A stretch of 64,000 nt of DNA from Polychytrium aggregatum (taxonomy: Eukaryota > Chytridiomycota > Chytridiomycetes > Polychytriales), in contig NW_026516304.1 of assembly GCF_025602895.1 (NCBI RefSeq), positions 106,352-170,351 on the forward strand, read 5' to 3'. The translations under genes were made by a program, and so were the position numbers. Under the pieces are notes generated by a model that saw nothing but the letters and a program-made list of their open reading frames with translations, was not told the origin of the DNA and did not search any database. Shown here in pieces: positions 1 through 64,000 of this stretch (its first letter is position 1; every line of letters begins with the position of its first letter).

Positions 1-788
1 AGATCCCAATGTCCGTAGCCATTGGAATGCAGACTAGCCACCATGCGTCTGTCTTGGTACGCATGTAGCCCCGAGCGTCTGGGTAGCCGATCGGGAACAA
101 CACTCCTAGGAATTTGATGACATGGCTTCACGAACAACGGCTTCACTATGAAGACTTCAACTTATCAAGTTCCTTGCTGCTTGTGACTCGACCACCCGGC
201 CGCTACGAATAGGGCCCGGAACCATAAACATCATGCAACCATGAACACACCCACAAGGGCTGTGTTTTGTCGTCAGATCCCAATGTCCGTAGCCATTGGA
301 ATGCAGACTAGCCACCATGCGTCTGTCTTGGTACGCATGTAGCCCCGAGCGTCTGGGTAGCCGATCGGGAACAACACTCCTAGGAATTTGATGACATGGC
401 TTCACGAACAACGGCTTCACTATGAAGACTTCAACTTATCAAGTTCCTTGCTGCTTGTGACTCGACCACCCGGCCGCTACGAATAGGGCCCGGAACCATA
501 AACATCATGCAACCATGAACACACCCACAAGGGCTGTGTTTTGTCGTCAGATCCCAATGTCCGTAGCCATTGGAATGCAGACTAGCCACCGTGCGCCTAT
601 GACGCACGCAGTCTCAAACGTCAAAGAGCCGTTTGAGCGCACATCTTGTCGTCGATGCCATGATCGGTCGTGCGATCGCTGATGGCGGTTGGCTTGCTAG
701 GCTTGAAACTTGCGACATGACTACCTGGCTACTAAGCGCCCGGACCGGTCTGTTGTCAGTGCAACCATAAACACATCCACGAGGGCTG
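1..788. repeat. Tandem array, left part (unit about 274 bp)
   Basis: The block starting AGATCCCAATGTCCG at 1 recurs at 275 and 549, giving a 274-bp period. The third unit switches at about 590 to a variant (GTGCGCCTATGACGCACG...) that is also found at 6165, 6822, 7072 and 7323. Units carry short internal palindromes such as ATGACGCACG and GCGATCGC. The array runs off the left edge. Reading frames in it are repeats of one another and look non-coding. It resembles a satellite or subtelomeric repeat; the type is an inference. Confidence 0.85.
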
Positions 789-1025
789 TGTAATGGGCAC
801 GCGGACAGGGAGCTCCGGGACGACCCGGAAGGCATCCCGAGGGGGCTTAGCCCGCGCCAAGGAGCGCAGGCAAGCCGGTCCGCTACCCCCCAGGGATGTA
901 AATGCAAGGCGTCGCCCGCCGAAAATAAACCGGCGAGACGACAACACCGTCCTTCGCCTAGTAAACCAGTCGTTACCCGCTCACTCCAGTCCGTCCGCTC
1001 TCGTCCAGTCCCCAGTCCTGTTACA
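789..1025 (+). repeat. 5' LTR, family A chromovirus
   Basis: The LTR starts TGTAATGGGC and ends CCTGTTACA. A TATA-like TGTAAATG lies at 897-904. The sequence GAGACGACAA at 935-944, about 35 bases downstream, is the exact reverse complement of TTGTCGTCTC at 1028-1037 just after the LTR, so 935 is a plausible transcript start. Confidence 0.92.
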
Positions 1026-1027
1026 GT

Positions 1028-1037
1028 TTGTCGTCTC
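1028..1037 (+). other. Candidate self-primer binding site, family A
   Basis: TTGTCGTCTC is a perfect 10-base reverse complement of LTR bases 935-944 and lies three bases past the LTR end, where a tRNA primer site would normally sit. No TGG-starting tRNA-complementary site is visible there. This matches the Tf1/sushi self-priming scheme, in which the first bases of the transcript fold back as primer. The assignment is an inference from complementarity. Confidence 0.6.
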
Positions 1038-1045
1038 CCCTCCTT

Positions 1046-1180
1046 TTGCCTTGCCTTGCCTTGCCTTGCCTTGCCTTGCCTTGCCTTGCCTTGCCTTGCC
1101 TTGCCTTGCCTTGCCTTGCCTTGCCTTGCCTTGCCTTGCCTTGCCTTGCCTTGCCTTGCCTTGCCTTGCCTTGCCTTGCC
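1046..1180 (+). repeat. Microsatellite (TTGCC)27 in the element leader
   Basis: There are 27 uninterrupted TTGCC copies (135 bp) between the primer site and gag. The tract is stop-free in several frames on both strands and therefore yields artefactual long reading frames. Confidence 0.97.
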
Positions 1181-1211
1181 CTGTGCCCTGTGCCCTGTCT
1201 CTCTGTTAACC

Positions 1212-2192
1212 ATGTACAATCCCGACGTCCCGCCGATGGAGGCTGAAGCTCCTCCTCCCCCCGATGCCAACCAACTGTTCGCTGCCTATCAGCAACTGCA
1301 CGAGCAGTTCGGTCAGTTGCAGCACGCATACGCTGCCCTCCAGCAAGCCCAAGTTCCCAATGCCCAGCAGCACGCCGCGCTGGGCAACTTCCTCGCCCAA
1401 CTTCCCCAGGCTCCCAACGAGCCACGGATGGCTGACCCACCCATGTTCTCGGGTCGCCGTTCGGAGACTCGTTCGTTCTTGAACCACCTGCGCTTGATTT
1501 ACTCGGTCCAACCTCGCCGCTACAGCACCGAGCGCCTCAAGGTCATGTTCGCTGCCAGTTTCCTTCGCGAAACTGCAGCAGCATGGTTCGCTCCGGTGCT
1601 GGAGCGCAACGACGCCATGGTGCTGGACAACTTCGAGGAGTTTGTCCGCCGCCTCGACGCCTCGTTCGGTGACCCCGATCGAACCAAGTCAGCCGAGAGA
1701 GCCCTAGACACGCTCACCCAAGGAACCCGATCGGCCGCCAGCTACATCGCCGAGTTCCGTCGCCTCGCAGTCGACACGGACTGGAACGACGCGGCCCTCC
1801 GCTTTGCCCTCCGCCGTGGTCTGCACCCAGAGGTCAAGGACGAGCTCGCCAAGTCCCGAGAGCCGTTCAACCTCGACGACCTTGTCGAACACATAATATC
1901 GATCGACAACCGCCTGTACGAGCGCCGTCAAGAACAACGTGCAGAGCGCCGCTACCAGCCCGCCCCCCGCGCAAGCTCAAGATTCCCGACCAACGCCTAC
2001 GCCTCGGCCGAACCCACTCCAATGGAAGTGGACGCCTTAAAGGCACCTCTTGGCCCGCAGCCCGCAGCGAAGGGTAAGCTGGCCATCGACGAGCGCGACC
2101 GACGTCGTCGCTTGGGCCTCTGCCTCTATTGTGGAGGCAAAGGCCATATCGCAAAGCACTGCCCTGAGAAGCAACAGCAGGGTTTTCGCTGA
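1212..2192 (+). CDS. gag: Gag polyprotein, family A chromovirus
   Basis: This is the nucleocapsid/capsid protein of the retrotransposon, forming cytoplasmic virus-like particles. The ATG at 1212 follows the microsatellite and is preferred; the open frame upstream only encodes repeat peptide. A gag core (retrotrans_gag type, around the WFAPVLE stretch) is followed by a basic region and one zinc knuckle near the C-terminus, CLYCGGKGHIAKHC (CX2CX4HX4C). Pol begins 108 bases past the stop in another frame. The frame is intact. Confidence 0.9.
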   Translation: MYNPDVPPMEAEAPPPPDANQLFAAYQQLHEQFGQLQHAYAALQQAQVPNAQQHAALGNFLAQLPQAPNEPRMADPPMFSGRRSETRSFLNHLRLIYSVQPRRYSTERLKVMFAASFLRETAAAWFAPVLERNDAMVLDNFEEFVRRLDASFGDPDRTKSAERALDTLTQGTRSAASYIAEFRRLAVDTDWNDAALRFALRRGLHPEVKDELAKSREPFNLDDLVEHIISIDNRLYERRQEQRAERRYQPAPRASSRFPTNAYASAEPTPMEVDALKAPLGPQPAAKGKLAIDERDRRRRLGLCLYCGGKGHIAKHCPEKQQQGFR

Positions 2193-2299
2193 GTCCGGCG
2201 GCTGCATCAGGAGCCCCGCCGGACTCCAACAACAAACCTCCTGACCCTACCCATGCAGAGCGTGCACTCATCAGCAGCCTCTCGAGTGGTACTTCACCA

Positions 2300-5200
2300 A
2301 TGTGCTTTGAGATTCCCGTATCTTGCCAATCCCAAGAGTCCCAGTTTACCGCCAAGGCCTTCATCGACTCTGGGGCCCAGCTGAACTGCATGGATGCTGA
2401 CTTTGCCCAACGCCACCAAGTTCCACTCCGATGCTTGGACAGCCCCATTGATGGACGGGCCATCGATGGCCAACCACTCACATCCGGGGGCATCTCGCAC
2501 GAGACCTTGCCCCTTGTGATGGACATCGATAGCCACAAGGAAGTCATCACCTTCAAGATCATCAAGTCCCCATACCACCAAGTTATCCTGGGCTACCCGT
2601 GGCTGCAATCCCACGAGCCTTGGATACGTTGGGGCAAGAAGATCATCCGATTCACATCCAGTCATTGCCAAGAGGTGTGTCGGTCCGAAACCGTATCGCT
2701 CCCAACGGAGCCAAGTCAGTCGTTGCCTCCGGACTCTGCACCCTCCGAGCCAGATACCGAGAGCGCACAAGACGCTCCGAGCGTGCCCACCTTGCCTCAT
2801 GTGTCGTTCGTCAGCGCCGCGGGCCTCAAGAGAATGCTCAAGCGGGGCCAGCCAGTCCTGATTGGAGCCTTGAGCACCGCAACTCCGGAAACAGACCTCC
2901 CGCTCCCAGACAAATACGAAGACTACAACGATGTGTTCAGCAAGCAACAGGCTGACCACTTGCCCGACCACCGACCGTGGGACCACCGCGTCGAGCTGGT
3001 CGACCCGGACAAGCACCCGGTCCGTGGCCCGGTGTACCCCCTCACAGAGTTGGAGATGCAGGCACTGCAAGACTATGTCAAGGAGAACCTTGACAAGGAA
3101 TTCATTCGCCGGAGCACCTCCCCGGTTGCCGCTCCAATTCTGTTCGTGAAGAAGAAATCCGGCGAGCTACGGCTGTGCGTCGACTACCGCCGTTTGAACC
3201 AAGCATGCAAGAAGCAGTTCTACCCACTCCCAAACATTCGAGACCTGTTCAGGAAGATCCGAAGCGCCCGAGTCTTCACCAAGCTGGACCTCCGAGGGGC
3301 GTACAACCTCGTGAGGATCGCCGAGGGCCACGAGTGGCTCACCAGTTTCACTTGCCCTTTGGGGCAGTTCGAATACTTGGTGATGCCATTCGGGCTGCAA
3401 GGTGCGCCGGCCACATTCCAGGCGTTCATGGATCATGTCATGAAGGATCTGGGACACTGTGTGGCTGTGTACTTGGATGACATTCTCATTTACTCCGAGG
3501 ACCCCGAGCAACACGAAGACCATGTGCGTGCTGTCCTGGAACAGCTCCGCCGCAATGGACTGTACTGCAAGCTCGAGAAGTGCCATTTCGACACGGACGA
3601 AGTCGAGTTCCTGGGACACATTGTCAACACCGAGGGCATCAAGATGGATCCCCGCAAGGTGCAAGCTGTCCTCGACTGGGTCCCGCCCCAGTCTGTGAAG
3701 CAATTGCAGATGTTCCTGGGTCTTGCCAATTACTACAGGACATTCATCCACGACTTCAGCAAGATAGCTACCCCACTGCACGCCCTGACGGGCAACTCGG
3801 GGAGTTTCGAGTGGTCTCCCACGGCTCAGGAAGCATTCGATCTGCTGAAGCAAGCCTTCACGACGGCACCTGTGCTCGCACACCCAGACCCGGATAAGCC
3901 ATTCGTTGTTGAGACAGACGCCAGCGACTATGCTTTGGGAGCCGTGCTCTGCCAGCTTGGACCCGACGAGTCGATGCATCCGATCTCGTACATGTCACGC
4001 AAGCTGACGGCACCAGAGATCAACTACGAAGTGTACGACAAGGAGATGCTTGCCATTGTCACGGCACTCAAGGAGTGGAGGCACTTCCTCTCCGGATCCA
4101 AGCACAAGGTGGTGGTCCACAGTGACCACAAGAACCTGGTGTACTTCACCACCAGTCGCATGCTCAACCGTCGCCAAGCGCGATGGGCGATGTTCCTGTC
4201 CGAGTTTGACTACGAGATCGTGTACAAGCCTGGAAGGGAGATGGTCGTGCCCGACGCCCTCTCCAGGAAGCCCCAGCTGGAGATCAAGCCGGACGAGCCG
4301 GCTTACACACAGCAGCACCAAGTGCTGCTGGATGCAAGTCGCCTCAGAATCGCTGCCCTTCAGGTGATAGCACTGTCGGCATTCGAGGAGAAGGTCAAGG
4401 CAGTTCAACAGACTGACCCCTATGCCCAGGAAGTAATCGCAAACCTGACCAACCCGCGATTCCATGCCTTCCGCCTCCGAGATGGACTCCTCTTCCGAGA
4501 CGGGTTGCTGTATGTCCCGACCACCGAGCTGCAGCTTGAAGTGCTGTGGGACAGCCACGACTCGAGGACGGCGGGCCATTTTGGGAGGGAGAAAACACTG
4601 GAGCTCCTGAGCAGGAACTACTGGTTTCCCAAGATGGCCGCCACGGTGCGCAAGTACGTGCAGTCCTGCGAGACGTGCTGCAGAGCCAAGCCAGCACGCC
4701 ACGCACCATACGGACTGCTTAAGCCACTCCCGATCCCGGAGTCACCCTGGTCGGCCGTATCCATGGACTTTGTGGTCGAACTTCCCAAGTCCGAAGGCTT
4801 CGACGCAATTGCCGTGTTCGTCGACAGGCTCACGAAGATGGCCCACTTCCGGGCTTGCAGTACCTCCATCACGGCCGAAGAAACGGCAACGCTGTTCATG
4901 GACAGCATCTTCAGGATCCACGGGGCTCCCAAGTCCATCGTGACGGACAGGGGTCCGCAGTTCAAGTCCACCTTCTGGCGACGATTCCATGAGCTTCTGG
5001 GCACTTCGACTGACCTGTCCAGCGCCTACCACCCCGAGTCGGATGGGCAGTCGGAAAGAGTCAACAGCGTCCTCGAAACCTTCATCCGATGTTACTGCGA
5101 TTACCAACAGGACGATTGGGTCTCGCTTTTGCCGTTAGCTGAGTTCGCATACAATAACTCGGCCCACTCGAGCACCAAGAGCACACCGTTCTATGCGAAC

Positions 5201-5860
5201 TACGGATTCCACCCTGCCTGTGACTTCAAGCTGTCGACCCAGTCCGAGGTGCCTGCAGCCGAGGAGCGCATCGAAAAAATCAAGCAGCACCTCGAACAAC
5301 TCAAGACTCACCTCGCGGACGCACAGTCCAGACAGAAGGCCAACGCCGACAGGCACCGTAAGTCTTTTGACATTGCCGTCGGATCCAAGGTCTGGTTGTC
5401 TCGTCGCAACATAAGGACGCAGCGCCCAAGCGACAAGCTGGATTGGAAGCGCCTTGGACCCTTCGAAGTCGTTAGGGCGATCAACGAGGTGGCCTTCGAA
5501 CTCAAGCTGCCGAAGTCGATGGCCCGGATCCATCCGGTGTTCCATGCGTCTCTGCTGGAACCGGTCAAGCCCAATGAGCTCCCAGGACGACAGGCACCTC
5601 CTCCACCGCCGATCGAAATTGACGGCCACGAAGAATATGAGGTGCAGGAGATACTGGACTCGAGGGTAAGGGGTAATAAGTTGGAATACCTGATCCGATG
5701 GAGGGGCTACGGACCAGACGAAGACTCGTGGGAATCCGAAGAGAATTGCAGGAGCGCACCTCAAGTAGTCCAAGAATTCCATCAACGGTACCCCTTGAAG
5801 CCTCGAACGCCGACCAAGACCAAGTCCGCAAGACACCCCAGACATAGGAAGGGGGCTTAG
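2300..5860 (+). CDS. pol: Pol polyprotein (PR-RT-RH-IN-chromodomain), family A
   Basis: This 1186-residue polyprotein carries all retrotransposon enzymes in Ty3/gypsy order. An aspartic protease (DSGAQLN, near residue 26) is followed by reverse transcriptase with YLDDILIYS at about residue 391, RNase H (ETDASDYALGAVL) and integrase with an HHCC zinc domain (GHFGREKT, CETCC) and DDE core (MDFVVELP, VTDRGPQF). A C-terminal chromodomain (YEVQEILDSRV...WRGYGPDEDSWE) follows; such domains are known to steer integration toward methylated histone H3. An in-frame ATG at 2300 is present, so pol may be separately initiated or reached by recoding. Confidence 0.95.
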   Translation: MCFEIPVSCQSQESQFTAKAFIDSGAQLNCMDADFAQRHQVPLRCLDSPIDGRAIDGQPLTSGGISHETLPLVMDIDSHKEVITFKIIKSPYHQVILGYPWLQSHEPWIRWGKKIIRFTSSHCQEVCRSETVSLPTEPSQSLPPDSAPSEPDTESAQDAPSVPTLPHVSFVSAAGLKRMLKRGQPVLIGALSTATPETDLPLPDKYEDYNDVFSKQQADHLPDHRPWDHRVELVDPDKHPVRGPVYPLTELEMQALQDYVKENLDKEFIRRSTSPVAAPILFVKKKSGELRLCVDYRRLNQACKKQFYPLPNIRDLFRKIRSARVFTKLDLRGAYNLVRIAEGHEWLTSFTCPLGQFEYLVMPFGLQGAPATFQAFMDHVMKDLGHCVAVYLDDILIYSEDPEQHEDHVRAVLEQLRRNGLYCKLEKCHFDTDEVEFLGHIVNTEGIKMDPRKVQAVLDWVPPQSVKQLQMFLGLANYYRTFIHDFSKIATPLHALTGNSGSFEWSPTAQEAFDLLKQAFTTAPVLAHPDPDKPFVVETDASDYALGAVLCQLGPDESMHPISYMSRKLTAPEINYEVYDKEMLAIVTALKEWRHFLSGSKHKVVVHSDHKNLVYFTTSRMLNRRQARWAMFLSEFDYEIVYKPGREMVVPDALSRKPQLEIKPDEPAYTQQHQVLLDASRLRIAALQVIALSAFEEKVKAVQQTDPYAQEVIANLTNPRFHAFRLRDGLLFRDGLLYVPTTELQLEVLWDSHDSRTAGHFGREKTLELLSRNYWFPKMAATVRKYVQSCETCCRAKPARHAPYGLLKPLPIPESPWSAVSMDFVVELPKSEGFDAIAVFVDRLTKMAHFRACSTSITAEETATLFMDSIFRIHGAPKSIVTDRGPQFKSTFWRRFHELLGTSTDLSSAYHPESDGQSERVNSVLETFIRCYCDYQQDDWVSLLPLAEFAYNNSAHSSTKSTPFYANYGFHPACDFKLSTQSEVPAAEERIEKIKQHLEQLKTHLADAQSRQKANADRHRKSFDIAVGSKVWLSRRNIRTQRPSDKLDWKRLGPFEVVRAINEVAFELKLPKSMARIHPVFHASLLEPVKPNELPGRQAPPPPPIEIDGHEEYEVQEILDSRVRGNKLEYLIRWRGYGPDEDSWESEENCRSAPQVVQEFHQRYPLKPRTPTKTKSARHPRHRKGA

Positions 5861-5871
5861 GAAGAGGGTGA

Positions 5872-6108
5872 TGTAATGGGCACGCGGACAGGGAGCTCCG
5901 GGACGACCCGGAAGGCATCCCGAGGGGGCTTAGCCCGCGCCAAGGAGCGCAGGCAAGCCGGTCCGCTACCCCCCAGGGATGTAAATGCAAGGCGTCGCCC
6001 GCCGAAAATAAACCGGCGAGACGACAACACCGTCCTTCGCCTAGTAAACCAGTCGTTACCCGCTCACTCCAGTCCGTCCGCTCTCGTCCAGTCCCCAGTC
6101 CTGTTACA
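5872..6108 (+). repeat. 3' LTR, family A chromovirus
   Basis: It matches the 5' LTR over 237 bp and is followed by target duplication GGCTG at 6109-6113. Confidence 0.92.
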
Positions 6109-7711
6109 GGCTGTGTGTTTTCGTCTGATCCAGTGTCCTTAGCCACTGAAATGCAGACTTGTCACCGTGCGCCTATGACGCACGCAGTCTCAAACGTCAA
6201 AGAGCCGTTTGAGCGCACATCTTGTCGTCGATGCCATGATCGGTCGTGCGATCGCTGATGGCGGTTGGTTTGCTGTGGCTTGAAACTTGCGACATGATTA
6301 CCTGGTGTCATGGATTCACATTCCGTAACTTCACTTGAGTGGCTTCACGAACAACGACTTCACTAACAACGGCTTCACTATGAAGACTTCAACTTATCAA
6401 GTTCCTTGCTGCTTGTGACTCGACCACCTGGCCGCTACGAATAGGGCCCGGCCACCAAACATCATGCAACCATGAACACATCCACAAGGGCTGTGTTTTG
6501 TCGTCAGATCCCAATGTCCGTAGCCATTGGAATGCAGACTAGCCACCGTGCGTCTGTCTTGGTACGCGTGTAGCCCCGAGCGTCTGGGTAGCCGATCGGG
6601 AACAACACTCCTAGGAATTTTGATGACATGGCTTCACGAACAACGGCTTCACTATGAAGACTTCAACTTATCAAGTTCCTTGCTGCTTGTGACTCGACCA
6701 CCCGGCCGCTACGAATAGGGCCCGGAACCATAAACATCATGCAACCATGAACACACCCACAAGGGCTGTGTTTTGTCGTCAGATCCCAATGTCCGTAGCC
6801 ATTGGAATGCAGACTAGCCACCGTGCGCCTATGACGCACGCAGTCTCAAACGTCAAAGAGCCGTTTGAGCGCACATCTTGTCGTCGATGCCATGATCGGT
6901 CGTGCGATCGCTGATGGCGGTTGGCTTGCTAGGCTTGAAACTTGCGACATGACTACCTGGCTACTAAGCGCCCGGACCGGTCTGTTGTCAGTGCAACCAT
7001 AAACACATCCACGAGGGCTGTGTGTTTTCGTCTGATCCAGTGTCCTTAGCCACTGAAATGCAGACTTGTCACCGTGCGCCTATGACGCACGCAGTCTCAA
7101 ACGTCAAAGAGCCGTTTGAGCGCACATCTTGTCGTCGATGCCATGATCGGTCGTGCGATCGCTGATGGCGGTTGGCTTGCTAGGCTTGAAACTTGCGACA
7201 TGACTACCTGGCTACTAAGCGCCCGGACCGGTCTGTTGTCAGTGCAACCATAAACACATCCACGAGGGCTGTGTGTTTTCGTCTGATCCAGTGTCCTTAG
7301 CCACTGAAATGCAGACTTGTCACCGTGCGCCTATGACGCACGCAGTCTCAAACGTCAAAGAGCCGTTTGAGCGCACATCTTGTCGTCGATGCCATGATCG
7401 GTCGTGCGATCGCTGATGGCGGTTGGTTTGCTGTGGCTTGAATCTTGCGACATGACTACCTGGTGTCATGGATTCACATTCCGTAACTTCACTTGAGTGG
7501 CTTCACGAACAACGACTTCACTAACAACGGCTTCACTATGAAGACTTCAACTTATCAAGTTCCTTGCTGCTTGTGACTCGACCACCCGGCCGCTACGAAT
7601 AGGGCCCGGAACCATAAACATCATGCAACCATGAACACACCCACAAGGGCTGTGTTTTGTCGTCAGATCCCAATGTCCGTAGCCATTGGAATGCAGACTA
7701 GCCACCATGCA
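6109..7711. repeat. Tandem array, right part (units about 251-274 bp)
   Basis: The array continues past the chromovirus. Two unit types alternate. One has AGATCCCAATGTCCG, as at 1. The other has TGTGTTTTCGTCTGATCCAG, at about 6114, 7021 and 7272 (the last two 251 bp apart). A longer variant carries an extra GTAACTTCACTTGAGTGG block (6319 and 7483). The array breaks off at about 7711, where the sequence turns unique. No gene is supported. Confidence 0.85.
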
Positions 7712-8131
7712 CCGTGAGGCGCTCCCAGTCACGAACGTCAAAGAGCCGATCGCTTTGGGGTTGACTGGGAAACCCGCAAACCCAGCGATCGCGAAGGAGG
7801 TGTCCGTCATATAGCCCCACAGATCCTACGTCGTCCGGCGGACACGGCCGGCGGCGACTGGCGGAGTCTGCTATCTCCACACCCTGCCGCAGCCGGACAT
7901 CTGCCAGGACCATCAGCTGACCCATGTCCACCATACTCACCCAATGAGCGCCGATCGGAACTTGGTATCTCCGCCGGTGGAGGTGGCTCTGAATAGACCC
8001 CTCCTCCAGGAATGAACCACACAATTGATACCTCGTGACGCGTGCTGTGCTGACAGGTCAGCCGCGGTCGGCGGCACAGGGACGACAACAGCAACCCGCC
8101 GGAGCAACGGGGGTAGAGAAGGAGCAAATGG
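7712..8131. other. Intergenic, no gene recognised
   Basis: This is unique sequence between the tandem array and the stop codon of the gene at 8132. Short open frames lack any recognisable motif, and I see no RNA gene or repeat. Confidence 0.5.
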
Positions 8132-9152
8132 TCACATGATGGTGTATTGGTCGAACACTCCGGGGAAGCGCTTGACGAAGTCATCCCAGCGGGTAATGGA
8201 GTTGTTGATAGAGAAGCGCTGGATGAGGATGACCGTGATATAGGGCAAGAGCGCTTCGGCATAATCCATTCTGGTGATGGGGTAGCGATAGGGTGGGGGT
8301 TGATCGCGCATCTGGCTGAAGACCAGTTGATCAACGGCAATCTGGCGTTGGCGTCGAAGCGTGGGGATAAGTGAATACTCCCCGATTCTGCCACGGTGCT
8401 TCTTGATGAGCTTCCAGTTTTTGAACCAGTCGTCGATCAAGACAGCACACTGCTTGAAGAGCTTCTTCTCCATGCTCTGAATGTCAAAGTCTCGCATCCC
8501 ACATCGGATGTGTCTGACTTGCATCGATGCGGTGAGTGCGGGAGTGCGCTGAACAATGTCACGCAAGCCAATATATCGCAGAGATACATTTGGGCGGTGT
8601 TTGCAGCTCTGATCGACGTCGACGTGCGGAAAGAGCGTGTCCGGGTTGATGTTCTTGAAGCCGTGATCGATCGTCAGCTGAGAATAGTGTCGAATGAACA
8701 CTGGTCTGGGTGGACGCACCAAGACACCAGGCGGGGGCGAATCAACCACCGTAGCACTCTGCCTGGTGGGCGAATTCATGGGGGATGGGGACGGGAGAGT
8801 GATCGGAGAAACCGAAGGAGTGGACGGGCTCATGCCAAAGGTGGGAGTGAGAGGAGATGATCCGCCGATCATATTACCACGGCGCTCGACCGTTGCGGCA
8901 GTCGATGGACCGGGGCGGCATGGAGAGGAGCTACTACTGAGACGATCGCCCCCCTGGTCAAGGACTGAGAACGATATCATAAGTTAGGATACACATAGCG
9001 TTCCAACGAGCTGGCGAGCGATTAGATCAACGCATACCGTCCATCCAATCGCTGGAGAGTCTTCTCTTCTTGGGCGGCATTCTCATGGGCTCTTGATCGA
9101 GGCGATCGCTCGCAGCACCGGACAAGAGACGCTGTCTTCTGGTCATCATCAT
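8132..9152 (-). CDS. Spliced gene, unknown function, paralogue of the 17826 gene
   Basis: There are two exons on the minus strand: 9152-9038 (ATG at 9152) and 8964-8132, separated by a 73-base intron (GTATG donor at 9037, TTCTCAG acceptor ending 8965). The joined length is 948 bases, 315 residues, in frame. The N-terminus is basic, followed by a Ser/Pro/Thr-rich disordered stretch and a folded C-terminal half. That half aligns with the gene starting at 17826 (shared pattern FK-hN-DThF near its start and YIxVIL near its end). No catalytic motif or membrane segment is visible. A TATA box lies 83 bases upstream of the ATG. It could be viral or host; the function is unknown. Confidence 0.7.
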
Positions 9153-9234
9153 TGGAGGATGGCTGGATGGGGTGGTGAGACGACGAAGGCGAAGGGTGAA
9201 GGCTGGATGGGAAGGCGGCTGGGGAGCGGACTTG

Positions 9235-9242
9235 ATTTATAT
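9235..9242 (-). promoter_or_regulatory. TATA box for the 8132-9152 gene
   Basis: The minus strand reads ATATAAAT about 83 bases upstream of the ATG at 9152, in otherwise GC-rich sequence. Confidence 0.6.
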
Positions 9243-9405
9243 CCCCGCAGGCCGCTCGACGCTCACATGATACACCCACCCCACCACTCGGACACTCACA
9301 TCCTCACGATCCCCCCCACACAGAGCGGACATGTTGTTGCTCCCGCGCATGGCAGTTCACACGGATACTGATTGTGTATTTTTTTGGATTTTTCTACTGA
9401 TTTTT

Positions 9406-9519
9406 CTACTGAATAAGAGCGCTGAAAGGGGCGCTGGATTGGAGTACTGAATGGGGGTACTGAATGGGGGTACTGAACAAGAGCGCTGAATTGTGGTACT
9501 GAATTGGGGTACTGAATGT
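9406..9519. repeat. Minisatellite, about 16-bp unit
   Basis: Imperfect copies of TACTGAATGGGGG and related units repeat with a 16-base spacing, just beyond the 3' end of the disrupted gene that ends at 9554. The rest of 9243-9553 shows nothing else. Confidence 0.75.
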
Positions 9520-9553
9520 TATGAAGAAATAAAGGCTACGAATAGAAGGCTGA

Positions 9554-9670
9554 TCAATCCAGGCGAATGGCGTTTGCATACTTGGACGAGAAACTCCTCC
9601 AGCCACTCCTGTAGCCGTCGTTCTTGATCATACGATCGTAGTTGAGCATGCGGAAGAGGATGACAGCAAT
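9554..9670 (-). pseudogene. 3' end of the split gene (continues from 16075)
   Basis: These are the last 39 codons and the TGA (9556-9554) of the gene whose front is at 17826-16075. The five bases GCAAT at 9666-9670 duplicate 16075-16079, the target duplication of the family B chromovirus. Removing the element and one duplicate leaves the frame continuous. The encoded tail aligns with the end of the paralogue at 8132-9152, which supports the join. Confidence 0.8.
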
Positions 9671-10461
9671 TGTTAGAGTCCGAAGGGGACTCAACGGCAA
9701 AAGAAGAAGTGAGCTCGAAGTGAGCTCAGGGAAGGCAAGGGTAAAGTCCGAAGTGGACTCGGAGAGGGAGCGAGGGAAGCAAAGATCCGTTCAAGATAAG
9801 ACTAGTCTCGAAATGAGACGTGAGGAACACTCAGAGAATAAAGTAGAAGGCACTTTATTTAGTCCTATTTTGAACGCTGAGGTTCGACTACACATCGCGG
9901 GGGTCAGGCTATTTATAGACAAGTCCGGACTTGGCAGCGAAGGGCGGCCAAGGGAGGGAAAAGTGGGCGATCGAGCAGGGCGAAGGGGGCGATGCACGAA
10001 CGAGGGCCGAGAAGGACCACCGAGACAGGCAGAGAACCAAAGCGAGGGAGGCGCAAGCAAAAGCGAAGCACCTGGCAGGAGAAACGTGCAAAGGCGAAGC
10101 AATGTGACTCAACGTCCAAGAAGCGGATTGGTCAAGTATAAGGTTGGGGCAAATGCATGCGAGATGAACAAGAGATCGGGGCGGTCAGGCAGGTCATGAG
10201 TCACCGGTGGTGGGACACATGACCGGCAGCCGAATTGCAACCAATCGCAGCAAGGCGCGTGCACAAACAAACCGGCGCGTGCGAAGAAGACAAAGGAAGC
10301 GGAGCAGCGCGGGGAAACGGAAGTGCGGAAGGAGCGGAAATGGCAGGCAAAAGGCGGAAAATTGGAGGGGAACTGCAAAGCTACACACAAACAAACAGAA
10401 AGGCAAAAGAACAGCCAAGTGTGCAGTCAAAGTGGAGAACAAGCAGAAGCTATCCCTAACA
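9671..10461 (-). repeat. 3' LTR, family B copy 1
   Basis: This 791-bp LTR matches 15284-16074. On the minus strand it carries TATAAATA and an AATAAAG polyadenylation-like signal. Confidence 0.93.
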
Positions 10462-10473
10462 TCATCCCCTTCC

Positions 10474-13400
10474 TTAGCGACGAACTCCGGGCGTCGCCTT
10501 CGGCTTTGAGGGATAGCGAAGGTGGAAGTCAGCAACAAGATCAGTGGCGTGGGAAACATTGGCAGCGGGCTCCCAAGACCGGTCAGTCTCGGAATAGCCC
10601 TTCCACTGAACCAAGTACTGTAAGCGACCACGGAAGAGCCGAGAATCGAGAACAGTCTCGACCTCAAACTCTTCCTGGGAGTCAACAAGAATGGGTGGAG
10701 GTTCGGGTTGGGTGAACTCGGGAACAATGTCCTTCGTTCGGGGTTCAAGGAGGGATACATGAAAGACGGGGTGGACTTTGAGTGTGGAAGGGAGTTTAAG
10801 TTCAAAGGCAACGGGGTTGATGCGGCGAAGAACTTTAAAGGGGCCAAGCTTTTTCTGATCAAGCTTGTTGGAGGGACGAAGGGTGCGGATGTGGCGACGA
10901 TCAAGAAAAACGAGGTCGCCAACGGAGATGTCGGGAGTGGGGAGACGGGATTTGTTGGCCTGCAAAGTGTAGGACTCTTGGGCAACCCGGAGGTTGGCCT
11001 TGAGATCCTCGAGAACGGTCTGAAGTCGGTCGACACGTTCTTCGGCAGAGGGCACAACAGAAGGATCACGGATGATGGAGGGATCAAAAATGGGGTGATG
11101 GCCATGGACTGCAAAGAAGGGAGTCATGCCAGTGGAGGTGTTTTCCGAGTTGTTGTAAGTGAACTCGGCAAGGGGAAGGTGAAGGGTCCAGTCGTCTTGC
11201 AGGTAATTGCAATGGATACGCAAATACTGCTCGATGACCTGGTTGAGAACCTCGGTCGAACCGTCGGTCTCGGGGTGGAAGGCAGAAGAAAGGGAAATCT
11301 TCGTCTTCAGAAGCTCATTGAAGCGCCTCCAGAAGGCCGAAGTAAACTGAGTTCCTCGGTCCGAAACAATAGACCGGGGACAACCATGCAAGCGGAAGAT
11401 GTGGGAGAGGAAGAGTTCGGCGGTTTGCTCGCCTGTAACCGTCTTCGTGGTGGGCACAAAGTGTGCTTGTTTGGACAGGCGGTCCTTAACCACGAAGATG
11501 GAGTCAAAGCCGTTCGAAGGTGGGAGATCCGTGATGAAGTCCATCGACAGGTCCCACCAACGTTCGGAAGGAACGGGGAGAGGGTGAAGTAAACCATAAG
11601 GGGAGTGACGGGACGGCTTGGCTCGCTGGCACGCTTCACAATTAGCAATGAAGCGACGCACAGACTTACGAAGCCGGGGCCAGTGAAAGTCCCGGGAGAT
11701 GAGCTCAACGGTCTTGGCAAGACCAAAGTGACCAGCGGCAGCGGAGCAGTGACGTTGCTCAAACACTTTGAGCTGGAGCTCGGGGGAAGGGACAACGATC
11801 AGGTCTTTAAAGTAAAGGAGACCGTCACGGAAGGAGTAATCGCCATCAAGACGTTTGGCGTTGAAGTCAGAAAGAAGGGAACAAGAAAGGGTGGCAGCTC
11901 GAATCTCGGAAAGAAAATCGGGGTTCGAGCCGATAACGGTGATGCTGTCGAGAGAAATAGACTCGAACAGCTGAAGGAAGTTGGTGGAGTGGAGGGAGTC
12001 ACCAGGCTTTATCTCAAAGTCAGAACGGCGACTGAGAGCATCGGCTTTGGTGTTGAGGCGACCAGGGCGGTGGTAAATGCGAAAAGCAAAATCAGAAAGG
12101 AATTGGGCCCACCGGAACTGGCGGCGAGAAAGTTGGGAAGCGGAAGTGAACCGGGTGAGGTTCTGGTGATCAGAGAAAACAAGAGTGGGATGATCGGGGT
12201 CGGCAGCCATCAAGTAATGACGCCAGGCAGTAAAGGAATCGACAATAGCAAGGAGCTCTTTGTCGTGGGTGTCATAATTCACCTCGGCGGGACGGAATTG
12301 CCGAGAGTGAAAAGCAACGGGGTGAAGAGCGCCGTCAGGGTCAAACTGGGAAAGGACGGCACCCAGAGCAAAGTCAGAAGCATCGGGCTCGATGACAGCG
12401 GGTTTGGAGAAATCAAAGTAACGAAGAATAGGTGCGGAAGTGAATGAACGTTTAAGAGAATCAAAAGCCTCTTGGGCCTCGGGAGACCAAGAGAAGGTGG
12501 AGGATTTGGTGGTGAGTGAAGTCAAAGGACGAGCAAGTGCGGAAAAGTCCTTGACGAAGCGGCGGTAAAAGTTTGCGAAACCAATAAAAACTTGGATGTC
12601 GCGAGCAGAAGAGGGAACAGGCCAAAGGGAAACGGCCTCGACCTTGGCAGGGTCCATTTTAATGCCATCGGCAGAAATGATCATGCCGAGAAAGTCAACT
12701 TCAGAAAGGTCAAAAGAACACTTGGCCGGATTGACCTTAAGAGAGTGTTCACGAAGGCGAGAAAGAACAAGCTTAACATGCTCCTCATGCTCCAGGGGAT
12801 CTTTTGAGAAGATCAGGATGTCGTCAAGATAAATGACAACACAGACACCAAGGAGGTCCGAGAAGATGTCGTTCATAAAAAACTGAAAAGCAGCGGGGGC
12901 ATTCGAAAGACCAAAGGGGATAACATTGTACTCGTAAGAGCCAGATTTGCAAACAAAAGCAGTCTTCCACTCATCGCCCTTCTTGACACGAACCAAGTGG
13001 TAAGCATCAGGAAGGTCAAGGTGTGAGAAGACGCGGGCAGAAGAAAGTTTATCCAGAAGATCCTGGAAGAGGGGAAGAGGGTAGCGGTTCTTCTTCGTGA
13101 TGGCATTGAGGCCCCGGTAGTCGACGCAAAGGCGAAGACCACCATTGGGCTTCTTCACGAAGAAGCAGGGAGCACCAACGGGAGAAGAGGATTTGGAGAT
13201 CCAACCACGTGCGAGGGCGTTGGTCAGATACTCCGAAAGAGCAGATTCCTCGGCCGGGGACAAAGGATAGACTTTCCCCGGCTTTGGCAAACGAGGTTCC
13301 TTTCCATCCTCGGTCCGTACAAACTCAATAGACAAGTCATACGGACGGTGAGGAGGCAAGGAAGAAGGAGGGTCAGACTTGAGGCTGAAAACGTCGCCAA

Positions 13401-14349
13401 ACTCATTGTATTTGAGCGGGACACCTCGAGAGTCAACAGGGGTGCCAGACTCGGCATACACCTTCGTCGTGAGCACGGACCTTATCGACACCGTAGGATA
13501 CGTCTCCGGCGAAGGAGGACGGATATCCATTTGGGCAGCGAAAATGTCGAGCTTGTCTTCCCGTGCAAGACGGAGAAGACTCGCCGCATTAACGAGCTCA
13601 ATGTCGGGCGAAGATAAAGCCGTTGGCTCTTCAGAAAGCGAAGCAGAGTCAAGGCGGGAAGAAAGGGAAGGCGAAGTGCCAAAGGAGGGAACCGGTGTAA
13701 GGGAAGGACCGGAGGGAGGAGTCAAAGGCGAAGTGCCCGAAGGGGGAGGCGAATAGCCGGAAGGGGACGAAGTGTCCAAGGAGGAAGCAGAGACATCCGC
13801 GAGGATGTGTCCATCAGCAAGGCAAGAGGGATCGGAGAACGAAAGGGAGAGGGACTTCCAATTGACAACTGGATTATGCAAGCGCATCCAGGGAAGACCA
13901 AGAGTGATGGGAGTGGTGGAGAGTCGAGTCACAAGAAAAGAAATCGACTCGGTGTGGGAACCAATGGTCAACGTCACAGGAACGGTTTGGAAACGAATGA
14001 AACCGGCCGAAGAACCATCAGCAAGGGAAACGGAGTAGGGAGTAGAAAGAGGGATAAGAGAGAGTTTATGGAGATCCGCAAAGGCAGGATCAATGAGGGC
14101 AAGAGCGGTGCATCCATCATCAATAAAGACAGAAAGGGAGATGGAGACCGGGCCAGAAAGACTCATGACGACAAGGGTGGCCGGAAGAAGAAGCTTATCG
14201 TCCGATAATGACGAGTCAGAGGGGGAAGATGTTCGTATCGCCGAACAGACCACCTCGCTTACTTGCGAGGTGCTGCTCGGCTGTGGGCATTTCCCGAGTT
14301 CCGTTTGACCAGAACCGGGCACTGCTGAACATCGCGACTGCCGGGACAA
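10474..14349 (-). CDS. pol: Pol polyprotein (PR-RT-RH-IN-chromodomain), family B copy 1
   Basis: The open frame spans about 1291 residues. The protease region has DDG in place of the usual DSG/DTG. Reverse transcriptase (VIYLDDILIFS), RNase H (EPDASDFALGAVL), integrase (GHFGLAKT...CEACQ; VSDRGTQFTS) and a C-terminal chromodomain (FEVETVLDSR...WKGYSETDRSWEP) follow. The frame has no ATG at its upstream end (it opens at a TTG codon) and overlaps gag by 91 bases in the -1 frame, so a -1 ribosomal frameshift is the likely route of expression. Confidence 0.93.
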   Translation of the reverse strand: MSRQSRCSAVPGSGQTELGKCPQPSSTSQVSEVVCSAIRTSSPSDSSLSDDKLLLPATLVVMSLSGPVSISLSVFIDDGCTALALIDPAFADLHKLSLIPLSTPYSVSLADGSSAGFIRFQTVPVTLTIGSHTESISFLVTRLSTTPITLGLPWMRLHNPVVNWKSLSLSFSDPSCLADGHILADVSASSLDTSSPSGYSPPPSGTSPLTPPSGPSLTPVPSFGTSPSLSSRLDSASLSEEPTALSSPDIELVNAASLLRLAREDKLDIFAAQMDIRPPSPETYPTVSIRSVLTTKVYAESGTPVDSRGVPLKYNEFGDVFSLKSDPPSSLPPHRPYDLSIEFVRTEDGKEPRLPKPGKVYPLSPAEESALSEYLTNALARGWISKSSSPVGAPCFFVKKPNGGLRLCVDYRGLNAITKKNRYPLPLFQDLLDKLSSARVFSHLDLPDAYHLVRVKKGDEWKTAFVCKSGSYEYNVIPFGLSNAPAAFQFFMNDIFSDLLGVCVVIYLDDILIFSKDPLEHEEHVKLVLSRLREHSLKVNPAKCSFDLSEVDFLGMIISADGIKMDPAKVEAVSLWPVPSSARDIQVFIGFANFYRRFVKDFSALARPLTSLTTKSSTFSWSPEAQEAFDSLKRSFTSAPILRYFDFSKPAVIEPDASDFALGAVLSQFDPDGALHPVAFHSRQFRPAEVNYDTHDKELLAIVDSFTAWRHYLMAADPDHPTLVFSDHQNLTRFTSASQLSRRQFRWAQFLSDFAFRIYHRPGRLNTKADALSRRSDFEIKPGDSLHSTNFLQLFESISLDSITVIGSNPDFLSEIRAATLSCSLLSDFNAKRLDGDYSFRDGLLYFKDLIVVPSPELQLKVFEQRHCSAAAGHFGLAKTVELISRDFHWPRLRKSVRRFIANCEACQRAKPSRHSPYGLLHPLPVPSERWWDLSMDFITDLPPSNGFDSIFVVKDRLSKQAHFVPTTKTVTGEQTAELFLSHIFRLHGCPRSIVSDRGTQFTSAFWRRFNELLKTKISLSSAFHPETDGSTEVLNQVIEQYLRIHCNYLQDDWTLHLPLAEFTYNNSENTSTGMTPFFAVHGHHPIFDPSIIRDPSVVPSAEERVDRLQTVLEDLKANLRVAQESYTLQANKSRLPTPDISVGDLVFLDRRHIRTLRPSNKLDQKKLGPFKVLRRINPVAFELKLPSTLKVHPVFHVSLLEPRTKDIVPEFTQPEPPPILVDSQEEFEVETVLDSRLFRGRLQYLVQWKGYSETDRSWEPAANVSHATDLVADFHLRYPSKPKATPGVRR

Positions 14350-15212
14350 GACTTTTCCCCGCAGTACAGGCAGAGACCCTGCTCACGACGTCGCTTTTTC
14401 TCGACGTCGGAGAGCTTAGCAGGGCGGACCGAGACAGAGTCAAGGTCCATGGGAGTGGGTGCAGAAGAGGAGGAAGAAGAAACATGCGCGGGAGAATGGT
14501 GGTGATGGGGAGCAGAGCGAGAAGAAGGAGGAGGAGGTTGGGAACGGGAGGAGATCTTGAGACGATGGAGGGCATCGTCGTACTCGACCGCTGCCTTGAT
14601 CAACTCAGGCAGGGAAGCGGGAGCGGGGCGGAGACCGATGAGGTGGAACTTGACCTCAGACTTCAAACCCTCCTTGAAGAAGTGCATCTTGGTGGGTTCA
14701 TCAGTCTGGACGCGGGCGGCGAGCTGGACGAAGCGGGTGGCGAAGGCTTGGCAGGACTTGAGCTGGACCAAGCGCTTGAGGTCGTTCAAGGCCTTATCTT
14801 GCGAGGAGGCCGTGTCCTCACCGAAGGTCGACTTGAGGGCAACTTCAAAATCCGCGAAGGAAGCCGGGAAGCGGTTGGCCATGTAGAAGGCGGCCTCGTA
14901 CCACTTGAAGGCTTCACCGCGGAGGAAGGAGGTGGCGTACAGGACCTTCTGGCGCTCGGGCGCGAAGAAGGCAGGATCGGCGAGGAAAACCAGGTGGCAC
15001 TGGGCGAGGAAGGCCGTCGTTTCATCGCGGGAACCTAGGAACTCCTTGGGCTTGTTGACCTGGTAGACCTGGCGGGGAGCGGCGGCGGGAGCTTGCAGAT
15101 CTTGGATCTGACGATGGAGAGCAGCGTTCTGGGTCATGAGGGCGTTCATACGCTCCTCCATGCGCGCCAGATACGCGTTGAGGTCTGCAGGGGGTGCAGC
15201 AGGCTCAGCCAT
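14259..15212 (-). CDS. gag: Gag polyprotein, family B copy 1
   Basis: The ATG at 15212 (MAEPAAPPADLNAYL) is taken as start; upstream codons in frame lack an ATG. A short coiled-coil-like N-terminus is followed by the retrotrans_gag core and a Ser/Pro/His-rich linker. A cysteine motif (CLYCGEKSCPGSRDVQQC) near the C-terminus departs from the CX2CX4HX4C knuckle. It overlaps pol. Confidence 0.88.
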   Translation of the reverse strand: MAEPAAPPADLNAYLARMEERMNALMTQNAALHRQIQDLQAPAAAPRQVYQVNKPKEFLGSRDETTAFLAQCHLVFLADPAFFAPERQKVLYATSFLRGEAFKWYEAAFYMANRFPASFADFEVALKSTFGEDTASSQDKALNDLKRLVQLKSCQAFATRFVQLAARVQTDEPTKMHFFKEGLKSEVKFHLIGLRPAPASLPELIKAAVEYDDALHRLKISSRSQPPPPSSRSAPHHHHSPAHVSSSSSSAPTPMDLDSVSVRPAKLSDVEKKRRREQGLCLYCGEKSCPGSRDVQQCPVLVKRNSGNAHSRAAPRK

Positions 15213-15269
15213 CGGATCGACGAGGGAAAGAGAGGCGAAAGAAGAAGAAAGGCCGGGAAGCCAAGAGGG

Positions 15270-15281
15270 AGCGTTCAAAAT
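15270..15281 (-). other. Candidate self-primer binding site, family B copy 1
   Basis: The minus strand reads ATTTTGAACGCT here, two bases inside the LTR border. It is the exact 12-base complement of the minus-strand sequence AGCGTTCAAAAT at 15491-15480 in the 5' LTR. That LTR site lies about 32 bases downstream of a TATA box, the expected transcript start. This fits Tf1-type self-priming. Confidence 0.7.
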
Positions 15282-15283
15282 GA

Positions 15284-16074
15284 TGTTAGAGTCCGAAGGG
15301 GACTCAACGGCAAAAGAAGAAGTGAGCTCGAAGTGAGCTCAGGGAAGGCAAGGGTAAAGTCCGAAGTGGACTCGGAGAGGGAGCGAGGGAAGCAAAGATC
15401 CGTTCAAGATAAGACTAGTCTCGAAATGAGACGTGAGGAACACTCAGAGAATAAAGTAGAAGGCACTTTATTTAGTCCTATTTTGAACGCTGAGGTTCGA
15501 CTACACATCGCGGGGGTCAGGCTATTTATAGACAAGTCCGGACTTGGCAGCGAAGGGCGGCCAAGGGAGGGAAAAGTGGGCGATCGAGCAGGGCGAAGGG
15601 GGCGATGCACGAACGAGGGCCGAGAAGGACCACCGAGACAGGCAGAGAACCAAAGCGAGGGAGGCGCAAGCAAAAGCGAAGCACCTGGCAGGAGAAACGT
15701 GCAAAGGCGAAGCAATGTGACTCAACGTCCAAGAAGCGGATTGGTCAAGTATAAGGTTGGGGCAAATGCATGCGAGATGAACAAGAGATCGGGGCGGTCA
15801 GGCAGGTCATGAGTCACCGGTGGTGGGACACATGACCGGCAGCCGAATTGCAACCAATCGCAGCAAGGCGCGTGCACAAACAAACCGGCGCGTGCGAAGA
15901 AGACAAAGGAAGCGGAGCAGCGCGGGGAAACGGAAGTGCGGAAGGAGCGGAAATGGCAGGCAAAAGGCGGAAAATTGGAGGGGAACTGCAAAGCTACACA
16001 CAAACAAACAGAAAGGCAAAAGAACAGCCAAGTGTGCAGTCAAAGTGGAGAACAAGCAGAAGCTATCCCTAACA
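15284..16074 (-). repeat. 5' LTR, family B copy 1
   Basis: This is a 791-bp LTR, TGTTAG...CTAACA on the plus strand. The promoter and predicted transcript start at about 15491 lie in it. Confidence 0.93.
15523..15530 (-). promoter_or_regulatory. LTR TATA box, family B copy 1
   Basis: TATAAATA on the minus strand lies about 32 bases upstream of AGCGTTCAAAAT, the inferred transcript start used in self-priming. Confidence 0.65.
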
Positions 16075-17826
16075 GCAATGTACGGGGCGAGGACGGGATG
16101 GTACTTCGAGAAACCATTTCTAGTTTCGAAGAACGGAGTGGGAATAAACACTGTCGAATGATCACGATATAAGTCAAATTTGTGGGTTTGGACAAATTCG
16201 AAGACGATTCTGTCACAATAACCATAGATACCACCACTCCAATGAGAAGTGGATTTGAAATCGACATAGAGTGCGAGCAACTCTGGATTCTGAAGAACAA
16301 TGTCCTTGACGGTCAACATCGGTTCAGTGTTGCGGCGTCTCTGTTCATTCGACTCGGTGATGGCTTGACGAAGGAAGGTCGTGTCGATATCTGAAAACAC
16401 AGTGTCAACATTGACATCCTTGAAGTGACACACTATCTTACAACGGGCTGGATTTTGATACAAATATGTTAGGATATCGTGAAGCGTTACTCACGGACAA
16501 CATGTAGGTGCGCCGTGCACGGAGCAATCTCGACTTACATCGTGTGTACTTGTCATTGTCGCCTTCGTGGCGCTTCTTGGAAGCGGACACATCGTTCATA
16601 TCGCGAACATGCTTTCGAGGCTGGTCACGACCATCTTCATCGGCTTCAACTGGGGCCGGGCGCTTGGGCGCAGGACGAGCGGACATGTCGCGACGGTCAT
16701 CTTCAGTGGGCGTGGGGGAAGCATAGCCACTTGCAGCAGCGTTGGCTGCTGGGGCCCGAACGCCTTGGGCCGATGGAGGGGCGGCGGGTTCGGCAACGAC
16801 AGAAGGTACTGGAGCCGCACCACTGTCGGTGAAGTCGGGATCGCGAGCTCCAGCAGCCCCGAAGGTAGGAGCGGTGGGTTGATCGGGCTGAACCGTCGTA
16901 GCGGGTTCGGCAACGGTAGGGAACGCGGCTAAGATATCGTCCAAGTGGAGGGAGTCGACGGAGATTGGGTCACTGGAATCGGTAGCTCCAAAGTCAGGAG
17001 CATGAGGGGCGGCATGCGCGAAGGCATGAGCCGAGGGAGCAGGCGGATTCCTGGGAGCAGGATCGGGGCCAGGGGGAGGACAACCGGGGGCGACCGAAGA
17101 AGTCGTCTTCTCATCGGCGATTGGACGCATGGCCAGCTTGCGGATACAGGTGCTGGTCTCGATGATCTCGTGGTTAATAACCTGAATGAACTCCGGGCTC
17201 GCGAAGGAGGGATTGGCGATGGTATCATTCCTGACTTGCGATAGTTGGCTGAAATGTCCTTGGAGGACCACCATGCCATTTTCATCACTGGGCTTCTTGG
17301 GGATACGCTCGAGGCCGAATCCATCGGGCACGAAGCGAGCCATCTTCGTATATACGCCGTCTTTACCGAGATTGTAGAATCCCAGCTTCTGATGACTAGG
17401 TGCGGGAACGGGCTTATCTTTGTGCTTGTAGAAGACCCGCTGGAAGAGTGCGATGTCGGGCGACGGGACGTAGCGGAAACTGCCGTAGGGTGGTATTTCC
17501 CTGCGTTGGTGGGTCTCGAGGTCGAATTTGGAGAGAAGTTTGATGGCGTCAGCACGGTAGCTGCAGTCTGCATTCAGGGTTGCAGCTTTGAGTTCGAACA
17601 GGAACTCGTCGATTTTGTCAGCAGCCCGACAGTAGACGCTGACATCTTTCGGGTTTCTCAATCCATATTCTTGGAAAGACTCGCCGAAAAGATCGCGGCA
17701 TTTGTAACGACCTCCGCGAATGAGTTCGAGCTCGAGGAACCAAAGATCGGTAGTATTGTTGGGCGCCTTGATGTTGGTGCGAATGTAGCACCCCTTGGGC
17801 TTGGCGGGATCGGCAGAAGGCGGCAT
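16075..17826 (-). pseudogene. Spliced gene of unknown function, front part, split by chromovirus
   Basis: Exon 1 is 17826-16539 (ATG at 17826, context CTACC). A 91-base intron (GTAAGT at 16538, CCAG ending 16448) and exon 2 from 16447 follow. The family B element interrupts exon 2 at 16075, and the frame resumes at 9665-9554; without the element the gene would encode 590 residues. The middle is Pro/Ala-rich and disordered, followed by a basic stretch near the intron. The C-terminal 150 residues align with the 8132-9152 protein. A further 5' UTR intron (GTAAGT near 17920) is likely. I do not recognise a function. As it stands the gene is truncated, reading into the LTR. Confidence 0.75.
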
Positions 17827-17989
17827 GGTAGAGCAGCTGTGGGAACGACTAGGCGTTACAACGAATCCGAGTGGCCGCCTGTTGCTGCTGCTGCTGGGCA
17901 CTACTGGGGACTGGACTTACCTGGAGGCGAATGAATGCGCTGGGACGAGTAGGCGGGCGATGCTGCTGTCCTCGGGAAGCCAGCGGCGG

Positions 17990-17996
17990 CTTTTAT
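17990..17996 (-). promoter_or_regulatory. TATA-like box for the 17826 gene
   Basis: The minus strand reads CATAAAA about 165 bases upstream of the ATG, ahead of an apparent 5' UTR intron. From here to 18303 I see no gene. Confidence 0.45.
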
Positions 17997-18303
17997 GGGG
18001 GTGCGAGGGCGTGGGATGGGAGACATGACAGATCGGATTGCAGCGGCAATCCGGGCGGCGTTTCGCTGGCGACAGCGGTTTGGCATCCAGCCTGGCCAGC
18101 TGACCACGCATCGAAGGGTTCAGCGCGATGTGGCGCAGGGAGTCCAGCCCAGCGATCGCACCACGGTCGCCGGCGGGCGGAGGAAACACCATGTCCGGCC
18201 GGACCCCTCGGTCAGGTGATCGCGTCGACCTCCCAGCCCAATGCACCAAGTCCTCATTTCGCACTTGGACTTGATCAAGTCGAGGCAAACGCAAATGTAT
18301 TTT

Positions 18304-19437
18304 TCAGTTGGAGCGAGTGAGCGAGTTGATCAGTGCTTGGGAGCGTTGGTAGTCCACTGGCACACCAAAACCATGGAAATAGCATTGAGCTAGTCGCTCG
18401 GTTGCTTTGCGGCAGCCCTGCATCGACGACCGTTGGAACCAAGTGACTGCCTGCACCGGATCGGCAGACACACCATGTCCGTGAGCCAAGAAATCTCCGA
18501 TGATGAGCTGCGAGCCTGCATGACCGAGCTTTGCGGCCGACATGAACACCTCTGCTGCTTTCACCAAGTCCTTTTCAACGCCAACTCCATCGATATAGCA
18601 TCCTCCCAAGTTATAGAGTGCATCGAGATTCCAGCAGTGGGATGCCAGATTGAACCATTCAAAGGCCTTGGGGAGATCTTGCAACACAATCTCGCCTTCC
18701 AAAAACACATTGCCCAGGCAGCACATTGCCGGGGCATACCCGCGATCTGCGGCGGATTTTATCCAGAAGAAGCACTCGCCGTTCGACTGGGGAGTACCTC
18801 TGCCCTCGCGAGTCAGGATGGCGAGGCCGAGTTGTGCCTCGGCGTTGTCGTTGAGGGCGATGATTCGGACCATGTCAGTACCTTGCTTTGCTTGCACAGG
18901 GCAACCCAGTCCCTCCAGGTAGCAGCGAGCCAGGAGGAGCTGACCCGGCCAATGGCGGCGAGCAGCGATCTTGGCCCACTGGAAGAGGAGCTTGAAGATG
19001 GGCTCGGTTTGGCTGCCTGGTGCCGGGGGATTGCAGATGAACGGCGTTGCCTTGAAGGAGATGCTGCCGTATCCGGAAACGTCGCAGAGATCGACTAACA
19101 CCTGGCTCGCATATCGAAGGTTGTGGTATACGTATGGTGCCCTGCTGACCGACATCCAGAGATTGAAGGCCCGGGTGTAGTCGATAGCCGTGCCGATACC
19201 CAGCCAGTTCATCCAGGCCAGATGGAAGCGGGCATTTGGATCCAGATCGCTCTTGGAACACATGAATGCAAAGGCATCGATCCAGGCCTGGTGGTTGCTG
19301 GGAACAATGTCGATCAGCACATCGGTGGCACCGACGACTTGATTATAATTGGGGCTGATCAGCATCTCGAAGAGCTCGTCGAGCGATTCGACGTCAGGCT
19401 CGGAATCGGTCTTCACGGCGGGTTTCTCTACGAGCAT
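18304..19437 (-). CDS. Sel1-repeat (TPR-like) protein
   Basis: This 377-residue protein starts at ATG 19437; the 23 codons upstream look like leader. From about residue 80 onward it has repeated Sel1-like units, for example ARFHLAWMNWLGIG, AEAQLGLAILTREGRG, APAMCCLGNVFLEG, LDALYNLGGCYIDGVGV and KATERLAQCYFHGFGV. These pair-of-helix solenoids mediate protein-protein contacts. There is no signal peptide or membrane segment. It is followed on the same strand by a distantly similar gene (19541-20776). Sel1 proteins are common both in giant viruses and in early-diverging fungi, so origin is open. Confidence 0.8.
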   Translation of the reverse strand: MLVEKPAVKTDSEPDVESLDELFEMLISPNYNQVVGATDVLIDIVPSNHQAWIDAFAFMCSKSDLDPNARFHLAWMNWLGIGTAIDYTRAFNLWMSVSRAPYVYHNLRYASQVLVDLCDVSGYGSISFKATPFICNPPAPGSQTEPIFKLLFQWAKIAARRHWPGQLLLARCYLEGLGCPVQAKQGTDMVRIIALNDNAEAQLGLAILTREGRGTPQSNGECFFWIKSAADRGYAPAMCCLGNVFLEGEIVLQDLPKAFEWFNLASHCWNLDALYNLGGCYIDGVGVEKDLVKAAEVFMSAAKLGHAGSQLIIGDFLAHGHGVSADPVQAVTWFQRSSMQGCRKATERLAQCYFHGFGVPVDYQRSQALINSLTRSN

Positions 19438-19540
19438 GGCGATGGATGGAGAACGATGAAGGAGAAAGATCACAACGCCCCACTCACGGACATGAAGAGC
19501 CCACAAATATGTCCGAGGGATGAAATCACATGTTCATTCT

Positions 19541-20776
19541 TTATTGGATGCACTGCATGTAACGCTGGTACACAGGCCAAATGATGCGGCCATTCCCATG
19601 AGCTTCTATAGACGTCCTGAGCAGCCCTGTCAAAGCGTCCCGCACCTGGGGGTCATTCCCAGCTGCGACAATCGCATCCAGCGGGATATCGGCACCCCAG
19701 CTTTGAGCACGATCCCAGGCATGGAATGAGAACTGGCGTCTCGAGAGAATGAACACGCGCGCCATATGGCTGCCCTGGAGGTACGCTTTGATGACAGCCA
19801 GGTGGTAGATGGAGGTGATTGTGGAATTGCGAGGAACACCAAGTGCGAGCTTCTTGCAGTTGGCCAACAAAAATTCCCTGTCTGCCTCGGGTTCTATCGT
19901 TAGCACCCAATTCACAACAGAGACAGCACCTGGGACATTTTCAATCGATCCAGAGTTCAAGATGTCAAAGAGTCTTCCAATGCTGAGGGTGTGGCGTTGC
20001 ATTGCGCATTCTGCGAGCAGATTCAGCGCTCTGGTTATATCGACCCCAGTGCCATAGCCATAGCGGTAGCATTCGTAGAGCTTGTACCGGGCATCTACAT
20101 GAGTAGACTCCATGGTCTTGAGCCACTCACAGAGCTGGACGCGGACTTTGGGATATCTGGACTGCATCAGTCTCGTCCCATTGTCGATGATGAACTTTAT
20201 GAGCGACTCGGAGTCGGTTCGCTTGCATTCGTCGAGCAGGATGGTGAGACTTTGAGACTGCAGCGACACGTTCAGCCGGCGGTGGATCAGTATCCACCTG
20301 GCCGTTGGGACGTGCTTGGCTTCAACGCAAGTTTGGCATTTCGAAACCCATTGGTCATCGTGCATTCCCCTGCAGCTGACGAGTCGGACAAACTCTGCCG
20401 AAACCACAGCGTTCGGGATCGACTTGATCCATTTGAGGGTGTAGGGACGCCATTCAGTGGGGAAGTACTGGGTCAGCGCAGCGCAATCGTTCGGGAGGAG
20501 CTCGGTGTCGTACTTGGCGTTGAACCATGCGGCCCATATGCGGATGCCGACCGACTTTGTCGAGAGGACGGATCGCATGTCACTGGAGGTGGCTCGGAGC
20601 TTCACGAGGCTTGAAGGAGGGAGCTTGTCGAGCAGCTCTGGGATCTGGAAGATGGTTTGGACGGCAAAAGGTGTGGCCTCGACCCCGGCATTGGCGAGCT
20701 CTTTGTGTATGCATCTGCGCTTGGCAGCGCGGGTGCTCATCGAGCGGGTGATGCGCTTGGTACTGGAGGAGGACAT
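19541..20776 (-). CDS. F-box-like protein with Sel1-like repeats
   Basis: This 411-residue protein starts at ATG 20776. Its basic N-terminus (KRITRSMSTRAAKRR) could act as a nuclear signal. An F-box-like segment follows near residue 65 (IPELLDKLPPSSLVKLRAT), then a helical region with at least one Sel1-type unit (DARYKLYECYRYGYGTGVDI). An F-box would link it to SCF ubiquitin ligases; this is suggestive only. TATAAGA lies about 42 bases upstream. Confidence 0.6.
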   Translation of the reverse strand: MSSSSTKRITRSMSTRAAKRRCIHKELANAGVEATPFAVQTIFQIPELLDKLPPSSLVKLRATSSDMRSVLSTKSVGIRIWAAWFNAKYDTELLPNDCAALTQYFPTEWRPYTLKWIKSIPNAVVSAEFVRLVSCRGMHDDQWVSKCQTCVEAKHVPTARWILIHRRLNVSLQSQSLTILLDECKRTDSESLIKFIIDNGTRLMQSRYPKVRVQLCEWLKTMESTHVDARYKLYECYRYGYGTGVDITRALNLLAECAMQRHTLSIGRLFDILNSGSIENVPGAVSVVNWVLTIEPEADREFLLANCKKLALGVPRNSTITSIYHLAVIKAYLQGSHMARVFILSRRQFSFHAWDRAQSWGADIPLDAIVAAGNDPQVRDALTGLLRTSIEAHGNGRIIWPVYQRYMQCIQ

Positions 20777-20817
20777 GATGCAGGTAGCCTCGAACACACC
20801 CACCTCACAACGGCGTC

Positions 20818-20824
20818 TCTTATA
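20818..20824 (-). promoter_or_regulatory. TATA box for the F-box-like gene
   Basis: The minus strand reads TATAAGA, 42-48 bases upstream of ATG 20776. Confidence 0.5.
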
Positions 20825-20908
20825 CCCCATGCTCTATGCGAAACGTGTGAGGAGATGGACAGTGTGTGCTTTATTGGCTCGGACAGGATCCTTTGCATGA
20901 CACAGGGT

Positions 20909-21205
20909 TCAGTTGTCGACTCCGTCCGACTCGGGCTTGCTGGTCCCGCGGGCGCGACGGCGTGAACGTCCCCAGTGCTTGATCAGGTTCCTGGTCGGAT
21001 ACTTGACACCGGCCTTGGCGGCTCGATCGTAGGAGGGGCGTTGACGGACGGGGGGCTGCTTGCAGGGGCGACCTGGCTTGCGCTTGGCCAACGGGGATGG
21101 CTTCATGATGGCAGCAGGAGGCTCTGGACGATCGCTCTCTCCAGAGTCTGAGAAGATCTCGCTGAAACTGATGGATCTGAGGACGTCGGCGGTGCTTGGC
21201 TCCAT
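20909..21205 (-). CDS. Small basic protein with AT-hook-like motif
   Basis: This 98-residue frame starts at ATG 21205. It has an acidic N-terminal third and a basic rest containing KRKPGRPCK, which matches the AT-hook core (GRP flanked by basic residues), suggesting minor-groove DNA binding. A second basic cluster (RSRRRARG) lies near the C-terminus. The gene is small and without a recognised homologue family. Overlapping frames exist, but this one has an ATG and protein-like composition. Confidence 0.5.
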   Translation of the reverse strand: MEPSTADVLRSISFSEIFSDSGESDRPEPPAAIMKPSPLAKRKPGRPCKQPPVRQRPSYDRAAKAGVKYPTRNLIKHWGRSRRRARGTSKPESDGVDN

Positions 21206-21401
21206 GGCGGCGGTGGTAGAGATGGCGACAAACGGATTTCACCCAGTCCTTCTTGTATGGCGCTGCCATCATCGGAGTCGGAACTTTGCAAGGCGAAAGA
21301 CGGGGGCATTCCCATGACAGGATCCTCCTCGGGAATGGAGAGCGGTGGGAGGCATCAGCTGCGTGGATGTCCCTCATGGCCACTATCTCCGCCGAGCTCC
21401 G

Positions 21402-22112
21402 ATGTTCAAAAGGCGAGCGAAGTCGTCGATGCCGATCGGTCTGCATCTCACCTCTCGAACGATGACCCGCGACGCTCGCCCCAGCACGATTGTCGACGCC
21501 GATGGCACGCTCCTCCTGAACTTCACCCACCTGGTCGATCGCCCTCGCCTTGGGCTGACGATGCTTCAAGGCCGCAAGCACCGCTCCGTGTCAGCCCTCG
21601 TCCCTGGTGAAGACACCCGACGCAAGATCAACTCGATGATCCGAGTGGGCGTTCGCAAGGCCCGGGAAGAAGCCCTCGCCCCGGCGGTCAAGCGACTCCT
21701 CGAAAGCGGTGGCGACATCTGGCTGCGCCGAGCCATGGTGCGGCCGCCGCGCGTCCAAGTCGGTGACCTCTTTGTCTCGCTGGAGGAAGCTCGGACGCTC
21801 TTTGCCATTCACATCGTCGTGTTTGGTGCCGCTGTCCCGGCCCTCGAGCAAAGCGTCGTCCGATTCATGAGCAGCCTCCCGCATGACATGAGCCATGGCA
21901 ACGAAGAAAAGGTTTTGTCCGGACGTAGACCAGGACAGCGGCCCAGACACCAAATGGCGACCCCCAGCACACGCCTCGCTGGACCAGCCAAGCGCACGCG
22001 CACAGCCCTCGCCCATCTTCGCCAGCAGGTCCAGTGCATCGACGGGCAGCTGGAATTGCTTCATGCCCAGCGCTCCGACCTCTGTGCTCAGATCGAGCAG
22101 CTCTGCGAGTAG
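21402..22112 (+). CDS. Unknown protein, 236 residues
   Basis: The ATG at 21402 is chosen because upstream codons lack an ATG in frame. It is a basic protein with a Thr/Arg-rich front, a mixed alpha/beta-looking middle (VGDLFVSLEEARTLFAIHI) and a coiled-coil-like C-terminal segment (LRQQVQCIDGQLELLHAQ). There is no membrane segment or catalytic motif. It is divergent from the AT-hook gene and 44 bases upstream of the lectin gene on the same strand. I do not recognise it. Confidence 0.5.
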   Translation: MFKRRAKSSMPIGLHLTSRTMTRDARPSTIVDADGTLLLNFTHLVDRPRLGLTMLQGRKHRSVSALVPGEDTRRKINSMIRVGVRKAREEALAPAVKRLLESGGDIWLRRAMVRPPRVQVGDLFVSLEEARTLFAIHIVVFGAAVPALEQSVVRFMSSLPHDMSHGNEEKVLSGRRPGQRPRHQMATPSTRLAGPAKRTRTALAHLRQQVQCIDGQLELLHAQRSDLCAQIEQLCE

Positions 22113-22156
22113 GAACAGATCAATACATCGTTTTTTTCTGCCGTATCCACAAAGCC

Positions 22157-23989
22157 ATGTCCACCACGATTGTCTTGATTGTGATCATTGTTTCGATGCT
22201 GTCTCTCTCTGTGGGTACAGGTGTGGGTCTGTATTTGTACATGAAGCAGACGTCAACCACACCAACAGCAGCGGCATCGAGCGCCAGTCCAGCGTCGTTG
22301 TCGCCAGCGAGCGCAACGAGCAGCCCGTCAACGCCAAGTCCAGCAACGACCAGCCCGCCAGCACAAAGTCCGCCAACAACGACGGCAACGACGGCAGCGA
22401 CGACCGGCTCGCCAACGCAGAGTCCAGCAGTGACGACATCTCTCACAGCACCACCGCCTCTGTCGCTGACCTCTGTATCGACTCCATCTCCAGCACCCGC
22501 TCCTTCTCCAGCACCAACACCAGCACCAGCACCAACACCAACACCAGCACCAACACCTACTCCTGCACCCGCTCCAGCTCCTGCTCCGGCTCCTGTTCCG
22601 GCTCCGGCTCCTGTAGTGGTCGTCCAGCCTGTTGTCCAGCCCGTGTTTGGAGCAAATGCATATACCATAATGCGAACGAGTGACAATACATCGAGAGGAT
22701 TAGCCGTTGTCGGTGGTAGTGCCGCTGCAGGAACACCGGTCGTGTATTGGGACTTCAGTTCACAGGCAGGTGCTCTGATGGGCTACGATGCCATGAACAA
22801 GCGTATCATCGACCAGAACAGCATGATGTGCCTTGGACCAAAGAGTGGAGCCAGCGCTGCCAACGGCGACCCAATCGTCATAAAGCCATGCGATATCACA
22901 GACCAGTCGCAGACATGGGTCGCTGGCGCAAACGGACAAGGCAACTATACCTGGGGCGTGAACCAGAACAAGTGTCTCGATCTGGCGGGAAACTCCAGAA
23001 ACAACGGTACGCAGGTGGACTTGTCAGACTGCGTTTCGGGTCTCTCTGGGCAGAGCTTCCAGTTTGGCACTGCCGCGGCGACACCCCCGGCTCCAGCAAG
23101 CGCATTCACACAGGTTGCCCAGGCACTTTCCATTTCGCCCCCAGCATCGACACCTGCTCCAGCACCTACCTCTGTGCCGGCTGCCACCCAGGTAACATCC
23201 TGGTGTGCATTGATGAAGAGCAACAACACCGTGGTCGCTGCGTTGGTCCAGAAAGATCCGTCGACGTGGTCATCCGCGGACCGACTCACAGCACTCCCAC
23301 TCATCGTCAAATACAGCGGTTTGAGCAATACCGACGTACAGTCCTTCAGCAACTCACTCCTCTGGGCCATACTCTCCATGGCGTGTGGTGTTGTTGGTAC
23401 GCCTGGGGCAACACCGAGCGACGTTAGTACATGGAGCGACGGAAACCGCAACGCCGTCATTTCGGCGATCTATGCTGCTTTGGGCAGCAAAGATTCGATT
23501 GCGAGTGTGGGATGGCTCCAGAGCCTGAACAACTCACAGCTCGGGCATCTCTGGTACGGCCCTCAGATCGCCCCAAGTGCGGCATTGGCTCAGTGCACTT
23601 CGGCCAACGTACCTATGATCCGAGCGTATGGAAATGCCGATGGCTCGGCGCTGAAGCCTGGCACGATCTTACCCCAGTGCACGGCAATGCTGTCTCCAAC
23701 CGGTAGTCACTCGTTGGTTATGCAGGCCGACGGAAACCTGGTTTTATACAATAACACATCCGGGCAAGCGATCTGGTCATCCGGAACGAACGGAAAGGGA
23801 AGCCCACCTTTCTTTGCCAACTACCAGCCAGATTACAACTTTGTGGTATACGACGGAACTGGAAAGCCACTCTGGGCCTCTGGCACGAACGGTCAGCCCT
23901 CTGATCGGCTAGTGATGCAGGACGACGGGAATCTCGTCACCTACCTGGGTACAACACCGATCTGGTCGACGGGGACCTATGGCAAGTGA
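22157..23989 (+). CDS. Membrane-anchored protein with ricin-type and bulb-type lectin domains
   Basis: This 610-residue protein starts at ATG 22157 (context AAAGCC). A single N-terminal TM segment (residues 4-29) is followed by a long Ser/Thr/Pro/Ala stalk with PAPTP repeats to about 170. A beta-trefoil QxW lectin domain (CLGPKSG, QSQTWVAG, KCLDLAG) spans about 177-310. A second Pro-rich linker and a helical middle domain follow. The C-terminus is a bulb-type mannose-binding lectin domain with repeats LVMQADGNLVLY, NFVVYDGTG and LVMQDDGNLVTY. The layout is that of a surface glycan-binding protein, on virion fibres or the host cell surface. The lectin assignment is by motif; the role is inferred. 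Confidence 0.8.
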   Translation: MSTTIVLIVIIVSMLSLSVGTGVGLYLYMKQTSTTPTAAASSASPASLSPASATSSPSTPSPATTSPPAQSPPTTTATTAATTGSPTQSPAVTTSLTAPPPLSLTSVSTPSPAPAPSPAPTPAPAPTPTPAPTPTPAPAPAPAPAPVPAPAPVVVVQPVVQPVFGANAYTIMRTSDNTSRGLAVVGGSAAAGTPVVYWDFSSQAGALMGYDAMNKRIIDQNSMMCLGPKSGASAANGDPIVIKPCDITDQSQTWVAGANGQGNYTWGVNQNKCLDLAGNSRNNGTQVDLSDCVSGLSGQSFQFGTAAATPPAPASAFTQVAQALSISPPASTPAPAPTSVPAATQVTSWCALMKSNNTVVAALVQKDPSTWSSADRLTALPLIVKYSGLSNTDVQSFSNSLLWAILSMACGVVGTPGATPSDVSTWSDGNRNAVISAIYAALGSKDSIASVGWLQSLNNSQLGHLWYGPQIAPSAALAQCTSANVPMIRAYGNADGSALKPGTILPQCTAMLSPTGSHSLVMQADGNLVLYNNTSGQAIWSSGTNGKGSPPFFANYQPDYNFVVYDGTGKPLWASGTNGQPSDRLVMQDDGNLVTYLGTTPIWSTGTYGK

Positions 23990-24053
23990 GCCAAGGCCTT
24001 TCGCCAGCGCGCTGGACTTTGCACCTCCTGCCCGTCGTGGGAAGGGCTGTTGG

Positions 24054-25106
24054 CTAGAGCGCCAGGCTGTGGAACAGCACCGCTGCGATCCACGCAAGCA
24101 GCAACAATGTTATGATGGCGACCTTGCCACCCTGAATCCCGACACTGCTCCCCGATTGTCCGGATGCCCCCGTCGCCAACTGAGCAAGACGTTTGGATGT
24201 GTCGGCCAACGCAGTGACAATGAAGAGAGTTGCGCCACCGAGAAGGAGCAAGGTTCCCGACCTGCGGCACGGTGGGGGAATTTGGCTTGTTGTGGTCGGA
24301 TGGACATTGTCCGCTGCGGGTGTCTCGTCGACGGAGTAATCATCGAGTGGTTCATCGCTCTCGTCGTCATCTAACCACTCGTCGCTGCCCGCTTCGTCGT
24401 CGAAATCGCCGCTGCCCACGTTGCTATCCGCTTCAAAGTCATCGTCCATCTGGCCGTCGTCCGGTTGGTCAGAGGCAAAAAACTCGCCGCTTGAATCCGC
24501 GGTGTCGGGTAGATTCCATCCTTTTGTATCTGTTGCTTTGCCAGGCTCGGTTGGAAAGGGGGAGAATGAAGGAACAGACTGCATTAGCGCAGCCCTTGTG
24601 CTTGTCTGTCTGCTGATTGGGCGGAGCCGGTGCCGTTGTTTCTGAATGCGTTGTTGCAGAGACAGTGGTTCCTTGTTGCCATCAGCCAAAGGCTGTGTAA
24701 TCGTGGGATGCTTGCCAGGCAGTCGCTTGGAGCTTGCACCAGCGTGTCCAGAACGTGCCTCAGTCGGTCTTGGCCGCAGCATCCGGAGCATCCGTTTACG
24801 CGTCGTCCCCCATCGCTGTTCCGCCGAGCCGGCGGTGACCGTGTCACGGGCGTTCATTGGTGTATGGCGGCGGCTCGGTCGGGCTGTTCCATGTCTGTCT
24901 TTGTGCTTACGCGAGGGGTGCAACCTGGCCATCGTTGGCAGTGTAGCATATGGGTGTTTTTTGAGCCGGACAGGTCGGTGGGCCGGGTCCAATTTACTAC
25001 TCGCCGACCCCCGGCGGCGAGAATGGCGCCGTTGCAGGGGGGCAGGACTGGCGGACAGAGGTCGAGGAGGAGCAGGGGGAGGCGGCGGGTGAGGTATCGA
25101 TGACAT
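24054..25106 (-). CDS. Two-TM membrane protein with basic and acidic segments
   Basis: This 350-residue frame starts at ATG 25106. A proline-rich start is followed by a strongly basic, disordered region to about residue 180. An acidic stretch (DEWLDDDESDEPLDDY) follows, then two hydrophobic segments near the C-terminus (GTLLLLGGATLFIVTAL and VAIITLLLLAWIAAVLF). The gene converges on the lectin gene, 64 bases apart. There is no recognised family. Charge layout and C-terminal anchors are compatible with a nuclear-envelope or virion membrane protein, but that is speculation. Confidence 0.55.
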   Translation of the reverse strand: MSSIPHPPPPPAPPRPLSASPAPLQRRHSRRRGSASSKLDPAHRPVRLKKHPYATLPTMARLHPSRKHKDRHGTARPSRRHTPMNARDTVTAGSAEQRWGTTRKRMLRMLRPRPTEARSGHAGASSKRLPGKHPTITQPLADGNKEPLSLQQRIQKQRHRLRPISRQTSTRAALMQSVPSFSPFPTEPGKATDTKGWNLPDTADSSGEFFASDQPDDGQMDDDFEADSNVGSGDFDDEAGSDEWLDDDESDEPLDDYSVDETPAADNVHPTTTSQIPPPCRRSGTLLLLGGATLFIVTALADTSKRLAQLATGASGQSGSSVGIQGGKVAIITLLLLAWIAAVLFHSLAL

Positions 25107-25160
25107 CGGTCTTTCGGTCTTTGCAGTTCGCCGCTAAAATATTTCGGATGCGCACGGCCG

Positions 25161-25167
25161 TATAAAT
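25161..25167 (+). promoter_or_regulatory. TATA box for the 25330 gene
   Basis: TATAAAT lies 169 bases upstream of ATG 25330, in the 223-base divergent gap between two genes. Confidence 0.5.
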
Positions 25168-25329
25168 CCAGGCCACCCGCCCCTCGACCGGTCGTCCCCA
25201 TCGTCGCCTCGCCTGCCCCGTCGCTCCCGACCTCGCTTCGAGCCAACGACCAGCAACCCGCTTTCGCAACCCCCTACCCAGCGACTCCTCGCTCTTCCAA
25301 ACCTTTACCCGTTCTTCTCCTCCGTCAGA

Positions 25330-28300
25330 ATGGCCCCTTCCACCCGCTCCGGTCATGGCAGCGGAAATACCACCGCAGATTATCCAAATGTTCCCTCCTC
25401 GGTGCACCCCAGTCCCCAAGCAGCTCGAGAGGTAAGTGTTGTCACCCGCTCTTGTTCACCCGTTTGAGCAGCTCCTGGCAGCGCCTGCTTGCGAGTGACG
25501 GTCTAGCGTTCTAACGACATCCTCCGATGGTCACAGGGAGCTACACCCCCCAAGCGACAGTTGTCTCTAACAGCTACCAATTCCGCCAATAAGCGCCCAA
25601 AGGTAAGTCAGCGTCACCCCCTTTCGCCGATCTCGCTGCTGTCCCGAGGGGTTGTTCGGCAGTGTATTAGACGCCACCGATACATAGACCACGGACGCCT
25701 CCTTCTGACACTCTGTTCCATGCCTATCCTCCGCCGTTTATCACTACCTCGGTGCCGACACTGAACAGAACGACAAGCCGACCGCAGCCCCTGCTTCCGA
25801 GCCTCCTCAGGTAAGCTTTCGCCGTTTGCTCCGTGTCTGTGACACACTCCCAGCGCTACCCCGAGCCCTGACCGTTCTTCCGTCGTTAACACTCGCGACG
25901 CTGCCTCCCAAACCATTCCCGAACAGGCCACCACCCCTCCTGCCAAGGTAAGCCTCCAACACACACACACACACACACACACATGTTCCATCATGGCAGG
26001 AGTTGTTGTCACTCGGCATGGTGTTTGATGTTCATTGCTAGTGGGTGGTGACAACTCCTGATCCACTGTCGAGAACACTGTATCGTTATCAGTGTTCTTG
26101 ATGGATCTGATGTTCCAAGGAATCGTTACGATTCAGTGTCTTTGTCGCCCGGGTCCTGGGGTCAAATCTGTTTTCGGAGCGGTGCCGGACCCTTTGATAC
26201 CGATATCGCCGCCACAGTCCACCATCGGCCGCTGTGGTCGTGTGGATGGGCACGCGGTTGCTGACTTATCCGCTGCCACCAGCCCCCGCCACCACCCGCC
26301 TGTCCGCCGGGATGAGATAGCCGGTCACATCCTAACCCGTGCCGGCCGTTTCCTGCGCCGCTCGGCATTCCGCCTTTTTTTCGCCGTTTGTGAGATTCAG
26401 GATGCTGGTAGAGAAGGTGGAGACAAGGGTACTTCCAGCAAAGCTGCCTCGGACCAGGTGAGAAGGAAGTGGGTGGTGCTCCGTTGCAAGTACTTGAGCC
26501 TCCAGCCGCTTGGATCGTGGGGTGGATGCTAATCTGGCTTCTATTGGACTCCTGGACGTGGACAGGGAGAGACCAACCTTCCGACTCCCTCACCAGAGCC
26601 CCATGAGGTATGTGCTCGTTAGGACGGTACTATGTACTCTCGCGTATGCTGTCGATGTACCCCACCCACCCCGCTTGGCGTTTAGCTTTGGCTCTAACAG
26701 CGCCTTTGGTTTGTCGGTAGGGTCGGAAGGACGGCGGTGGTCAAGGCGGTACCGCCGCCACCATAGCGAGCCTAGATGTAAGCTGTTCGATGAGGAGCTG
26801 GTGGTTGTTGGTCGTGTCGCTCGATCATCGCTCTGTCGGTGCTCACTCCCGCTATAATATCGTCCATCGCTGACGCCCTCTTGGTTATCCATCTCTATAG
26901 GACCAGCCTCTCAGCGGCGAAACCAACGCCCAAGCGGTAAGCAGATCTCTCGCTTGTAGCCATCTTATATGCTGTCGGGTACCACGTCCCGTATAAACCC
27001 GTTTTACTGGGGCTTTTCTCGTTTCCCCCACAGCCGGTCGCTTCGGCGTCCGGTAGCTGCTTTGCGGGATGCGGCTGGGTGGGCAACGAGATTCCGTTTG
27101 CTTGTGTTAGCCAAACCGTGGCCATATTGTGGCCGGCACTGGTATCCGTGCGCAGCAGACACATGATCCGCCGCTTTGTGCGACACCCGTGACTAACAAC
27201 GTGCTCACTGTGGCTATAGGACTCCGGTGCCAGCAACGACAGTAACTGTTCTGACGATGGTGAAGTTAGCCACTCTGAATCCGGTTCAGAGGTATGTGGT
27301 TGGTCGAGAATGATGGCAGACTCGGCTGGCGTTACACCGTGTGGATGTGGTAGTTGCTAACGCTGCTGCTTCCGTCAGTTGCAACAGGAACGTGTTGTGA
27401 ATGGGAATAATTTAATTGCCCAGGTAATTAGCACACAGAAAGAATATTTCGGTGTAAACTCACTTACGGCCTTGGTGAGCTATCGAGACGGGGCTTCGGT
27501 TGCACTGTCAGCACACCACATACCAGCGCTGATGTTGTTTTATCCATGTGTGGATTGTAGGATCGTGATCCGGCTGATCCTTCTATTCCCGCCGGGAATG
27601 CCATTAATGCGACCGACCCTTCAGCTACGACCGCTTCTGCCAATCAACTCCTTGGTTCAAGCACGACCGAATATATAAATCTTGACGAGGTTCGCTGCCT
27701 TTGACATTACTGTACATGTCGTACCTGAAATCCGTGTTGACAATTGTGTGATATTTCTTTTTAACATACATCCATGTAAAATTCAACGGTATCCTGTATT
27801 AGAATCCTTCTACGGGAGAGCTCCATCAAGATCGGGACAATGCCAACACAGGTGTACAAAGTCCTCCATGGATCAGTAAATTCGGATATGTTCGTCCTAT
27901 AAATCCAACAGGCCGCACTGCGACCATCATCCTCCAACCCCAAGCAAACACCCAGTCTGCCGCGGCTGAACGTAGAGAACCAGACCATTCGAGTGAGTAT
28001 AGGTTTTGTATTACATTCTCGATTTGCTGATTACTAATATTCTTACAATCCAATTTTTAGTAACCAAACTGTTCAAAGATGCTGCACCGTGTGTTCTCGA
28101 GGGTTATTCAGTTCCGAGGTTACTCTTCCCTTCGAGCGATTATCTTTCCAAGGTTTCGGCAGAAATTCATTTCGAACAAAAAGACCAACGTACGATCAAT
28201 GATTTTATAGAATCATTGATTACCATCCCCAATCAAGGCAATACCGGAATCACAGCTGCAGCCGTACTTCAGAAAATCCAACGCCTCCAAGCGTCGAGTT

Positions 28301-29923
28301 TGAAGTTATATGTGCAAAAACCCAGTCAGATTATGTGCGACTTCACCAGTATTGGACTCGAGAATCCACACACTTTGTATCAAGATATGAAGAACCACTT
28401 GATTAACCCTGAGACCTACCAGGTCTCAGTTGCTCAAATTCTTATTTACGAGGGGGTTATTGCACCTTCCATGTGTGTTGCAAAGGAAACTACTATCCCA
28501 TGCGTGTCACTCGCGACTGCCGGGTATTGTTCCAATACCCCAACACTTCAAGAGGCTGAATGCCGGCTCAAACAATTCATCAGCACAATCGCCTCTGTTG
28601 CCGAAGTCGACTCGATGAAGAAATCTCAAAGGACCGAGCTCCGGCGATTGGTTTGGTTTCTTCGATTCAAATTGTTCATGATCCAATACCGAAACGAAGC
28701 ATTCCGTCCAGACTCTGAAGCTGCCACTCGATCATTTGAGAATACATATGAACTCATCAAATGCGATGCACCGGCATTGAAAGATAGTATCAGTAAGTTA
28801 ATGTTTGTGTCTTCATATTCTGGCAGGTGATGGATGGCACAAAATTAATTGTTTTATGAATTGTTATTGGAATGTAGTCCCCAAAGAATGTATTCAGTCG
28901 GCCAAATTGATCATCCAGTTGATGCAATGTGAAAAATCCGCAATGTGGTTCGACACAACGTCATATTCGCCCCTTAGCGACAAATCCAAGTATCGCAAGT
29001 ACATCGATCATACCGTTGGTAAAATTATCCAACTACATAAGGCATCCAAATTTCCACTCGCTACGTTTTTGGATATGGCCAGTCCTTTCGGATGGAATTG
29101 TCCAGAGGCACAGTACGTCTTTGGACTATGGATGGAATCTATTTTTCATTTCCGAGCCGCTGGATACTTCTTCAGCCATGGATATGCCGCCGATGGGGAA
29201 CGTGGCGTTTATGGGATCAGGGACGTTGGTTGGATTTGTCATTTGATTCAACGAAGGAAGGCCCTTGCCCGCACCTACGGATTCAAGATGTCCGTAGAAT
29301 CTAGCAAAGCCCGATTCAACGAAACACATCAGTTTGTTTCCGAGGAAACTCGACAAATTATCAAATGCCTCCGAGCTGCTCAAGCCGTCGGAAATTCTTT
29401 GACAATTCTGAGTGAAGCCAGGGAAACTCAGCTTAAAGAGATAGAAGTCGAAAAGCGCCCACCACGTGAGATACACGACTCTAGCTACGACATGTACGAC
29501 ATCGCTAATCAAAACGCATTTAGTGAAGTGTCTGTCGCCTATAATTCATGATAACACATTCTGGTTTCCGATAGAATCTATGCATCACTCGACCCCTCAG
29601 TATTGGAGAGCTTGATCAAGTGTACGGAATTTATTCCCAAGATTATCGTCAAAGAGCGCCTTGCAAAAATCGAAAAAATGAAAGTCAGGCTTCAGATGGA
29701 AATTGAAAATTTTATTGAAAATTTTGAAGGACTTGCCAATGCCCGGCGCTTAGGTTTCAAAATTGCAGCGAAATGCAAGCTCTTTTCTCGCATTCAAACT
29801 TTGCAGGGGAAGATAAACAGACGAGCCCGAAAGGATAGCGCAGAAGTGGATCGAAAGACATTGACATTGAAAAGGGTGCTTGATGATCAACGTAACCGAA
29901 TTGAAAGTGAAACCAATAAATAA
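25330..29923 (+). CDS. Fifteen-exon gene with symmetric short exons, unknown function
   Basis: Exons read as 25330-25431, 25537-25602, 25769-25810, 25927-25947, 26401-26457, 26566-26607, 26721-26777, 26901-26936, 27220-27291, 27379-27423, 27561-27689, 27803-27992, 28061-28792, 28878-29529 and 29575-29923. All have GT..AG borders and together give an open frame of 863 residues. Exons 1-11 are each a multiple of three and encode a Ser/Thr/Pro/Asp-rich disordered N-terminus (about 220 residues). Exons 13-15 encode a folded, more AT-rich part ending in a coiled-coil-like tail. There is no signal peptide, TM segment or known domain. The last codons and TAA lie in a transposon relic. Intron 4 (453 bases) may hide further exons. 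Exon choice was by eye. Confidence 0.65.
25959..25982 (+). repeat. CA microsatellite in intron 4
   Basis: A run of about 12 AC dinucleotides lies just after the GTAAGC donor. Confidence 0.95.
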
Positions 29924-30341
29924 GGGCATACCCTTGAATTTTGACCATTGAACAGTTATTTTGTTACCAAATATCATTGTGCGTTGGACATAACCATTCA
30001 CCACACGCAACCAACTTTTGCATTGTTGCCTTGCGATGCTACACCCTCATCCAGAGTCCGCGCAAGATAATCTCGACCAACGAGTAACAATTTCAACCAC
30101 ACGGAAGTTTGCTTCAAGAGTGTGGAGCCAGTTCGGTTGGAAGGACTCGATGCGCCCAGTGCTGCGAATTCCCACTTTGTCAGGAGCTGCAAGAATCCCA
30201 GCTGCCGGACAGTGTGGAATCGCGACGTCAATGCGGCGCGCAACATGAATACCAAGAGCTCTTGTCTCAGGCGAGAGAGTTGATAGTGCCAAGTAACCAC
30301 AAAACTCGAGACTGATCCCGGTTAGACGAGTTTGGTATCGC
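29904..30341 (+). mobile_element. Internally deleted relic of the IS630-Fanzor transposon
   Basis: The left part (29904-30090) aligns by eye with the left end of the full transposon at 30692 onward: a TIR-like start (AAACCAATAAATAAGGG against AAACCAGAAAGAAACGGG), then TTTTGACCATTGA, TATTTTGTTACC and TTGCGATGCTAC. The right part (30170-30250) encodes, in degenerate form, the Fanzor C-terminus (FVRSC, CRTVWNRDVNAARNM). A decayed right TIR lies near 30314-30341 (TCCCGGTT...GTTTGG). The middle of both genes is missing, so this is a non-autonomous derivative. Its left end supplies the stop codon of the preceding gene. Confidence 0.75.
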
Positions 30342-30691
30342 CTGGAAGGTGGTCGGTGGGTCAGGTCACGTGATAAGGAGGGGTCATCATCGAAAGACCG
30401 CCCTTTTCTTCCGTTCAAAAAATGTCCGGATGGTTAAGGCGCTCACGGTTCGCTCCTCTGCTCTCACACAGCGGGGGTTCGATTCCCGAAAGCCCCCGCC
30501 ATCCAATATGAGATGATTCCGAGAGGCTGTCCGCTTACAGGACACGTCTTCAGAGCTCGCTCCTGCGTCCCGAAAGGACCGGTATAGCGATCTAGGGACC
30601 CATGCGTGCATGGCTTCTCCGAATCACCAGGCGTTGGGGAGATCTCGACATTTTTTTTTCAATTGTGCATGTGAATATATTACAGCCAATC
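30342..30691. other. Spacer between relic and full transposon
   Basis: No gene is supported. A tRNA-like stretch at about 30420-30505 lacks a matching 5' acceptor strand. A T-tract lies at 30652-30660. Confidence 0.4.
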
Positions 30692-30719
30692 TACAGTCAA
30701 ACCAGAAAGAAACGGGACA
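30692..30719 (+). repeat. Left terminal inverted repeat of the Fanzor transposon
   Basis: It starts TACAGTCAAACCAG and ends CGGGACA, the exact reverse complement of 40865-40892. Confidence 0.95.
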
Positions 30720-30776
30720 CCCAGGTTTTGACCATTGATCGAATATTTTGTTACCCAAAACCATCGCGCGCTGACC

Positions 30777-31604
30777 ATGACCATTCGCCACACATCCGAC
30801 TTTCGCACCGCCGCATTGCGATGCTACGCCCTCATCCATAGCCTGCGTAAGGTCGCCTCCATATTCAGTGTATCCAAGAGCACCATCCATCGATGGCACC
30901 GAGGATGCAAGCTGGATGACCCATCCCGGGTCCCAGCTCGCAGATCCACTTTCTTCGAGCAGGCATGTCCAGTCATTCGCACCCTGATTGAACAGGACCC
31001 GTTCCAGACTGGTCCTGTGTTGCGATGCAAGCTCGAGTCCATCCTCCAGAGGAAAGTATCACTCTCACTCTGCCACACTGCCATCCACCGAGCAGGTCTG
31101 TCTCACAAGAGGGCAACACACCTCTACAAGTCCAAGCGACTGGATGAGCGAGTGGCACAGTTCAGGGACCAGGTCCGCTCCATCGACCCACGACGATTCG
31201 TTTTTGTCGATGAGACAGGGATCAGGAGATCCATTTTCCCTCTTTACGGGTACTCATCGAAGGGTGCTCCGCTTCGCCAGCGCAATCACATGAAACACAA
31301 GTCTGTCTCGGCTGCATTTGCCATCAACCACTCTGGTGTGCTGCATCGCATGTACATCCCCACATCATTCAAGACACACTCGATGGTCGAGTTCTTTGAG
31401 CGAGCGGCCTTCCCAGATGGCTCTGTGATTGTGATGGACAATGTCAGCATGCACAAGACAATGGCTGTCCTGGACTGCATCGATCGCCGAGGATGGTCAG
31501 TGATCTTCACCCCACCTGCCTCGCCCGACTTCAATCCCATCGAGAACTTCTTTGGGATTGTGAAGCATCAGTACAGGAAGGCAGCAGCGCTGAATGCGTC
31601 TGAG
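30777..31604 (+). pseudogene. IS630/Tc1-type transposase, N-terminal part, split by chromovirus
   Basis: The ATG at 30777 (context TGACC) starts a transposase with an N-terminal helix-turn-helix (VASIFSVSKSTIHRWHRG) for TIR binding. A DDE_3 catalytic core follows: D145 in FVDETG, D221 in VMDN, E256 in FNPIEN, with 34 residues between the last two (DD34E). After 276 codons the family B LTR enters; a TAG follows at 31608. The original reading frame continues at 38017-38121. All catalytic residues lie before the break, so a truncated product could be made, but it lacks the C-terminal 34 residues. Confidence 0.92.
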
Positions 31605-32395
31605 TGTTAGAGTCCAAAGGGGACTCAACGGCAAAAGAAGAAGTGAGCTCGAAGTGAGCTCAGGGAAAGCAAGGGTAGAGTCCGAAGTGGACTCGGAGAG
31701 GGAGCGAGGGAAGCAAAGATCCGTTCAAGATAAGACTTGTCTCGAAATGAGACGTGAGGAACACTCAGAGAATAAAGTAGAAGGCACTTTATTTAGTCCT
31801 ATTTTGAACGCTAAGGTTCGACTACACATCGCGGGGGTCAGGCTATTTATAGACAAGTCCGGACTTGGCAGCGAAGGGCGGCCAAGGGAGGGAAAAGTGG
31901 GCGATCGAGCAGGGCGAAGGGGGCGATGCACGAACGAGGGCCGAGAAGGACCACCGAGACAGGCAGAGAACCAAAGCGAGAGAGGCGCAAGCAAAAGCGA
32001 AGCACCTGGCAGGAGAAACGTGCAAAGGCGAAGCAATGTGACTCAACGTCCAAGAAGCGGATTGGTCAAGTATAAGGTTGGGGCAAATGCATGCGAGATG
32101 AACAAGAGATCGGGGCGGTCAGGCAGGTCATGAGTCACCGGTGGGGGGACACATGACCGGCAGCCGAATTGCAACCAATCGCAGCAAGGCGCGTGCACAA
32201 ACAAACCGGCGCGTGCGAAGAAGACAAAGGAAGCGGAGCAGCGCGGGAAAACGGAAGTGCGGAAGGAGCGGAAAAGACAGGCAAAAGGCGGAAAATCGGA
32301 GGGGAACTGCAAGGCTACACACAAACAAACAGAAAGGCAAAAGAATAGCCAAGTGTGCAGTCAAAGTGGAGAACAAGCAGGAGCTATCCCTAACA
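31605..32395 (-). repeat. 3' LTR, family B copy 2
   Basis: It runs TGTTAG...CTAACA, matching 37221-38011. Confidence 0.93.
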
Positions 32396-32407
32396 TCATC
32401 CCCTTCC

Positions 32408-35400
32408 TTAGCGACGAACTCCGGACGTCGCCTTCGGCTTTGAGGGATAGCGAAGGTGGAAGTCAGCAACAAGATCAGTGGCGTGGGAAACATTGGCAGC
32501 GGGCTCCCAAGACCGGTCAGTCTCGGAATAGCCCTTCCACTGAACCAAGTACTGTAAGCGACCACGGAAGAGCCGAGAATCGAGAACAGTCTCGACCTCA
32601 AACTCTTCCTGGGAGTTAACAAGAATGGGAGGTGGTTCTGGTTGGGTGAACTCGGGAACAATGTCCTTCGTTCGGGGTTCAAGGAGGGATACATGGAAAA
32701 CGGGGTGAACTTTAAGTGTGGAAGGGAGTTTAAGCTCAAAGGCAACGGGGTTGATGCGGCGAAGAACTTTAAAGGGGCCAAGCTTTTTCTGGTCAAGCTT
32801 GTTGGAGGGACGAAGGGTGCGAATGTGGCGACGATCCAGGAAAACGAGGTCGCCAACGGAGATGTCGGGAGTGGGGAGACGGGATTTGTTGGCCTGCACA
32901 GTGTAGGACTCTTGGGCAACCCGGAGGTTGGCCTTGAGATCCTCGAGAACGGTCTGAAGTCGGTCGACACGTTCTTCGGCAGAGGGCACAACAGAGGGAT
33001 CACGAATGATAGAGGGATCGAAAATGGGGTGATGGCCATGGACTGCAAAGAAGGGAGTCATGCCAGTGGAGGTGTTTTCCGAGTTGTTGTAAGTGAACTC
33101 GGCAAGGGGAAGGTGAAGGGTCCAGTCGTCTTGCAGGTAATTGCAATGGATACGCAAATACTGCTCGATGACCTGGTTGAGAACCTCGGTCGAACCGTCG
33201 GTCTCGGGGTGGAAGGCAGAAGAAAGGGAAATCTTCGTCTTCAGAAGCTCATTGAAGCGCCTCCAGAAGGCCGAAGTAAACTGAGTTCCTCGGTCCGAAA
33301 CAATAGACCGGGGACAACCATGCAAGCGGAAGATGTGGGAGAGGAAGAGTTCGGCGGTTTGCTCGCCTGTAACCGTCTTCGTGGTGGGCACAAAGTGTGC
33401 TTGTTTGGACAGGCGGTCCTTAACCACGAAGATCGAGTCAAAACCGTTCGAAGGTGGGAGATCCGTGATGAAGTCCATCGACAGGTCCCACCAACGTTCG
33501 GAAGGAACGGGGAGAGGATGAAGTAAACCATAAGGGGAGTGACGGGACGGCTTGGCTCGCTGGCACGCTTCACAATTAGCAATGAAGCGACGCACAGACT
33601 TACGAAGCCGGGGCCAGTGAAAGTCCCGGGAGACGAGCTCAACGGTCTTGGCAAGACCAAAGTGACCAGCGGCAGCGGAGCAGTGACGTTGCTCAAACAC
33701 TTTGAGCTGGAGCTCGGGGGAAGGGACAACGATCAGGTCTTTAAAGTAAAGGAGACCGTCACGGAAGGAGTAATCGCCATCAAGACGTTTGGCGTTAAAG
33801 TCAGAAAGGAGGGAACAAGAAAGGGTGGCAGCTCGAATCTCGGAAAGAAAGTCGGGATTCGAGCCGATAACAGTGATGCTGTCGAGAGAAATAGACTCGA
33901 ACAGCTGAAGGAAGTTGGTGGAGTGGAGGGAGTCACCAGGCTTTATCTCAAAGTCAGAACGGCGACTGAGAGCATCGGCTTTGGTGTTGAGACGACCAGG
34001 GCGGTGGTAAATGCGAAAAGCAAAGTCAGAAAGGAATTGGGCCCACCGGAACTGGCGGCGAGAAAGTTGAGAAGCGGCAGTGAACCGGGTAAGGTTCTGA
34101 TGATCAGAGAAAACAAGAGTGGGAATATCAGGGTCGGCAGCCATCAAGTAATGACGCCAGGCGGTAAAGGAATCGACAATGGCGAGGAGCTCTTTGTCGT
34201 GAGTGTCATAATTCACCTCGGCGGGACGGAATTGCCGAGAGTGAAAAGCAACGGGGTGAAGAGCGCCGTCAGGGTCAAACTGAGAAAGGACGGCACCCAA
34301 AGCAAAGTCAGAAGCATCGGGCTCGATGACAGCGGGTTTAGAGAAATCAAAGTATCGAAGAATAGGTGCGGAAGTGAAGGAAAGTTTAAGAGAATCAAAA
34401 GCCTCTTGGGCCTCGGGAGACCAAGAGAAGGTGGAGGATTTGGTAGTGAGGGAAGTCAAAGGACGAGCAAGTGCGGAAAAGTCCTTGACGAAGCGGCGGT
34501 AAAAGTTTGCGAAACCAATAAAGACTTGGATATCGCGAGCAGAAGAGGGAACAGGCCAAAGGGAAACGGCCTCGACCTTGGCAGGGTCCATTTTGATGCC
34601 ATCGGCAGAAATGATCATGCCGAGAAAGTCAACTTCAGAAAGGTCAAAAGAACACTTGGCCGGATTGACCTTAAGGGAGTGTTCACGAAGGCGAGAGAGA
34701 ACAAGCTTAACATGCTCCTCATGCTCCTGGGGATCTTTTGAGAAGATCAGGATGTCGTCAAGATAAATGACAACACAGACACCAAGGAGGTCCGAGAAGA
34801 TGTCGTTCATAAAAAACTGAAAAGCAGCGGGGGCATTCGAAAGACCAAAGGGGATAACATTGTACTCAAATGAGCCAGATTTGCAAACAAAAGCAGTCTT
34901 CCACTCATCGCCCTTCTTGACACGAACCAAGTGGTAAGCATCAGGAAGGTCGAGGTGTGAGAAGACGCGGGCAGAAGAAAGTTTATCCAGAAGATCCTGG
35001 AAGAGGGGAAGTGGGTAACGGTTCTTCTTCGTGATGGCATTGAGGCCTCGGTAGTCGACGCAAAGGCGAAGACCACCATTGGGCTTCTTCACGAAGAAGC
35101 AGGGAGCACCAACGGGAGAAGAGGATTTGGAGATCCAACCACGTGCGAGGGCGTTGGTCAGATACTCCGAAAGAGCAGATTCCTCGGCCGGGGACAAAGG
35201 ATAGACTTTCCCCGGCTTTGGCAAACGAGGTTCCTTTCCATCCTCGGTCCGTACAAACTCAATGGACAAGTCATACGGACGATGAGGAGGCAAGGAAGAA
35301 GGAGGGTCAGACTTGAGGCTGAAAACGTCGCCAAACTCATTGTATTTGAGTGGGACGCCTCGAGAGTCAACAGGGGTGCCAGACTCGGCATACACCTTCG

Positions 35401-36286
35401 TCGTGAGCACGGACCTTATCGACACCGTAGGATACGTCTCCGGCGAAGGAGGACGGATATCCATTTGGGCAGCGAAAATGTCGAGCTTGTCTTCCCGTGC
35501 AAGACGGAGAAGACTCGCCGCATTAACGAGCTCAATGTCGGGTGAAGATAAAGCCGTTGGCTCTTCAGAAAGCGAAGCAGAGTCAAGGCGGGAAGAAAGG
35601 GAAGGCGAAGTGCCAAAGGAGGGAACCGGTGTAAGGGAAGGACCGGAGGGAGGAGGAGTCAAAGGCGAAGTGCCCGAAGGGGGAGGCGAGGAGCCGGAAG
35701 CGGACGGAGTGTCCAAGGAAGAAGCAGAGACATCCGCGAGGATGTGTCCATCAGCAAGGCAAGAGGGATCGGAGAATGAAAGGGAGAGGGACTTCCAATT
35801 AACAACTGGATTATGCAAGCGCATCCAGGGAAGACCAAGAGTGATGGGAGTGGTGGAGAGTCGAGTCACAAGAAAAGAAATCGACTCGGTGTGGGAACCA
35901 ATGGTCAGAGTCAAAGGCGCGGTTTGGAAACGAATGAAACCGGCCGAAGAACCATCAGCAAGGGAAACGGAGTAAGGAGTAGAAAGAGGGATAAGAGAGA
36001 GTTTATGGAGATCGGCAAAGGCAGGATCAATGAGGGCAAGAGCGGAACATCCATCATCAATAAAAACAGAAAGGGAGATGGAGACCGGGCCAGAAAGACT
36101 CATGACGATAAGAGTGGCCGGAAGAAGAAGCTTATCGTCCGATAGTGACGAGTCAGAGGGGGAAGATGTTCGTATCGCCGAACAGACCACCTCGCTTACT
36201 TGCGAGGTGCTGCTCGGCTGTGAGCATTTCCCGAGTTCCGTTTGACCAGAACCGGGCACTGCTGAACATCGCGACTGCCGGGACAA
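32408..36286 (-). CDS. pol: Pol polyprotein, family B copy 2
   Basis: The open frame spans about 1292 residues, with the same domain order and motifs as copy 1 (VIYLDDILIFS in RT, HHCC and DDE integrase, chromodomain at the C-terminus). There is no ATG at the upstream end. It overlaps gag by 91 bases in the -1 frame, so a -1 frameshift is implied. No stops or frameshifts interrupt it. Confidence 0.93.
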   Translation of the reverse strand: MSRQSRCSAVPGSGQTELGKCSQPSSTSQVSEVVCSAIRTSSPSDSSLSDDKLLLPATLIVMSLSGPVSISLSVFIDDGCSALALIDPAFADLHKLSLIPLSTPYSVSLADGSSAGFIRFQTAPLTLTIGSHTESISFLVTRLSTTPITLGLPWMRLHNPVVNWKSLSLSFSDPSCLADGHILADVSASSLDTPSASGSSPPPSGTSPLTPPPSGPSLTPVPSFGTSPSLSSRLDSASLSEEPTALSSPDIELVNAASLLRLAREDKLDIFAAQMDIRPPSPETYPTVSIRSVLTTKVYAESGTPVDSRGVPLKYNEFGDVFSLKSDPPSSLPPHRPYDLSIEFVRTEDGKEPRLPKPGKVYPLSPAEESALSEYLTNALARGWISKSSSPVGAPCFFVKKPNGGLRLCVDYRGLNAITKKNRYPLPLFQDLLDKLSSARVFSHLDLPDAYHLVRVKKGDEWKTAFVCKSGSFEYNVIPFGLSNAPAAFQFFMNDIFSDLLGVCVVIYLDDILIFSKDPQEHEEHVKLVLSRLREHSLKVNPAKCSFDLSEVDFLGMIISADGIKMDPAKVEAVSLWPVPSSARDIQVFIGFANFYRRFVKDFSALARPLTSLTTKSSTFSWSPEAQEAFDSLKLSFTSAPILRYFDFSKPAVIEPDASDFALGAVLSQFDPDGALHPVAFHSRQFRPAEVNYDTHDKELLAIVDSFTAWRHYLMAADPDIPTLVFSDHQNLTRFTAASQLSRRQFRWAQFLSDFAFRIYHRPGRLNTKADALSRRSDFEIKPGDSLHSTNFLQLFESISLDSITVIGSNPDFLSEIRAATLSCSLLSDFNAKRLDGDYSFRDGLLYFKDLIVVPSPELQLKVFEQRHCSAAAGHFGLAKTVELVSRDFHWPRLRKSVRRFIANCEACQRAKPSRHSPYGLLHPLPVPSERWWDLSMDFITDLPPSNGFDSIFVVKDRLSKQAHFVPTTKTVTGEQTAELFLSHIFRLHGCPRSIVSDRGTQFTSAFWRRFNELLKTKISLSSAFHPETDGSTEVLNQVIEQYLRIHCNYLQDDWTLHLPLAEFTYNNSENTSTGMTPFFAVHGHHPIFDPSIIRDPSVVPSAEERVDRLQTVLEDLKANLRVAQESYTVQANKSRLPTPDISVGDLVFLDRRHIRTLRPSNKLDQKKLGPFKVLRRINPVAFELKLPSTLKVHPVFHVSLLEPRTKDIVPEFTQPEPPPILVNSQEEFEVETVLDSRLFRGRLQYLVQWKGYSETDRSWEPAANVSHATDLVADFHLRYPSKPKATSGVRR

Positions 36287-37149
36287 GACTTTTCCCCGCA
36301 GTACAAGCAGAGACCCTGCTCACGACGTCGCTTTTTCTCGACGTCGGAGAGCTTAGCAGGGCGGACCGAGACAGAGTCAAGGTCCATGGGAGTGGGTGCA
36401 GAAGAGGAGGAAGAAGAAACATGCGCGGGAGAATGGTGGTGATGGGGAGCAGAGCGAGAAGAAGGAGGAGGAGGTTGGGAACGGGAGGAGACCTTGAGAC
36501 GATGGAGGGCATCGTCGTACTCGACCGCTGCCTTGATCAACTCGGGCAAGGAAGCGGGAGCGGGGCGGAGACCGATGAGGTGGAACTTGACCTCAGACTT
36601 CAAACCCTCCTTGAAGAAGTGCATCTTGGTGGGTTCGTCAGTCTGGACGCGGGCGGCGAGCTGGACGAAGCGGGTGGCGAAGGCTTGGCAGGACTTGAGC
36701 TGGACCAAGCGTTTGAGGTCGTTCAAGGCCTTATCTTGCGAGGAGGCCGTGTCCTCACCGAAGGTCGACTTCAGGGCAACTTCGAAGTCGGCGAAGGAAG
36801 CAGGGAAACGGTTGGCCATGTAGAAGGCGGCCTCGTACCATTTGAAAGCTTCGCCGCGGAGGAAGGAGGTGGCATAAAGGACCTTCTGGCGCTCGGGCGC
36901 AAAGAAGGCAGGATCGGCGAGGAAGACGAGGTGGCACTGGGCGAGGAAGGCCGTCGTCTCGTCGCGGGAACCTAGGAACTCCTTGGGCTTGTTCACCTGG
37001 TAGACCTGGCGGGGAGCGGCGGCGGGAGCTTGCAGATCTTGGATCTGACGATGGAGAGCAGCGTTCTGGGTCATGAGGGCGTTCATACGCTCCTCCATGC
37101 GCGCCAGGTACGCATTGAGATCTGCCGGGGGTGCAGCAGGCTCAGCCAT
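36196..37149 (-). CDS. gag: Gag polyprotein, family B copy 2
   Basis: The ATG is at 37149 (MAEPAAPPADLN), as in copy 1. It has the gag core and the same atypical cysteine motif at the C-terminus. The frame is intact. Confidence 0.88.
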   Translation of the reverse strand: MAEPAAPPADLNAYLARMEERMNALMTQNAALHRQIQDLQAPAAAPRQVYQVNKPKEFLGSRDETTAFLAQCHLVFLADPAFFAPERQKVLYATSFLRGEAFKWYEAAFYMANRFPASFADFEVALKSTFGEDTASSQDKALNDLKRLVQLKSCQAFATRFVQLAARVQTDEPTKMHFFKEGLKSEVKFHLIGLRPAPASLPELIKAAVEYDDALHRLKVSSRSQPPPPSSRSAPHHHHSPAHVSSSSSSAPTPMDLDSVSVRPAKLSDVEKKRRREQGLCLYCGEKSCPGSRDVQQCPVLVKRNSGNAHSRAAPRK

Positions 37150-37206
37150 CGGATCGACGAGGGAAAGAGAGGCGAAAGAAGAAGAAAGGCCGGGAAGCCA
37201 AGAGGG

Positions 37207-37218
37207 AGCGTTCAAAAT
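37207..37218 (-). other. Candidate self-primer binding site, family B copy 2
   Basis: It is the same 12-base complement as in copy 1, pairing with LTR bases 37428-37417 on the minus strand. Confidence 0.68.
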
Positions 37219-37220
37219 GA

Positions 37221-38011
37221 TGTTAGAGTCCAAAGGGGACTCAACGGCAAAAGAAGAAGTGAGCTCGAAGTGAGCTCAGGGAAAGCAAGGGTAGAGTCCG
37301 AAGTGGACTCGGAGAGGGAGCGAGGGAAGCAAAGATCCGTTCAAGATAAGACTTGTCTCGAAATGAGACGTGAGGAACACTCAGAGAATAAAGTAGAAGG
37401 CACTTTATTTAGTCCTATTTTGAACGCTAAGGTTCGACTACACATCGCGGGGGTCAGGCTATTTATAGACAAGTCCGGACTTGGCAGCGAAGGGCGGCCA
37501 AGGGAGGGAAAAGTGGGCGATCGAGCAGGGCGAAGGGGGCGATGCACGAACGAGGGCCGAGAAGGACCACCGAGACAGGCAGAGAACCAAAGCGAGAGAG
37601 GCGCAAGCAAAAGCGAAGCACCTGGCAGGAGAAACGTGCAAAGGCGAAGCAATGTGACTCAACGTCCAAGAAGCGGATTGGTCAAGTATAAGGTTGGGGC
37701 AAATGCATGCGAGATGAACAAGAGATCGGGGCGGTCAGGCAGGTCATGAGTCACCGGTGGGGGGACACATGACCGGCAGCCGAATTGCAACCAATCGCAG
37801 CAAGGCGCGTGCACAAACAAACCGGCGCGTGCGAAGAAGACAAAGGAAGCGGAGCAGCGCGGGAAAACGGAAGTGCGGAAGGAGCGGAAAAGACAGGCAA
37901 AAGGCGGAAAATCGGAGGGGAACTGCAAGGCTACACACAAACAAACAGAAAGGCAAAAGAATAGCCAAGTGTGCAGTCAAAGTGGAGAACAAGCAGGAGC
38001 TATCCCTAACA
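37221..38011 (-). repeat. 5' LTR, family B copy 2
   Basis: This 791-bp LTR carries the promoter (TATAAATA on the minus strand) and inferred transcript start at about 37428. Confidence 0.93.
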
Positions 38012-38016
38012 CTGAG

Positions 38017-38121
38017 GGGTTCAAGATCGGGATGGTGACCCTGTTCGAGTCCGCCGTGCGGAGGGTGCTTCCAGATGTCTTCCCACCGCTGATTGAGCGC
38101 GCGATGCGTTTCTGGGCGTGA
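38017..38121 (+). pseudogene. C-terminal part of the split transposase
   Basis: After the target duplication the transposase frame resumes for 34 codons and ends in TGA at 38119-38121. It is in phase with 30777-31604 once the chromovirus and one duplicate are removed, which gives about 310 residues, a usual size for this family. Confidence 0.85.
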
Positions 38122-38172
38122 ATCATACCATCGAAAAAGTGCGTCATAATCACCCTTGGTTTTTTCTTGCCT

Positions 38173-40776
38173 ATGGGTAGAACCAGCGGGGTGTCGAAAT
38201 CGCGACAGATGGCTCCCCGCAAGAAAAAATCCCCGCCTGACCCAAATCCAGATCCTGGACAACCCAGTGACGCACCTGCTGACAAGAAACCCGTCATCAA
38301 ATCATGTCGTGCCTGTGGATTGACCAACCACGTCAAGCCATTCACCAAGAAATGCAAGGCCCGAACCGAGTTGGGCCCCCCTTCTGACTCGGCGTCTGCC
38401 TTTGGCGCCGTTTGCCAAGCACCCCCTCCAGACGAGTCCAGTGAAGACATCGCCGTTCCGGCCCTCGTGGTCGAGATGCCTGCACCAAAAGTCCCTGTAT
38501 GTACCACATGTGGGGAAGAGGGTCATGCCAGAAGCAGCAGCTCGTTGTGTTCAAAAAAGAACCCCCTCTGGAGCTCTACCGAGCCCGACTGTGGTCCAAA
38601 CGAGTATGCCAAGGCAGAGTACTCGATCATCAAGTGCACTCTTGACGCCATCATCAAGAACGATGCCTTGCACGACAAGATTGAGGAGACTGTCCGGGCC
38701 ATGACCCATGTGCAGTACGAAGCATCTCGGCTCCTGGAGCTGCATCTCAGGCGATGCTTGGACGAGGGTATCACCATCCCCACTGTGTCGTCGAGTGACC
38801 CTTCGTTCGTTCGAAAGTGTTTCAACATGGTGCATACCGGAGCTACAGATGTCAAGAATGGCACGACCCAAGAAGACAAGCACCTCCTCGACACCTATGA
38901 GCTGTATCGAAGTACATGGAGTGGATCGTGTGCCCTACCTCCTGTAACCCTCCCAAAGGGCACTGGTTCACAGGTCCTCACATTGGCTGTCAAGACCTAT
39001 GCAATCAACTGTGAGACACACATTCTCGATCGGTATTGGTCCCTTCTACGCCGATTCTGCAATCTGGCCCTGATTGCTCCCAAGGATGTCAAGCGACATA
39101 CACACGTCGATGAGTGTATGAAGCTGATGGAGAATCCCCTCTCCGATACACTCCTCGGTGATCTGAGGAAATCCTTCGCCCACCATGCCGACCAGCTCTA
39201 CATCTTTCGCTACAAAAGCCAACAGGACCTGTACAAAGTCGTACCAGTATTGGCCAGTGAAGTCTCTCGGCTGACCCACCGAAAGGAGACACTGTTCGTG
39301 GCGACCATTCGAAACAGAATCATCCCCAGGCTCGTGAGGGATACCGATGATCTGAGAGGAGTGTGTGGACGACTGAACGAGGAGATGTGTCGCGCGATCG
39401 AACGAAGGCAGTCGGATCAATACAACGCACTCCACAAACGGCACGAGGAGGTGGAGAAGCAGGTCACCGTCAACACGAAGCGAATCAAGCGATTGACCGA
39501 CCGACTTGCTCAGACCAGGAAACGACACAACGTCCCTCGAGCACAGTGCGCCTTGGTCCCGCTCTGCGATGCCAGAGCCAAGTATGTCAAGCTCGACACC
39601 AAAGCATTGTGGGAGTTCCTTGGTTCCCAGAAGGGTACTGGTTTCAAGTGGAACGACCTGAAGACCAAGGTCAATGGCACCACAAAACAAGAGATCTTCT
39701 GGCGAAGGACCTTCAAGCTGGAGTCGAGACTCTTTGGTGTCAGGAAAGAGGGGAAGCAGCTCTTTGGTTGCGAGATCAGCACCGATGGGGTCGGGTGCTC
39801 GATCACCACACTCAGATATAAGATCCTGGAGAAGAAGGGCCCCGATGCCAAGCCGGTACCCAAGACCAAGGTGAACACACTCACTCCCGAGCAGAAGATC
39901 CAGACCAGGGTCGGTCCCATTGACGACTCTCGGACCACATGGATCGGGATCGACCCTGGAGTGGGATCCATCTTCACCGCTGTCAATCGAGCACCCGGTC
40001 AACCATCCATCCAGGAGCAAGCCGGTGTCAAGGTGACCAAGGCACAGCGCGCCAACGAGAAGATCGTGTCGTTCTCCAACAAGGAGTACCAGCATCGAAC
40101 TGGCACCAGTCAGGCGACCAAGTGGATCCAGAGCACCCACAAGGCCCTTGATCTGCAGGAATGGATGAGCACCACACCAAGTCCCAAGATCCCCGGGGTG
40201 GCCCCCTTCCTGCGATACATTCGCCATGTGTTCGATGGAGACATGCTGGACAAACAGCTGTACTTCAACCTGACCCGGCGACGGCGATTCAAGCGACTCG
40301 ATCTCCACAGCAAGCGACAGCGCACCGTCCACGAGATGTGCAAGCGAGTCATCGACCAGGCAGCAAGGGAGACCGAAGTGGTGATTGCCTTTGGGAATGC
40401 ATCCTGGAAACAGGGGAAGGGATATGCCTCCAGTCCCAGGAGACTCAGGTTTGCCAAGTACTTTGAGCAATTCCACCATCACCAGAGACGCCCACCAGAC
40501 CCATCCGTCTCCAAGATCCATGTGTGCTCGGTGAACGAGTTCAACACATCCCAGGTGTGCTCACACTGTCGGGAAGCCAAGCGACTCGAGAAGGTCGAGC
40601 ATCTTGATATCGAGAAACCACACTTTGTCCGGAGCTGTGCAAGCTGCCATACGCTGTGGGATCGAGACATCAATGCAGCCAGGAACATGATCTCGGTATG
40701 CCAGTCGATCATCGCCACAGGAGATCGACCGGGTGTATTCAAGACTGTGCTTCCGGACCCACCCAAAACAAAGTGA
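38173..40776 (+). CDS. Fanzor (eukaryotic TnpB-like RNA-guided nuclease)
   Basis: This 867-residue protein starts at ATG 38173; ATG 38209 is an alternative. Two N-terminal zinc motifs share one spacing, CX2CX4HX7C (residues 45-61 and 110-126). A long helical region, rich in basic residues, leads to the RuvC-like nuclease: motif I IGIDPGVGS (D594), a motif II strand VVIAFGNASW (736-745) and motif III WDRDINAARNM (D832). A zinc ribbon (C796, C799, C822, C825) sits between II and III as in TnpB. The canonical motif II glutamate is not after the strand; E733/E735 just before it are candidates, in line with the rearranged site known in Fanzors. The gene lies 51 bases after the transposase and ends 88 bases before the right TIR. 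Confidence 0.92.
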   Translation: MGRTSGVSKSRQMAPRKKKSPPDPNPDPGQPSDAPADKKPVIKSCRACGLTNHVKPFTKKCKARTELGPPSDSASAFGAVCQAPPPDESSEDIAVPALVVEMPAPKVPVCTTCGEEGHARSSSSLCSKKNPLWSSTEPDCGPNEYAKAEYSIIKCTLDAIIKNDALHDKIEETVRAMTHVQYEASRLLELHLRRCLDEGITIPTVSSSDPSFVRKCFNMVHTGATDVKNGTTQEDKHLLDTYELYRSTWSGSCALPPVTLPKGTGSQVLTLAVKTYAINCETHILDRYWSLLRRFCNLALIAPKDVKRHTHVDECMKLMENPLSDTLLGDLRKSFAHHADQLYIFRYKSQQDLYKVVPVLASEVSRLTHRKETLFVATIRNRIIPRLVRDTDDLRGVCGRLNEEMCRAIERRQSDQYNALHKRHEEVEKQVTVNTKRIKRLTDRLAQTRKRHNVPRAQCALVPLCDARAKYVKLDTKALWEFLGSQKGTGFKWNDLKTKVNGTTKQEIFWRRTFKLESRLFGVRKEGKQLFGCEISTDGVGCSITTLRYKILEKKGPDAKPVPKTKVNTLTPEQKIQTRVGPIDDSRTTWIGIDPGVGSIFTAVNRAPGQPSIQEQAGVKVTKAQRANEKIVSFSNKEYQHRTGTSQATKWIQSTHKALDLQEWMSTTPSPKIPGVAPFLRYIRHVFDGDMLDKQLYFNLTRRRRFKRLDLHSKRQRTVHEMCKRVIDQAARETEVVIAFGNASWKQGKGYASSPRRLRFAKYFEQFHHHQRRPPDPSVSKIHVCSVNEFNTSQVCSHCREAKRLEKVEHLDIEKPHFVRSCASCHTLWDRDINAARNMISVCQSIIATGDRPGVFKTVLPDPPKTK

Positions 40777-40892
40777 TTGCCAACCAGGACGGGAAACAAT
40801 CGCACGACCTGCCCACTGGGGTCTACGGATCAGCAGACCTGTGTCGCTGATGCCAGGAAGTGACTGTCCCGTTTCTTTCTGGTTTGACTGTA
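40777..40892 (+). ncRNA. Candidate guide (omega-type) RNA region
   Basis: TnpB and Fanzor guide RNAs usually come from the nuclease 3' end and the adjoining transposon right end, with the guide reading into the flank. Here 88 non-coding bases link the Fanzor stop to the TIR. They can fold: ATCAGC at 40829-40834 pairs with GCTGAT at 40846-40851 around an 11-base loop, with GGTCT (40820-40824) and AGACC (40835-40839) as a competing stem. If the rule holds, the guide would start at 40893. There is no direct evidence of transcription. Confidence 0.4.
40865..40892 (-). repeat. Right terminal inverted repeat of the Fanzor transposon
   Basis: It is the exact reverse complement of 30692-30719, ending in the TA target dinucleotide. 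Confidence 0.95.
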
Positions 40893-40911
40893 CTGAAAAC
40901 ACATACACACA

Positions 40912-43900
40912 CTAGAGCGAGTCCCAGACCGCCGCGGTAACGACCAAGTCATAGACGAAGGCTCCCTCATGGTCTCGTCCCTGGATTCCCAGCTGCTCCT
41001 CGAATTTGGCAAAGAACTTGCTAAAGGCCTGCCCGGTGCTGTTGATTCTGATGTTGCGATTGCGCATAAAGCTCGAGTACTTGTTCCAGACGTCGTTGCG
41101 GTGGAAGGCGATGCGTTCGGGGCTATGGTCTCGGGTTGCCTGCTTGTTAACGCACTCTTGGATGAATTGGGCCACAGTGTCGTTCTGGCATCGGATGTCG
41201 TCGACCGTCTTCTGGAACTCTTGCGGCAAAGGAGGAGGCGGGCGCTTGAGCTGCTCGACCAGGTAACTCAGGAACATGGGCGCCCAGGAGATGATGGATT
41301 CGTCGACATCGCTGCGGCCGGCAAAGACATAGTTGTCGGGATCGGGGATGCGTGTCGGGTGGTTTGGAGGGATAAAGGTGCTGCTGAACTTTTCAATAAT
41401 CAACCGTCTCCACGTTCCTTCGTCCTGTGTGCTCGCATCGATCTTGGGAATGTCATTGCACATCATGAAGAAGCCGCAGGCAAGTAGAAACTCGACTTCG
41501 TCATTGACAAAGAGCTGGCGACCGGTCATGATGTCACCACCGGTGACGGATTTGAGCGTTCCCAGGAGCAAGGTGTCGTCTCGGTTGGGCTCCTGACAAA
41601 CGACAATGCGCGAACCGATCAGGCGCAGGAGATCGGGCGACGGTCTTGACGGATCCCCCCTCTTCTCCGTAAACAGGGAAACGCTGCAGGTTTTGAAGTA
41701 ATCCCCGGTAGCGCGGCGAAGGAATCGGATCAGACTGGACTTGCCGTTGGAGCCTTTGCCCTGGAGAAGCGTAAAGACTTGCTCGCTCAAGACACCCTTC
41801 AGGCACGAGGCAAAGCGGTGCATAATGTACTTGCGCTGATGCTCGATGGGTAAGATTTGGTTGATGAAGGACTCCATGGCCTCGCGAAGCTCGATGGGGT
41901 ATTTCTCGTACTTGAGGTAGACGTGGTGCGTCGACGACGACACATAGTCTTCCGGGCGGCCTGCACGGGCCTTCACCTTGAAGCTACCGAGTCGTTTCTT
42001 CGTGACCGGATCAACATTCTCACGGAACTCGAGGACACAGTTGGCACATCCGAGGAGCGAAGGATTGGTGTTCAGAAGATGGCGGAACTTGTCAACGTCT
42101 CTGGAGCTGTTGTTATGCACAGCCAGCTCATGGGAGGAGCGACGCTCTTCATAGATCTTCTCGGTCATGACTGCCCAGTGACGGCGGCAGTTGTTCGACA
42201 CCTGGGCGATAAGTCCATTGATCTTCAACTGGCTTCCGAGAATTGATTTGATCTCCTTATAAGTCTTGTCAAGCCGCTTCAGTGTCTTGACAAGCTCGGA
42301 TTCAACCTTCTTGATTTTGCGACCGTCGTTCCCACGTCCCTTCTTCCTGGCTCGAGTATCGTCACCGTCATTACCCGCATCAGCATCAGCATCAGCATCG
42401 TCAGTGGTGTCGTGCGGGGGTTGCTTGCTGCTCTTGAACGACAATGACAGGACTTCTCCCAGGTAGGCGGCGTAAAAGATGAGCTGGATATAACTCATGT
42501 TCGAGCCCTTTTTGAGATTGATAACCGATCCGAAAAATGCACCGTGTAGGATAAAGTTGCGGACCGAATCGGTACGTGCGATCCAGCGATGTTCGATAGG
42601 CGTGAACACAAAACCCCTGATACCTCCGGTCGAGTACTGAGAGGCAAGTTCATCCGGGCAGTGAAAGTCTTGAATGGCCGGTATGCTAAAGATTGCATCC
42701 CCAAGGGACACGTCCTTGAGCTCACCAAGGACTCCTCGGATCTCGACAGCACTGATACGAGCACGCTCGATCAAATTCTTGGTGATCGTGACCATCGGTG
42801 ATGCTTCGTTCAGTCTAGAAGGAGGCGGGGACTTGGCGACGATCAGCGGAAGAATCATCAAGAGCTCCAAGAAAGAGAGCTGTTCGACATCGGGTCCCTC
42901 GGGCATCATTTCAGCGACAAGTCTTGGATCTACCATGTGCTCGTGGATGAGTTTGTAGATGTACTCCTGCTGCTCCAAGCAAGCTTCTCTTATGAGGCAC
43001 TGAAGGGTGTTCTCAGCACTATCGACTCTTTCGACGACCTCGGGGGAAATATCGAGCTCAGAGTCGAGTCCTCGGTCGATGTACGAATTGGCGGTCGGAG
43101 GCACTGGGTCGGCTTGACTCGACTGGATATCGGCTGTCTCGACTCGGATTTTTCCGGGGACGACGTGTCTCCAAACAATATCCTGGATGAAGACATTGTG
43201 ATGAACACATCGATCCGCAAAGCAGCTCATGTAAAAGTTGCCGGTAAAGTCATCAGAAGCCTTTCCGGCTCTGTCCGTTGGAGAGATGAGGACATAGAGT
43301 GATCCACGTCCGTTTTCGCCACGAGTATGCATTCTCTTGTAGAAGGGACATACTTGAGGAGCCAATGTGAATAAATGAACATCATTGACATACTTTTTAT
43401 AGTCTTTGACGTCAAAGCGAACGCTGGTCGTATTGCGAAGGATCGTCTGGACAACTTGCAAAATAAGCGGGGGGCAATCGACGAAATCGATTCCAGGAAC
43501 GGTGGCCACACCTTTGGTTGCCGCCTGAAGGTAATCGCCGTAATGTGTTCCGGTGTCGTCGTCACTGTTCTCATCGTCTTCATTCCTGGGTCGGCGCCTG
43601 ACACGTCTTCCGTCTGAAAAGATGGTTTTGCCGACCATTGTGATAGGGATGAGATGGATTTCCAGGGCCGGATCTGTACCGAAGATCGTTTCCTTCATCG
43701 GTAGATTGGTAAGACTGCCATTGACTACGATATGGTCGAGGCGGAGGCTCGTGAGTTGTATGGCACCGACCGTGAGAGGTTCATCGTATCGCTTGTATTC
43801 GTAGTCGTCCTCGTTTTCCATAGGAACCAACTCGGCTCGGCGGTAGACATAGCCAAAGGGAACGTTGCCGCCGAATCGGTAGATGGTTTGGGTCATTTCG

Positions 43901-44802
43901 AGCTCTTTCTGTTTGGCGGTTTCGTCCGTGGTCTTGCCCTTAGCGGTAGCACCCATGATTCCTTTGTGGCTGCCGTACATTCGAAGCCCAGAGTTGTTGT
44001 AGACGGATTTATCGATAATATTGTCAAGATCAATGACACCGAAGTCGTTGTCGAAAAGAATGGATGTGAGTTTCTTGACAATGACGTCTCGCAAGGCGAT
44101 CGCGGTTACTTTGGAAGTAACCAGGTTGGGGTAGTTGATGTGCCACCCGACAATGTTGCGGCTCGACATGATCTCGATAAGGTCTTCATCGGCATGGTCG
44201 GAATCGGTGATTTCTCTGCAGTTATTCATTATGATGAGCTTGATGTTGCTGAGGATGGTATAGACCAGCTTTCGGAATTCCTTGGGTTGCCAGGCTTTGA
44301 AAGTCTCGTACTTGAAGTCCAGATCAATAAAGAACTTGAAGCCGTTTGGATCGATGCGCTCGGTAATGGAGTTGGGTTCGTGGTTTTTTTGAGTCATGTC
44401 GATATAGTTCATGCCGTAGGCGTTCACAAAATCGACGTACTTCTCCCAAAACTCGACCACTGCTTTGGACGGGATGTCGAGGGCGCCATTACGGAGATGA
44501 TACTTGGAATTGTACGCTGCCAGAAAGTGGGTCTGTTTGTTCCCTTTCTTGACGTGATTCTTAAGGAACCCGACCAAAAGGGACAATGCTCGAGCATATT
44601 CTGTAATCTGGGTTGGAGTTCGGTTTGGATGCACGAGCGGAACCGATGATGGACCAGGACGCGGTAAGATGGGGCGGTAGTCGCGGCTGCCACAAGGCTG
44701 ATCGATCGGGGGGCGATCCATGATCTCGACTTGACGCTGGACCTCGACGCTGGACGTGGTGCTGCGGGTATCTTCGCCTTGATCGGATGATACACCGTCC
44801 AT
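40912..44802 (-). CDS. D5-like primase-helicase (giant-virus replication protein)
   Basis: This primase and SF3 helicase unwinds and primes viral DNA at the fork. It is 1296 residues from ATG 44802. An archaeo-eukaryotic primase-like region has FFIDLDF near residue 158. An acidic low-complexity stretch (DADADADAGND) sits mid-protein. The C-terminal SF3 ATPase has Walker A QGKGSNGKSS near 1015, Walker B-like RIVVCQEPN near 1063 and a CNDIPKID sensor-type motif. The original gene began at 50328: 18 further codons in frame lie upstream, split off by a chromovirus. The ATG at 44802 could still start a nearly full-length protein, but the promoter is now 5.5 kb away. Confidence 0.88.
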   Translation of the reverse strand: MDGVSSDQGEDTRSTTSSVEVQRQVEIMDRPPIDQPCGSRDYRPILPRPGPSSVPLVHPNRTPTQITEYARALSLLVGFLKNHVKKGNKQTHFLAAYNSKYHLRNGALDIPSKAVVEFWEKYVDFVNAYGMNYIDMTQKNHEPNSITERIDPNGFKFFIDLDFKYETFKAWQPKEFRKLVYTILSNIKLIIMNNCREITDSDHADEDLIEIMSSRNIVGWHINYPNLVTSKVTAIALRDVIVKKLTSILFDNDFGVIDLDNIIDKSVYNNSGLRMYGSHKGIMGATAKGKTTDETAKQKELEMTQTIYRFGGNVPFGYVYRRAELVPMENEDDYEYKRYDEPLTVGAIQLTSLRLDHIVVNGSLTNLPMKETIFGTDPALEIHLIPITMVGKTIFSDGRRVRRRPRNEDDENSDDDTGTHYGDYLQAATKGVATVPGIDFVDCPPLILQVVQTILRNTTSVRFDVKDYKKYVNDVHLFTLAPQVCPFYKRMHTRGENGRGSLYVLISPTDRAGKASDDFTGNFYMSCFADRCVHHNVFIQDIVWRHVVPGKIRVETADIQSSQADPVPPTANSYIDRGLDSELDISPEVVERVDSAENTLQCLIREACLEQQEYIYKLIHEHMVDPRLVAEMMPEGPDVEQLSFLELLMILPLIVAKSPPPSRLNEASPMVTITKNLIERARISAVEIRGVLGELKDVSLGDAIFSIPAIQDFHCPDELASQYSTGGIRGFVFTPIEHRWIARTDSVRNFILHGAFFGSVINLKKGSNMSYIQLIFYAAYLGEVLSLSFKSSKQPPHDTTDDADADADAGNDGDDTRARKKGRGNDGRKIKKVESELVKTLKRLDKTYKEIKSILGSQLKINGLIAQVSNNCRRHWAVMTEKIYEERRSSHELAVHNNSSRDVDKFRHLLNTNPSLLGCANCVLEFRENVDPVTKKRLGSFKVKARAGRPEDYVSSSTHHVYLKYEKYPIELREAMESFINQILPIEHQRKYIMHRFASCLKGVLSEQVFTLLQGKGSNGKSSLIRFLRRATGDYFKTCSVSLFTEKRGDPSRPSPDLLRLIGSRIVVCQEPNRDDTLLLGTLKSVTGGDIMTGRQLFVNDEVEFLLACGFFMMCNDIPKIDASTQDEGTWRRLIIEKFSSTFIPPNHPTRIPDPDNYVFAGRSDVDESIISWAPMFLSYLVEQLKRPPPPLPQEFQKTVDDIRCQNDTVAQFIQECVNKQATRDHSPERIAFHRNDVWNKYSSFMRNRNIRINSTGQAFSKFFAKFEEQLGIQGRDHEGAFVYDLVVTAAVWDSL

Positions 44803-44833
44803 GGGATCGTCGATATCGGAACCCGAGCCAGAC

Positions 44834-45142
44834 TGTAACGTCCACTACTGGGACGTTGGGGCAAGACGGGGAGGGAGGGGGTACAAGACAAGACAGGACG
44901 GGGCAGAACAGGGCGGTGCTAGGCTACTCTAGCGGACGGGTGAGCTCGGGGAGCACTTACGTTTATTCACGATAAAACCGAACTCCAGACAAACGGGGGG
45001 AACGGGGGCAACCCGCAGGTATACCCTGCGGTGGCCTGCCTGCGGTGCGTGAAAACGCAAAGCGCAGCACAGGTCACGACCCACTGCGCCGCGCAGTACG
45101 CGCAGTACGCGCAGCACAGCGTCGGAGATACCATCTCCTACA
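44834..45142 (-). repeat. 3' LTR, family D
   Basis: This 309-bp LTR matches 49992-50300. Confidence 0.93.
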
Positions 45143-45151
45143 CTCCCACAC

Positions 45152-48100
45152 TTAAGAAGGCTTCCTGCGAGGAGCCCTGCGTGTGCTCTTTATTTGGGGC
45201 TCCTCGAGGTGTTTACCGTATTTACTCAGCTCCTCGGGTGCATGGGACAAGTCCTCCAGTGTTTGCCATGTGTTGCCCGAGTGTGGGTAACCAACCCACT
45301 TGACATAAAACCGAAGTGACCCATCAGCCACTTTCTTGTGCCTCACGATCCTTTCGACTTCATATTCTTGAGTATAGTATTGTCCGAGGTCGTCTTCCAG
45401 TGGTGCGTCGTCCGGGACACCTTCGTCGGCGTCGGGGAACTGTGCTGGACTGCGGGTCGTGTGGCGACGCAGCTTGGACACATGGAAGACAGGATGGAGC
45501 TTGCTTCCAGGTGGCAAGTCCAACAGGTAGTTGAGGGGACTGGGTCGGGCCGCTATCTTGAACGGTCCTCGGTACTTGGGCAACAACTTCTTTGACTGGG
45601 CTTCGGGGACCTTGATGTTGTCGGCGTCCAGGTAGACAAGGTCTCCAACTTCAAAGGAGACATCCTGGTGTCGGCGGTCGTAGTACTTCGCCATCACTTG
45701 TTGCGCATCCGTGAGCGCGTCGGCGATCATCTTGTGTCGGACTTGATGATCTTTGACAAAGGCACTTGGTTTGGGAGGCAATCCAGCCGTGGACTCGGTC
45801 AGTGTCAAGGAGGTGGGAACATCAGGCTGGAATCCGTAGAGCGCCTCAAAGGGGCTCAAGCCAGTTGTGCTCGACTTGGCGGTGTTGTATGCAAACTCTG
45901 CATGACTCAGCTGTATGTCCCAGTCGTCTTGGCTGGTCGAGGCGTATGTCCTCAGGTATTGCTCGAGGGTGCGGATCGTCCGCTCGGACTGTCCATCCGT
46001 TTGTTGGTGGTGCGAGGTTGACATGTTCAGCTTGGTGCCGAGATGGTCGAACAGACTTGTCCAAAACAAGGAGGTGAATCGGGGGTCTCGATCACTGACG
46101 ATGGACTTTGGGAGGCCGTGGTGCTTGAACACATGCTTGAAGAACAGCAGTGCAAGGTCAGGCGCGGAGCATGTCGTCTGGCACGGCACAAAGTGTGCCA
46201 TCTTGCTGAACCTGTCGACAAAGACAGCGATTGCATCGTGGTCCAACTTGGTCGTCGGTAGATGCGTGATGAGATCCATGGACATGCTGGTCCAGGGGCG
46301 GTCGGGAACAGGCAGGGGTTGCAGCAATCCTTGCTCTCGGGTCGTGCGTGACTTGACCATCTTGCAGGTATGGCAGGACTCGATGTACTTCTCGACGGTG
46401 CGCTTCATTCCAGGCCAGTATGCGACTTTGGCCAGTCGGTCGTATGTCTTCTCGACTCCAAAGTGTCCAGCGAGGGGCGAGTCGTGGACCTCTTGGAGCA
46501 ACTTGGTCTTCAACGACGGAATGTCCGGCACACAGACACGGCTGTCCTTCTTCAGGAGGAGCAGGCCATCACGCACTGTGTACTCGGATGATTCGTCGTC
46601 CTTGGGGAGCTTAGACACCTTTCGGAACAGTTCTCCGAACTGTTTGTCGTTGGCGATGTTGTCTCGGACAACATCCAGCATCGTGTTGTCGACACTGACA
46701 GTCGACTCGTACAGTGACGCCAATTGGTAGTCGGGGCGTCGGGACAGTGCGTCAGGCACCACATTGAGTTTGCCTTTCTGGTATACAACCTCGTAGTTGT
46801 ACTCGGCGAGGAACTCCATCCATCGCGCTTGGCGTCGGCTCAGGTTCTTCTTGGTGTCGAGGTAACGCAGTGACTGGTGGTCCGTCACAATCTTGAAGGG
46901 CTTGGCGGTACCGTGGAGGTACACTCGGAACTTCTGCAGCGCGTAGATGATCGCAAGCTGCTCCTTCTCGTGCACGGGATAGTTGATCTCGTGTTGGGAC
47001 AGTTTGCGCGACTCGAAGGCAACGGGCCTTCCCTCCTGCATCAAAACAGCTCCCACCGCAAAGTCGGAGGCGTCGGTGTGCACGGAGACATCCGTGTTCG
47101 GGTCGAACACAGCGAGGACAGGAGCGTTCGTCAAGGCGTGCTTGAGGGTCTCGAACGCTTGGCGTTGTGGGTGGTCCCACACGAAGGGGCACTCTTTGCG
47201 GAGTAGGTCTGTGAGTGGACCGGCAGTGCGCGCCAGATCGGGGATGAATCGGCGGTAGTAGTTGACGAGACCGAGAAACGACTGCACGTCAGAGACGCAT
47301 GCGAGCGGCGGCCACTCGACCACAGACTTGACCTTGGCGGGGTCGACTTCGATTCCTCTTCCTGAGACAACGTGTCCCAGGAACGGGACTTGATTCTTGA
47401 AGAACTCACACTTGGACAGTTTGGCATACAACTTGTGCTCGCGTAGCTTGGCCAGCACGCGGGCGACATGACCTTCATGGGTCGCTTCATCCTTGCTGTA
47501 CACAAGGATATCATCCAGGTACACGATGACAGAGTTGTCGAGCTCTTGGCGGAACACATCGTTCATCAGCTGCATGAACGTGGCAGGTGCGTTCGTCAAT
47601 CCGAACGGCAGCACTAGGAACTCGTACAGTCCGTAGCGAGTCCTGAAGGCGGTCTTGTGGACATCATCCTCGTGGATGCGGATCTGATGGTAGCCTGAGC
47701 GGAGGTCTATCTTGCTAAAGACCTTTGCTCCACTCAGACGATCCATCAACTCGTCGATCCTGGGCAACGGGTAGGTGTTCTTGATGGTCTGTTTGTTTAG
47801 TGCGCGATAGTCGACGCACATCCTGAGATCACCTTCTTTCTTCTTGACAAAGAGCACTGGTGCACCATACGGTGACTGGCTCGGGCGGATGAACCCATGG
47901 GCGAGGAGGTCATCCAACTGGCGCTTGAGTTCGTCCATCTCCGTCAGCGACAGTTGGTACGTCGGTCTTGACGGAGGCGACGAGCCTGGTTCGATGTCGA
48001 TGCGATGATCGACGGTGCGTTGGGGTGGCAGGCATTGTGGCAACTGGTCGGGGAATACGTCCTTGTACTCGTCGAGCAGCTTGGTCACCACAGGCGGGGG

Positions 48101-49084
48101 ACCGGGACCGGCTTGGTCGGTGTCGTCGACCTCACGCACGACACAGAGGAACGACGTGTCCTTCTTGATCAGCCTCTTGAATTGCATGGCTGAGAGGAGA
48201 GGTGGCATGTTGGGTGAGGCCATGCCCTGCAGGACAATGTCAGGGCCAACACGGACAGTGCGGCCTTTCCAGTCGACGACTGGAGTCGGCTCGGCACGAG
48301 CAAGCCAGCTCATGCCGAGGATGGCATCGAACTTGGTGTCGATCACTTGGAACAACAGGACAGGATGGTACTTGGGATGGAGGGCCACTCGCAGGACCAC
48401 TTGGTGTGTGCACTGCTGCACACGATCGTCTGCAAGCGCCACACTCATCGGCGACTTCTTCTTGGTTGCATGTATGTTGAGCTCCTGGAGCAAGCGTCTG
48501 CTGACAAAGTTGCAGCTTGCTCCAGAGTCCACCATCATTCGGACGGTGTGACCTTGGACGGTGGCAGGGAGGTACAGCAGGGACTCTTCATGGTCCTCCT
48601 GCACAGCCTCCTGCACCATGACTTGACTTGGGGGAACGGGCGACACTTGGTCTTGGTTGGCTTCATCACGGCCACTCGGACATTTTGGATAGGGTTCGGC
48701 CATTGCGGGGGCCTGCGGCGTCAGCACGCCATTGCACACGACGTCCACGGCTTGCGGACACATGTCGGAAGCATCCGACACACACGACTTGACAGGGGTG
48801 AGGGCACAGGCGGTCCTGTCCCTCAAGGGTTCTTGATTTTCTTTTTTGTTTTGGTTTTCAATTTTGGTTTTCTCTTCACGTTCGTGGAGAGGCAGGCGGC
48901 TTGCGCCACCATGCACCTCTCGCACGACGCACAACACTTGGTTTGTTTCTCCTTCGGGGGAGGGGGCGAGGTGAACTTCCTCTGGAGACGCGTGGACTGC
49001 ATTGAGCAATCCACGGCGTTGGTCTCCTACTAGGGCTCCAGAGCCACCTAGTAGGGTCGGCCGTTTCCCGACTTCATGGGGCAC
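45152..49084 (-). CDS. pol: Pol polyprotein (PR-RT-RH-IN-chromodomain), family D
   Basis: The open frame spans about 1310 residues with a canonical protease [22 protein letters not shown], RNase [14 protein letters not shown], integrase (GHFGVEKT...[12 protein letters not shown]) and a C-terminal chromodomain ([11 protein letters not shown]...[11 protein letters not shown]). The frame opens at a GTG codon, not an ATG, and overlaps gag by 37 bases in the -1 frame, so frameshifted expression is likely. Confidence 0.94.
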
Positions 49085-49869
49085 TCCTTGGCCTGGTGTC
49101 CCGGTCGGTGACAGAAGAAGCAGGAACCATGGCGGAGGTCCTCCTGCTTCTGTCTGTCCTTGGGGGAGACAGTGGCAGCTTGCTGGAACCGGGAGCGGGG
49201 AGGGCCACGAGCCTCCATGGCGTTGACGTCAACGTCCATGGGCTCAGGCATGGGTCTTGCGGGCGGGGCCGGGCGAGGCGGACGGGCTGGGACGTGATGA
49301 GACCGATGGCCGCCTGCTAGCTGCGGGTAGAACTGGCGGCCATGGTACTGGACGTTGTCGAGGTTCTCGGCAACGTCCATCATCACGTCCAGGGACTTGC
49401 GGGCATCAGGGTTGCTGGCGATGTACTCTCTGATCTTGGGCTTGAGGCCCTTCTGGAAGAGGTACATCGCATCAGCAGAGCCCAGCTCCTCAATCTGGGA
49501 GGAGAGGTCTTCAAACTCCTCGATGTAGCGGGTCACAGAACCACGCTGCACGAGAGAGTATAGCTTGTCACGGGCAATGAGTTCAGCATTGGGGCTGCCG
49601 AAGCGGCGACGGAGGCGGTCCTTGAAGTCGTCAAACACACCTTCGCTCTGCTCGTCGAACCCTTGGCGGCGGTACCAACGGTACGCCTGGTCCTTTAAGC
49701 AGAGCTTGGCGGCGACGATGTGGTGGGTGGGGGCGACTTGGGCAGCATCGAGGTAGTCCTCGAGTTGCTGCAGCCAGTCCTCCACCGAGGAGGAGCGGCT
49801 CTTCCCAGTAAACACTGGGGCACGGAAGGTCTTGAGGAAGGCTTCCGGAAGTGGGCGGGGGTTGCTCAT
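49048..49869 (-). CDS. gag: Gag polyprotein, family D
   Basis: The ATG at 49869 starts a 273-residue gag with the retrotrans_gag core (WYRRQGF...[10 protein letters not shown]) and a classic CCHC zinc knuckle [14 protein letters not shown] near the C-terminus. Confidence 0.9.
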
Positions 49870-49973
49870 GGCAGGGGCAGGCTCCAGGGACAGAGAGGAG
49901 AGTCGGTCGGCAAGAGAGGCGGGATCCAGCTTGAGGATCTAGAAAGAGGACAAACAGGACGAAAACAAGACGA

Positions 49974-49991
49974 GGATTTCCGATGCTACCA
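49974..49991 (-). other. tRNA primer binding site, family D
   Basis: Directly next to the 5' LTR, the minus strand reads TGGTAGCATCGGAAATCC. TGGTAGCA matches the complement of a tRNA 3' end (TGCTACCA), typical of initiator-Met-primed gypsy elements. This element therefore appears tRNA-primed, unlike families A and B. Confidence 0.6.
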
Positions 49992-50300
49992 TGTAACGTC
50001 CACTACTGGGACGTTGGGGCAAGACGGGGAGGGAGGGGGTACAAGACAAGACAGGACGGGGCAGAACAGGGCGGTGCTAGGCTACTCTAGCGGACGGGTG
50101 AGCTCGGGGAGCACTTACGTTTATTCACGATAAAACCGAACTCCAGACAAACGGGGGGAACGGGGGCAACCCGCAGGTATACCCTGCGGTGGCCTGCCTG
50201 CGGTGCGTGAAAACGCAAAGCGCAGCACAGGTCACGACCCACTGCGCCGCGCAGTACGCGCAGTACGCGCAGCACAGCGTCGGAGATACCATCTCCTACA
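49992..50300 (-). repeat. 5' LTR, family D
   Basis: This 309-bp LTR is followed by CAGAC at 50301-50305. Confidence 0.93.
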
Positions 50301-50305
50301 CAGAC

Positions 50306-50328
50306 TCTGCCTCGGAAGCAGAATCCAT
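50306..50328 (-). pseudogene. Severed start of the primase-helicase gene
   Basis: The ATG at 50328-50326 and 20 further bases are in phase with 44833-44803 and the frame of the 44802 ATG (18 codons in all) once the chromovirus and one CAGAC are removed. The encoded residues are Ser/Glu/Asp-rich, like the codons that follow 44833. Confidence 0.75.
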
Positions 50329-50375
50329 AAGTAAGTGGTCAGTTCGCATTTACTTTTTTGCGCGATACAGGGAAG

Positions 50376-51017
50376 ATGAACTTTGAGCAAGCAACGTTAA
50401 CCTCCGTGCCAGGCGGTCCCGGTGATCGCAGTAGCACTCGCTTGAAGGTACCGCTCTCTTACGCCGTCGCCGTCGTTGCGATCTTTATAGTCTTCCGGGT
50501 CTACTGGCGGGCAGGCAGCGCGGAGATCTTCTGCCTCCTCCTCTCGACCCTGGTCATCTACGTTTGGCGCCAACAGGACCAGCGGGGTCTGGCCGACAAA
50601 AACCGCCAGGCCCTGTCCATGTATCGGAGCTTGGGGCTGCCTGACTCGCTGCATAGGGACGTTCGCTTGATCTATCTCCTGCACTGTGCTCGTGATCTCA
50701 GGGTCCTGAACCCGCCAGCCTTTGACTCTGCCGTCTCCGCTCTCTCCGCTGCATGGCAGCTCGAAGCCGAGCTCATGGGAGACACTGCGGTGTCGTCAGC
50801 CCGCCGTGCCCAGCTGGACATATACACCGACCTCACACAGGAGGCTGTCCGGCAGATCGCATCCATCCGGTACTCGATGGATACCGTGCAGAAGCAGGAT
50901 CGCCTGGATACGATCATCGATGCGCTGAAGGGCATCCTGGACTCGCACGCGATCGATCTGCGTGCCCACCTCAACGTGGCCCCAGCCCCCGCTCCTTCAG
51001 CAGCGCCTGCACCATAG
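50376..51017 (+). CDS. Membrane protein with N-terminal TM hairpin, unknown
   Basis: This 213-residue protein starts at ATG 50376. Two adjacent hydrophobic segments (YAVAVVAIFIVFRVYW and IFCLLLSTLVIYVW) near the N-terminus are followed by a helical soluble domain (LPDSLHRDVRLIYLLHCARDL...) and a Pro/Ala tail. It is divergently placed from the primase-helicase original start, 47 bases away. Its 3' end overlaps the next, convergent gene by 47 bases. The build resembles small NCLDV virion membrane proteins, but I recognise no family. Confidence 0.65.
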   Translation: MNFEQATLTSVPGGPGDRSSTRLKVPLSYAVAVVAIFIVFRVYWRAGSAEIFCLLLSTLVIYVWRQQDQRGLADKNRQALSMYRSLGLPDSLHRDVRLIYLLHCARDLRVLNPPAFDSAVSALSAAWQLEAELMGDTAVSSARRAQLDIYTDLTQEAVRQIASIRYSMDTVQKQDRLDTIIDALKGILDSHAIDLRAHLNVAPAPAPSAAPAP

Positions 51018-51492
51018 AATCCAGCGAAGCAGCGCTGTCTGACGACCCTTTGCCCGCGGGCCCGCGGGGGGTGCTGGCAAAGTTGACAGTGGCATATTCA
51101 CCGTCTCCGCTGGGTGCCAGGCCGGGTGCGGAGAGCTGCTGGCGCTCGATGGTACTGGCTGGATGCTGCTGGGGCTGTGGCTGCGGTGGTGGTGCTGGTG
51201 CTGGTGCTGGTGCTGCCGTCGTTGTTGGTGGTCCAGCCCGCCCCACGGAAGACCCTGTTGTCATGCGACTGTGAAAGAATTCCAGCACACCGAGTCCAAT
51301 AAACTTGCGTCCGTTGTAGTATAGGGTGGGGACGACCTCGATATCCATCAGCGTCAGCAGCTCGTCGCTGCACATCCTGGTATCGCTCACATTAACAAAG
51401 TAGATTCCCGATGTCTGTCCTGATGACTGGATGAGCTTTAATACATTGGCGCTATATTCACACTTGGGGCTGTAGAATAGGATATCCTTCAT
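50971..51492 (-). CDS. Glutaredoxin/thioredoxin-fold protein
   Basis: This 173-residue protein starts at ATG 51492; the open frame upstream overlaps the Erv1 gene and is not used. The first 75 residues have a thioredoxin fold: FYSPKCEYSANV with one active-site cysteine (C11, CxxS), then VVPTLYYNGRKFIG with the cis-proline. A Pro/Ala/Gln-rich linker and a short C-terminal helix follow. It sits directly next to the Erv1-like gene, so a role in the viral disulfide relay is likely. The CxxS site suggests a monothiol enzyme. Confidence 0.72.
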   Translation of the reverse strand: MKDILFYSPKCEYSANVLKLIQSSGQTSGIYFVNVSDTRMCSDELLTLMDIEVVPTLYYNGRKFIGLGVLEFFHSRMTTGSSVGRAGPPTTTAAPAPAPAPPPQPQPQQHPASTIERQQLSAPGLAPSGDGEYATVNFASTPRGPAGKGSSDSAASLDSMVQALLKERGLGPR

Positions 51493-51559
51493 TCGGGGCA
51501 GCGTTGGACAATGGTATCTGAGATGCACCCATTCTTTCTTTTCGCATTTCATTAGCGCA

Positions 51560-52036
51560 TCACGCCAAGTGCTCGAGCATCTCTTGAATGACTTCCTCGT
51601 ACGGTGGACTCTGTTCCTTCCGGATACAGCCCACCCACTCTCTGTATTTGTGATGGTGCTCAGCGTCCGGACCGGCGTCACGGATTGCCTCTCTCCCTTG
51701 CTTGGCCAGCTTGTGGTTGACCATATCCTTGAGCAGATAGACCATGTAGAGCAGCGGATACGGGTTGCCCTCCGATGGCAAATCCCGGAACCCAACCTCG
51801 AGCACTCTCTTTAAGAAGGCTGGATACGACTTTCTGCACCACTTGCAAGGGAGGACCTTTGCCAGTGAAATAAAGAAATCATAGTAATCCTCCTGCAACC
51901 CCTGCACGCGTGCGGCCTGCTCGTCGTATGGTAGGTCACGAATGTCCTTTATTAACGCATCGTACTGAAGGGTGTAACCCATTGCAATCGATTTAAGAAA
52001 CACCCACGCAGGTGGGCCCCAGTATTTCGAGTCCAT
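51560..52036 (-). CDS. Erv1/Alr-type thiol oxidase (NCLDV core)
   Basis: This FAD-dependent sulfhydryl oxidase makes disulfides in cytoplasmically assembled virion proteins. It is 158 residues, a usual length for viral Erv1. The N-terminal WGPPAWVFLKSIA matches the family signature (WGxxxWxFLH); the usual His is replaced by Lys-Ser here. The redox pair is C64-K-W-C67. It lies between the DNA polymerase and glutaredoxin-like genes, all on one strand. Confidence 0.88.
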   Translation of the reverse strand: MDSKYWGPPAWVFLKSIAMGYTLQYDALIKDIRDLPYDEQAARVQGLQEDYYDFFISLAKVLPCKWCRKSYPAFLKRVLEVGFRDLPSEGNPYPLLYMVYLLKDMVNHKLAKQGREAIRDAGPDAEHHHKYREWVGCIRKEQSPPYEEVIQEMLEHLA

Positions 52037-52091
52037 TTTTTGTATGGTCAGTCGGTCGGCTATCGAAGAGTAGCTACCACTGGGGGGTTAT

Positions 52092-55061
52092 TTATTTTTT
52101 GGCCTTGGGCTTGGGCTTGGCCTTGGCCTTGGCCTTGATGGGAACGGAAGCGGCCTCGGCAGCGACTGCCACTGCATCAACACCAGTGATGAAAGCACCA
52201 CGCTGACCGCTGGGTTTGAAGAAACCGTGGATGCCCATCTGGTTGTTGTTTCTGTTCTTGATGCGGTTCTCGACTTCCTTTAGAACGCTGTTGAGCTCGC
52301 GCTCGAACCCGAGGACCTTGTAGAAGGTGTCGAGAGGCTTGCGGATATGATCGATGTAGTAGAGGAGGTCGGGGCGCATATTGTGTTTCACTGCAAAGTC
52401 CAGGGATTCTGCGCGCTCGTGAGTGTCCTTCGTGCCGGGGCGGTCGACAAAGACGTAAGCGAAGCGCTCGCCTGGGACGGGAGCAGAACCGGGATCTCGC
52501 TGCTGCATACGCTTGGCCAGCTCGACGTGAGGGATCTTGGCATTGCCGCTGTATTCCTTGGCCAGCTTGTTGGTGATGGCCAGCTCACCAAGGGGGACGG
52601 TATTGTCCTCGAGGCGCTTGAGAGTGGTCTTGAGCAGCTCGATTCCACCGCGGGCACCGACGGTTCGCTCCTTGTCCATGACTTCCTGGATAATGTTCCA
52701 AAAGACAGTCTTCAGGAGGGGGCAGTAGTTGCGGCGCTTGACGGCAATACCCTTGAAGTCGATCTTGTCGGGTTTGTCAGGGTCGTTGGTGTACATGCGG
52801 CCGACATAGTTCTTCTTGGCCTGGAGGACGTACGGGCAGTAGACCTTCTCGTACTCCATCTTGATCGGGGCGCGATTGAAGATCGTCGTAGTCAGCTGGT
52901 TGGCGGCAATGTTAGCCAGATGCATCGCCACTTCGATGGTCGAGTTCGGGAAGTGGATAAAGACCGAGTCGGTGTCGCCGCCGATGACCTTAAGGTTCAG
53001 GTCGTTCAAGTAAATGCCAGGGCCAAACTCGTTCTCCATAAAGTGCTTGGTCTGGTTGATCATGCGACGACCGACGGCAGTGACGGATGCGGAGAGGCAC
53101 TGCATGTAGAGCATGTTTGCCGAGGTGAACCCATAGATCGAGTTCATCGAGACCTTGATGGCTAGCTCACGACCCTTGAGGATACGCTTGCGCAAGGGGT
53201 CGTTGGTCTCCCTGATCATGGCCTTGACTCGCTTGCGGCTGGCAAAGAGCTCGCGCTGCAAGGCGGGGACGACAGACTCGGTGTCTTGGACGTACTCGTA
53301 AGACTTCTCGGTACCGTCAGGCTCGGTCCATCGGATCTCATCGACGGTCTTGCCCCTGGGGACGCCGACGTCGGGAAGAACGATGGTGGTGTAGCATACG
53401 TTGTATGCCATCATGATGGTCGGGTAGAGACTGGCAAAGTCCAGCACGGCCACGGGAGTGTAGTAGGCGCCGACGGTAGGCTCCAAGACCGTGGCTCCGG
53501 TGAAGCTGACGGTGGGATCGCGATCGGGCGTGACGGTGGGAACGGCAAAGCCGCTCATCTTGGCCTTGCGGGCAATCTGGCTGTAGACCTTGATCTGCTG
53601 GCCTCGCTGGAGCAAGTATGTGATGGGCACATACGTGATGTTGCTCATCTCCGTGAGCTGCGTCAAGACATCCATCCTGTCGACCAGTTCCTGCACGAGA
53701 TATGTATCCTGCATACAGTACTCGGCAACGGTTCGGAGCTGCTTTGGGTCTCGGCTGCGGAATGCGCGGATCATGTCGCCCACGTCAATGTCGTCCTTAC
53801 CCTTGCCCAGGATCGACTGCGCCACAGTCTCGAGTTTGTAGTCCGAGAACTGCTCCATACCGCGCTGCACAACCACCAGGACGTCGATGCTGCAGCGACC
53901 GGGGATGTCCACGATCTTGTATTCGTTGTCCCCGAGGGCGGCGTTGGAGAATTTGGCCTCGCGAACGGAAGCAATGTGGCCGGGCTTGCGCGAGATCTGT
54001 GGGTGGATGCCGTAGTGCTGGATGCATCGGGTAACGACATAAGACCAGTCGAACTTGTCGCCGTTGTAGGAGTAGATAAAGTCCGGGTCCTTGCGCTGGA
54101 TGTACTTGAAGAAGGCCTGGAGAAGCTCCTTCTCGGTGTTGTAGCAGATCACGGTGAAGTGGTCGTCCGTGCGCACCTGGGGCTCCATGGAGCAGCTGCC
54201 CAGATGGAACATGACGTTCTCGGTCCCGTGGCGATCGCGGAAGCTGGTGCCGATCTGGAAGACGACGTTGCCCAATACCTCGGGTTTGGGGAAGATGTTC
54301 TCACTGGGGAAGACCTCGATATCGAACGACATCTCGGTGAAGGGGGCCATGGACTCACAGCTACCCCTCAAAATAGCCTCGTGTTGGACATGGTAGACAC
54401 CGTCTTGATCGCGCATGGTCGAATTCAATTCGGCCATGACCCAGCCGCTCATGGCAATCCCAAGATCGTGGGCCACTGCCAAGAACGGATCGATGTAGTC
54501 ATAGAGCTTGAGATCAGCAAGGGTGATTGGAGGCAGGTTGCTGTGGGAGATGCTGTAGGACGGTTTATCGCCTTGAGACTCGGGATACTTGAAGAGACGC
54601 ATGACCTTGCTGTAGAGGGCCGCACCGTCAAACACAAACTCGTACATGGGGCCGGCTTCGGCTTGGTAGCCCCACAGGCTCTTGCGGTTCACGATGCCGC
54701 CCATCTGGACGCGACTGGACAGGTTCAAGTAACGGGGGGTAGTGTGATCGTCATCGTGGAGAGGGTTCATCATCCAGGCGCGGCTGCGGAGGAAGCCAAG
54801 GATCATTTCATGGCGCTCCTCACAGACAGGAGCGTCACCAAGATCCTCGATCAGCAAGCGAAGGTGGAAACCTTCGACAGCGACCTTGATCGGCTCACCA
54901 CCGAGAGTGCGTCCGACCATGACGGGGTAGAAGGAGGAATCAATGCAGCGATCATCTCCGTTGGAATACCAGGAGCAGATCTGGAACTCGGTCGTGGTCT
55001 CAGTCTTGAGACGCTTGGGAGCGGGGGGATGGCTAAAGAAATCGGCAGGCTTGACTTGCAT
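52092..55061 (-). CDS. Family B DNA polymerase (giant-virus type)
   Basis: This 989-residue replicative polymerase has 3'-5' exonuclease motifs FDIEVFP (D247, E249), YNGDKFDWSYV (332-342) and YCMQDTYL (448-455). The polymerase motifs are DFASLYPTIM (541-550), KVSMNSIYG (636-644) and GGDTDS (694-699). The KRRNYCPLLK segment with the DKPDKIDFKGIA run before it recalls Imitervirales-like enzymes. At the C-terminus a PCNA-box-like QMGIHGFF (941-948) precedes a basic Lys-Ala-Pro tail. The frame is complete and undamaged. An A/T-rich motif lies 40-55 bases upstream. Confidence 0.95.
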   Translation of the reverse strand: MQVKPADFFSHPPAPKRLKTETTTEFQICSWYSNGDDRCIDSSFYPVMVGRTLGGEPIKVAVEGFHLRLLIEDLGDAPVCEERHEMILGFLRSRAWMMNPLHDDDHTTPRYLNLSSRVQMGGIVNRKSLWGYQAEAGPMYEFVFDGAALYSKVMRLFKYPESQGDKPSYSISHSNLPPITLADLKLYDYIDPFLAVAHDLGIAMSGWVMAELNSTMRDQDGVYHVQHEAILRGSCESMAPFTEMSFDIEVFPSENIFPKPEVLGNVVFQIGTSFRDRHGTENVMFHLGSCSMEPQVRTDDHFTVICYNTEKELLQAFFKYIQRKDPDFIYSYNGDKFDWSYVVTRCIQHYGIHPQISRKPGHIASVREAKFSNAALGDNEYKIVDIPGRCSIDVLVVVQRGMEQFSDYKLETVAQSILGKGKDDIDVGDMIRAFRSRDPKQLRTVAEYCMQDTYLVQELVDRMDVLTQLTEMSNITYVPITYLLQRGQQIKVYSQIARKAKMSGFAVPTVTPDRDPTVSFTGATVLEPTVGAYYTPVAVLDFASLYPTIMMAYNVCYTTIVLPDVGVPRGKTVDEIRWTEPDGTEKSYEYVQDTESVVPALQRELFASRKRVKAMIRETNDPLRKRILKGRELAIKVSMNSIYGFTSANMLYMQCLSASVTAVGRRMINQTKHFMENEFGPGIYLNDLNLKVIGGDTDSVFIHFPNSTIEVAMHLANIAANQLTTTIFNRAPIKMEYEKVYCPYVLQAKKNYVGRMYTNDPDKPDKIDFKGIAVKRRNYCPLLKTVFWNIIQEVMDKERTVGARGGIELLKTTLKRLEDNTVPLGELAITNKLAKEYSGNAKIPHVELAKRMQQRDPGSAPVPGERFAYVFVDRPGTKDTHERAESLDFAVKHNMRPDLLYYIDHIRKPLDTFYKVLGFERELNSVLKEVENRIKNRNNNQMGIHGFFKPSGQRGAFITGVDAVAVAAEAASVPIKAKAKAKPKPKAKK

Positions 55062-55113
55062 GGCGTTGTCTGTGCTGGTCTACGCTGGGCGAGGGTGCAG
55101 GAAATAAATATTC

Positions 55114-56562
55114 TCAAACGCTCGCTCCTGCCAGGGCCTTGAGGACCTCTGCGAAGCGGGCGCGGAAGGTGTCGACATGGAACTCCGCCTTGGACTTGGA
55201 CACGAGGTATTGGTGGGCGTCAGGGATCCGGGTCAGCAGATTGTTGACCTCCGACAGGTCGTAGTAGAACAGCGGGTAATCTTGCCCGAGATACTCCTCC
55301 AGAGCGGGCAGGCGGTTGACGATGATCGGGGTGTTGCGGACGATGCACTCCACCACGGTGTTGACGGCGGCCGCATCGATGAGGTCCAGGAACACCACCT
55401 TTGCCGTCAGCAGCCGGTCGTAGGCCTCGTCGTTCTGGTGCTCGATCACTTGGACGCTATGGACCTGTGCGATCAGCGACTCTAGGGAGCTCTGTATGAA
55501 GGTTTGCTTGTTGTTGCGGCACATGTTCTGGAAGCAAACGTCTCTGTTGCTGCTGTTCAGCTCCACAATACTACCATCGCTCACCGAGTAGCAGGTATAG
55601 ACGCCCCGGCTGATCGACATGCCGCTTACAACGAAATCCTCGGGTGCAAAGTTGTCGTCCATGCTCTGGCCACGCAGGGCATACTTGCTCACCCCGGGAT
55701 TGAGCTGGAGGGTGTAGATGCTGAATGGGTTGCGCAGCCAGGCGCCCACATTGACGACACCCTCGTTTTGGTAGTAGTGCTCGAGATTGAACAATGGAAC
55801 ACCTTGCATCAGCGTCGGGTGGATCATGTTTATGACCTTGACGTGGGACTTGTTGTGTTCTGCGAGCAGCTTGATCACATCGGCCTTGAGTGCACTGGAC
55901 ATGGTAATCAGGAGCATGCAGGTATCCAGACTCTGGAGGAATAACGGCTTCTCGAACAGGGCACCCACGTTGTTGGGCGATGTGCCTGTGTTGAGTGTGT
56001 GGTGGATGAAGCCAAACCACTTGCGACGATACGGAATCGTACCGGTGCTCTCAAAGAGGTCATAGCACCAGTGGAAGCTGCGGTCAATATAGTCGTCAAA
56101 CAAAACGGCCCCGTTGACATCATCATTATAACACTCGATGCTCTCCATGGCATATTTCCATCCGGCCCGGTGTGGATTTGGCGACGGGCTCAATGGGACG
56201 ACTCGCTTGAATGTCGGCACACCATTGGGGTGGACAGGGTTGGGAGTATCGTGCGGTCCGGTATGTTCATCATAATTAGGCCATGACTTGGGCTTCAGCT
56301 TGCTTTGCCAGTCCTTGAGCACCCAGTCAATCTCAGAAACAATGTTCACAGTTGAGCTTGTCATCTTTTGCTCCATTCCGTATTGGTATTCCGTGTGGGG
56401 TTGTCCTGTGATCACATAGAGGATATTTTGAGTCAAAAACGACACACTTACACTCATATCTCCCCCGATGAGCTTGGCTACAACACCAGGTGCATTGAGA
56501 GTCACAAGAGTGATCGGGTGCTTGGGGAAGAACACGGCAAAGACACCCGCTACTCGCTGCAT
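55114..56562 (-). CDS. GT-B-like glycosyltransferase, probable
   Basis: This is 482 residues from ATG 56562. The frame is open upstream past 56601 without an ATG, and those codons look coding, so the protein may be longer or joined to the preceding gene by a frameshift. Its C-terminal part has CIVRNTPIIVNRLPALEEYLGQDYPLFY, split here by me as a nucleotide-sugar-site-like segment seen in giant-virus glycosyltransferases. There are no TM segments. It is paired with a polysaccharide pyruvyl transferase on the same strand. The family call rests on resemblance only. Confidence 0.5.
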   Translation of the reverse strand: MQRVAGVFAVFFPKHPITLVTLNAPGVVAKLIGGDMSVSVSFLTQNILYVITGQPHTEYQYGMEQKMTSSTVNIVSEIDWVLKDWQSKLKPKSWPNYDEHTGPHDTPNPVHPNGVPTFKRVVPLSPSPNPHRAGWKYAMESIECYNDDVNGAVLFDDYIDRSFHWCYDLFESTGTIPYRRKWFGFIHHTLNTGTSPNNVGALFEKPLFLQSLDTCMLLITMSSALKADVIKLLAEHNKSHVKVINMIHPTLMQGVPLFNLEHYYQNEGVVNVGAWLRNPFSIYTLQLNPGVSKYALRGQSMDDNFAPEDFVVSGMSISRGVYTCYSVSDGSIVELNSSNRDVCFQNMCRNNKQTFIQSSLESLIAQVHSVQVIEHQNDEAYDRLLTAKVVFLDLIDAAAVNTVVECIVRNTPIIVNRLPALEEYLGQDYPLFYYDLSEVNNLLTRIPDAHQYLVSKSKAEFHVDTFRARFAEVLKALAGASV

Positions 56563-56593
56563 CACATCTTTGGGGGTGCAAATGTCCCTGGCA

Positions 56594-57715
56594 TCATGCA
56601 CACCTCCCGCGCGCGGGGCACCGACGACCTGACTCCAGGAACGACTGGTAGGATGTGAGCGGATAGTCCTTGTATTCGACTGGTGGCTTCATATAGCCGA
56701 CCTGGTCAAACATGTCCAGCACAGCGTCCACATCGATACCCGTCGGCTTGCGCTGGGCGTCGATCGGCATCTTGTAGAGCGCATCCAGCCGTCCGATATC
56801 GGTCATGAGCTGCTCGGTCTTGACGGTCATGCTGAAGGAGATGAACGGGATCTGGTAGACCACCGCCATCATGTGCGCGTGGTAGCGCATGCAGAAGGCA
56901 AAGTCGAGCTTGCGGAAGGTGCTGGCCATCTCCTCGATCGTGAAGGCGTCCGTGTAGGTCTGGATGTGTGTGCAGTCGGCGGCGGCATCGGCCACGTCCT
57001 GGTTGAAGAGAATGTCGTTTTCCTCAATCTTGTTGAGCTCGTCGGTATTGAATGGGATCAGATGGATCACACTGCCGGCAGGGAGACGTGCCAGCAGGGA
57101 CTTGCACAGCAGAGCAATATTGGCGACCAGGGTGCCGTAGTTTGGATTGTCGACAAAGGCACTGCGGGCCAGAAACATGCCGATTTGCTTGCCGGCGGTG
57201 ATATCACCAACCTCGTCCGAGATGGTCGAGTCCAGAGGATAGGGCTTGAGCTTGTTTGCCCAACCATAGGCAGCAGGCAGCATGTTCTTCAGATACAGGC
57301 TGATATCGGGGTGGTAGCTGACACGAGTGGTGCTCTTGGTCGTTGCCAAGGCGGCCTGAACGGCTTGGAACTGCTGCTGGCTTCGCAAATCGACCGTGGT
57401 CAGGAGCTTCAGGAACTGGGTCTCGACGGCATCCAGCGATGTGAATCCCAGAGACAGGCCGTGGACGGGCACATGGGTCCAGTTCTTTTGCCGCAGGACA
57501 GCAACCAGCCTATTCAGAAAGTACTCGTTGATCAGATCACCCCCGCCCAAGATGATACACCTGGGCGTGGTCAGAGGAAGTTGTTCTATGGGGTCTTCGA
57601 GGCTGCCAACGTAGACGTCGTCAGTGGTGACTTGCTGCAAAAGCCATGGCCACATGCGGGCAAAGATGTCGTCGCCCAGGTTGCTTCGGTCGTAGTATCC
57701 CAGCACGATGATCAT
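56594..57715 (-). CDS. Polysaccharide pyruvyl transferase
   Basis: This is 373 residues from ATG 57715. The start VLGYYDRSNLGDDIF and the glycine motif ILGGGDLINEYF are those of the PS_pyruv_trans family, which adds pyruvate ketal to sugars. The C-terminal half has CMRYHAHMMAVVYQIPFIS, the usual second site. In giant viruses such genes sit in clusters for virion-surface glycans. The 3' end overlaps the glycosyltransferase-like frame, and the last dozen residues (GRRCPARGRCA) look out of frame. Confidence 0.8.
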   Translation of the reverse strand: MIIVLGYYDRSNLGDDIFARMWPWLLQQVTTDDVYVGSLEDPIEQLPLTTPRCIILGGGDLINEYFLNRLVAVLRQKNWTHVPVHGLSLGFTSLDAVETQFLKLLTTVDLRSQQQFQAVQAALATTKSTTRVSYHPDISLYLKNMLPAAYGWANKLKPYPLDSTISDEVGDITAGKQIGMFLARSAFVDNPNYGTLVANIALLCKSLLARLPAGSVIHLIPFNTDELNKIEENDILFNQDVADAAADCTHIQTYTDAFTIEEMASTFRKLDFAFCMRYHAHMMAVVYQIPFISFSMTVKTEQLMTDIGRLDALYKMPIDAQRKPTGIDVDAVLDMFDQVGYMKPPVEYKDYPLTSYQSFLESGRRCPARGRCA

Positions 57716-57814
57716 GAATGAGGAAAGGATGAAAATGACGCCACCGGCTGATCTCTATACTGATATTTTTTTTCAACCTGCTTGAGCTCCTGATGGATGG
57801 ACATGTGAAGCAAA

Positions 57815-58696
57815 TCAAGCTCTCGCTGGTGTCAATTCACGAACTTTGATGATGATCTTTTTAATTGTCTCGGGATTGTGCCATTCTGATTTGTCTGCTC
57901 TGTCGCTGTAAACAACTCCACCAGAGCTCAAGGTCTCCATATCTTCATAGAGTTGGGTTTTCTTGATACCGATGAAGCGGGTAATATCGAGAGAACCGTC
58001 TCTCTTGCGCTGGGTAATCAGCTCATCGGCCTTCTCTTGGACCAAGGTATATGCGAGCAGGATGCCAGTCAACGCACACATCTGGAACATGAGGTTGGCA
58101 TAGGTATCAATATGGTCCTTAAGATAGACATCAGCATAGTAATCCAGATTATCCGTTTGACTTCTCTTAGTTTCATAGTCAACGGCCTTGCGAGTTGTAG
58201 CAGCCGCTTGGGCATCAGCATTTGCGTAGCTGTACATCAACTTTTGGCGGTCATCGGCGTTTGTAAAGGGTTCCATATCACCGGTTCTATGGATTTTACT
58301 GAGTGATTTATTGAATGCATTCATGACAGAGCTCACGATATTCGAGGAATTCATGGTGAATCCCCATGACATGAAAAACTCCTTAAGCGTGCGCTTAGCG
58401 CCTCCGGCAGCGTCTGCATTGATAATACCCATACTGAGCAAACTTGGAATGACTTTATCGAAGGCAGTGCTCAGCGCCTTGACGACATCGTTGGCAAGTT
58501 GGAGGGTTTTGGCATTGTCGTTGTTGGCCCCTGAAATGCGGTTCTCCTTGGGGATCAGTCCGCCGGCAAACGCGTGGTATCCAATGACCTTTCTGTTGCC
58601 GACATCGGAAAGGAAATCCATCAGTGGTTGTTCGGCCTTCTTGAGCATAGTTTCCGAGACAAACTTGTAGATCTCCTGAACCTCGCTATCGTCCAT
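57815..58696 (-). CDS. Unknown protein, 293 residues
   Basis: The ATG at 58696 is chosen; codons upstream run into the neighbouring gene. It is mainly helical with one moderately hydrophobic stretch (LMFQMCALTGILLAYTLV). No domain is recognised. The 3' end of the next gene overlaps its start by 11 bases. Its position among viral structural-type and replication genes suggests a viral protein, function unknown. Confidence 0.6.
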   Translation of the reverse strand: MDDSEVQEIYKFVSETMLKKAEQPLMDFLSDVGNRKVIGYHAFAGGLIPKENRISGANNDNAKTLQLANDVVKALSTAFDKVIPSLLSMGIINADAAGGAKRTLKEFFMSWGFTMNSSNIVSSVMNAFNKSLSKIHRTGDMEPFTNADDRQKLMYSYANADAQAAATTRKAVDYETKRSQTDNLDYYADVYLKDHIDTYANLMFQMCALTGILLAYTLVQEKADELITQRKRDGSLDITRFIGIKKTQLYEDMETLSSGGVVYSDRADKSEWHNPETIKKIIIKVRELTPARA

Positions 58697-59741
58697 GATG
58701 ATCTGACCGGGCACCCATCCCTTTGGAGGAGGGGGGAATACCGCGCTTCAGCCAACCCTCAGCAGTATCCCAGTGTGGGTATGTCATCTGGGCCCAGTCG
58801 TTCAGCTTGACCGAGTTCAATATCTTGCCTCGCAAATCGCCCGTAAAGGTTTGCTGGTCGGCAGTGAGCGAGTACCACGGATGGGCCATTGGAGTTCGAT
58901 AGGCGGTGAATGGGTTCTTCTTCTGCACAACGATATCAAAGTGCGTGTCGTAGGGAATGACCTTGTAATCCAAACCGGTCTTCTCGGAGAGGGCCTTCAG
59001 CTGGGCGTTGACAACGGCTTCGGGCTCAATACCAGTGCCGACAAAGTCGGACTTGCGGATGCGGACCGCAAAGACGTTGGGATCGGTGGCAGTCAAAGAC
59101 GATGCTGTCGCGGTGAGCGGGTGTGCAGATGCAGATCCAAGCGGGTTCAAGGCACCGAGTGAGCCGAGCGACAGGTTCAGAGCATGGGTTGCATCGCTGA
59201 TCGAGGAAATCGGGGTCACGGTCGACTTTGTCTCCTTCCACTCGAGCATGTTCTTGTTGAGCTTTTCGATGTTGCTATTCATCTTCTTGAGATATGTCTT
59301 CAGAGTATCCGCTTGCTTGCTTCCCTTCTTGGAGTCATCATCATCATCATCATCATCGTCGTCGGCATCAGCGTCATCGCTGGCACCTGCCCATTGATCG
59401 GGATAACCATAATCAGAGCGGATTGCCATGTACGGGCGATTATCTTCGCCTCGTGCGATCTGGCCTTCGCACAAAGGATCTTCCTGTGGCTGGTGTTGCT
59501 TCTTCTTACCAAACCAGCCGCTCAAGAACCCGCCTCCAGACTTCTCCCTCCCAGACATGTCATATGCGCCATGAACCATCTCCTCATTGGGAACAGAGTC
59601 GACGGGCCGGATGATAATGATAGCGGCACCGAATGACTTATGGGGGCGAGGTGTGCGATACTGGGCAACCTCTCGACTACTACTCGGTCGTCTGTGTGGG
59701 CGTTCGTCATCATACTGATACGAAGAGTATTTATTGTCCAT
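58686..59741 (-). CDS. Unknown protein with acidic run
   Basis: This 351-residue protein starts at ATG 59741. The basic, Tyr/Arg-rich start is followed by a segment with a (D)n run encoded by repeated GAT/GAC codons (near 59335-59375), then a short coiled coil (MNSNIEKLNKNMLEWKE). A folded C-terminal half (NVFAVRIRKSDFVGTGIEPE...) follows. An A/T-rich motif (AAAAAAATATTCTC on the minus strand) lies about 30-45 bases upstream. I do not recognise the family; it may be a virion or tegument-like protein. Confidence 0.6.
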   Translation of the reverse strand: MDNKYSSYQYDDERPHRRPSSSREVAQYRTPRPHKSFGAAIIIIRPVDSVPNEEMVHGAYDMSGREKSGGGFLSGWFGKKKQHQPQEDPLCEGQIARGEDNRPYMAIRSDYGYPDQWAGASDDADADDDDDDDDDDSKKGSKQADTLKTYLKKMNSNIEKLNKNMLEWKETKSTVTPISSISDATHALNLSLGSLGALNPLGSASAHPLTATASSLTATDPNVFAVRIRKSDFVGTGIEPEAVVNAQLKALSEKTGLDYKVIPYDTHFDIVVQKKNPFTAYRTPMAHPWYSLTADQQTFTGDLRGKILNSVKLNDWAQMTYPHWDTAEGWLKRGIPPSSKGMGARSDHHGR

Positions 59742-59791
59742 CTGTGCACAGTACTGCTGATACAAACAGAGAATATTTTTTTCGCTCCGCT

Positions 59792-60694
59792 CTACTCCTC
59801 AGTGGGCTGTTCCTCGGAGGAGGAAGTCTCTTGCTCCTGCTGCTCGGCATCGCCAGTCGTGCGCTTGCAAGGAAGCATAGAGGGGACGTCAGTGTTCACA
59901 AAGGCAGGTGCGTTCTCGGCGAAAAAGTCAATGTCGCCAATGTTGCTGTCGCCGCTGCTCAACACTCTGATCTGCCAGAGACGCAGAGTCAAGGACGAGT
60001 TGTTGTTCCTGCCAAGGAAGAGCTTGGTGATCTCGACGATGGGGATGACGCGGGCATTGGCACTGAGGACCTGCTCGACATTGCTGGGGTTGACGTCGAT
60101 CAACTTATTGCCGGCCTCGGTGAACTTGACGTCGTACTTGCCGGCACGGAAGGCGTTCGGGTTTTGAGGGTCGCGGTCGATGCTCACCTTGATGTTGGGA
60201 GGATAGGCGATTCCGGTCTGGCCGATCTTGGTGGTGACGGTACCCTTGTAGCGATCGGCGACCTGGTTGCGACTCAATTCACGGCGCTCGTTAGGGAACA
60301 AGGGAACGGCGAGGTTCTTGCTCTTCTGGACCTGGAGATCGATCATACGCTCGTCGAGTTCGACGAGTTTATGGTAGACCGCTTCGAGGATAGGATCGGT
60401 CTCATGGCCGTCGAGGCTGAGGCACATGGTGATCTTGCCATTGTCGCTGGGAGCGGTAGCGTTGGCGACAACCTTGTCGTTTTCTTTGTTGTCGGTCCAG
60501 AGCTTGGCTGCGAAGGGAAGGCTCATCTCGGGGAGCTTGAGCTTGATCGTGTCGCGGGAAGTGCCGTAGTTGACAAAAGCAAAGTTGCCATAGGAGTTAG
60601 AAAATGGTTTGGGATCAGTGATGGTGATCTTACTGACGTCAAGGTCCTTGATGTCAACGATGCCGTGGTTCTGAGTGGCCTTGAAGGAAGACAT
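59792..60694 (-). CDS. Probable T7-type single-stranded DNA-binding protein
   Basis: This is 300 residues from ATG 60694. The N-terminal two thirds look beta-rich (OB-fold-like), with FAFVNYGTSRDTIKLKLPEM and VTTKIGQTGIAYPPNIKVSI. The C-terminus ends in an acidic tail (SSSEEQPTEE). NCLDVs are known to encode a T7 gp2.5-like SSB with such a tail, which recruits polymerase and helicase. Location near polymerase and SWIB genes fits. A TTAAAA-like box lies about 85 bases upstream. The family assignment is by overall resemblance. Confidence 0.5.
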   Translation of the reverse strand: MSSFKATQNHGIVDIKDLDVSKITITDPKPFSNSYGNFAFVNYGTSRDTIKLKLPEMSLPFAAKLWTDNKENDKVVANATAPSDNGKITMCLSLDGHETDPILEAVYHKLVELDERMIDLQVQKSKNLAVPLFPNERRELSRNQVADRYKGTVTTKIGQTGIAYPPNIKVSIDRDPQNPNAFRAGKYDVKFTEAGNKLIDVNPSNVEQVLSANARVIPIVEITKLFLGRNNNSSLTLRLWQIRVLSSGDSNIGDIDFFAENAPAFVNTDVPSMLPCKRTTGDAEQQEQETSSSEEQPTEE

Positions 60695-60827
60695 GGCTAG
60701 GATAGTAGTAGGTGAAGAGAAGAAAACGCAGAAAAATGATGCGATAGAAGTGAGAGAGGGAAAGTCGATGGTGCGCTGCTTTTAAGCGTTGGTGGGAACG
60801 ACTTTGCATCGAGCCTGGTCGTGATCA

Positions 60828-61550
60828 CTACTGCGCCACGATTTCGGCAGGGACGTTAACAGGGTCTACGCGGGCGGGGACGGGGTCTTCCGTTGTTGTC
60901 GCCGTGGCGGGCTCGTCCTGAGCTTCCAGCTTGGGCTTGCGTAGAAAGTGTGGGTTAAGATAAGTCTGCAGGTTAAAGTACGAGACCCCCAGGGAACCAC
61001 TCTTGTCGATCGGGTGACGGATCGGGCCCAGCAGCTGAGCGAGCTTCTCGTCGGGGTGGATCACCCGGCGGTTCTCGGTGTCCTCGAGACTATGCTTTTT
61101 GACATAGTCGATAACAGACGAAGTGACGGTGGTGCGGGCAATCTCTTGGTCGGCGGGGATGCCCAAGAATTCGCACATGGCAGCGGAGACCTTTGTGGGC
61201 TTGGCGAAGCCGCTGGGCTTGCGCGGAGCTGTCAGCCTGGCAGCGGCGTCATCCGCGGTCGACGTGTCATCTCCGCCGGCTTGCGTCTTCCGCTTGCGGG
61301 ACTGGGAGACCGCCGCCTTCTGGGCCAGGCGGTTGTAGCGGTCTTGGCTCTGCTGGGCGGTGCGCATCTCGCGCTGGTAGGTGGCCTTGGCCGACTTAAT
61401 CAGCTCGATCGTCTTGCGCGCAGTGGACACGTCATCGCGGAGATTGCTGATCAGGCGTTCGGCGAGCGGCAGAAAGCTGGCGACCGGATCGGCAGCGACA
61501 GCAGGAGCAGCAGCAGGTGCGGGGGTGGGGGTGTCTGTGTTCTGGGACAT
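60828..61550 (-). CDS. SWIB/MDM2-domain protein
   Basis: This is 240 residues from ATG 61550. An Ala/Pro start is followed by a coiled coil (about 25-85), a basic linker (SRKRKTQ) and a SWIB domain (about 111-200: GFAKPTKVSAAMCEFLGI...YVKKHSL...VIHPDEKLAQLLG). The C-terminal tail is acidic. SWIB domains act in chromatin and transcription complexes and are widespread in giant viruses, where the exact role is unknown. Confidence 0.85.
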   Translation of the reverse strand: MSQNTDTPTPAPAAAPAVAADPVASFLPLAERLISNLRDDVSTARKTIELIKSAKATYQREMRTAQQSQDRYNRLAQKAAVSQSRKRKTQAGGDDTSTADDAAARLTAPRKPSGFAKPTKVSAAMCEFLGIPADQEIARTTVTSSVIDYVKKHSLEDTENRRVIHPDEKLAQLLGPIRHPIDKSGSLGVSYFNLQTYLNPHFLRKPKLEAQDEPATATTTEDPVPARVDPVNVPAEIVAQ

Positions 61551-61584
61551 CTTGGCTCGATATACTATATGGGTGAGAAATTCT

Positions 61585-61917
61585 TTATTGCTCTTCAGCG
61601 CAGGGGAACAACATGAAAGGGGCGCGGATCATGTCTACCATGATACGCAAGTATGCGATCTCAAATACATAAGTGCCCGCGCTATGAATCGTAATTTTGG
61701 TGTAGCTCTGTGGCGAGTCTGCGGGGGCTGTATAACGGACCGGGTCGTCACAGCTGCCAATATCCTCCACTACCGCCTGCCAGTCCTTAAAGTTCAGCGC
61801 AGTAACACTTCCATCCTTGCCGACGGTGCTTATGTGCGTTGTGTCCTTGTGACGACCGGTGTTGTAGATTTTTCGGGTAGACGAAAGGCTACCGGACTGA
61901 TTCGACTCGATTGACAC
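61585..61917 (-). pseudogene. Frameshifted C-terminal part of the 63067 gene
   Basis: The 110-codon frame has no ATG near its front (it opens at GTG), and it overlaps the end of the 63067 gene by 29 bases. The overlap encodes similar residues in both frames, so a +1 shift there would extend the upstream protein without a gap. Composition is protein-like (KITIHSAGTYVFEIAYLRI). It is either a decayed single gene, a recoding site or a sequencing error. Confidence 0.5.
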
Positions 61918-63067
61918 CGTTGGTGAATGGGATGTAGACGGACAGGGGCACTTCGTCGAACGGGACGTACAGACGGGCGTTGAAGGTGAAATCCATACCC
62001 ATCGGTGTGAAGCCCGCTAATTCTTCGCAAAGGTAAGACTTGCTCTGGGGTGAGAGCTTTGTCTTCCTCTGAATGGACTCTTGTGTCTCGTCAGTATCGA
62101 TTCCGAACAAACCAAGTACATTGTTGCGCTTGGTTGTGTAAATAGCCATGATACGCCTCTTTAGATCTTCGGTGATCTCGACTTCCGAGAGGACGATCAC
62201 AAATCGAAGTAGATTGCGGACTCGATCCAGGACATAGACTACCCAGGGGAGGTTGCATGGCATGGCAAGCCATTGTACTAGGTCCGTCGTTTGTCGGTCG
62301 AGCGTCCCAGCCACCGTTGACATTGACAAAACCTTGGCGCAAGCAATAATGGCTGGATGGTGACGTCGGACTTGGTCGGAGTATGGGTAGACGAGCTGGT
62401 AATCACCGCCCATGTTGTAGCCGATCCTATCCAGGTCAACGACATTATCGTCACCGTCGCGCAATTCTGGGATGGTGTACGAGAGCGCAAACAAGCGTGG
62501 GTTGCGCTTGGCTTCATGGAGGCACTCGAGCACACACAGGAAGCTGGCGTAGTTGAACAATGCGACGCTAACGCCAGCAAATTGAACTTCATCTGCCAAT
62601 GCTTCGTTCGCAATCCGGTTCAGTAATGTAACCGGGCTGATATAGCTTGAGATCGACCAGGAGTGAATGATGCCATCGTCACTGCTGAGTGTGACAGAGG
62701 GCGTCTGATCGCTGATGATCGTGTGCCACAAGAGGGTACTCGGTGGCTTCGGTGGTGAAGTGAACATTGAGGCGAGCTTTAGGTACCCGGCTTTGCAGCG
62801 AGAAATTGACGTTTTGCGACTCGATCCACGACCGATGGATCCGGATTGCTTTTTCTTGACCGATCCTTGCTCCCTTCGGGCCGAACGGTTGCACTGAGCT
62901 TGTGGCGCCGGAAGCACAGTGGGTGTCTTGGGACACTCGATCAATGGAGCGGGGGGCTTTTCTCGTTCTTCGATTGGCGGTTCCTGAGTAGGGTCGACGT
63001 CTGATTCATCAGAATCAAGGCTGTCGAGCAAATGATACGTTGAGAAATCCGCTGCCGATGTGAACAT
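61889..63067 (-). CDS. Unknown viral-region protein, 392 residues
   Basis: This starts at ATG 63067. The first 85 residues are acidic then basic and disordered (KKKQSGSIGRGSSRK); the rest is folded and mixed alpha/beta. The end (DFTFNARLYVPFDEVPLSVYIPF) looks like strands cut short, in line with a frameshift into the 61585-61917 frame. No domain is recognised. Confidence 0.6.
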   Translation of the reverse strand: MFTSAADFSTYHLLDSLDSDESDVDPTQEPPIEEREKPPAPLIECPKTPTVLPAPQAQCNRSARREQGSVKKKQSGSIGRGSSRKTSISRCKAGYLKLASMFTSPPKPPSTLLWHTIISDQTPSVTLSSDDGIIHSWSISSYISPVTLLNRIANEALADEVQFAGVSVALFNYASFLCVLECLHEAKRNPRLFALSYTIPELRDGDDNVVDLDRIGYNMGGDYQLVYPYSDQVRRHHPAIIACAKVLSMSTVAGTLDRQTTDLVQWLAMPCNLPWVVYVLDRVRNLLRFVIVLSEVEITEDLKRRIMAIYTTKRNNVLGLFGIDTDETQESIQRKTKLSPQSKSYLCEELAGFTPMGMDFTFNARLYVPFDEVPLSVYIPFTNGVNRVESVR

Positions 63068-63178
63068 TGTGGTGCGCTGGCTAAGTTTGATCTGGGAGGA
63101 TGATGGGGTCTGGGGATACGACTCCGCTCTTGGGCGGAAGTTTCACGTCGGTGCTGCGCCACCATTGCAACATCGGGA

Positions 63179-63256
63179 TCAGCTGAGGCCCACGAGAATC
63201 ATATAGATCAGAACGAAGAGATAGACGAGCATGGTTGCGATGGTTGCGTACGACAT
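63179..63256 (-). CDS. Possible 25-residue single-TM protein
   Basis: An ATG at 63256 starts a very short frame made almost entirely of one hydrophobic segment (ATIATMLVYLFVLIYMILVG). It lies in the gap between divergent genes. Small TM proteins are common in giant virions, but chance cannot be excluded at this length. Confidence 0.3.
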   Translation of the reverse strand: MSYATIATMLVYLFVLIYMILVGLS

Positions 63257-63328
63257 GCGTGAGGATGTGCTGCGTTTGCTGCGATCAGGCTCACATTTTT
63301 TCCCCAGCGCTTGCCATCGATCGTCCAA

Positions 63329-63885
63329 ATGAATACCAAGATCCAGCCGAGCCGCCCCGTCCTGGGTATCCCGCCTCGAACGACATCCGAATGGATCGAT
63401 ACCCCGCCTCCAAAGCAGAGGGAACGCAATTACTTTATTTGCGTCGAGTCCATCAAGCGTGCACCTGTCTATCCGTCTCCGGCAGAGTATCGCTTCCCGA
63501 TCCTCCAGCCCTTGCGCGATGTCATTCGTGTCGAGCTCGTTGGAGGGACCTTGCCGTCGACACCGTCCACGACGCCGCCCTATGTCATTCCTTGATGTTA
63601 ATGAGCTGAACCACATGGATGTCGGCAGCTGCAAACGGTGCCTTCAATGTGCTCTTTACCGCCCCCGGAGCCGGCTCGTCCACCCACAGCATCGTGCAGA
63701 CGCAAATGACCCAGACAACGACACTGATCTGCCAGCCGTCCATCCCCAGACTCAATTACCTGTCGATCGCCTTGCGTGCCCCCGACGGCACTCTCATGGA
63801 CTATGGCACCGGCTTTGATCCGTCAAACCAGCACATGCTCATGTTCAAGTTCACGGTCTTGGAGGCCTTTGGGCAGCTACCTTAA
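63329..63885 (+). pseudogene. Decayed NCLDV virion-type gene with two frameshifts
   Basis: The ATG at 63329 opens a frame to TGA 63595-63597 containing ICVESIKRAPVYPSPAEY and a PL-VxxVEL pattern. This recalls the front of a family of giant-virus virion proteins (SRDR...YPSPxxYxI...IEL). Its expected continuation is in a second frame (about 63585-63620: FLDVNELNHM) and then a third (63619-63885: PRLNYLSIALRAPDGTLMDYG). Two shifts within about 35 bases are needed. The gene ends tail-to-tail with the thioredoxin-like gene. The family call is tentative. Confidence 0.5.
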
Positions 63886-64000
63886 GGGAGAAGCGTGAGT
63901 GTCTGCTGAATGGCAGAAGCAGTGCGTGGGTTAGTGGGACTGTACGGATACAAGAGTCCCTTGGAATCGACCACAAAGAGCGTCGGGAACCCGTTGACAC
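63882..64000 (-). CDS. Thioredoxin-like protein, C-terminal end (cut by window)
   Basis: The frame ends in TAA (63884-63882) and runs off the right edge. The 38 visible residues include NGFPTLFVVDSKGLLYPY, the cis-proline strand of a thioredoxin/PDI fold, followed by a C-terminal helix. The CxxC site would lie beyond the window. With the Erv1-like and glutaredoxin-like genes it would make a third redox protein in the region. Confidence 0.55.
   Translation of the reverse strand, partial: VNGFPTLFVVDSKGLLYPYSPTNPRTASAIQQTLTLLP

Follow-up and report, generated by a model that had tools for sequence, protein, structure and literature searches.

What a Fanzor nuclease contributes to a eukaryotic transposon is an open question in the field, and it is raised here by a Tc1-type element of the chytrid Polychytrium aggregatum that codes for both a transposase and a Fanzor and lies beside giant-virus-type genes. 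The window is the whole 64,000-nucleotide stretch of contig NW_026516304.1 that was analyzed (Table 1). We favor, at a probability of about three in four, the reading that it carries an interrupted copy of a high-copy Tc1-Fanzor family built from two parts, a cut-and-paste transposase module and a Fanzor module that would use a guide RNA and restore the element by copy-back. The transposase module (left end and DD34E gene) would move the element at TA sites, and the Fanzor module (nuclease gene and right end) most probably produces a guide RNA, with a scaffold that would include the right terminal inverted repeat (TIR) and a guide that would correspond to flanking DNA. After excision, the Fanzor may cut the empty site beside a target motif, the element being copied back by repair of that cut; we infer that RNA is produced, that it serves as a guide, and that cleavage and copy-back follow.

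Table 1. Features of the element and its surroundings (window coordinates)
Feature	Position	Strand	Remarks
Old internally deleted Tc1-Fanzor relic	29910..30248	+	Two remnants, blastn
Relic: left-end/transposase 5' remnant	29910-30066	+	76% to L069 over 157 nt (blastn)
Relic: group C Fanzor 3' end	30086-30248	+	92.6% to L073 over 163 nt (blastn)
Remnant of usual left end, TACAGCCAATC	30681-30691	+	Directly outside present left TIR
Left TIR	30692..30719	+	Exact inverted copy of right end
Tc1 transposase (DD34E), main part, interrupted	30777..31604	+	DDE_3 2.1e-22 (Pfam)
Ty3/gypsy LTR	31605..32395	.	Duplication CTGAG at 31600-31604; 791/791 identical to other LTR
Ty3 pol (RT, RNase H, integrase, chromodomain)	32408..36286	-	RVT_1 1.4e-39 and others (Pfam)
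Ty3 gag	36196..37233	-	Retrotrans_gag 3.9e-8
Second Ty3 LTR	37221..38011	.	Duplication CTGAG at 38012-38016
Transposase 3' remainder beyond retrotransposon	38012..38121	+	Uninterrupted order in L040 and L069-L071
Fanzor A	38209..40776	+	Open frame from 38167; Met 38209 invariant in 15/15 relatives
Predicted guide-RNA scaffold	40777..40892	+	Fanzor stop to right-TIR end
Right TIR	40865..40892	-	Part of Fanzor module
Predicted guide (flanking DNA past right end)	40893..40908	+	Inferred from Spizellomyces Fanzor extension
Giant-virus-type primase-helicase (C962R/D5-like)	40912..44802	-	First gene of endogenous viral region

Structure of the window element

The preliminary description of this locus, made from the sequence alone, reported perfect 28-nt TIRs, TA at both borders, a DD34E transposase, and a Fanzor, and all four are present. 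The 17 other listed inverted pairs of the region are 72 to 94% complementary. The catalytic triad of the transposase is D145, D221, and E256, the last two being separated by 34 residues. The Fanzor has a Cas12f1-like_TNB finger scoring over the Pfam cut-off (1.2e-9, compared with 4.4e-9 in group C and 7e-10 and 3.3e-10 in others, which likewise exceed it), and its signature, described in the available text of PMC10711439 as DPG, an alternative Glu, a C4 finger, and a final Asp, takes the form DPG...E-x6-CxxC...CxxC...RD. With spacer limits that we widened, 13 of 15 aligned proteins, including that of the window, carry this signature with the Glu six residues before the finger; the exceptions are L060, in which the first Cys of the finger is missing, and L074 (group C), in which the second CxxC reads CX4C and DPG, E-x6-CxxC, and RD are retained. 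The solved Fanzor SpuFz1 (8gkh) is the top of three matches in a profile comparison, a weak one at E 0.057, and phmmer searches of the PDB with the Fanzor gave no match. Neither a single Fanzor nor the alignment found homologues in the protein collection among the ∼8,000 best word-sharing candidates scored. We note that this collection does hold the Polychytrium DNA polymerase B, and our guess for the missing Fanzor is that repeats were masked before annotation.

The spacing of 51 bases originally given between transposase and Fanzor is wrong for the window, in which a Ty3/gypsy element sits within the transposase 3' end. The Fanzor start that it implied (38173) is not conserved, and the invariant Met at 38209 sets the gap at 87 nt. 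As the retrotransposon is nested in the transposase, the 10.2-kb span comprises an element of ∼3.8 kb and ∼6.4 kb of Ty3 sequence; the insertion is flanked by a 5-bp duplication and, judging by its identical LTRs, is young. The interrupted transposase frame stops after 291 codons, compared with a commonest open frame of 325 in 134 scored relatives (of 561 candidates in the host genome).

The perfect TIRs are exact in the window and exceptional for its family, since the left and right ends differ at 4 to 6 of 28 positions in each of the 10 other group A loci whose left end can be seen (L045 and L049 lie at a single site, which makes 9 sites in all). The usual left end of the family survives in the window solely as TACAGCCAATC. 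Given the interrupted transposase and the atypical perfect TIRs, we find no support for the claim that this copy is a recently mobile cassette. A reading of perfect TIRs as a mark of recent insertion was likewise dropped, the ends of the relatives being imperfect. Both the nested Ty3 element and the exceptional nature of the ends had escaped the preliminary description. The group A loci have TA at both borders, except for GA at the left of L050, and the flanks of six that were compared do not match one another. The old relic upstream of the element codes for a peptide, HFVRSCKNPSCRTVWNRDVNAARNM (at 30173), that it has in common with L073.

Copy number in the host genome

Searching the P. aggregatum genome with the TIR (up to 3 mismatches) returned 352 matches, 25 of them exact, and none with a reversed-pattern control. 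Fanzors of groups A and B account for 52 scored matches and 15 short pieces, and group C for 57, all approximately full length and 94 to 100% identical, with 51 free of stops. Together with the transposase relatives, these copies bear out the earlier proposal of a eukaryotic Fanzor on a multicopy Tc1-type element, and the outcome named there as refuting it, an absence of further copies, does not hold. By these searches, this is a chytrid genome with more than 100 jumping-gene copies of a Fanzor of the RNA-guided type; Fanzors are absent from the titles of open-licence papers on the species.

Exchange of the Fanzor and right end

The copies fall into three groups. Group A, to which the window belongs, combines the Tc1 transposase with Fanzor A. 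Group C has a transposase 97% identical to that of the window (fetched elements L069/L073 and L071/L074), and its Fanzor (790 codons in L074) is only 43% identical to Fanzor A, with a right end that is also distinct. Group B carries Fanzor A without that Tc1 transposase, within CACTA...TAGTG ends and 3-bp duplications. A transposase match lies within 8 kb upstream and on the same strand for at least 31 of 57 group C Fanzors and at least 8 of 12 in group A, and for none of the 40 in group B among the matches listed. The pairing of one transposase with two such different Fanzors and a swapped right end thus implies that the Fanzor and right end form an exchangeable module, and a Fanzor has, as judged from these comparisons, been exchanged between transposons together with its own element end. 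Fanzors in Tc1 elements were already known; judged by the papers searched, the exchange, the flank motif described below, and the CACTA vehicle appear to be new. With two Fanzors on one transposase, a vehicle of another superfamily, ghost-like deleted copies, and a motif prediction that can be tested in group C, the contribution of the Fanzor becomes separable from that of the transposase.

A CACTA-type vehicle

Group B ends (CACTATCAAT / TTCATAGTG) are numerous, with 123 right ends in the genome by a strict pattern and 107 left ends when 1 mismatch is allowed (none for the control). Among 18 copies fetched, 13 had both ends recognized, and 10 of these have an exact 3-bp duplication, at 8 distinct sites (the misses are L051, L052, and L064). 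The TNP2-type family PF02992 has 29 genome matches, which span at most about a third of the model; 28 exceed the cut-off, three of them only when neighbors in the frame are counted, and none of the 29 is linked to group B ends; the CACTA assignment rests on the ends and duplications. Among 66 paired CACTA ends there are 28 short and 34 full-size spans, and L017, L030, and L037 are internally deleted copies. In the open-licence papers searched, CACTA is not named as a Fanzor carrier, and one work mentions EnSpm and Fanzor, each separately. A 2023 survey in Science Advances reportedly deals with the Fanzors of eukaryotes and viruses and may include CACTA/CMC vehicles. Neither CACTA nor EnSpm occurs in the main text of PMC3627910.

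Within their CACTA ends, group B copies retain 53 bp of the transposase 3' end and a Tc1-type right end, as would be expected if a Tc1-Fanzor element had inserted into a CACTA transposon that later amplified. That group B arose in this plain way, with the Fanzor contributing nothing and the variable stretch beyond the TIR being simply mutable, is a possibility that we take seriously and consider somewhat doubtful. If transposases bind the neighboring CACTA sequence, constraint there may make the stretch seem special; however, the stretch, of 29 nt or less, has 11 alleles among 17 loci, the 60 nt that follow have 4, and 100 copies fall into four length classes. Selection on the Fanzor also speaks against such inertness, with dN/dS of 0.31 within group B (78 pairs), close to 0.30 within group A (21 pairs) and 0.32 between them (91 pairs).

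A bolder reading makes the Fanzor and right end an independent RNA-guided parasite of transposons that swaps transposase partners within Tc1 elements, decides through a target motif of its own which insertions last, copies itself by RNA guidance between CACTA copies, and renews its guides through imprecise mending. We consider this quite improbable; if true, imprecise repair of breaks in or close to its own guide would explain both the indel-rich stretch past the TIR and the apparently replaced interiors found at single insertion sites (L054/L061 and L045/L049). The odds are even that these apparent replacements are an assembly artefact of near-identical repeats and not gene conversion. Duplicated contigs can be almost identical, as are L012/L019 (0 substitutions in 3 kb and, apart from where the alignment begins, only three gaps of 2 bases), which fits redundant contigs of one haplotype, and the repeats are high copy. 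Against an artefact, L054 and L061 differ coherently, in two adjacent blocks that contain 28 and 35 gap columns, both frames are without stops, and two other same-site pairs have almost no interior differences.

Flank motif and predicted guide RNA

In IS605/IS607 elements, TnpB and the right end act as a unit, with a guide taken from the flank and a target motif at the left border; here, the vehicle is instead a DDE cut-and-paste element and the TIR is assumed to be part of the scaffold. A T precedes the TA (position −1) in 55 of 57 distinct left flanks of the group C type (TACAGGC) and in 3 of 7 of the A type (TACAGCC; Fisher p 0.0008), whereas the mirror base A at +1 occurs in only 33 of 170 right ends, the left-flank letters coming from 77 of 164 left ends and the left and right samples being unmatched copies. 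This asymmetry predicts a TTA target motif for group C. In the available text of PMC10432273, CA upstream of the left repeat matches the first two letters of the SpuFz1 TAM, CATA. Fanzor C, with this predicted motif and with no stops in 51 of its 57 scored copies, is a candidate new programmable nuclease.

The Fanzor could instead be a passive passenger, with the Tc1 (and CACTA) transposases acting alone and the flank bias reflecting their target preference. Both vehicles are ordinary cut-and-paste types, and internally deleted copies are frequent, as noted above. Nonetheless, a one-sided bias is not what a symmetric transposase complex would be expected to give, nearly the same transposase is associated with the T bias at group C type left ends and not clearly at A-type ends, and dN/dS is ∼0.3 even in the vehicle lacking the Tc1 transposase. 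We regard a passive Fanzor as unlikely.

For the two-module reading, the predicted scaffold has precedents in the available portions of PMC10432273 and PMC10711439, and the predicted guide follows the 14- to 15-nt extension reported for the Spizellomyces Fanzor guide (PMC10432273, in part). The scaffold region has 0/116 differences from each of L046, L047, and L050, and the preceding 450 nt differ at 12 to 14 positions; the case for stronger conservation of the 3' region than of coding sequence is weak, because the neighboring coding sequence of these pairs differs by only ∼3%. RNA folding was dropped as proof of a guide RNA. The window scaffold (z −1.30) does not fold clearly better than shuffles, z ranges from −0.05 to −2.26 over 7 predicted scaffolds (two identical) and is not convincingly better than shuffled, and a single consensus pair changes on both sides in an 18-sequence alignment.

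The viral neighborhood

Giant-virus-type genes do lie beside the element, as first described, beginning 19 bp past its right end. The primase-helicase matches AEP_C962R (Pfam, 1.2e-13) and ASFV C962R structures (PDB, 2e-12), whose chains align the helicase part at 906-1218; Pfam gives that part DUF5906 (3.3e-5) and Pox_D5 (0.013), both under cut-offs. The neighboring DNA polymerase B is 100% identical to a partial P. aggregatum record. Eight neighboring ORFs have no match in PHROGs (phage families), and endogenous giant viruses in Chytridiomycota were not found in open-licence papers.

The suggestion that viruses carried the element between hosts fares poorly. Fanzors occur in viruses (PMC3627910, in part), and the viral genes are close at hand; however, the element has copies on many contigs, making one copy beside viral DNA unremarkable, and four IMG/VR scans of limited sensitivity (with the Fanzor alignment, transposase, PolB, and primase) gave no relatives. 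That viruses brought the element into the lineage, with the window displaying the vehicle, is thus very improbable.

Relation to known Fanzor elements

The closest parallels are with Spu-1/SpuFz1 of the chytrid Spizellomyces punctatus, which in the available parts of PMC10432273 and PMC3627910 likewise has putative TA duplications, ∼30-bp TIRs, a Fanzor with its right end beside the stop, two bases conserved beyond the left repeat, nuclease-less "ghost" copies, and Ty3 insertions. In the available text of PMC10432273, no transposase is reported between the Spu-1 repeats and the role of the Fanzor is posed as a question, whereas the family described here has a DD34E gene in the element and two Fanzor lineages on it; the motifs also differ (CATA in Spu-1 and TTA predicted here). 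Sola2- and IS4-Fanzor chimeras similarly join a shared transposase half to unrelated 3' halves, and MuDR-type carriers hold a Fanzor without its own transposase (PMC3627910). The mariner-Fanzor elements PUl-1, PUl-4, and PGv-1 likewise place Fanzor1 and a transposase of mariner type within a single TIR/TA element and have Fanzor-only variants with identical ends (PMC3627910). PGv-1 and three relatives, the fullest-described set in that paper, are single copy and mostly viral, whereas the P. aggregatum family has many copies and exchanged modules.

Three groups of Fanzor elements and the exchange of their parts

Further copies of the window's transposon, for which the preliminary description suggested searching with its terminal inverted repeat (TIR), are abundant: the genome holds 352 matches with at most 3 mismatches, 25 of them exact, and the control gave 0. 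Three groups stand out among 30 Fanzor loci, 30 end loci, and another six regions. Group A, to which the window element belongs, is about 3.8 kb and carries a transposase and Fanzor A; the DNA flanking its insertions differs from copy to copy, with no mutual match. Group C combines a transposase 97% identical to the window's (two elements examined) with a Fanzor that is 43% identical, and its right end, TGTCCCGTTTTTTTCTGAATAAAGTGTA, has 170 exact matches in which the base ten positions outward is not A. The 57 Fanzor C copies scored are essentially full length and 94 to 100% identical to that of locus L074, and 51 are stop-free.

Group B Fanzors are 79 to 85% identical to the window's, and none of 40 has a Tc1 transposase match within 8 kb upstream among the matches listed. 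They retain a 53-bp remnant of the 3' end of the transposase plus a Tc1-type right end, within an outer, CACTA-type element that starts CACTATCAAT and finishes TTCATAGTG. An exact 3-bp duplication flanks 10 of the 13 copies (of 18) with both ends recognised, at 8 distinct sites. Right ends number 123 under a strict pattern and 150 under a looser one. Pairing within 6 kb was assessed for the first 100 entries of each list (107 left ends and 150 right flanks). It joined 66 pairs, spanning 3.0 to 3.5 kb (34 pairs), 1.2 to 1.3 kb (28), or other lengths (4); the 34 left ends without a partner are partly explained by the limit of 100 entries per list. The short class, seen in loci L034 and L038, lacks roughly the 5' 70% of the Fanzor gene and keeps the 3' region, resembling the "ghost" loci of Spizellomyces (PMC10432273). 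Inverted pairs of CACTA-type left ends, 1.1 to 1.3 kb apart (G000:C51:45753-46824 and C142:26633-27914), are possibly Fanzor-less CACTA elements.

A single transposase type occurs with either of two Fanzor/right-end units that differ strongly, and the CACTA-type vehicle also houses Fanzor A with its own right end. In these arrangements the left end and transposase travel as one unit, and the Fanzor gene and right end as the other. The right end would be part of a predicted guide-RNA scaffold, as is predicted for other Fanzor1s (PMC10711439), and both partner swaps, Tc1 and CACTA, would then be expected; folding of the predicted scaffold does not prove this role. Fanzor1 is known in Mariner, Helitron, IS4, Sola, and MuDR elements, and transposase halves common to elements with different 3' halves are already described (PMC3627910); set against that paper, the present family is a larger and clearer case of the same kind. 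CACTA is not named as a Fanzor vehicle in the literature searched, and looks new relative to it.

The ends and genes of the window element

In a 64.7-Mb eukaryotic assembly, the window takes up the right-hand 64 kb of its 170-kb contig. Exact 28-nt inverted ends, with a DD34E transposase and a Fanzor between them, had been described; the ends are fully complementary and both genes are present. The Fanzor start chosen earlier is not conserved; all 15 aligned sequences share the Met at 38209. The transposase is split by an oppositely oriented Ty3/gypsy element with identical LTRs (791/791) and a CTGAG duplication; in relatives, the uninterrupted order is transposase stop, then Fanzor.

The usual group A left end, typically TACAGCCAATCCAATAAAAAACGGGACA, has 4 to 6 mismatches against the right end (10/10 other loci with a visible left end, at 9 sites), and the window's left end, an exact copy of its right end, is atypical. 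Directly before the window's left TIR lie the 11 bases with which the usual left end starts. The same left-end arrangement occurs in a contig 58 copy that shows 0 substitutions against the window in 3 kb.

Fanzor divergence and shared insertion sites

Ratios of dN/dS (Nei-Gojobori, ratio of sums) are 0.299 within A (21 pairs), 0.312 within B (78 pairs), 0.319 for A-B (91 pairs), and, with dS about 1.5 and near saturation, 0.389 for A-C (7 pairs) and 0.386 for B-C (13 pairs). These pairs are non-independent and derive from 7/12 A, 13/18 B, and 1/2 C of the fetched loci, and leaving out duplicates and copies whose frames are broken or contain stops biases the ratios downward.

The 17-29 nt after the terminal TA of group B, the predicted guide region, comprise 32 alleles in four length classes (100 listed of 123 copies); in 17 of 18 B loci there are 11 alleles, versus 4 in the next 60 nt. 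Loci L054 and L061, which occupy one insertion site on two contigs, differ at 2 places in 2,126 bp of flank and by about 5 to 6% inside; between L045 and L049 the interiors are separated by about 87 substitutions and the flanks compared by none. Gene conversion and assembly artefact fit these differing interiors equally well. Two other same-site pairs are identical throughout (L062/L063) or have one substitution until about 1.07 kb past the right end, where the sequences diverge (L040/L041). Three Fanzors (L047, L050, and L046) form a divergence mosaic against the window's: some 150-bp blocks differ by as much as 25% and others by 0 to 4%, a pattern like that left by segment exchange among copies.

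A predicted target motif for Fanzor C

Flanks were listed for 77 of 164 left ends. The TACAGGC type accounts for 64 of these, among which 57 different flanks occur; T directly precedes the TA in 55 of the 57, and C one base further out is rare (1/57). A symmetric target preference would place A after the right TA as often as T on the left; it is present at 33 of 170 right ends, the left and right counts coming from unmatched copies. For left ends of the TACAGCC type, the type seen in group A, T precedes the TA in 3 of 7. The one-sided left-flank base of TACAGGC ends has a parallel in Spu-1, whose left repeat is preceded by CA and whose TAM was measured as CATA (PMC10432273). Because of this bias and parallel, (D)TTA is predicted as the Fanzor C target motif, with TACAGGC ends assigned to group C by assumption: all four fetched transposase loci have that end, and only two of them were traced as far as a Fanzor C.

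Genomic setting

The giant-virus-type primase-helicase claimed beside the element is real, its frame lying 19 bp beyond the transposon end. The frames from 40.9 to 63 kb are read as an endogenous giant-virus region, itself invaded by another Ty3 element. The PolB frame has a 100% match to a partial P. aggregatum protein (84% of the searched part covered), and its named chytrid relatives are Quaeritorhiza (50%), Blyttiomyces (38%), and Chytriomyces (37%); the host is taken to be P. aggregatum or a very close relative. Viruses had been suggested as carriers of the transposon, an idea not borne out: with copies this numerous, one next to viral genes is unremarkable, and virus and transposon proteins alike drew no relatives in four IMG/VR scans.

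Features of the window outside the Fanzor transposon
Feature	Position
Ty3/gypsy element	1056-5860
Ty3/gypsy element	10474-15278
Sel1-repeat protein	18304-19506
Ricin-type beta-trefoil lectin domain protein	22034-23989
Low-G+C stretch	28000-30000
Old, internally deleted Tc1-Fanzor relic, group C type, immediately left of the element	29910-30248
Region read as endogenous giant virus, near contig end	40912-63067
Primase-helicase, PolB, glutaredoxin-like, and polysaccharide pyruvyl transferase-like frames	between 40.9 and 57.7 kb
Ty3/gypsy element	45152-49869
DNA polymerase B frame	52092-55061
Further unassigned frames	to 63 kb

The low-G+C stretch has a G+C of 0.42 to 0.43 versus 0.495 to 0.625 elsewhere, and the two ORFs tested there matched nothing in Pfam or PHROGs. 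Of the Ty3/gypsy elements listed, the first and third were searched with Pfam; the second was compared by frame sizes, which are nearly those of the Fanzor-nested Ty3.
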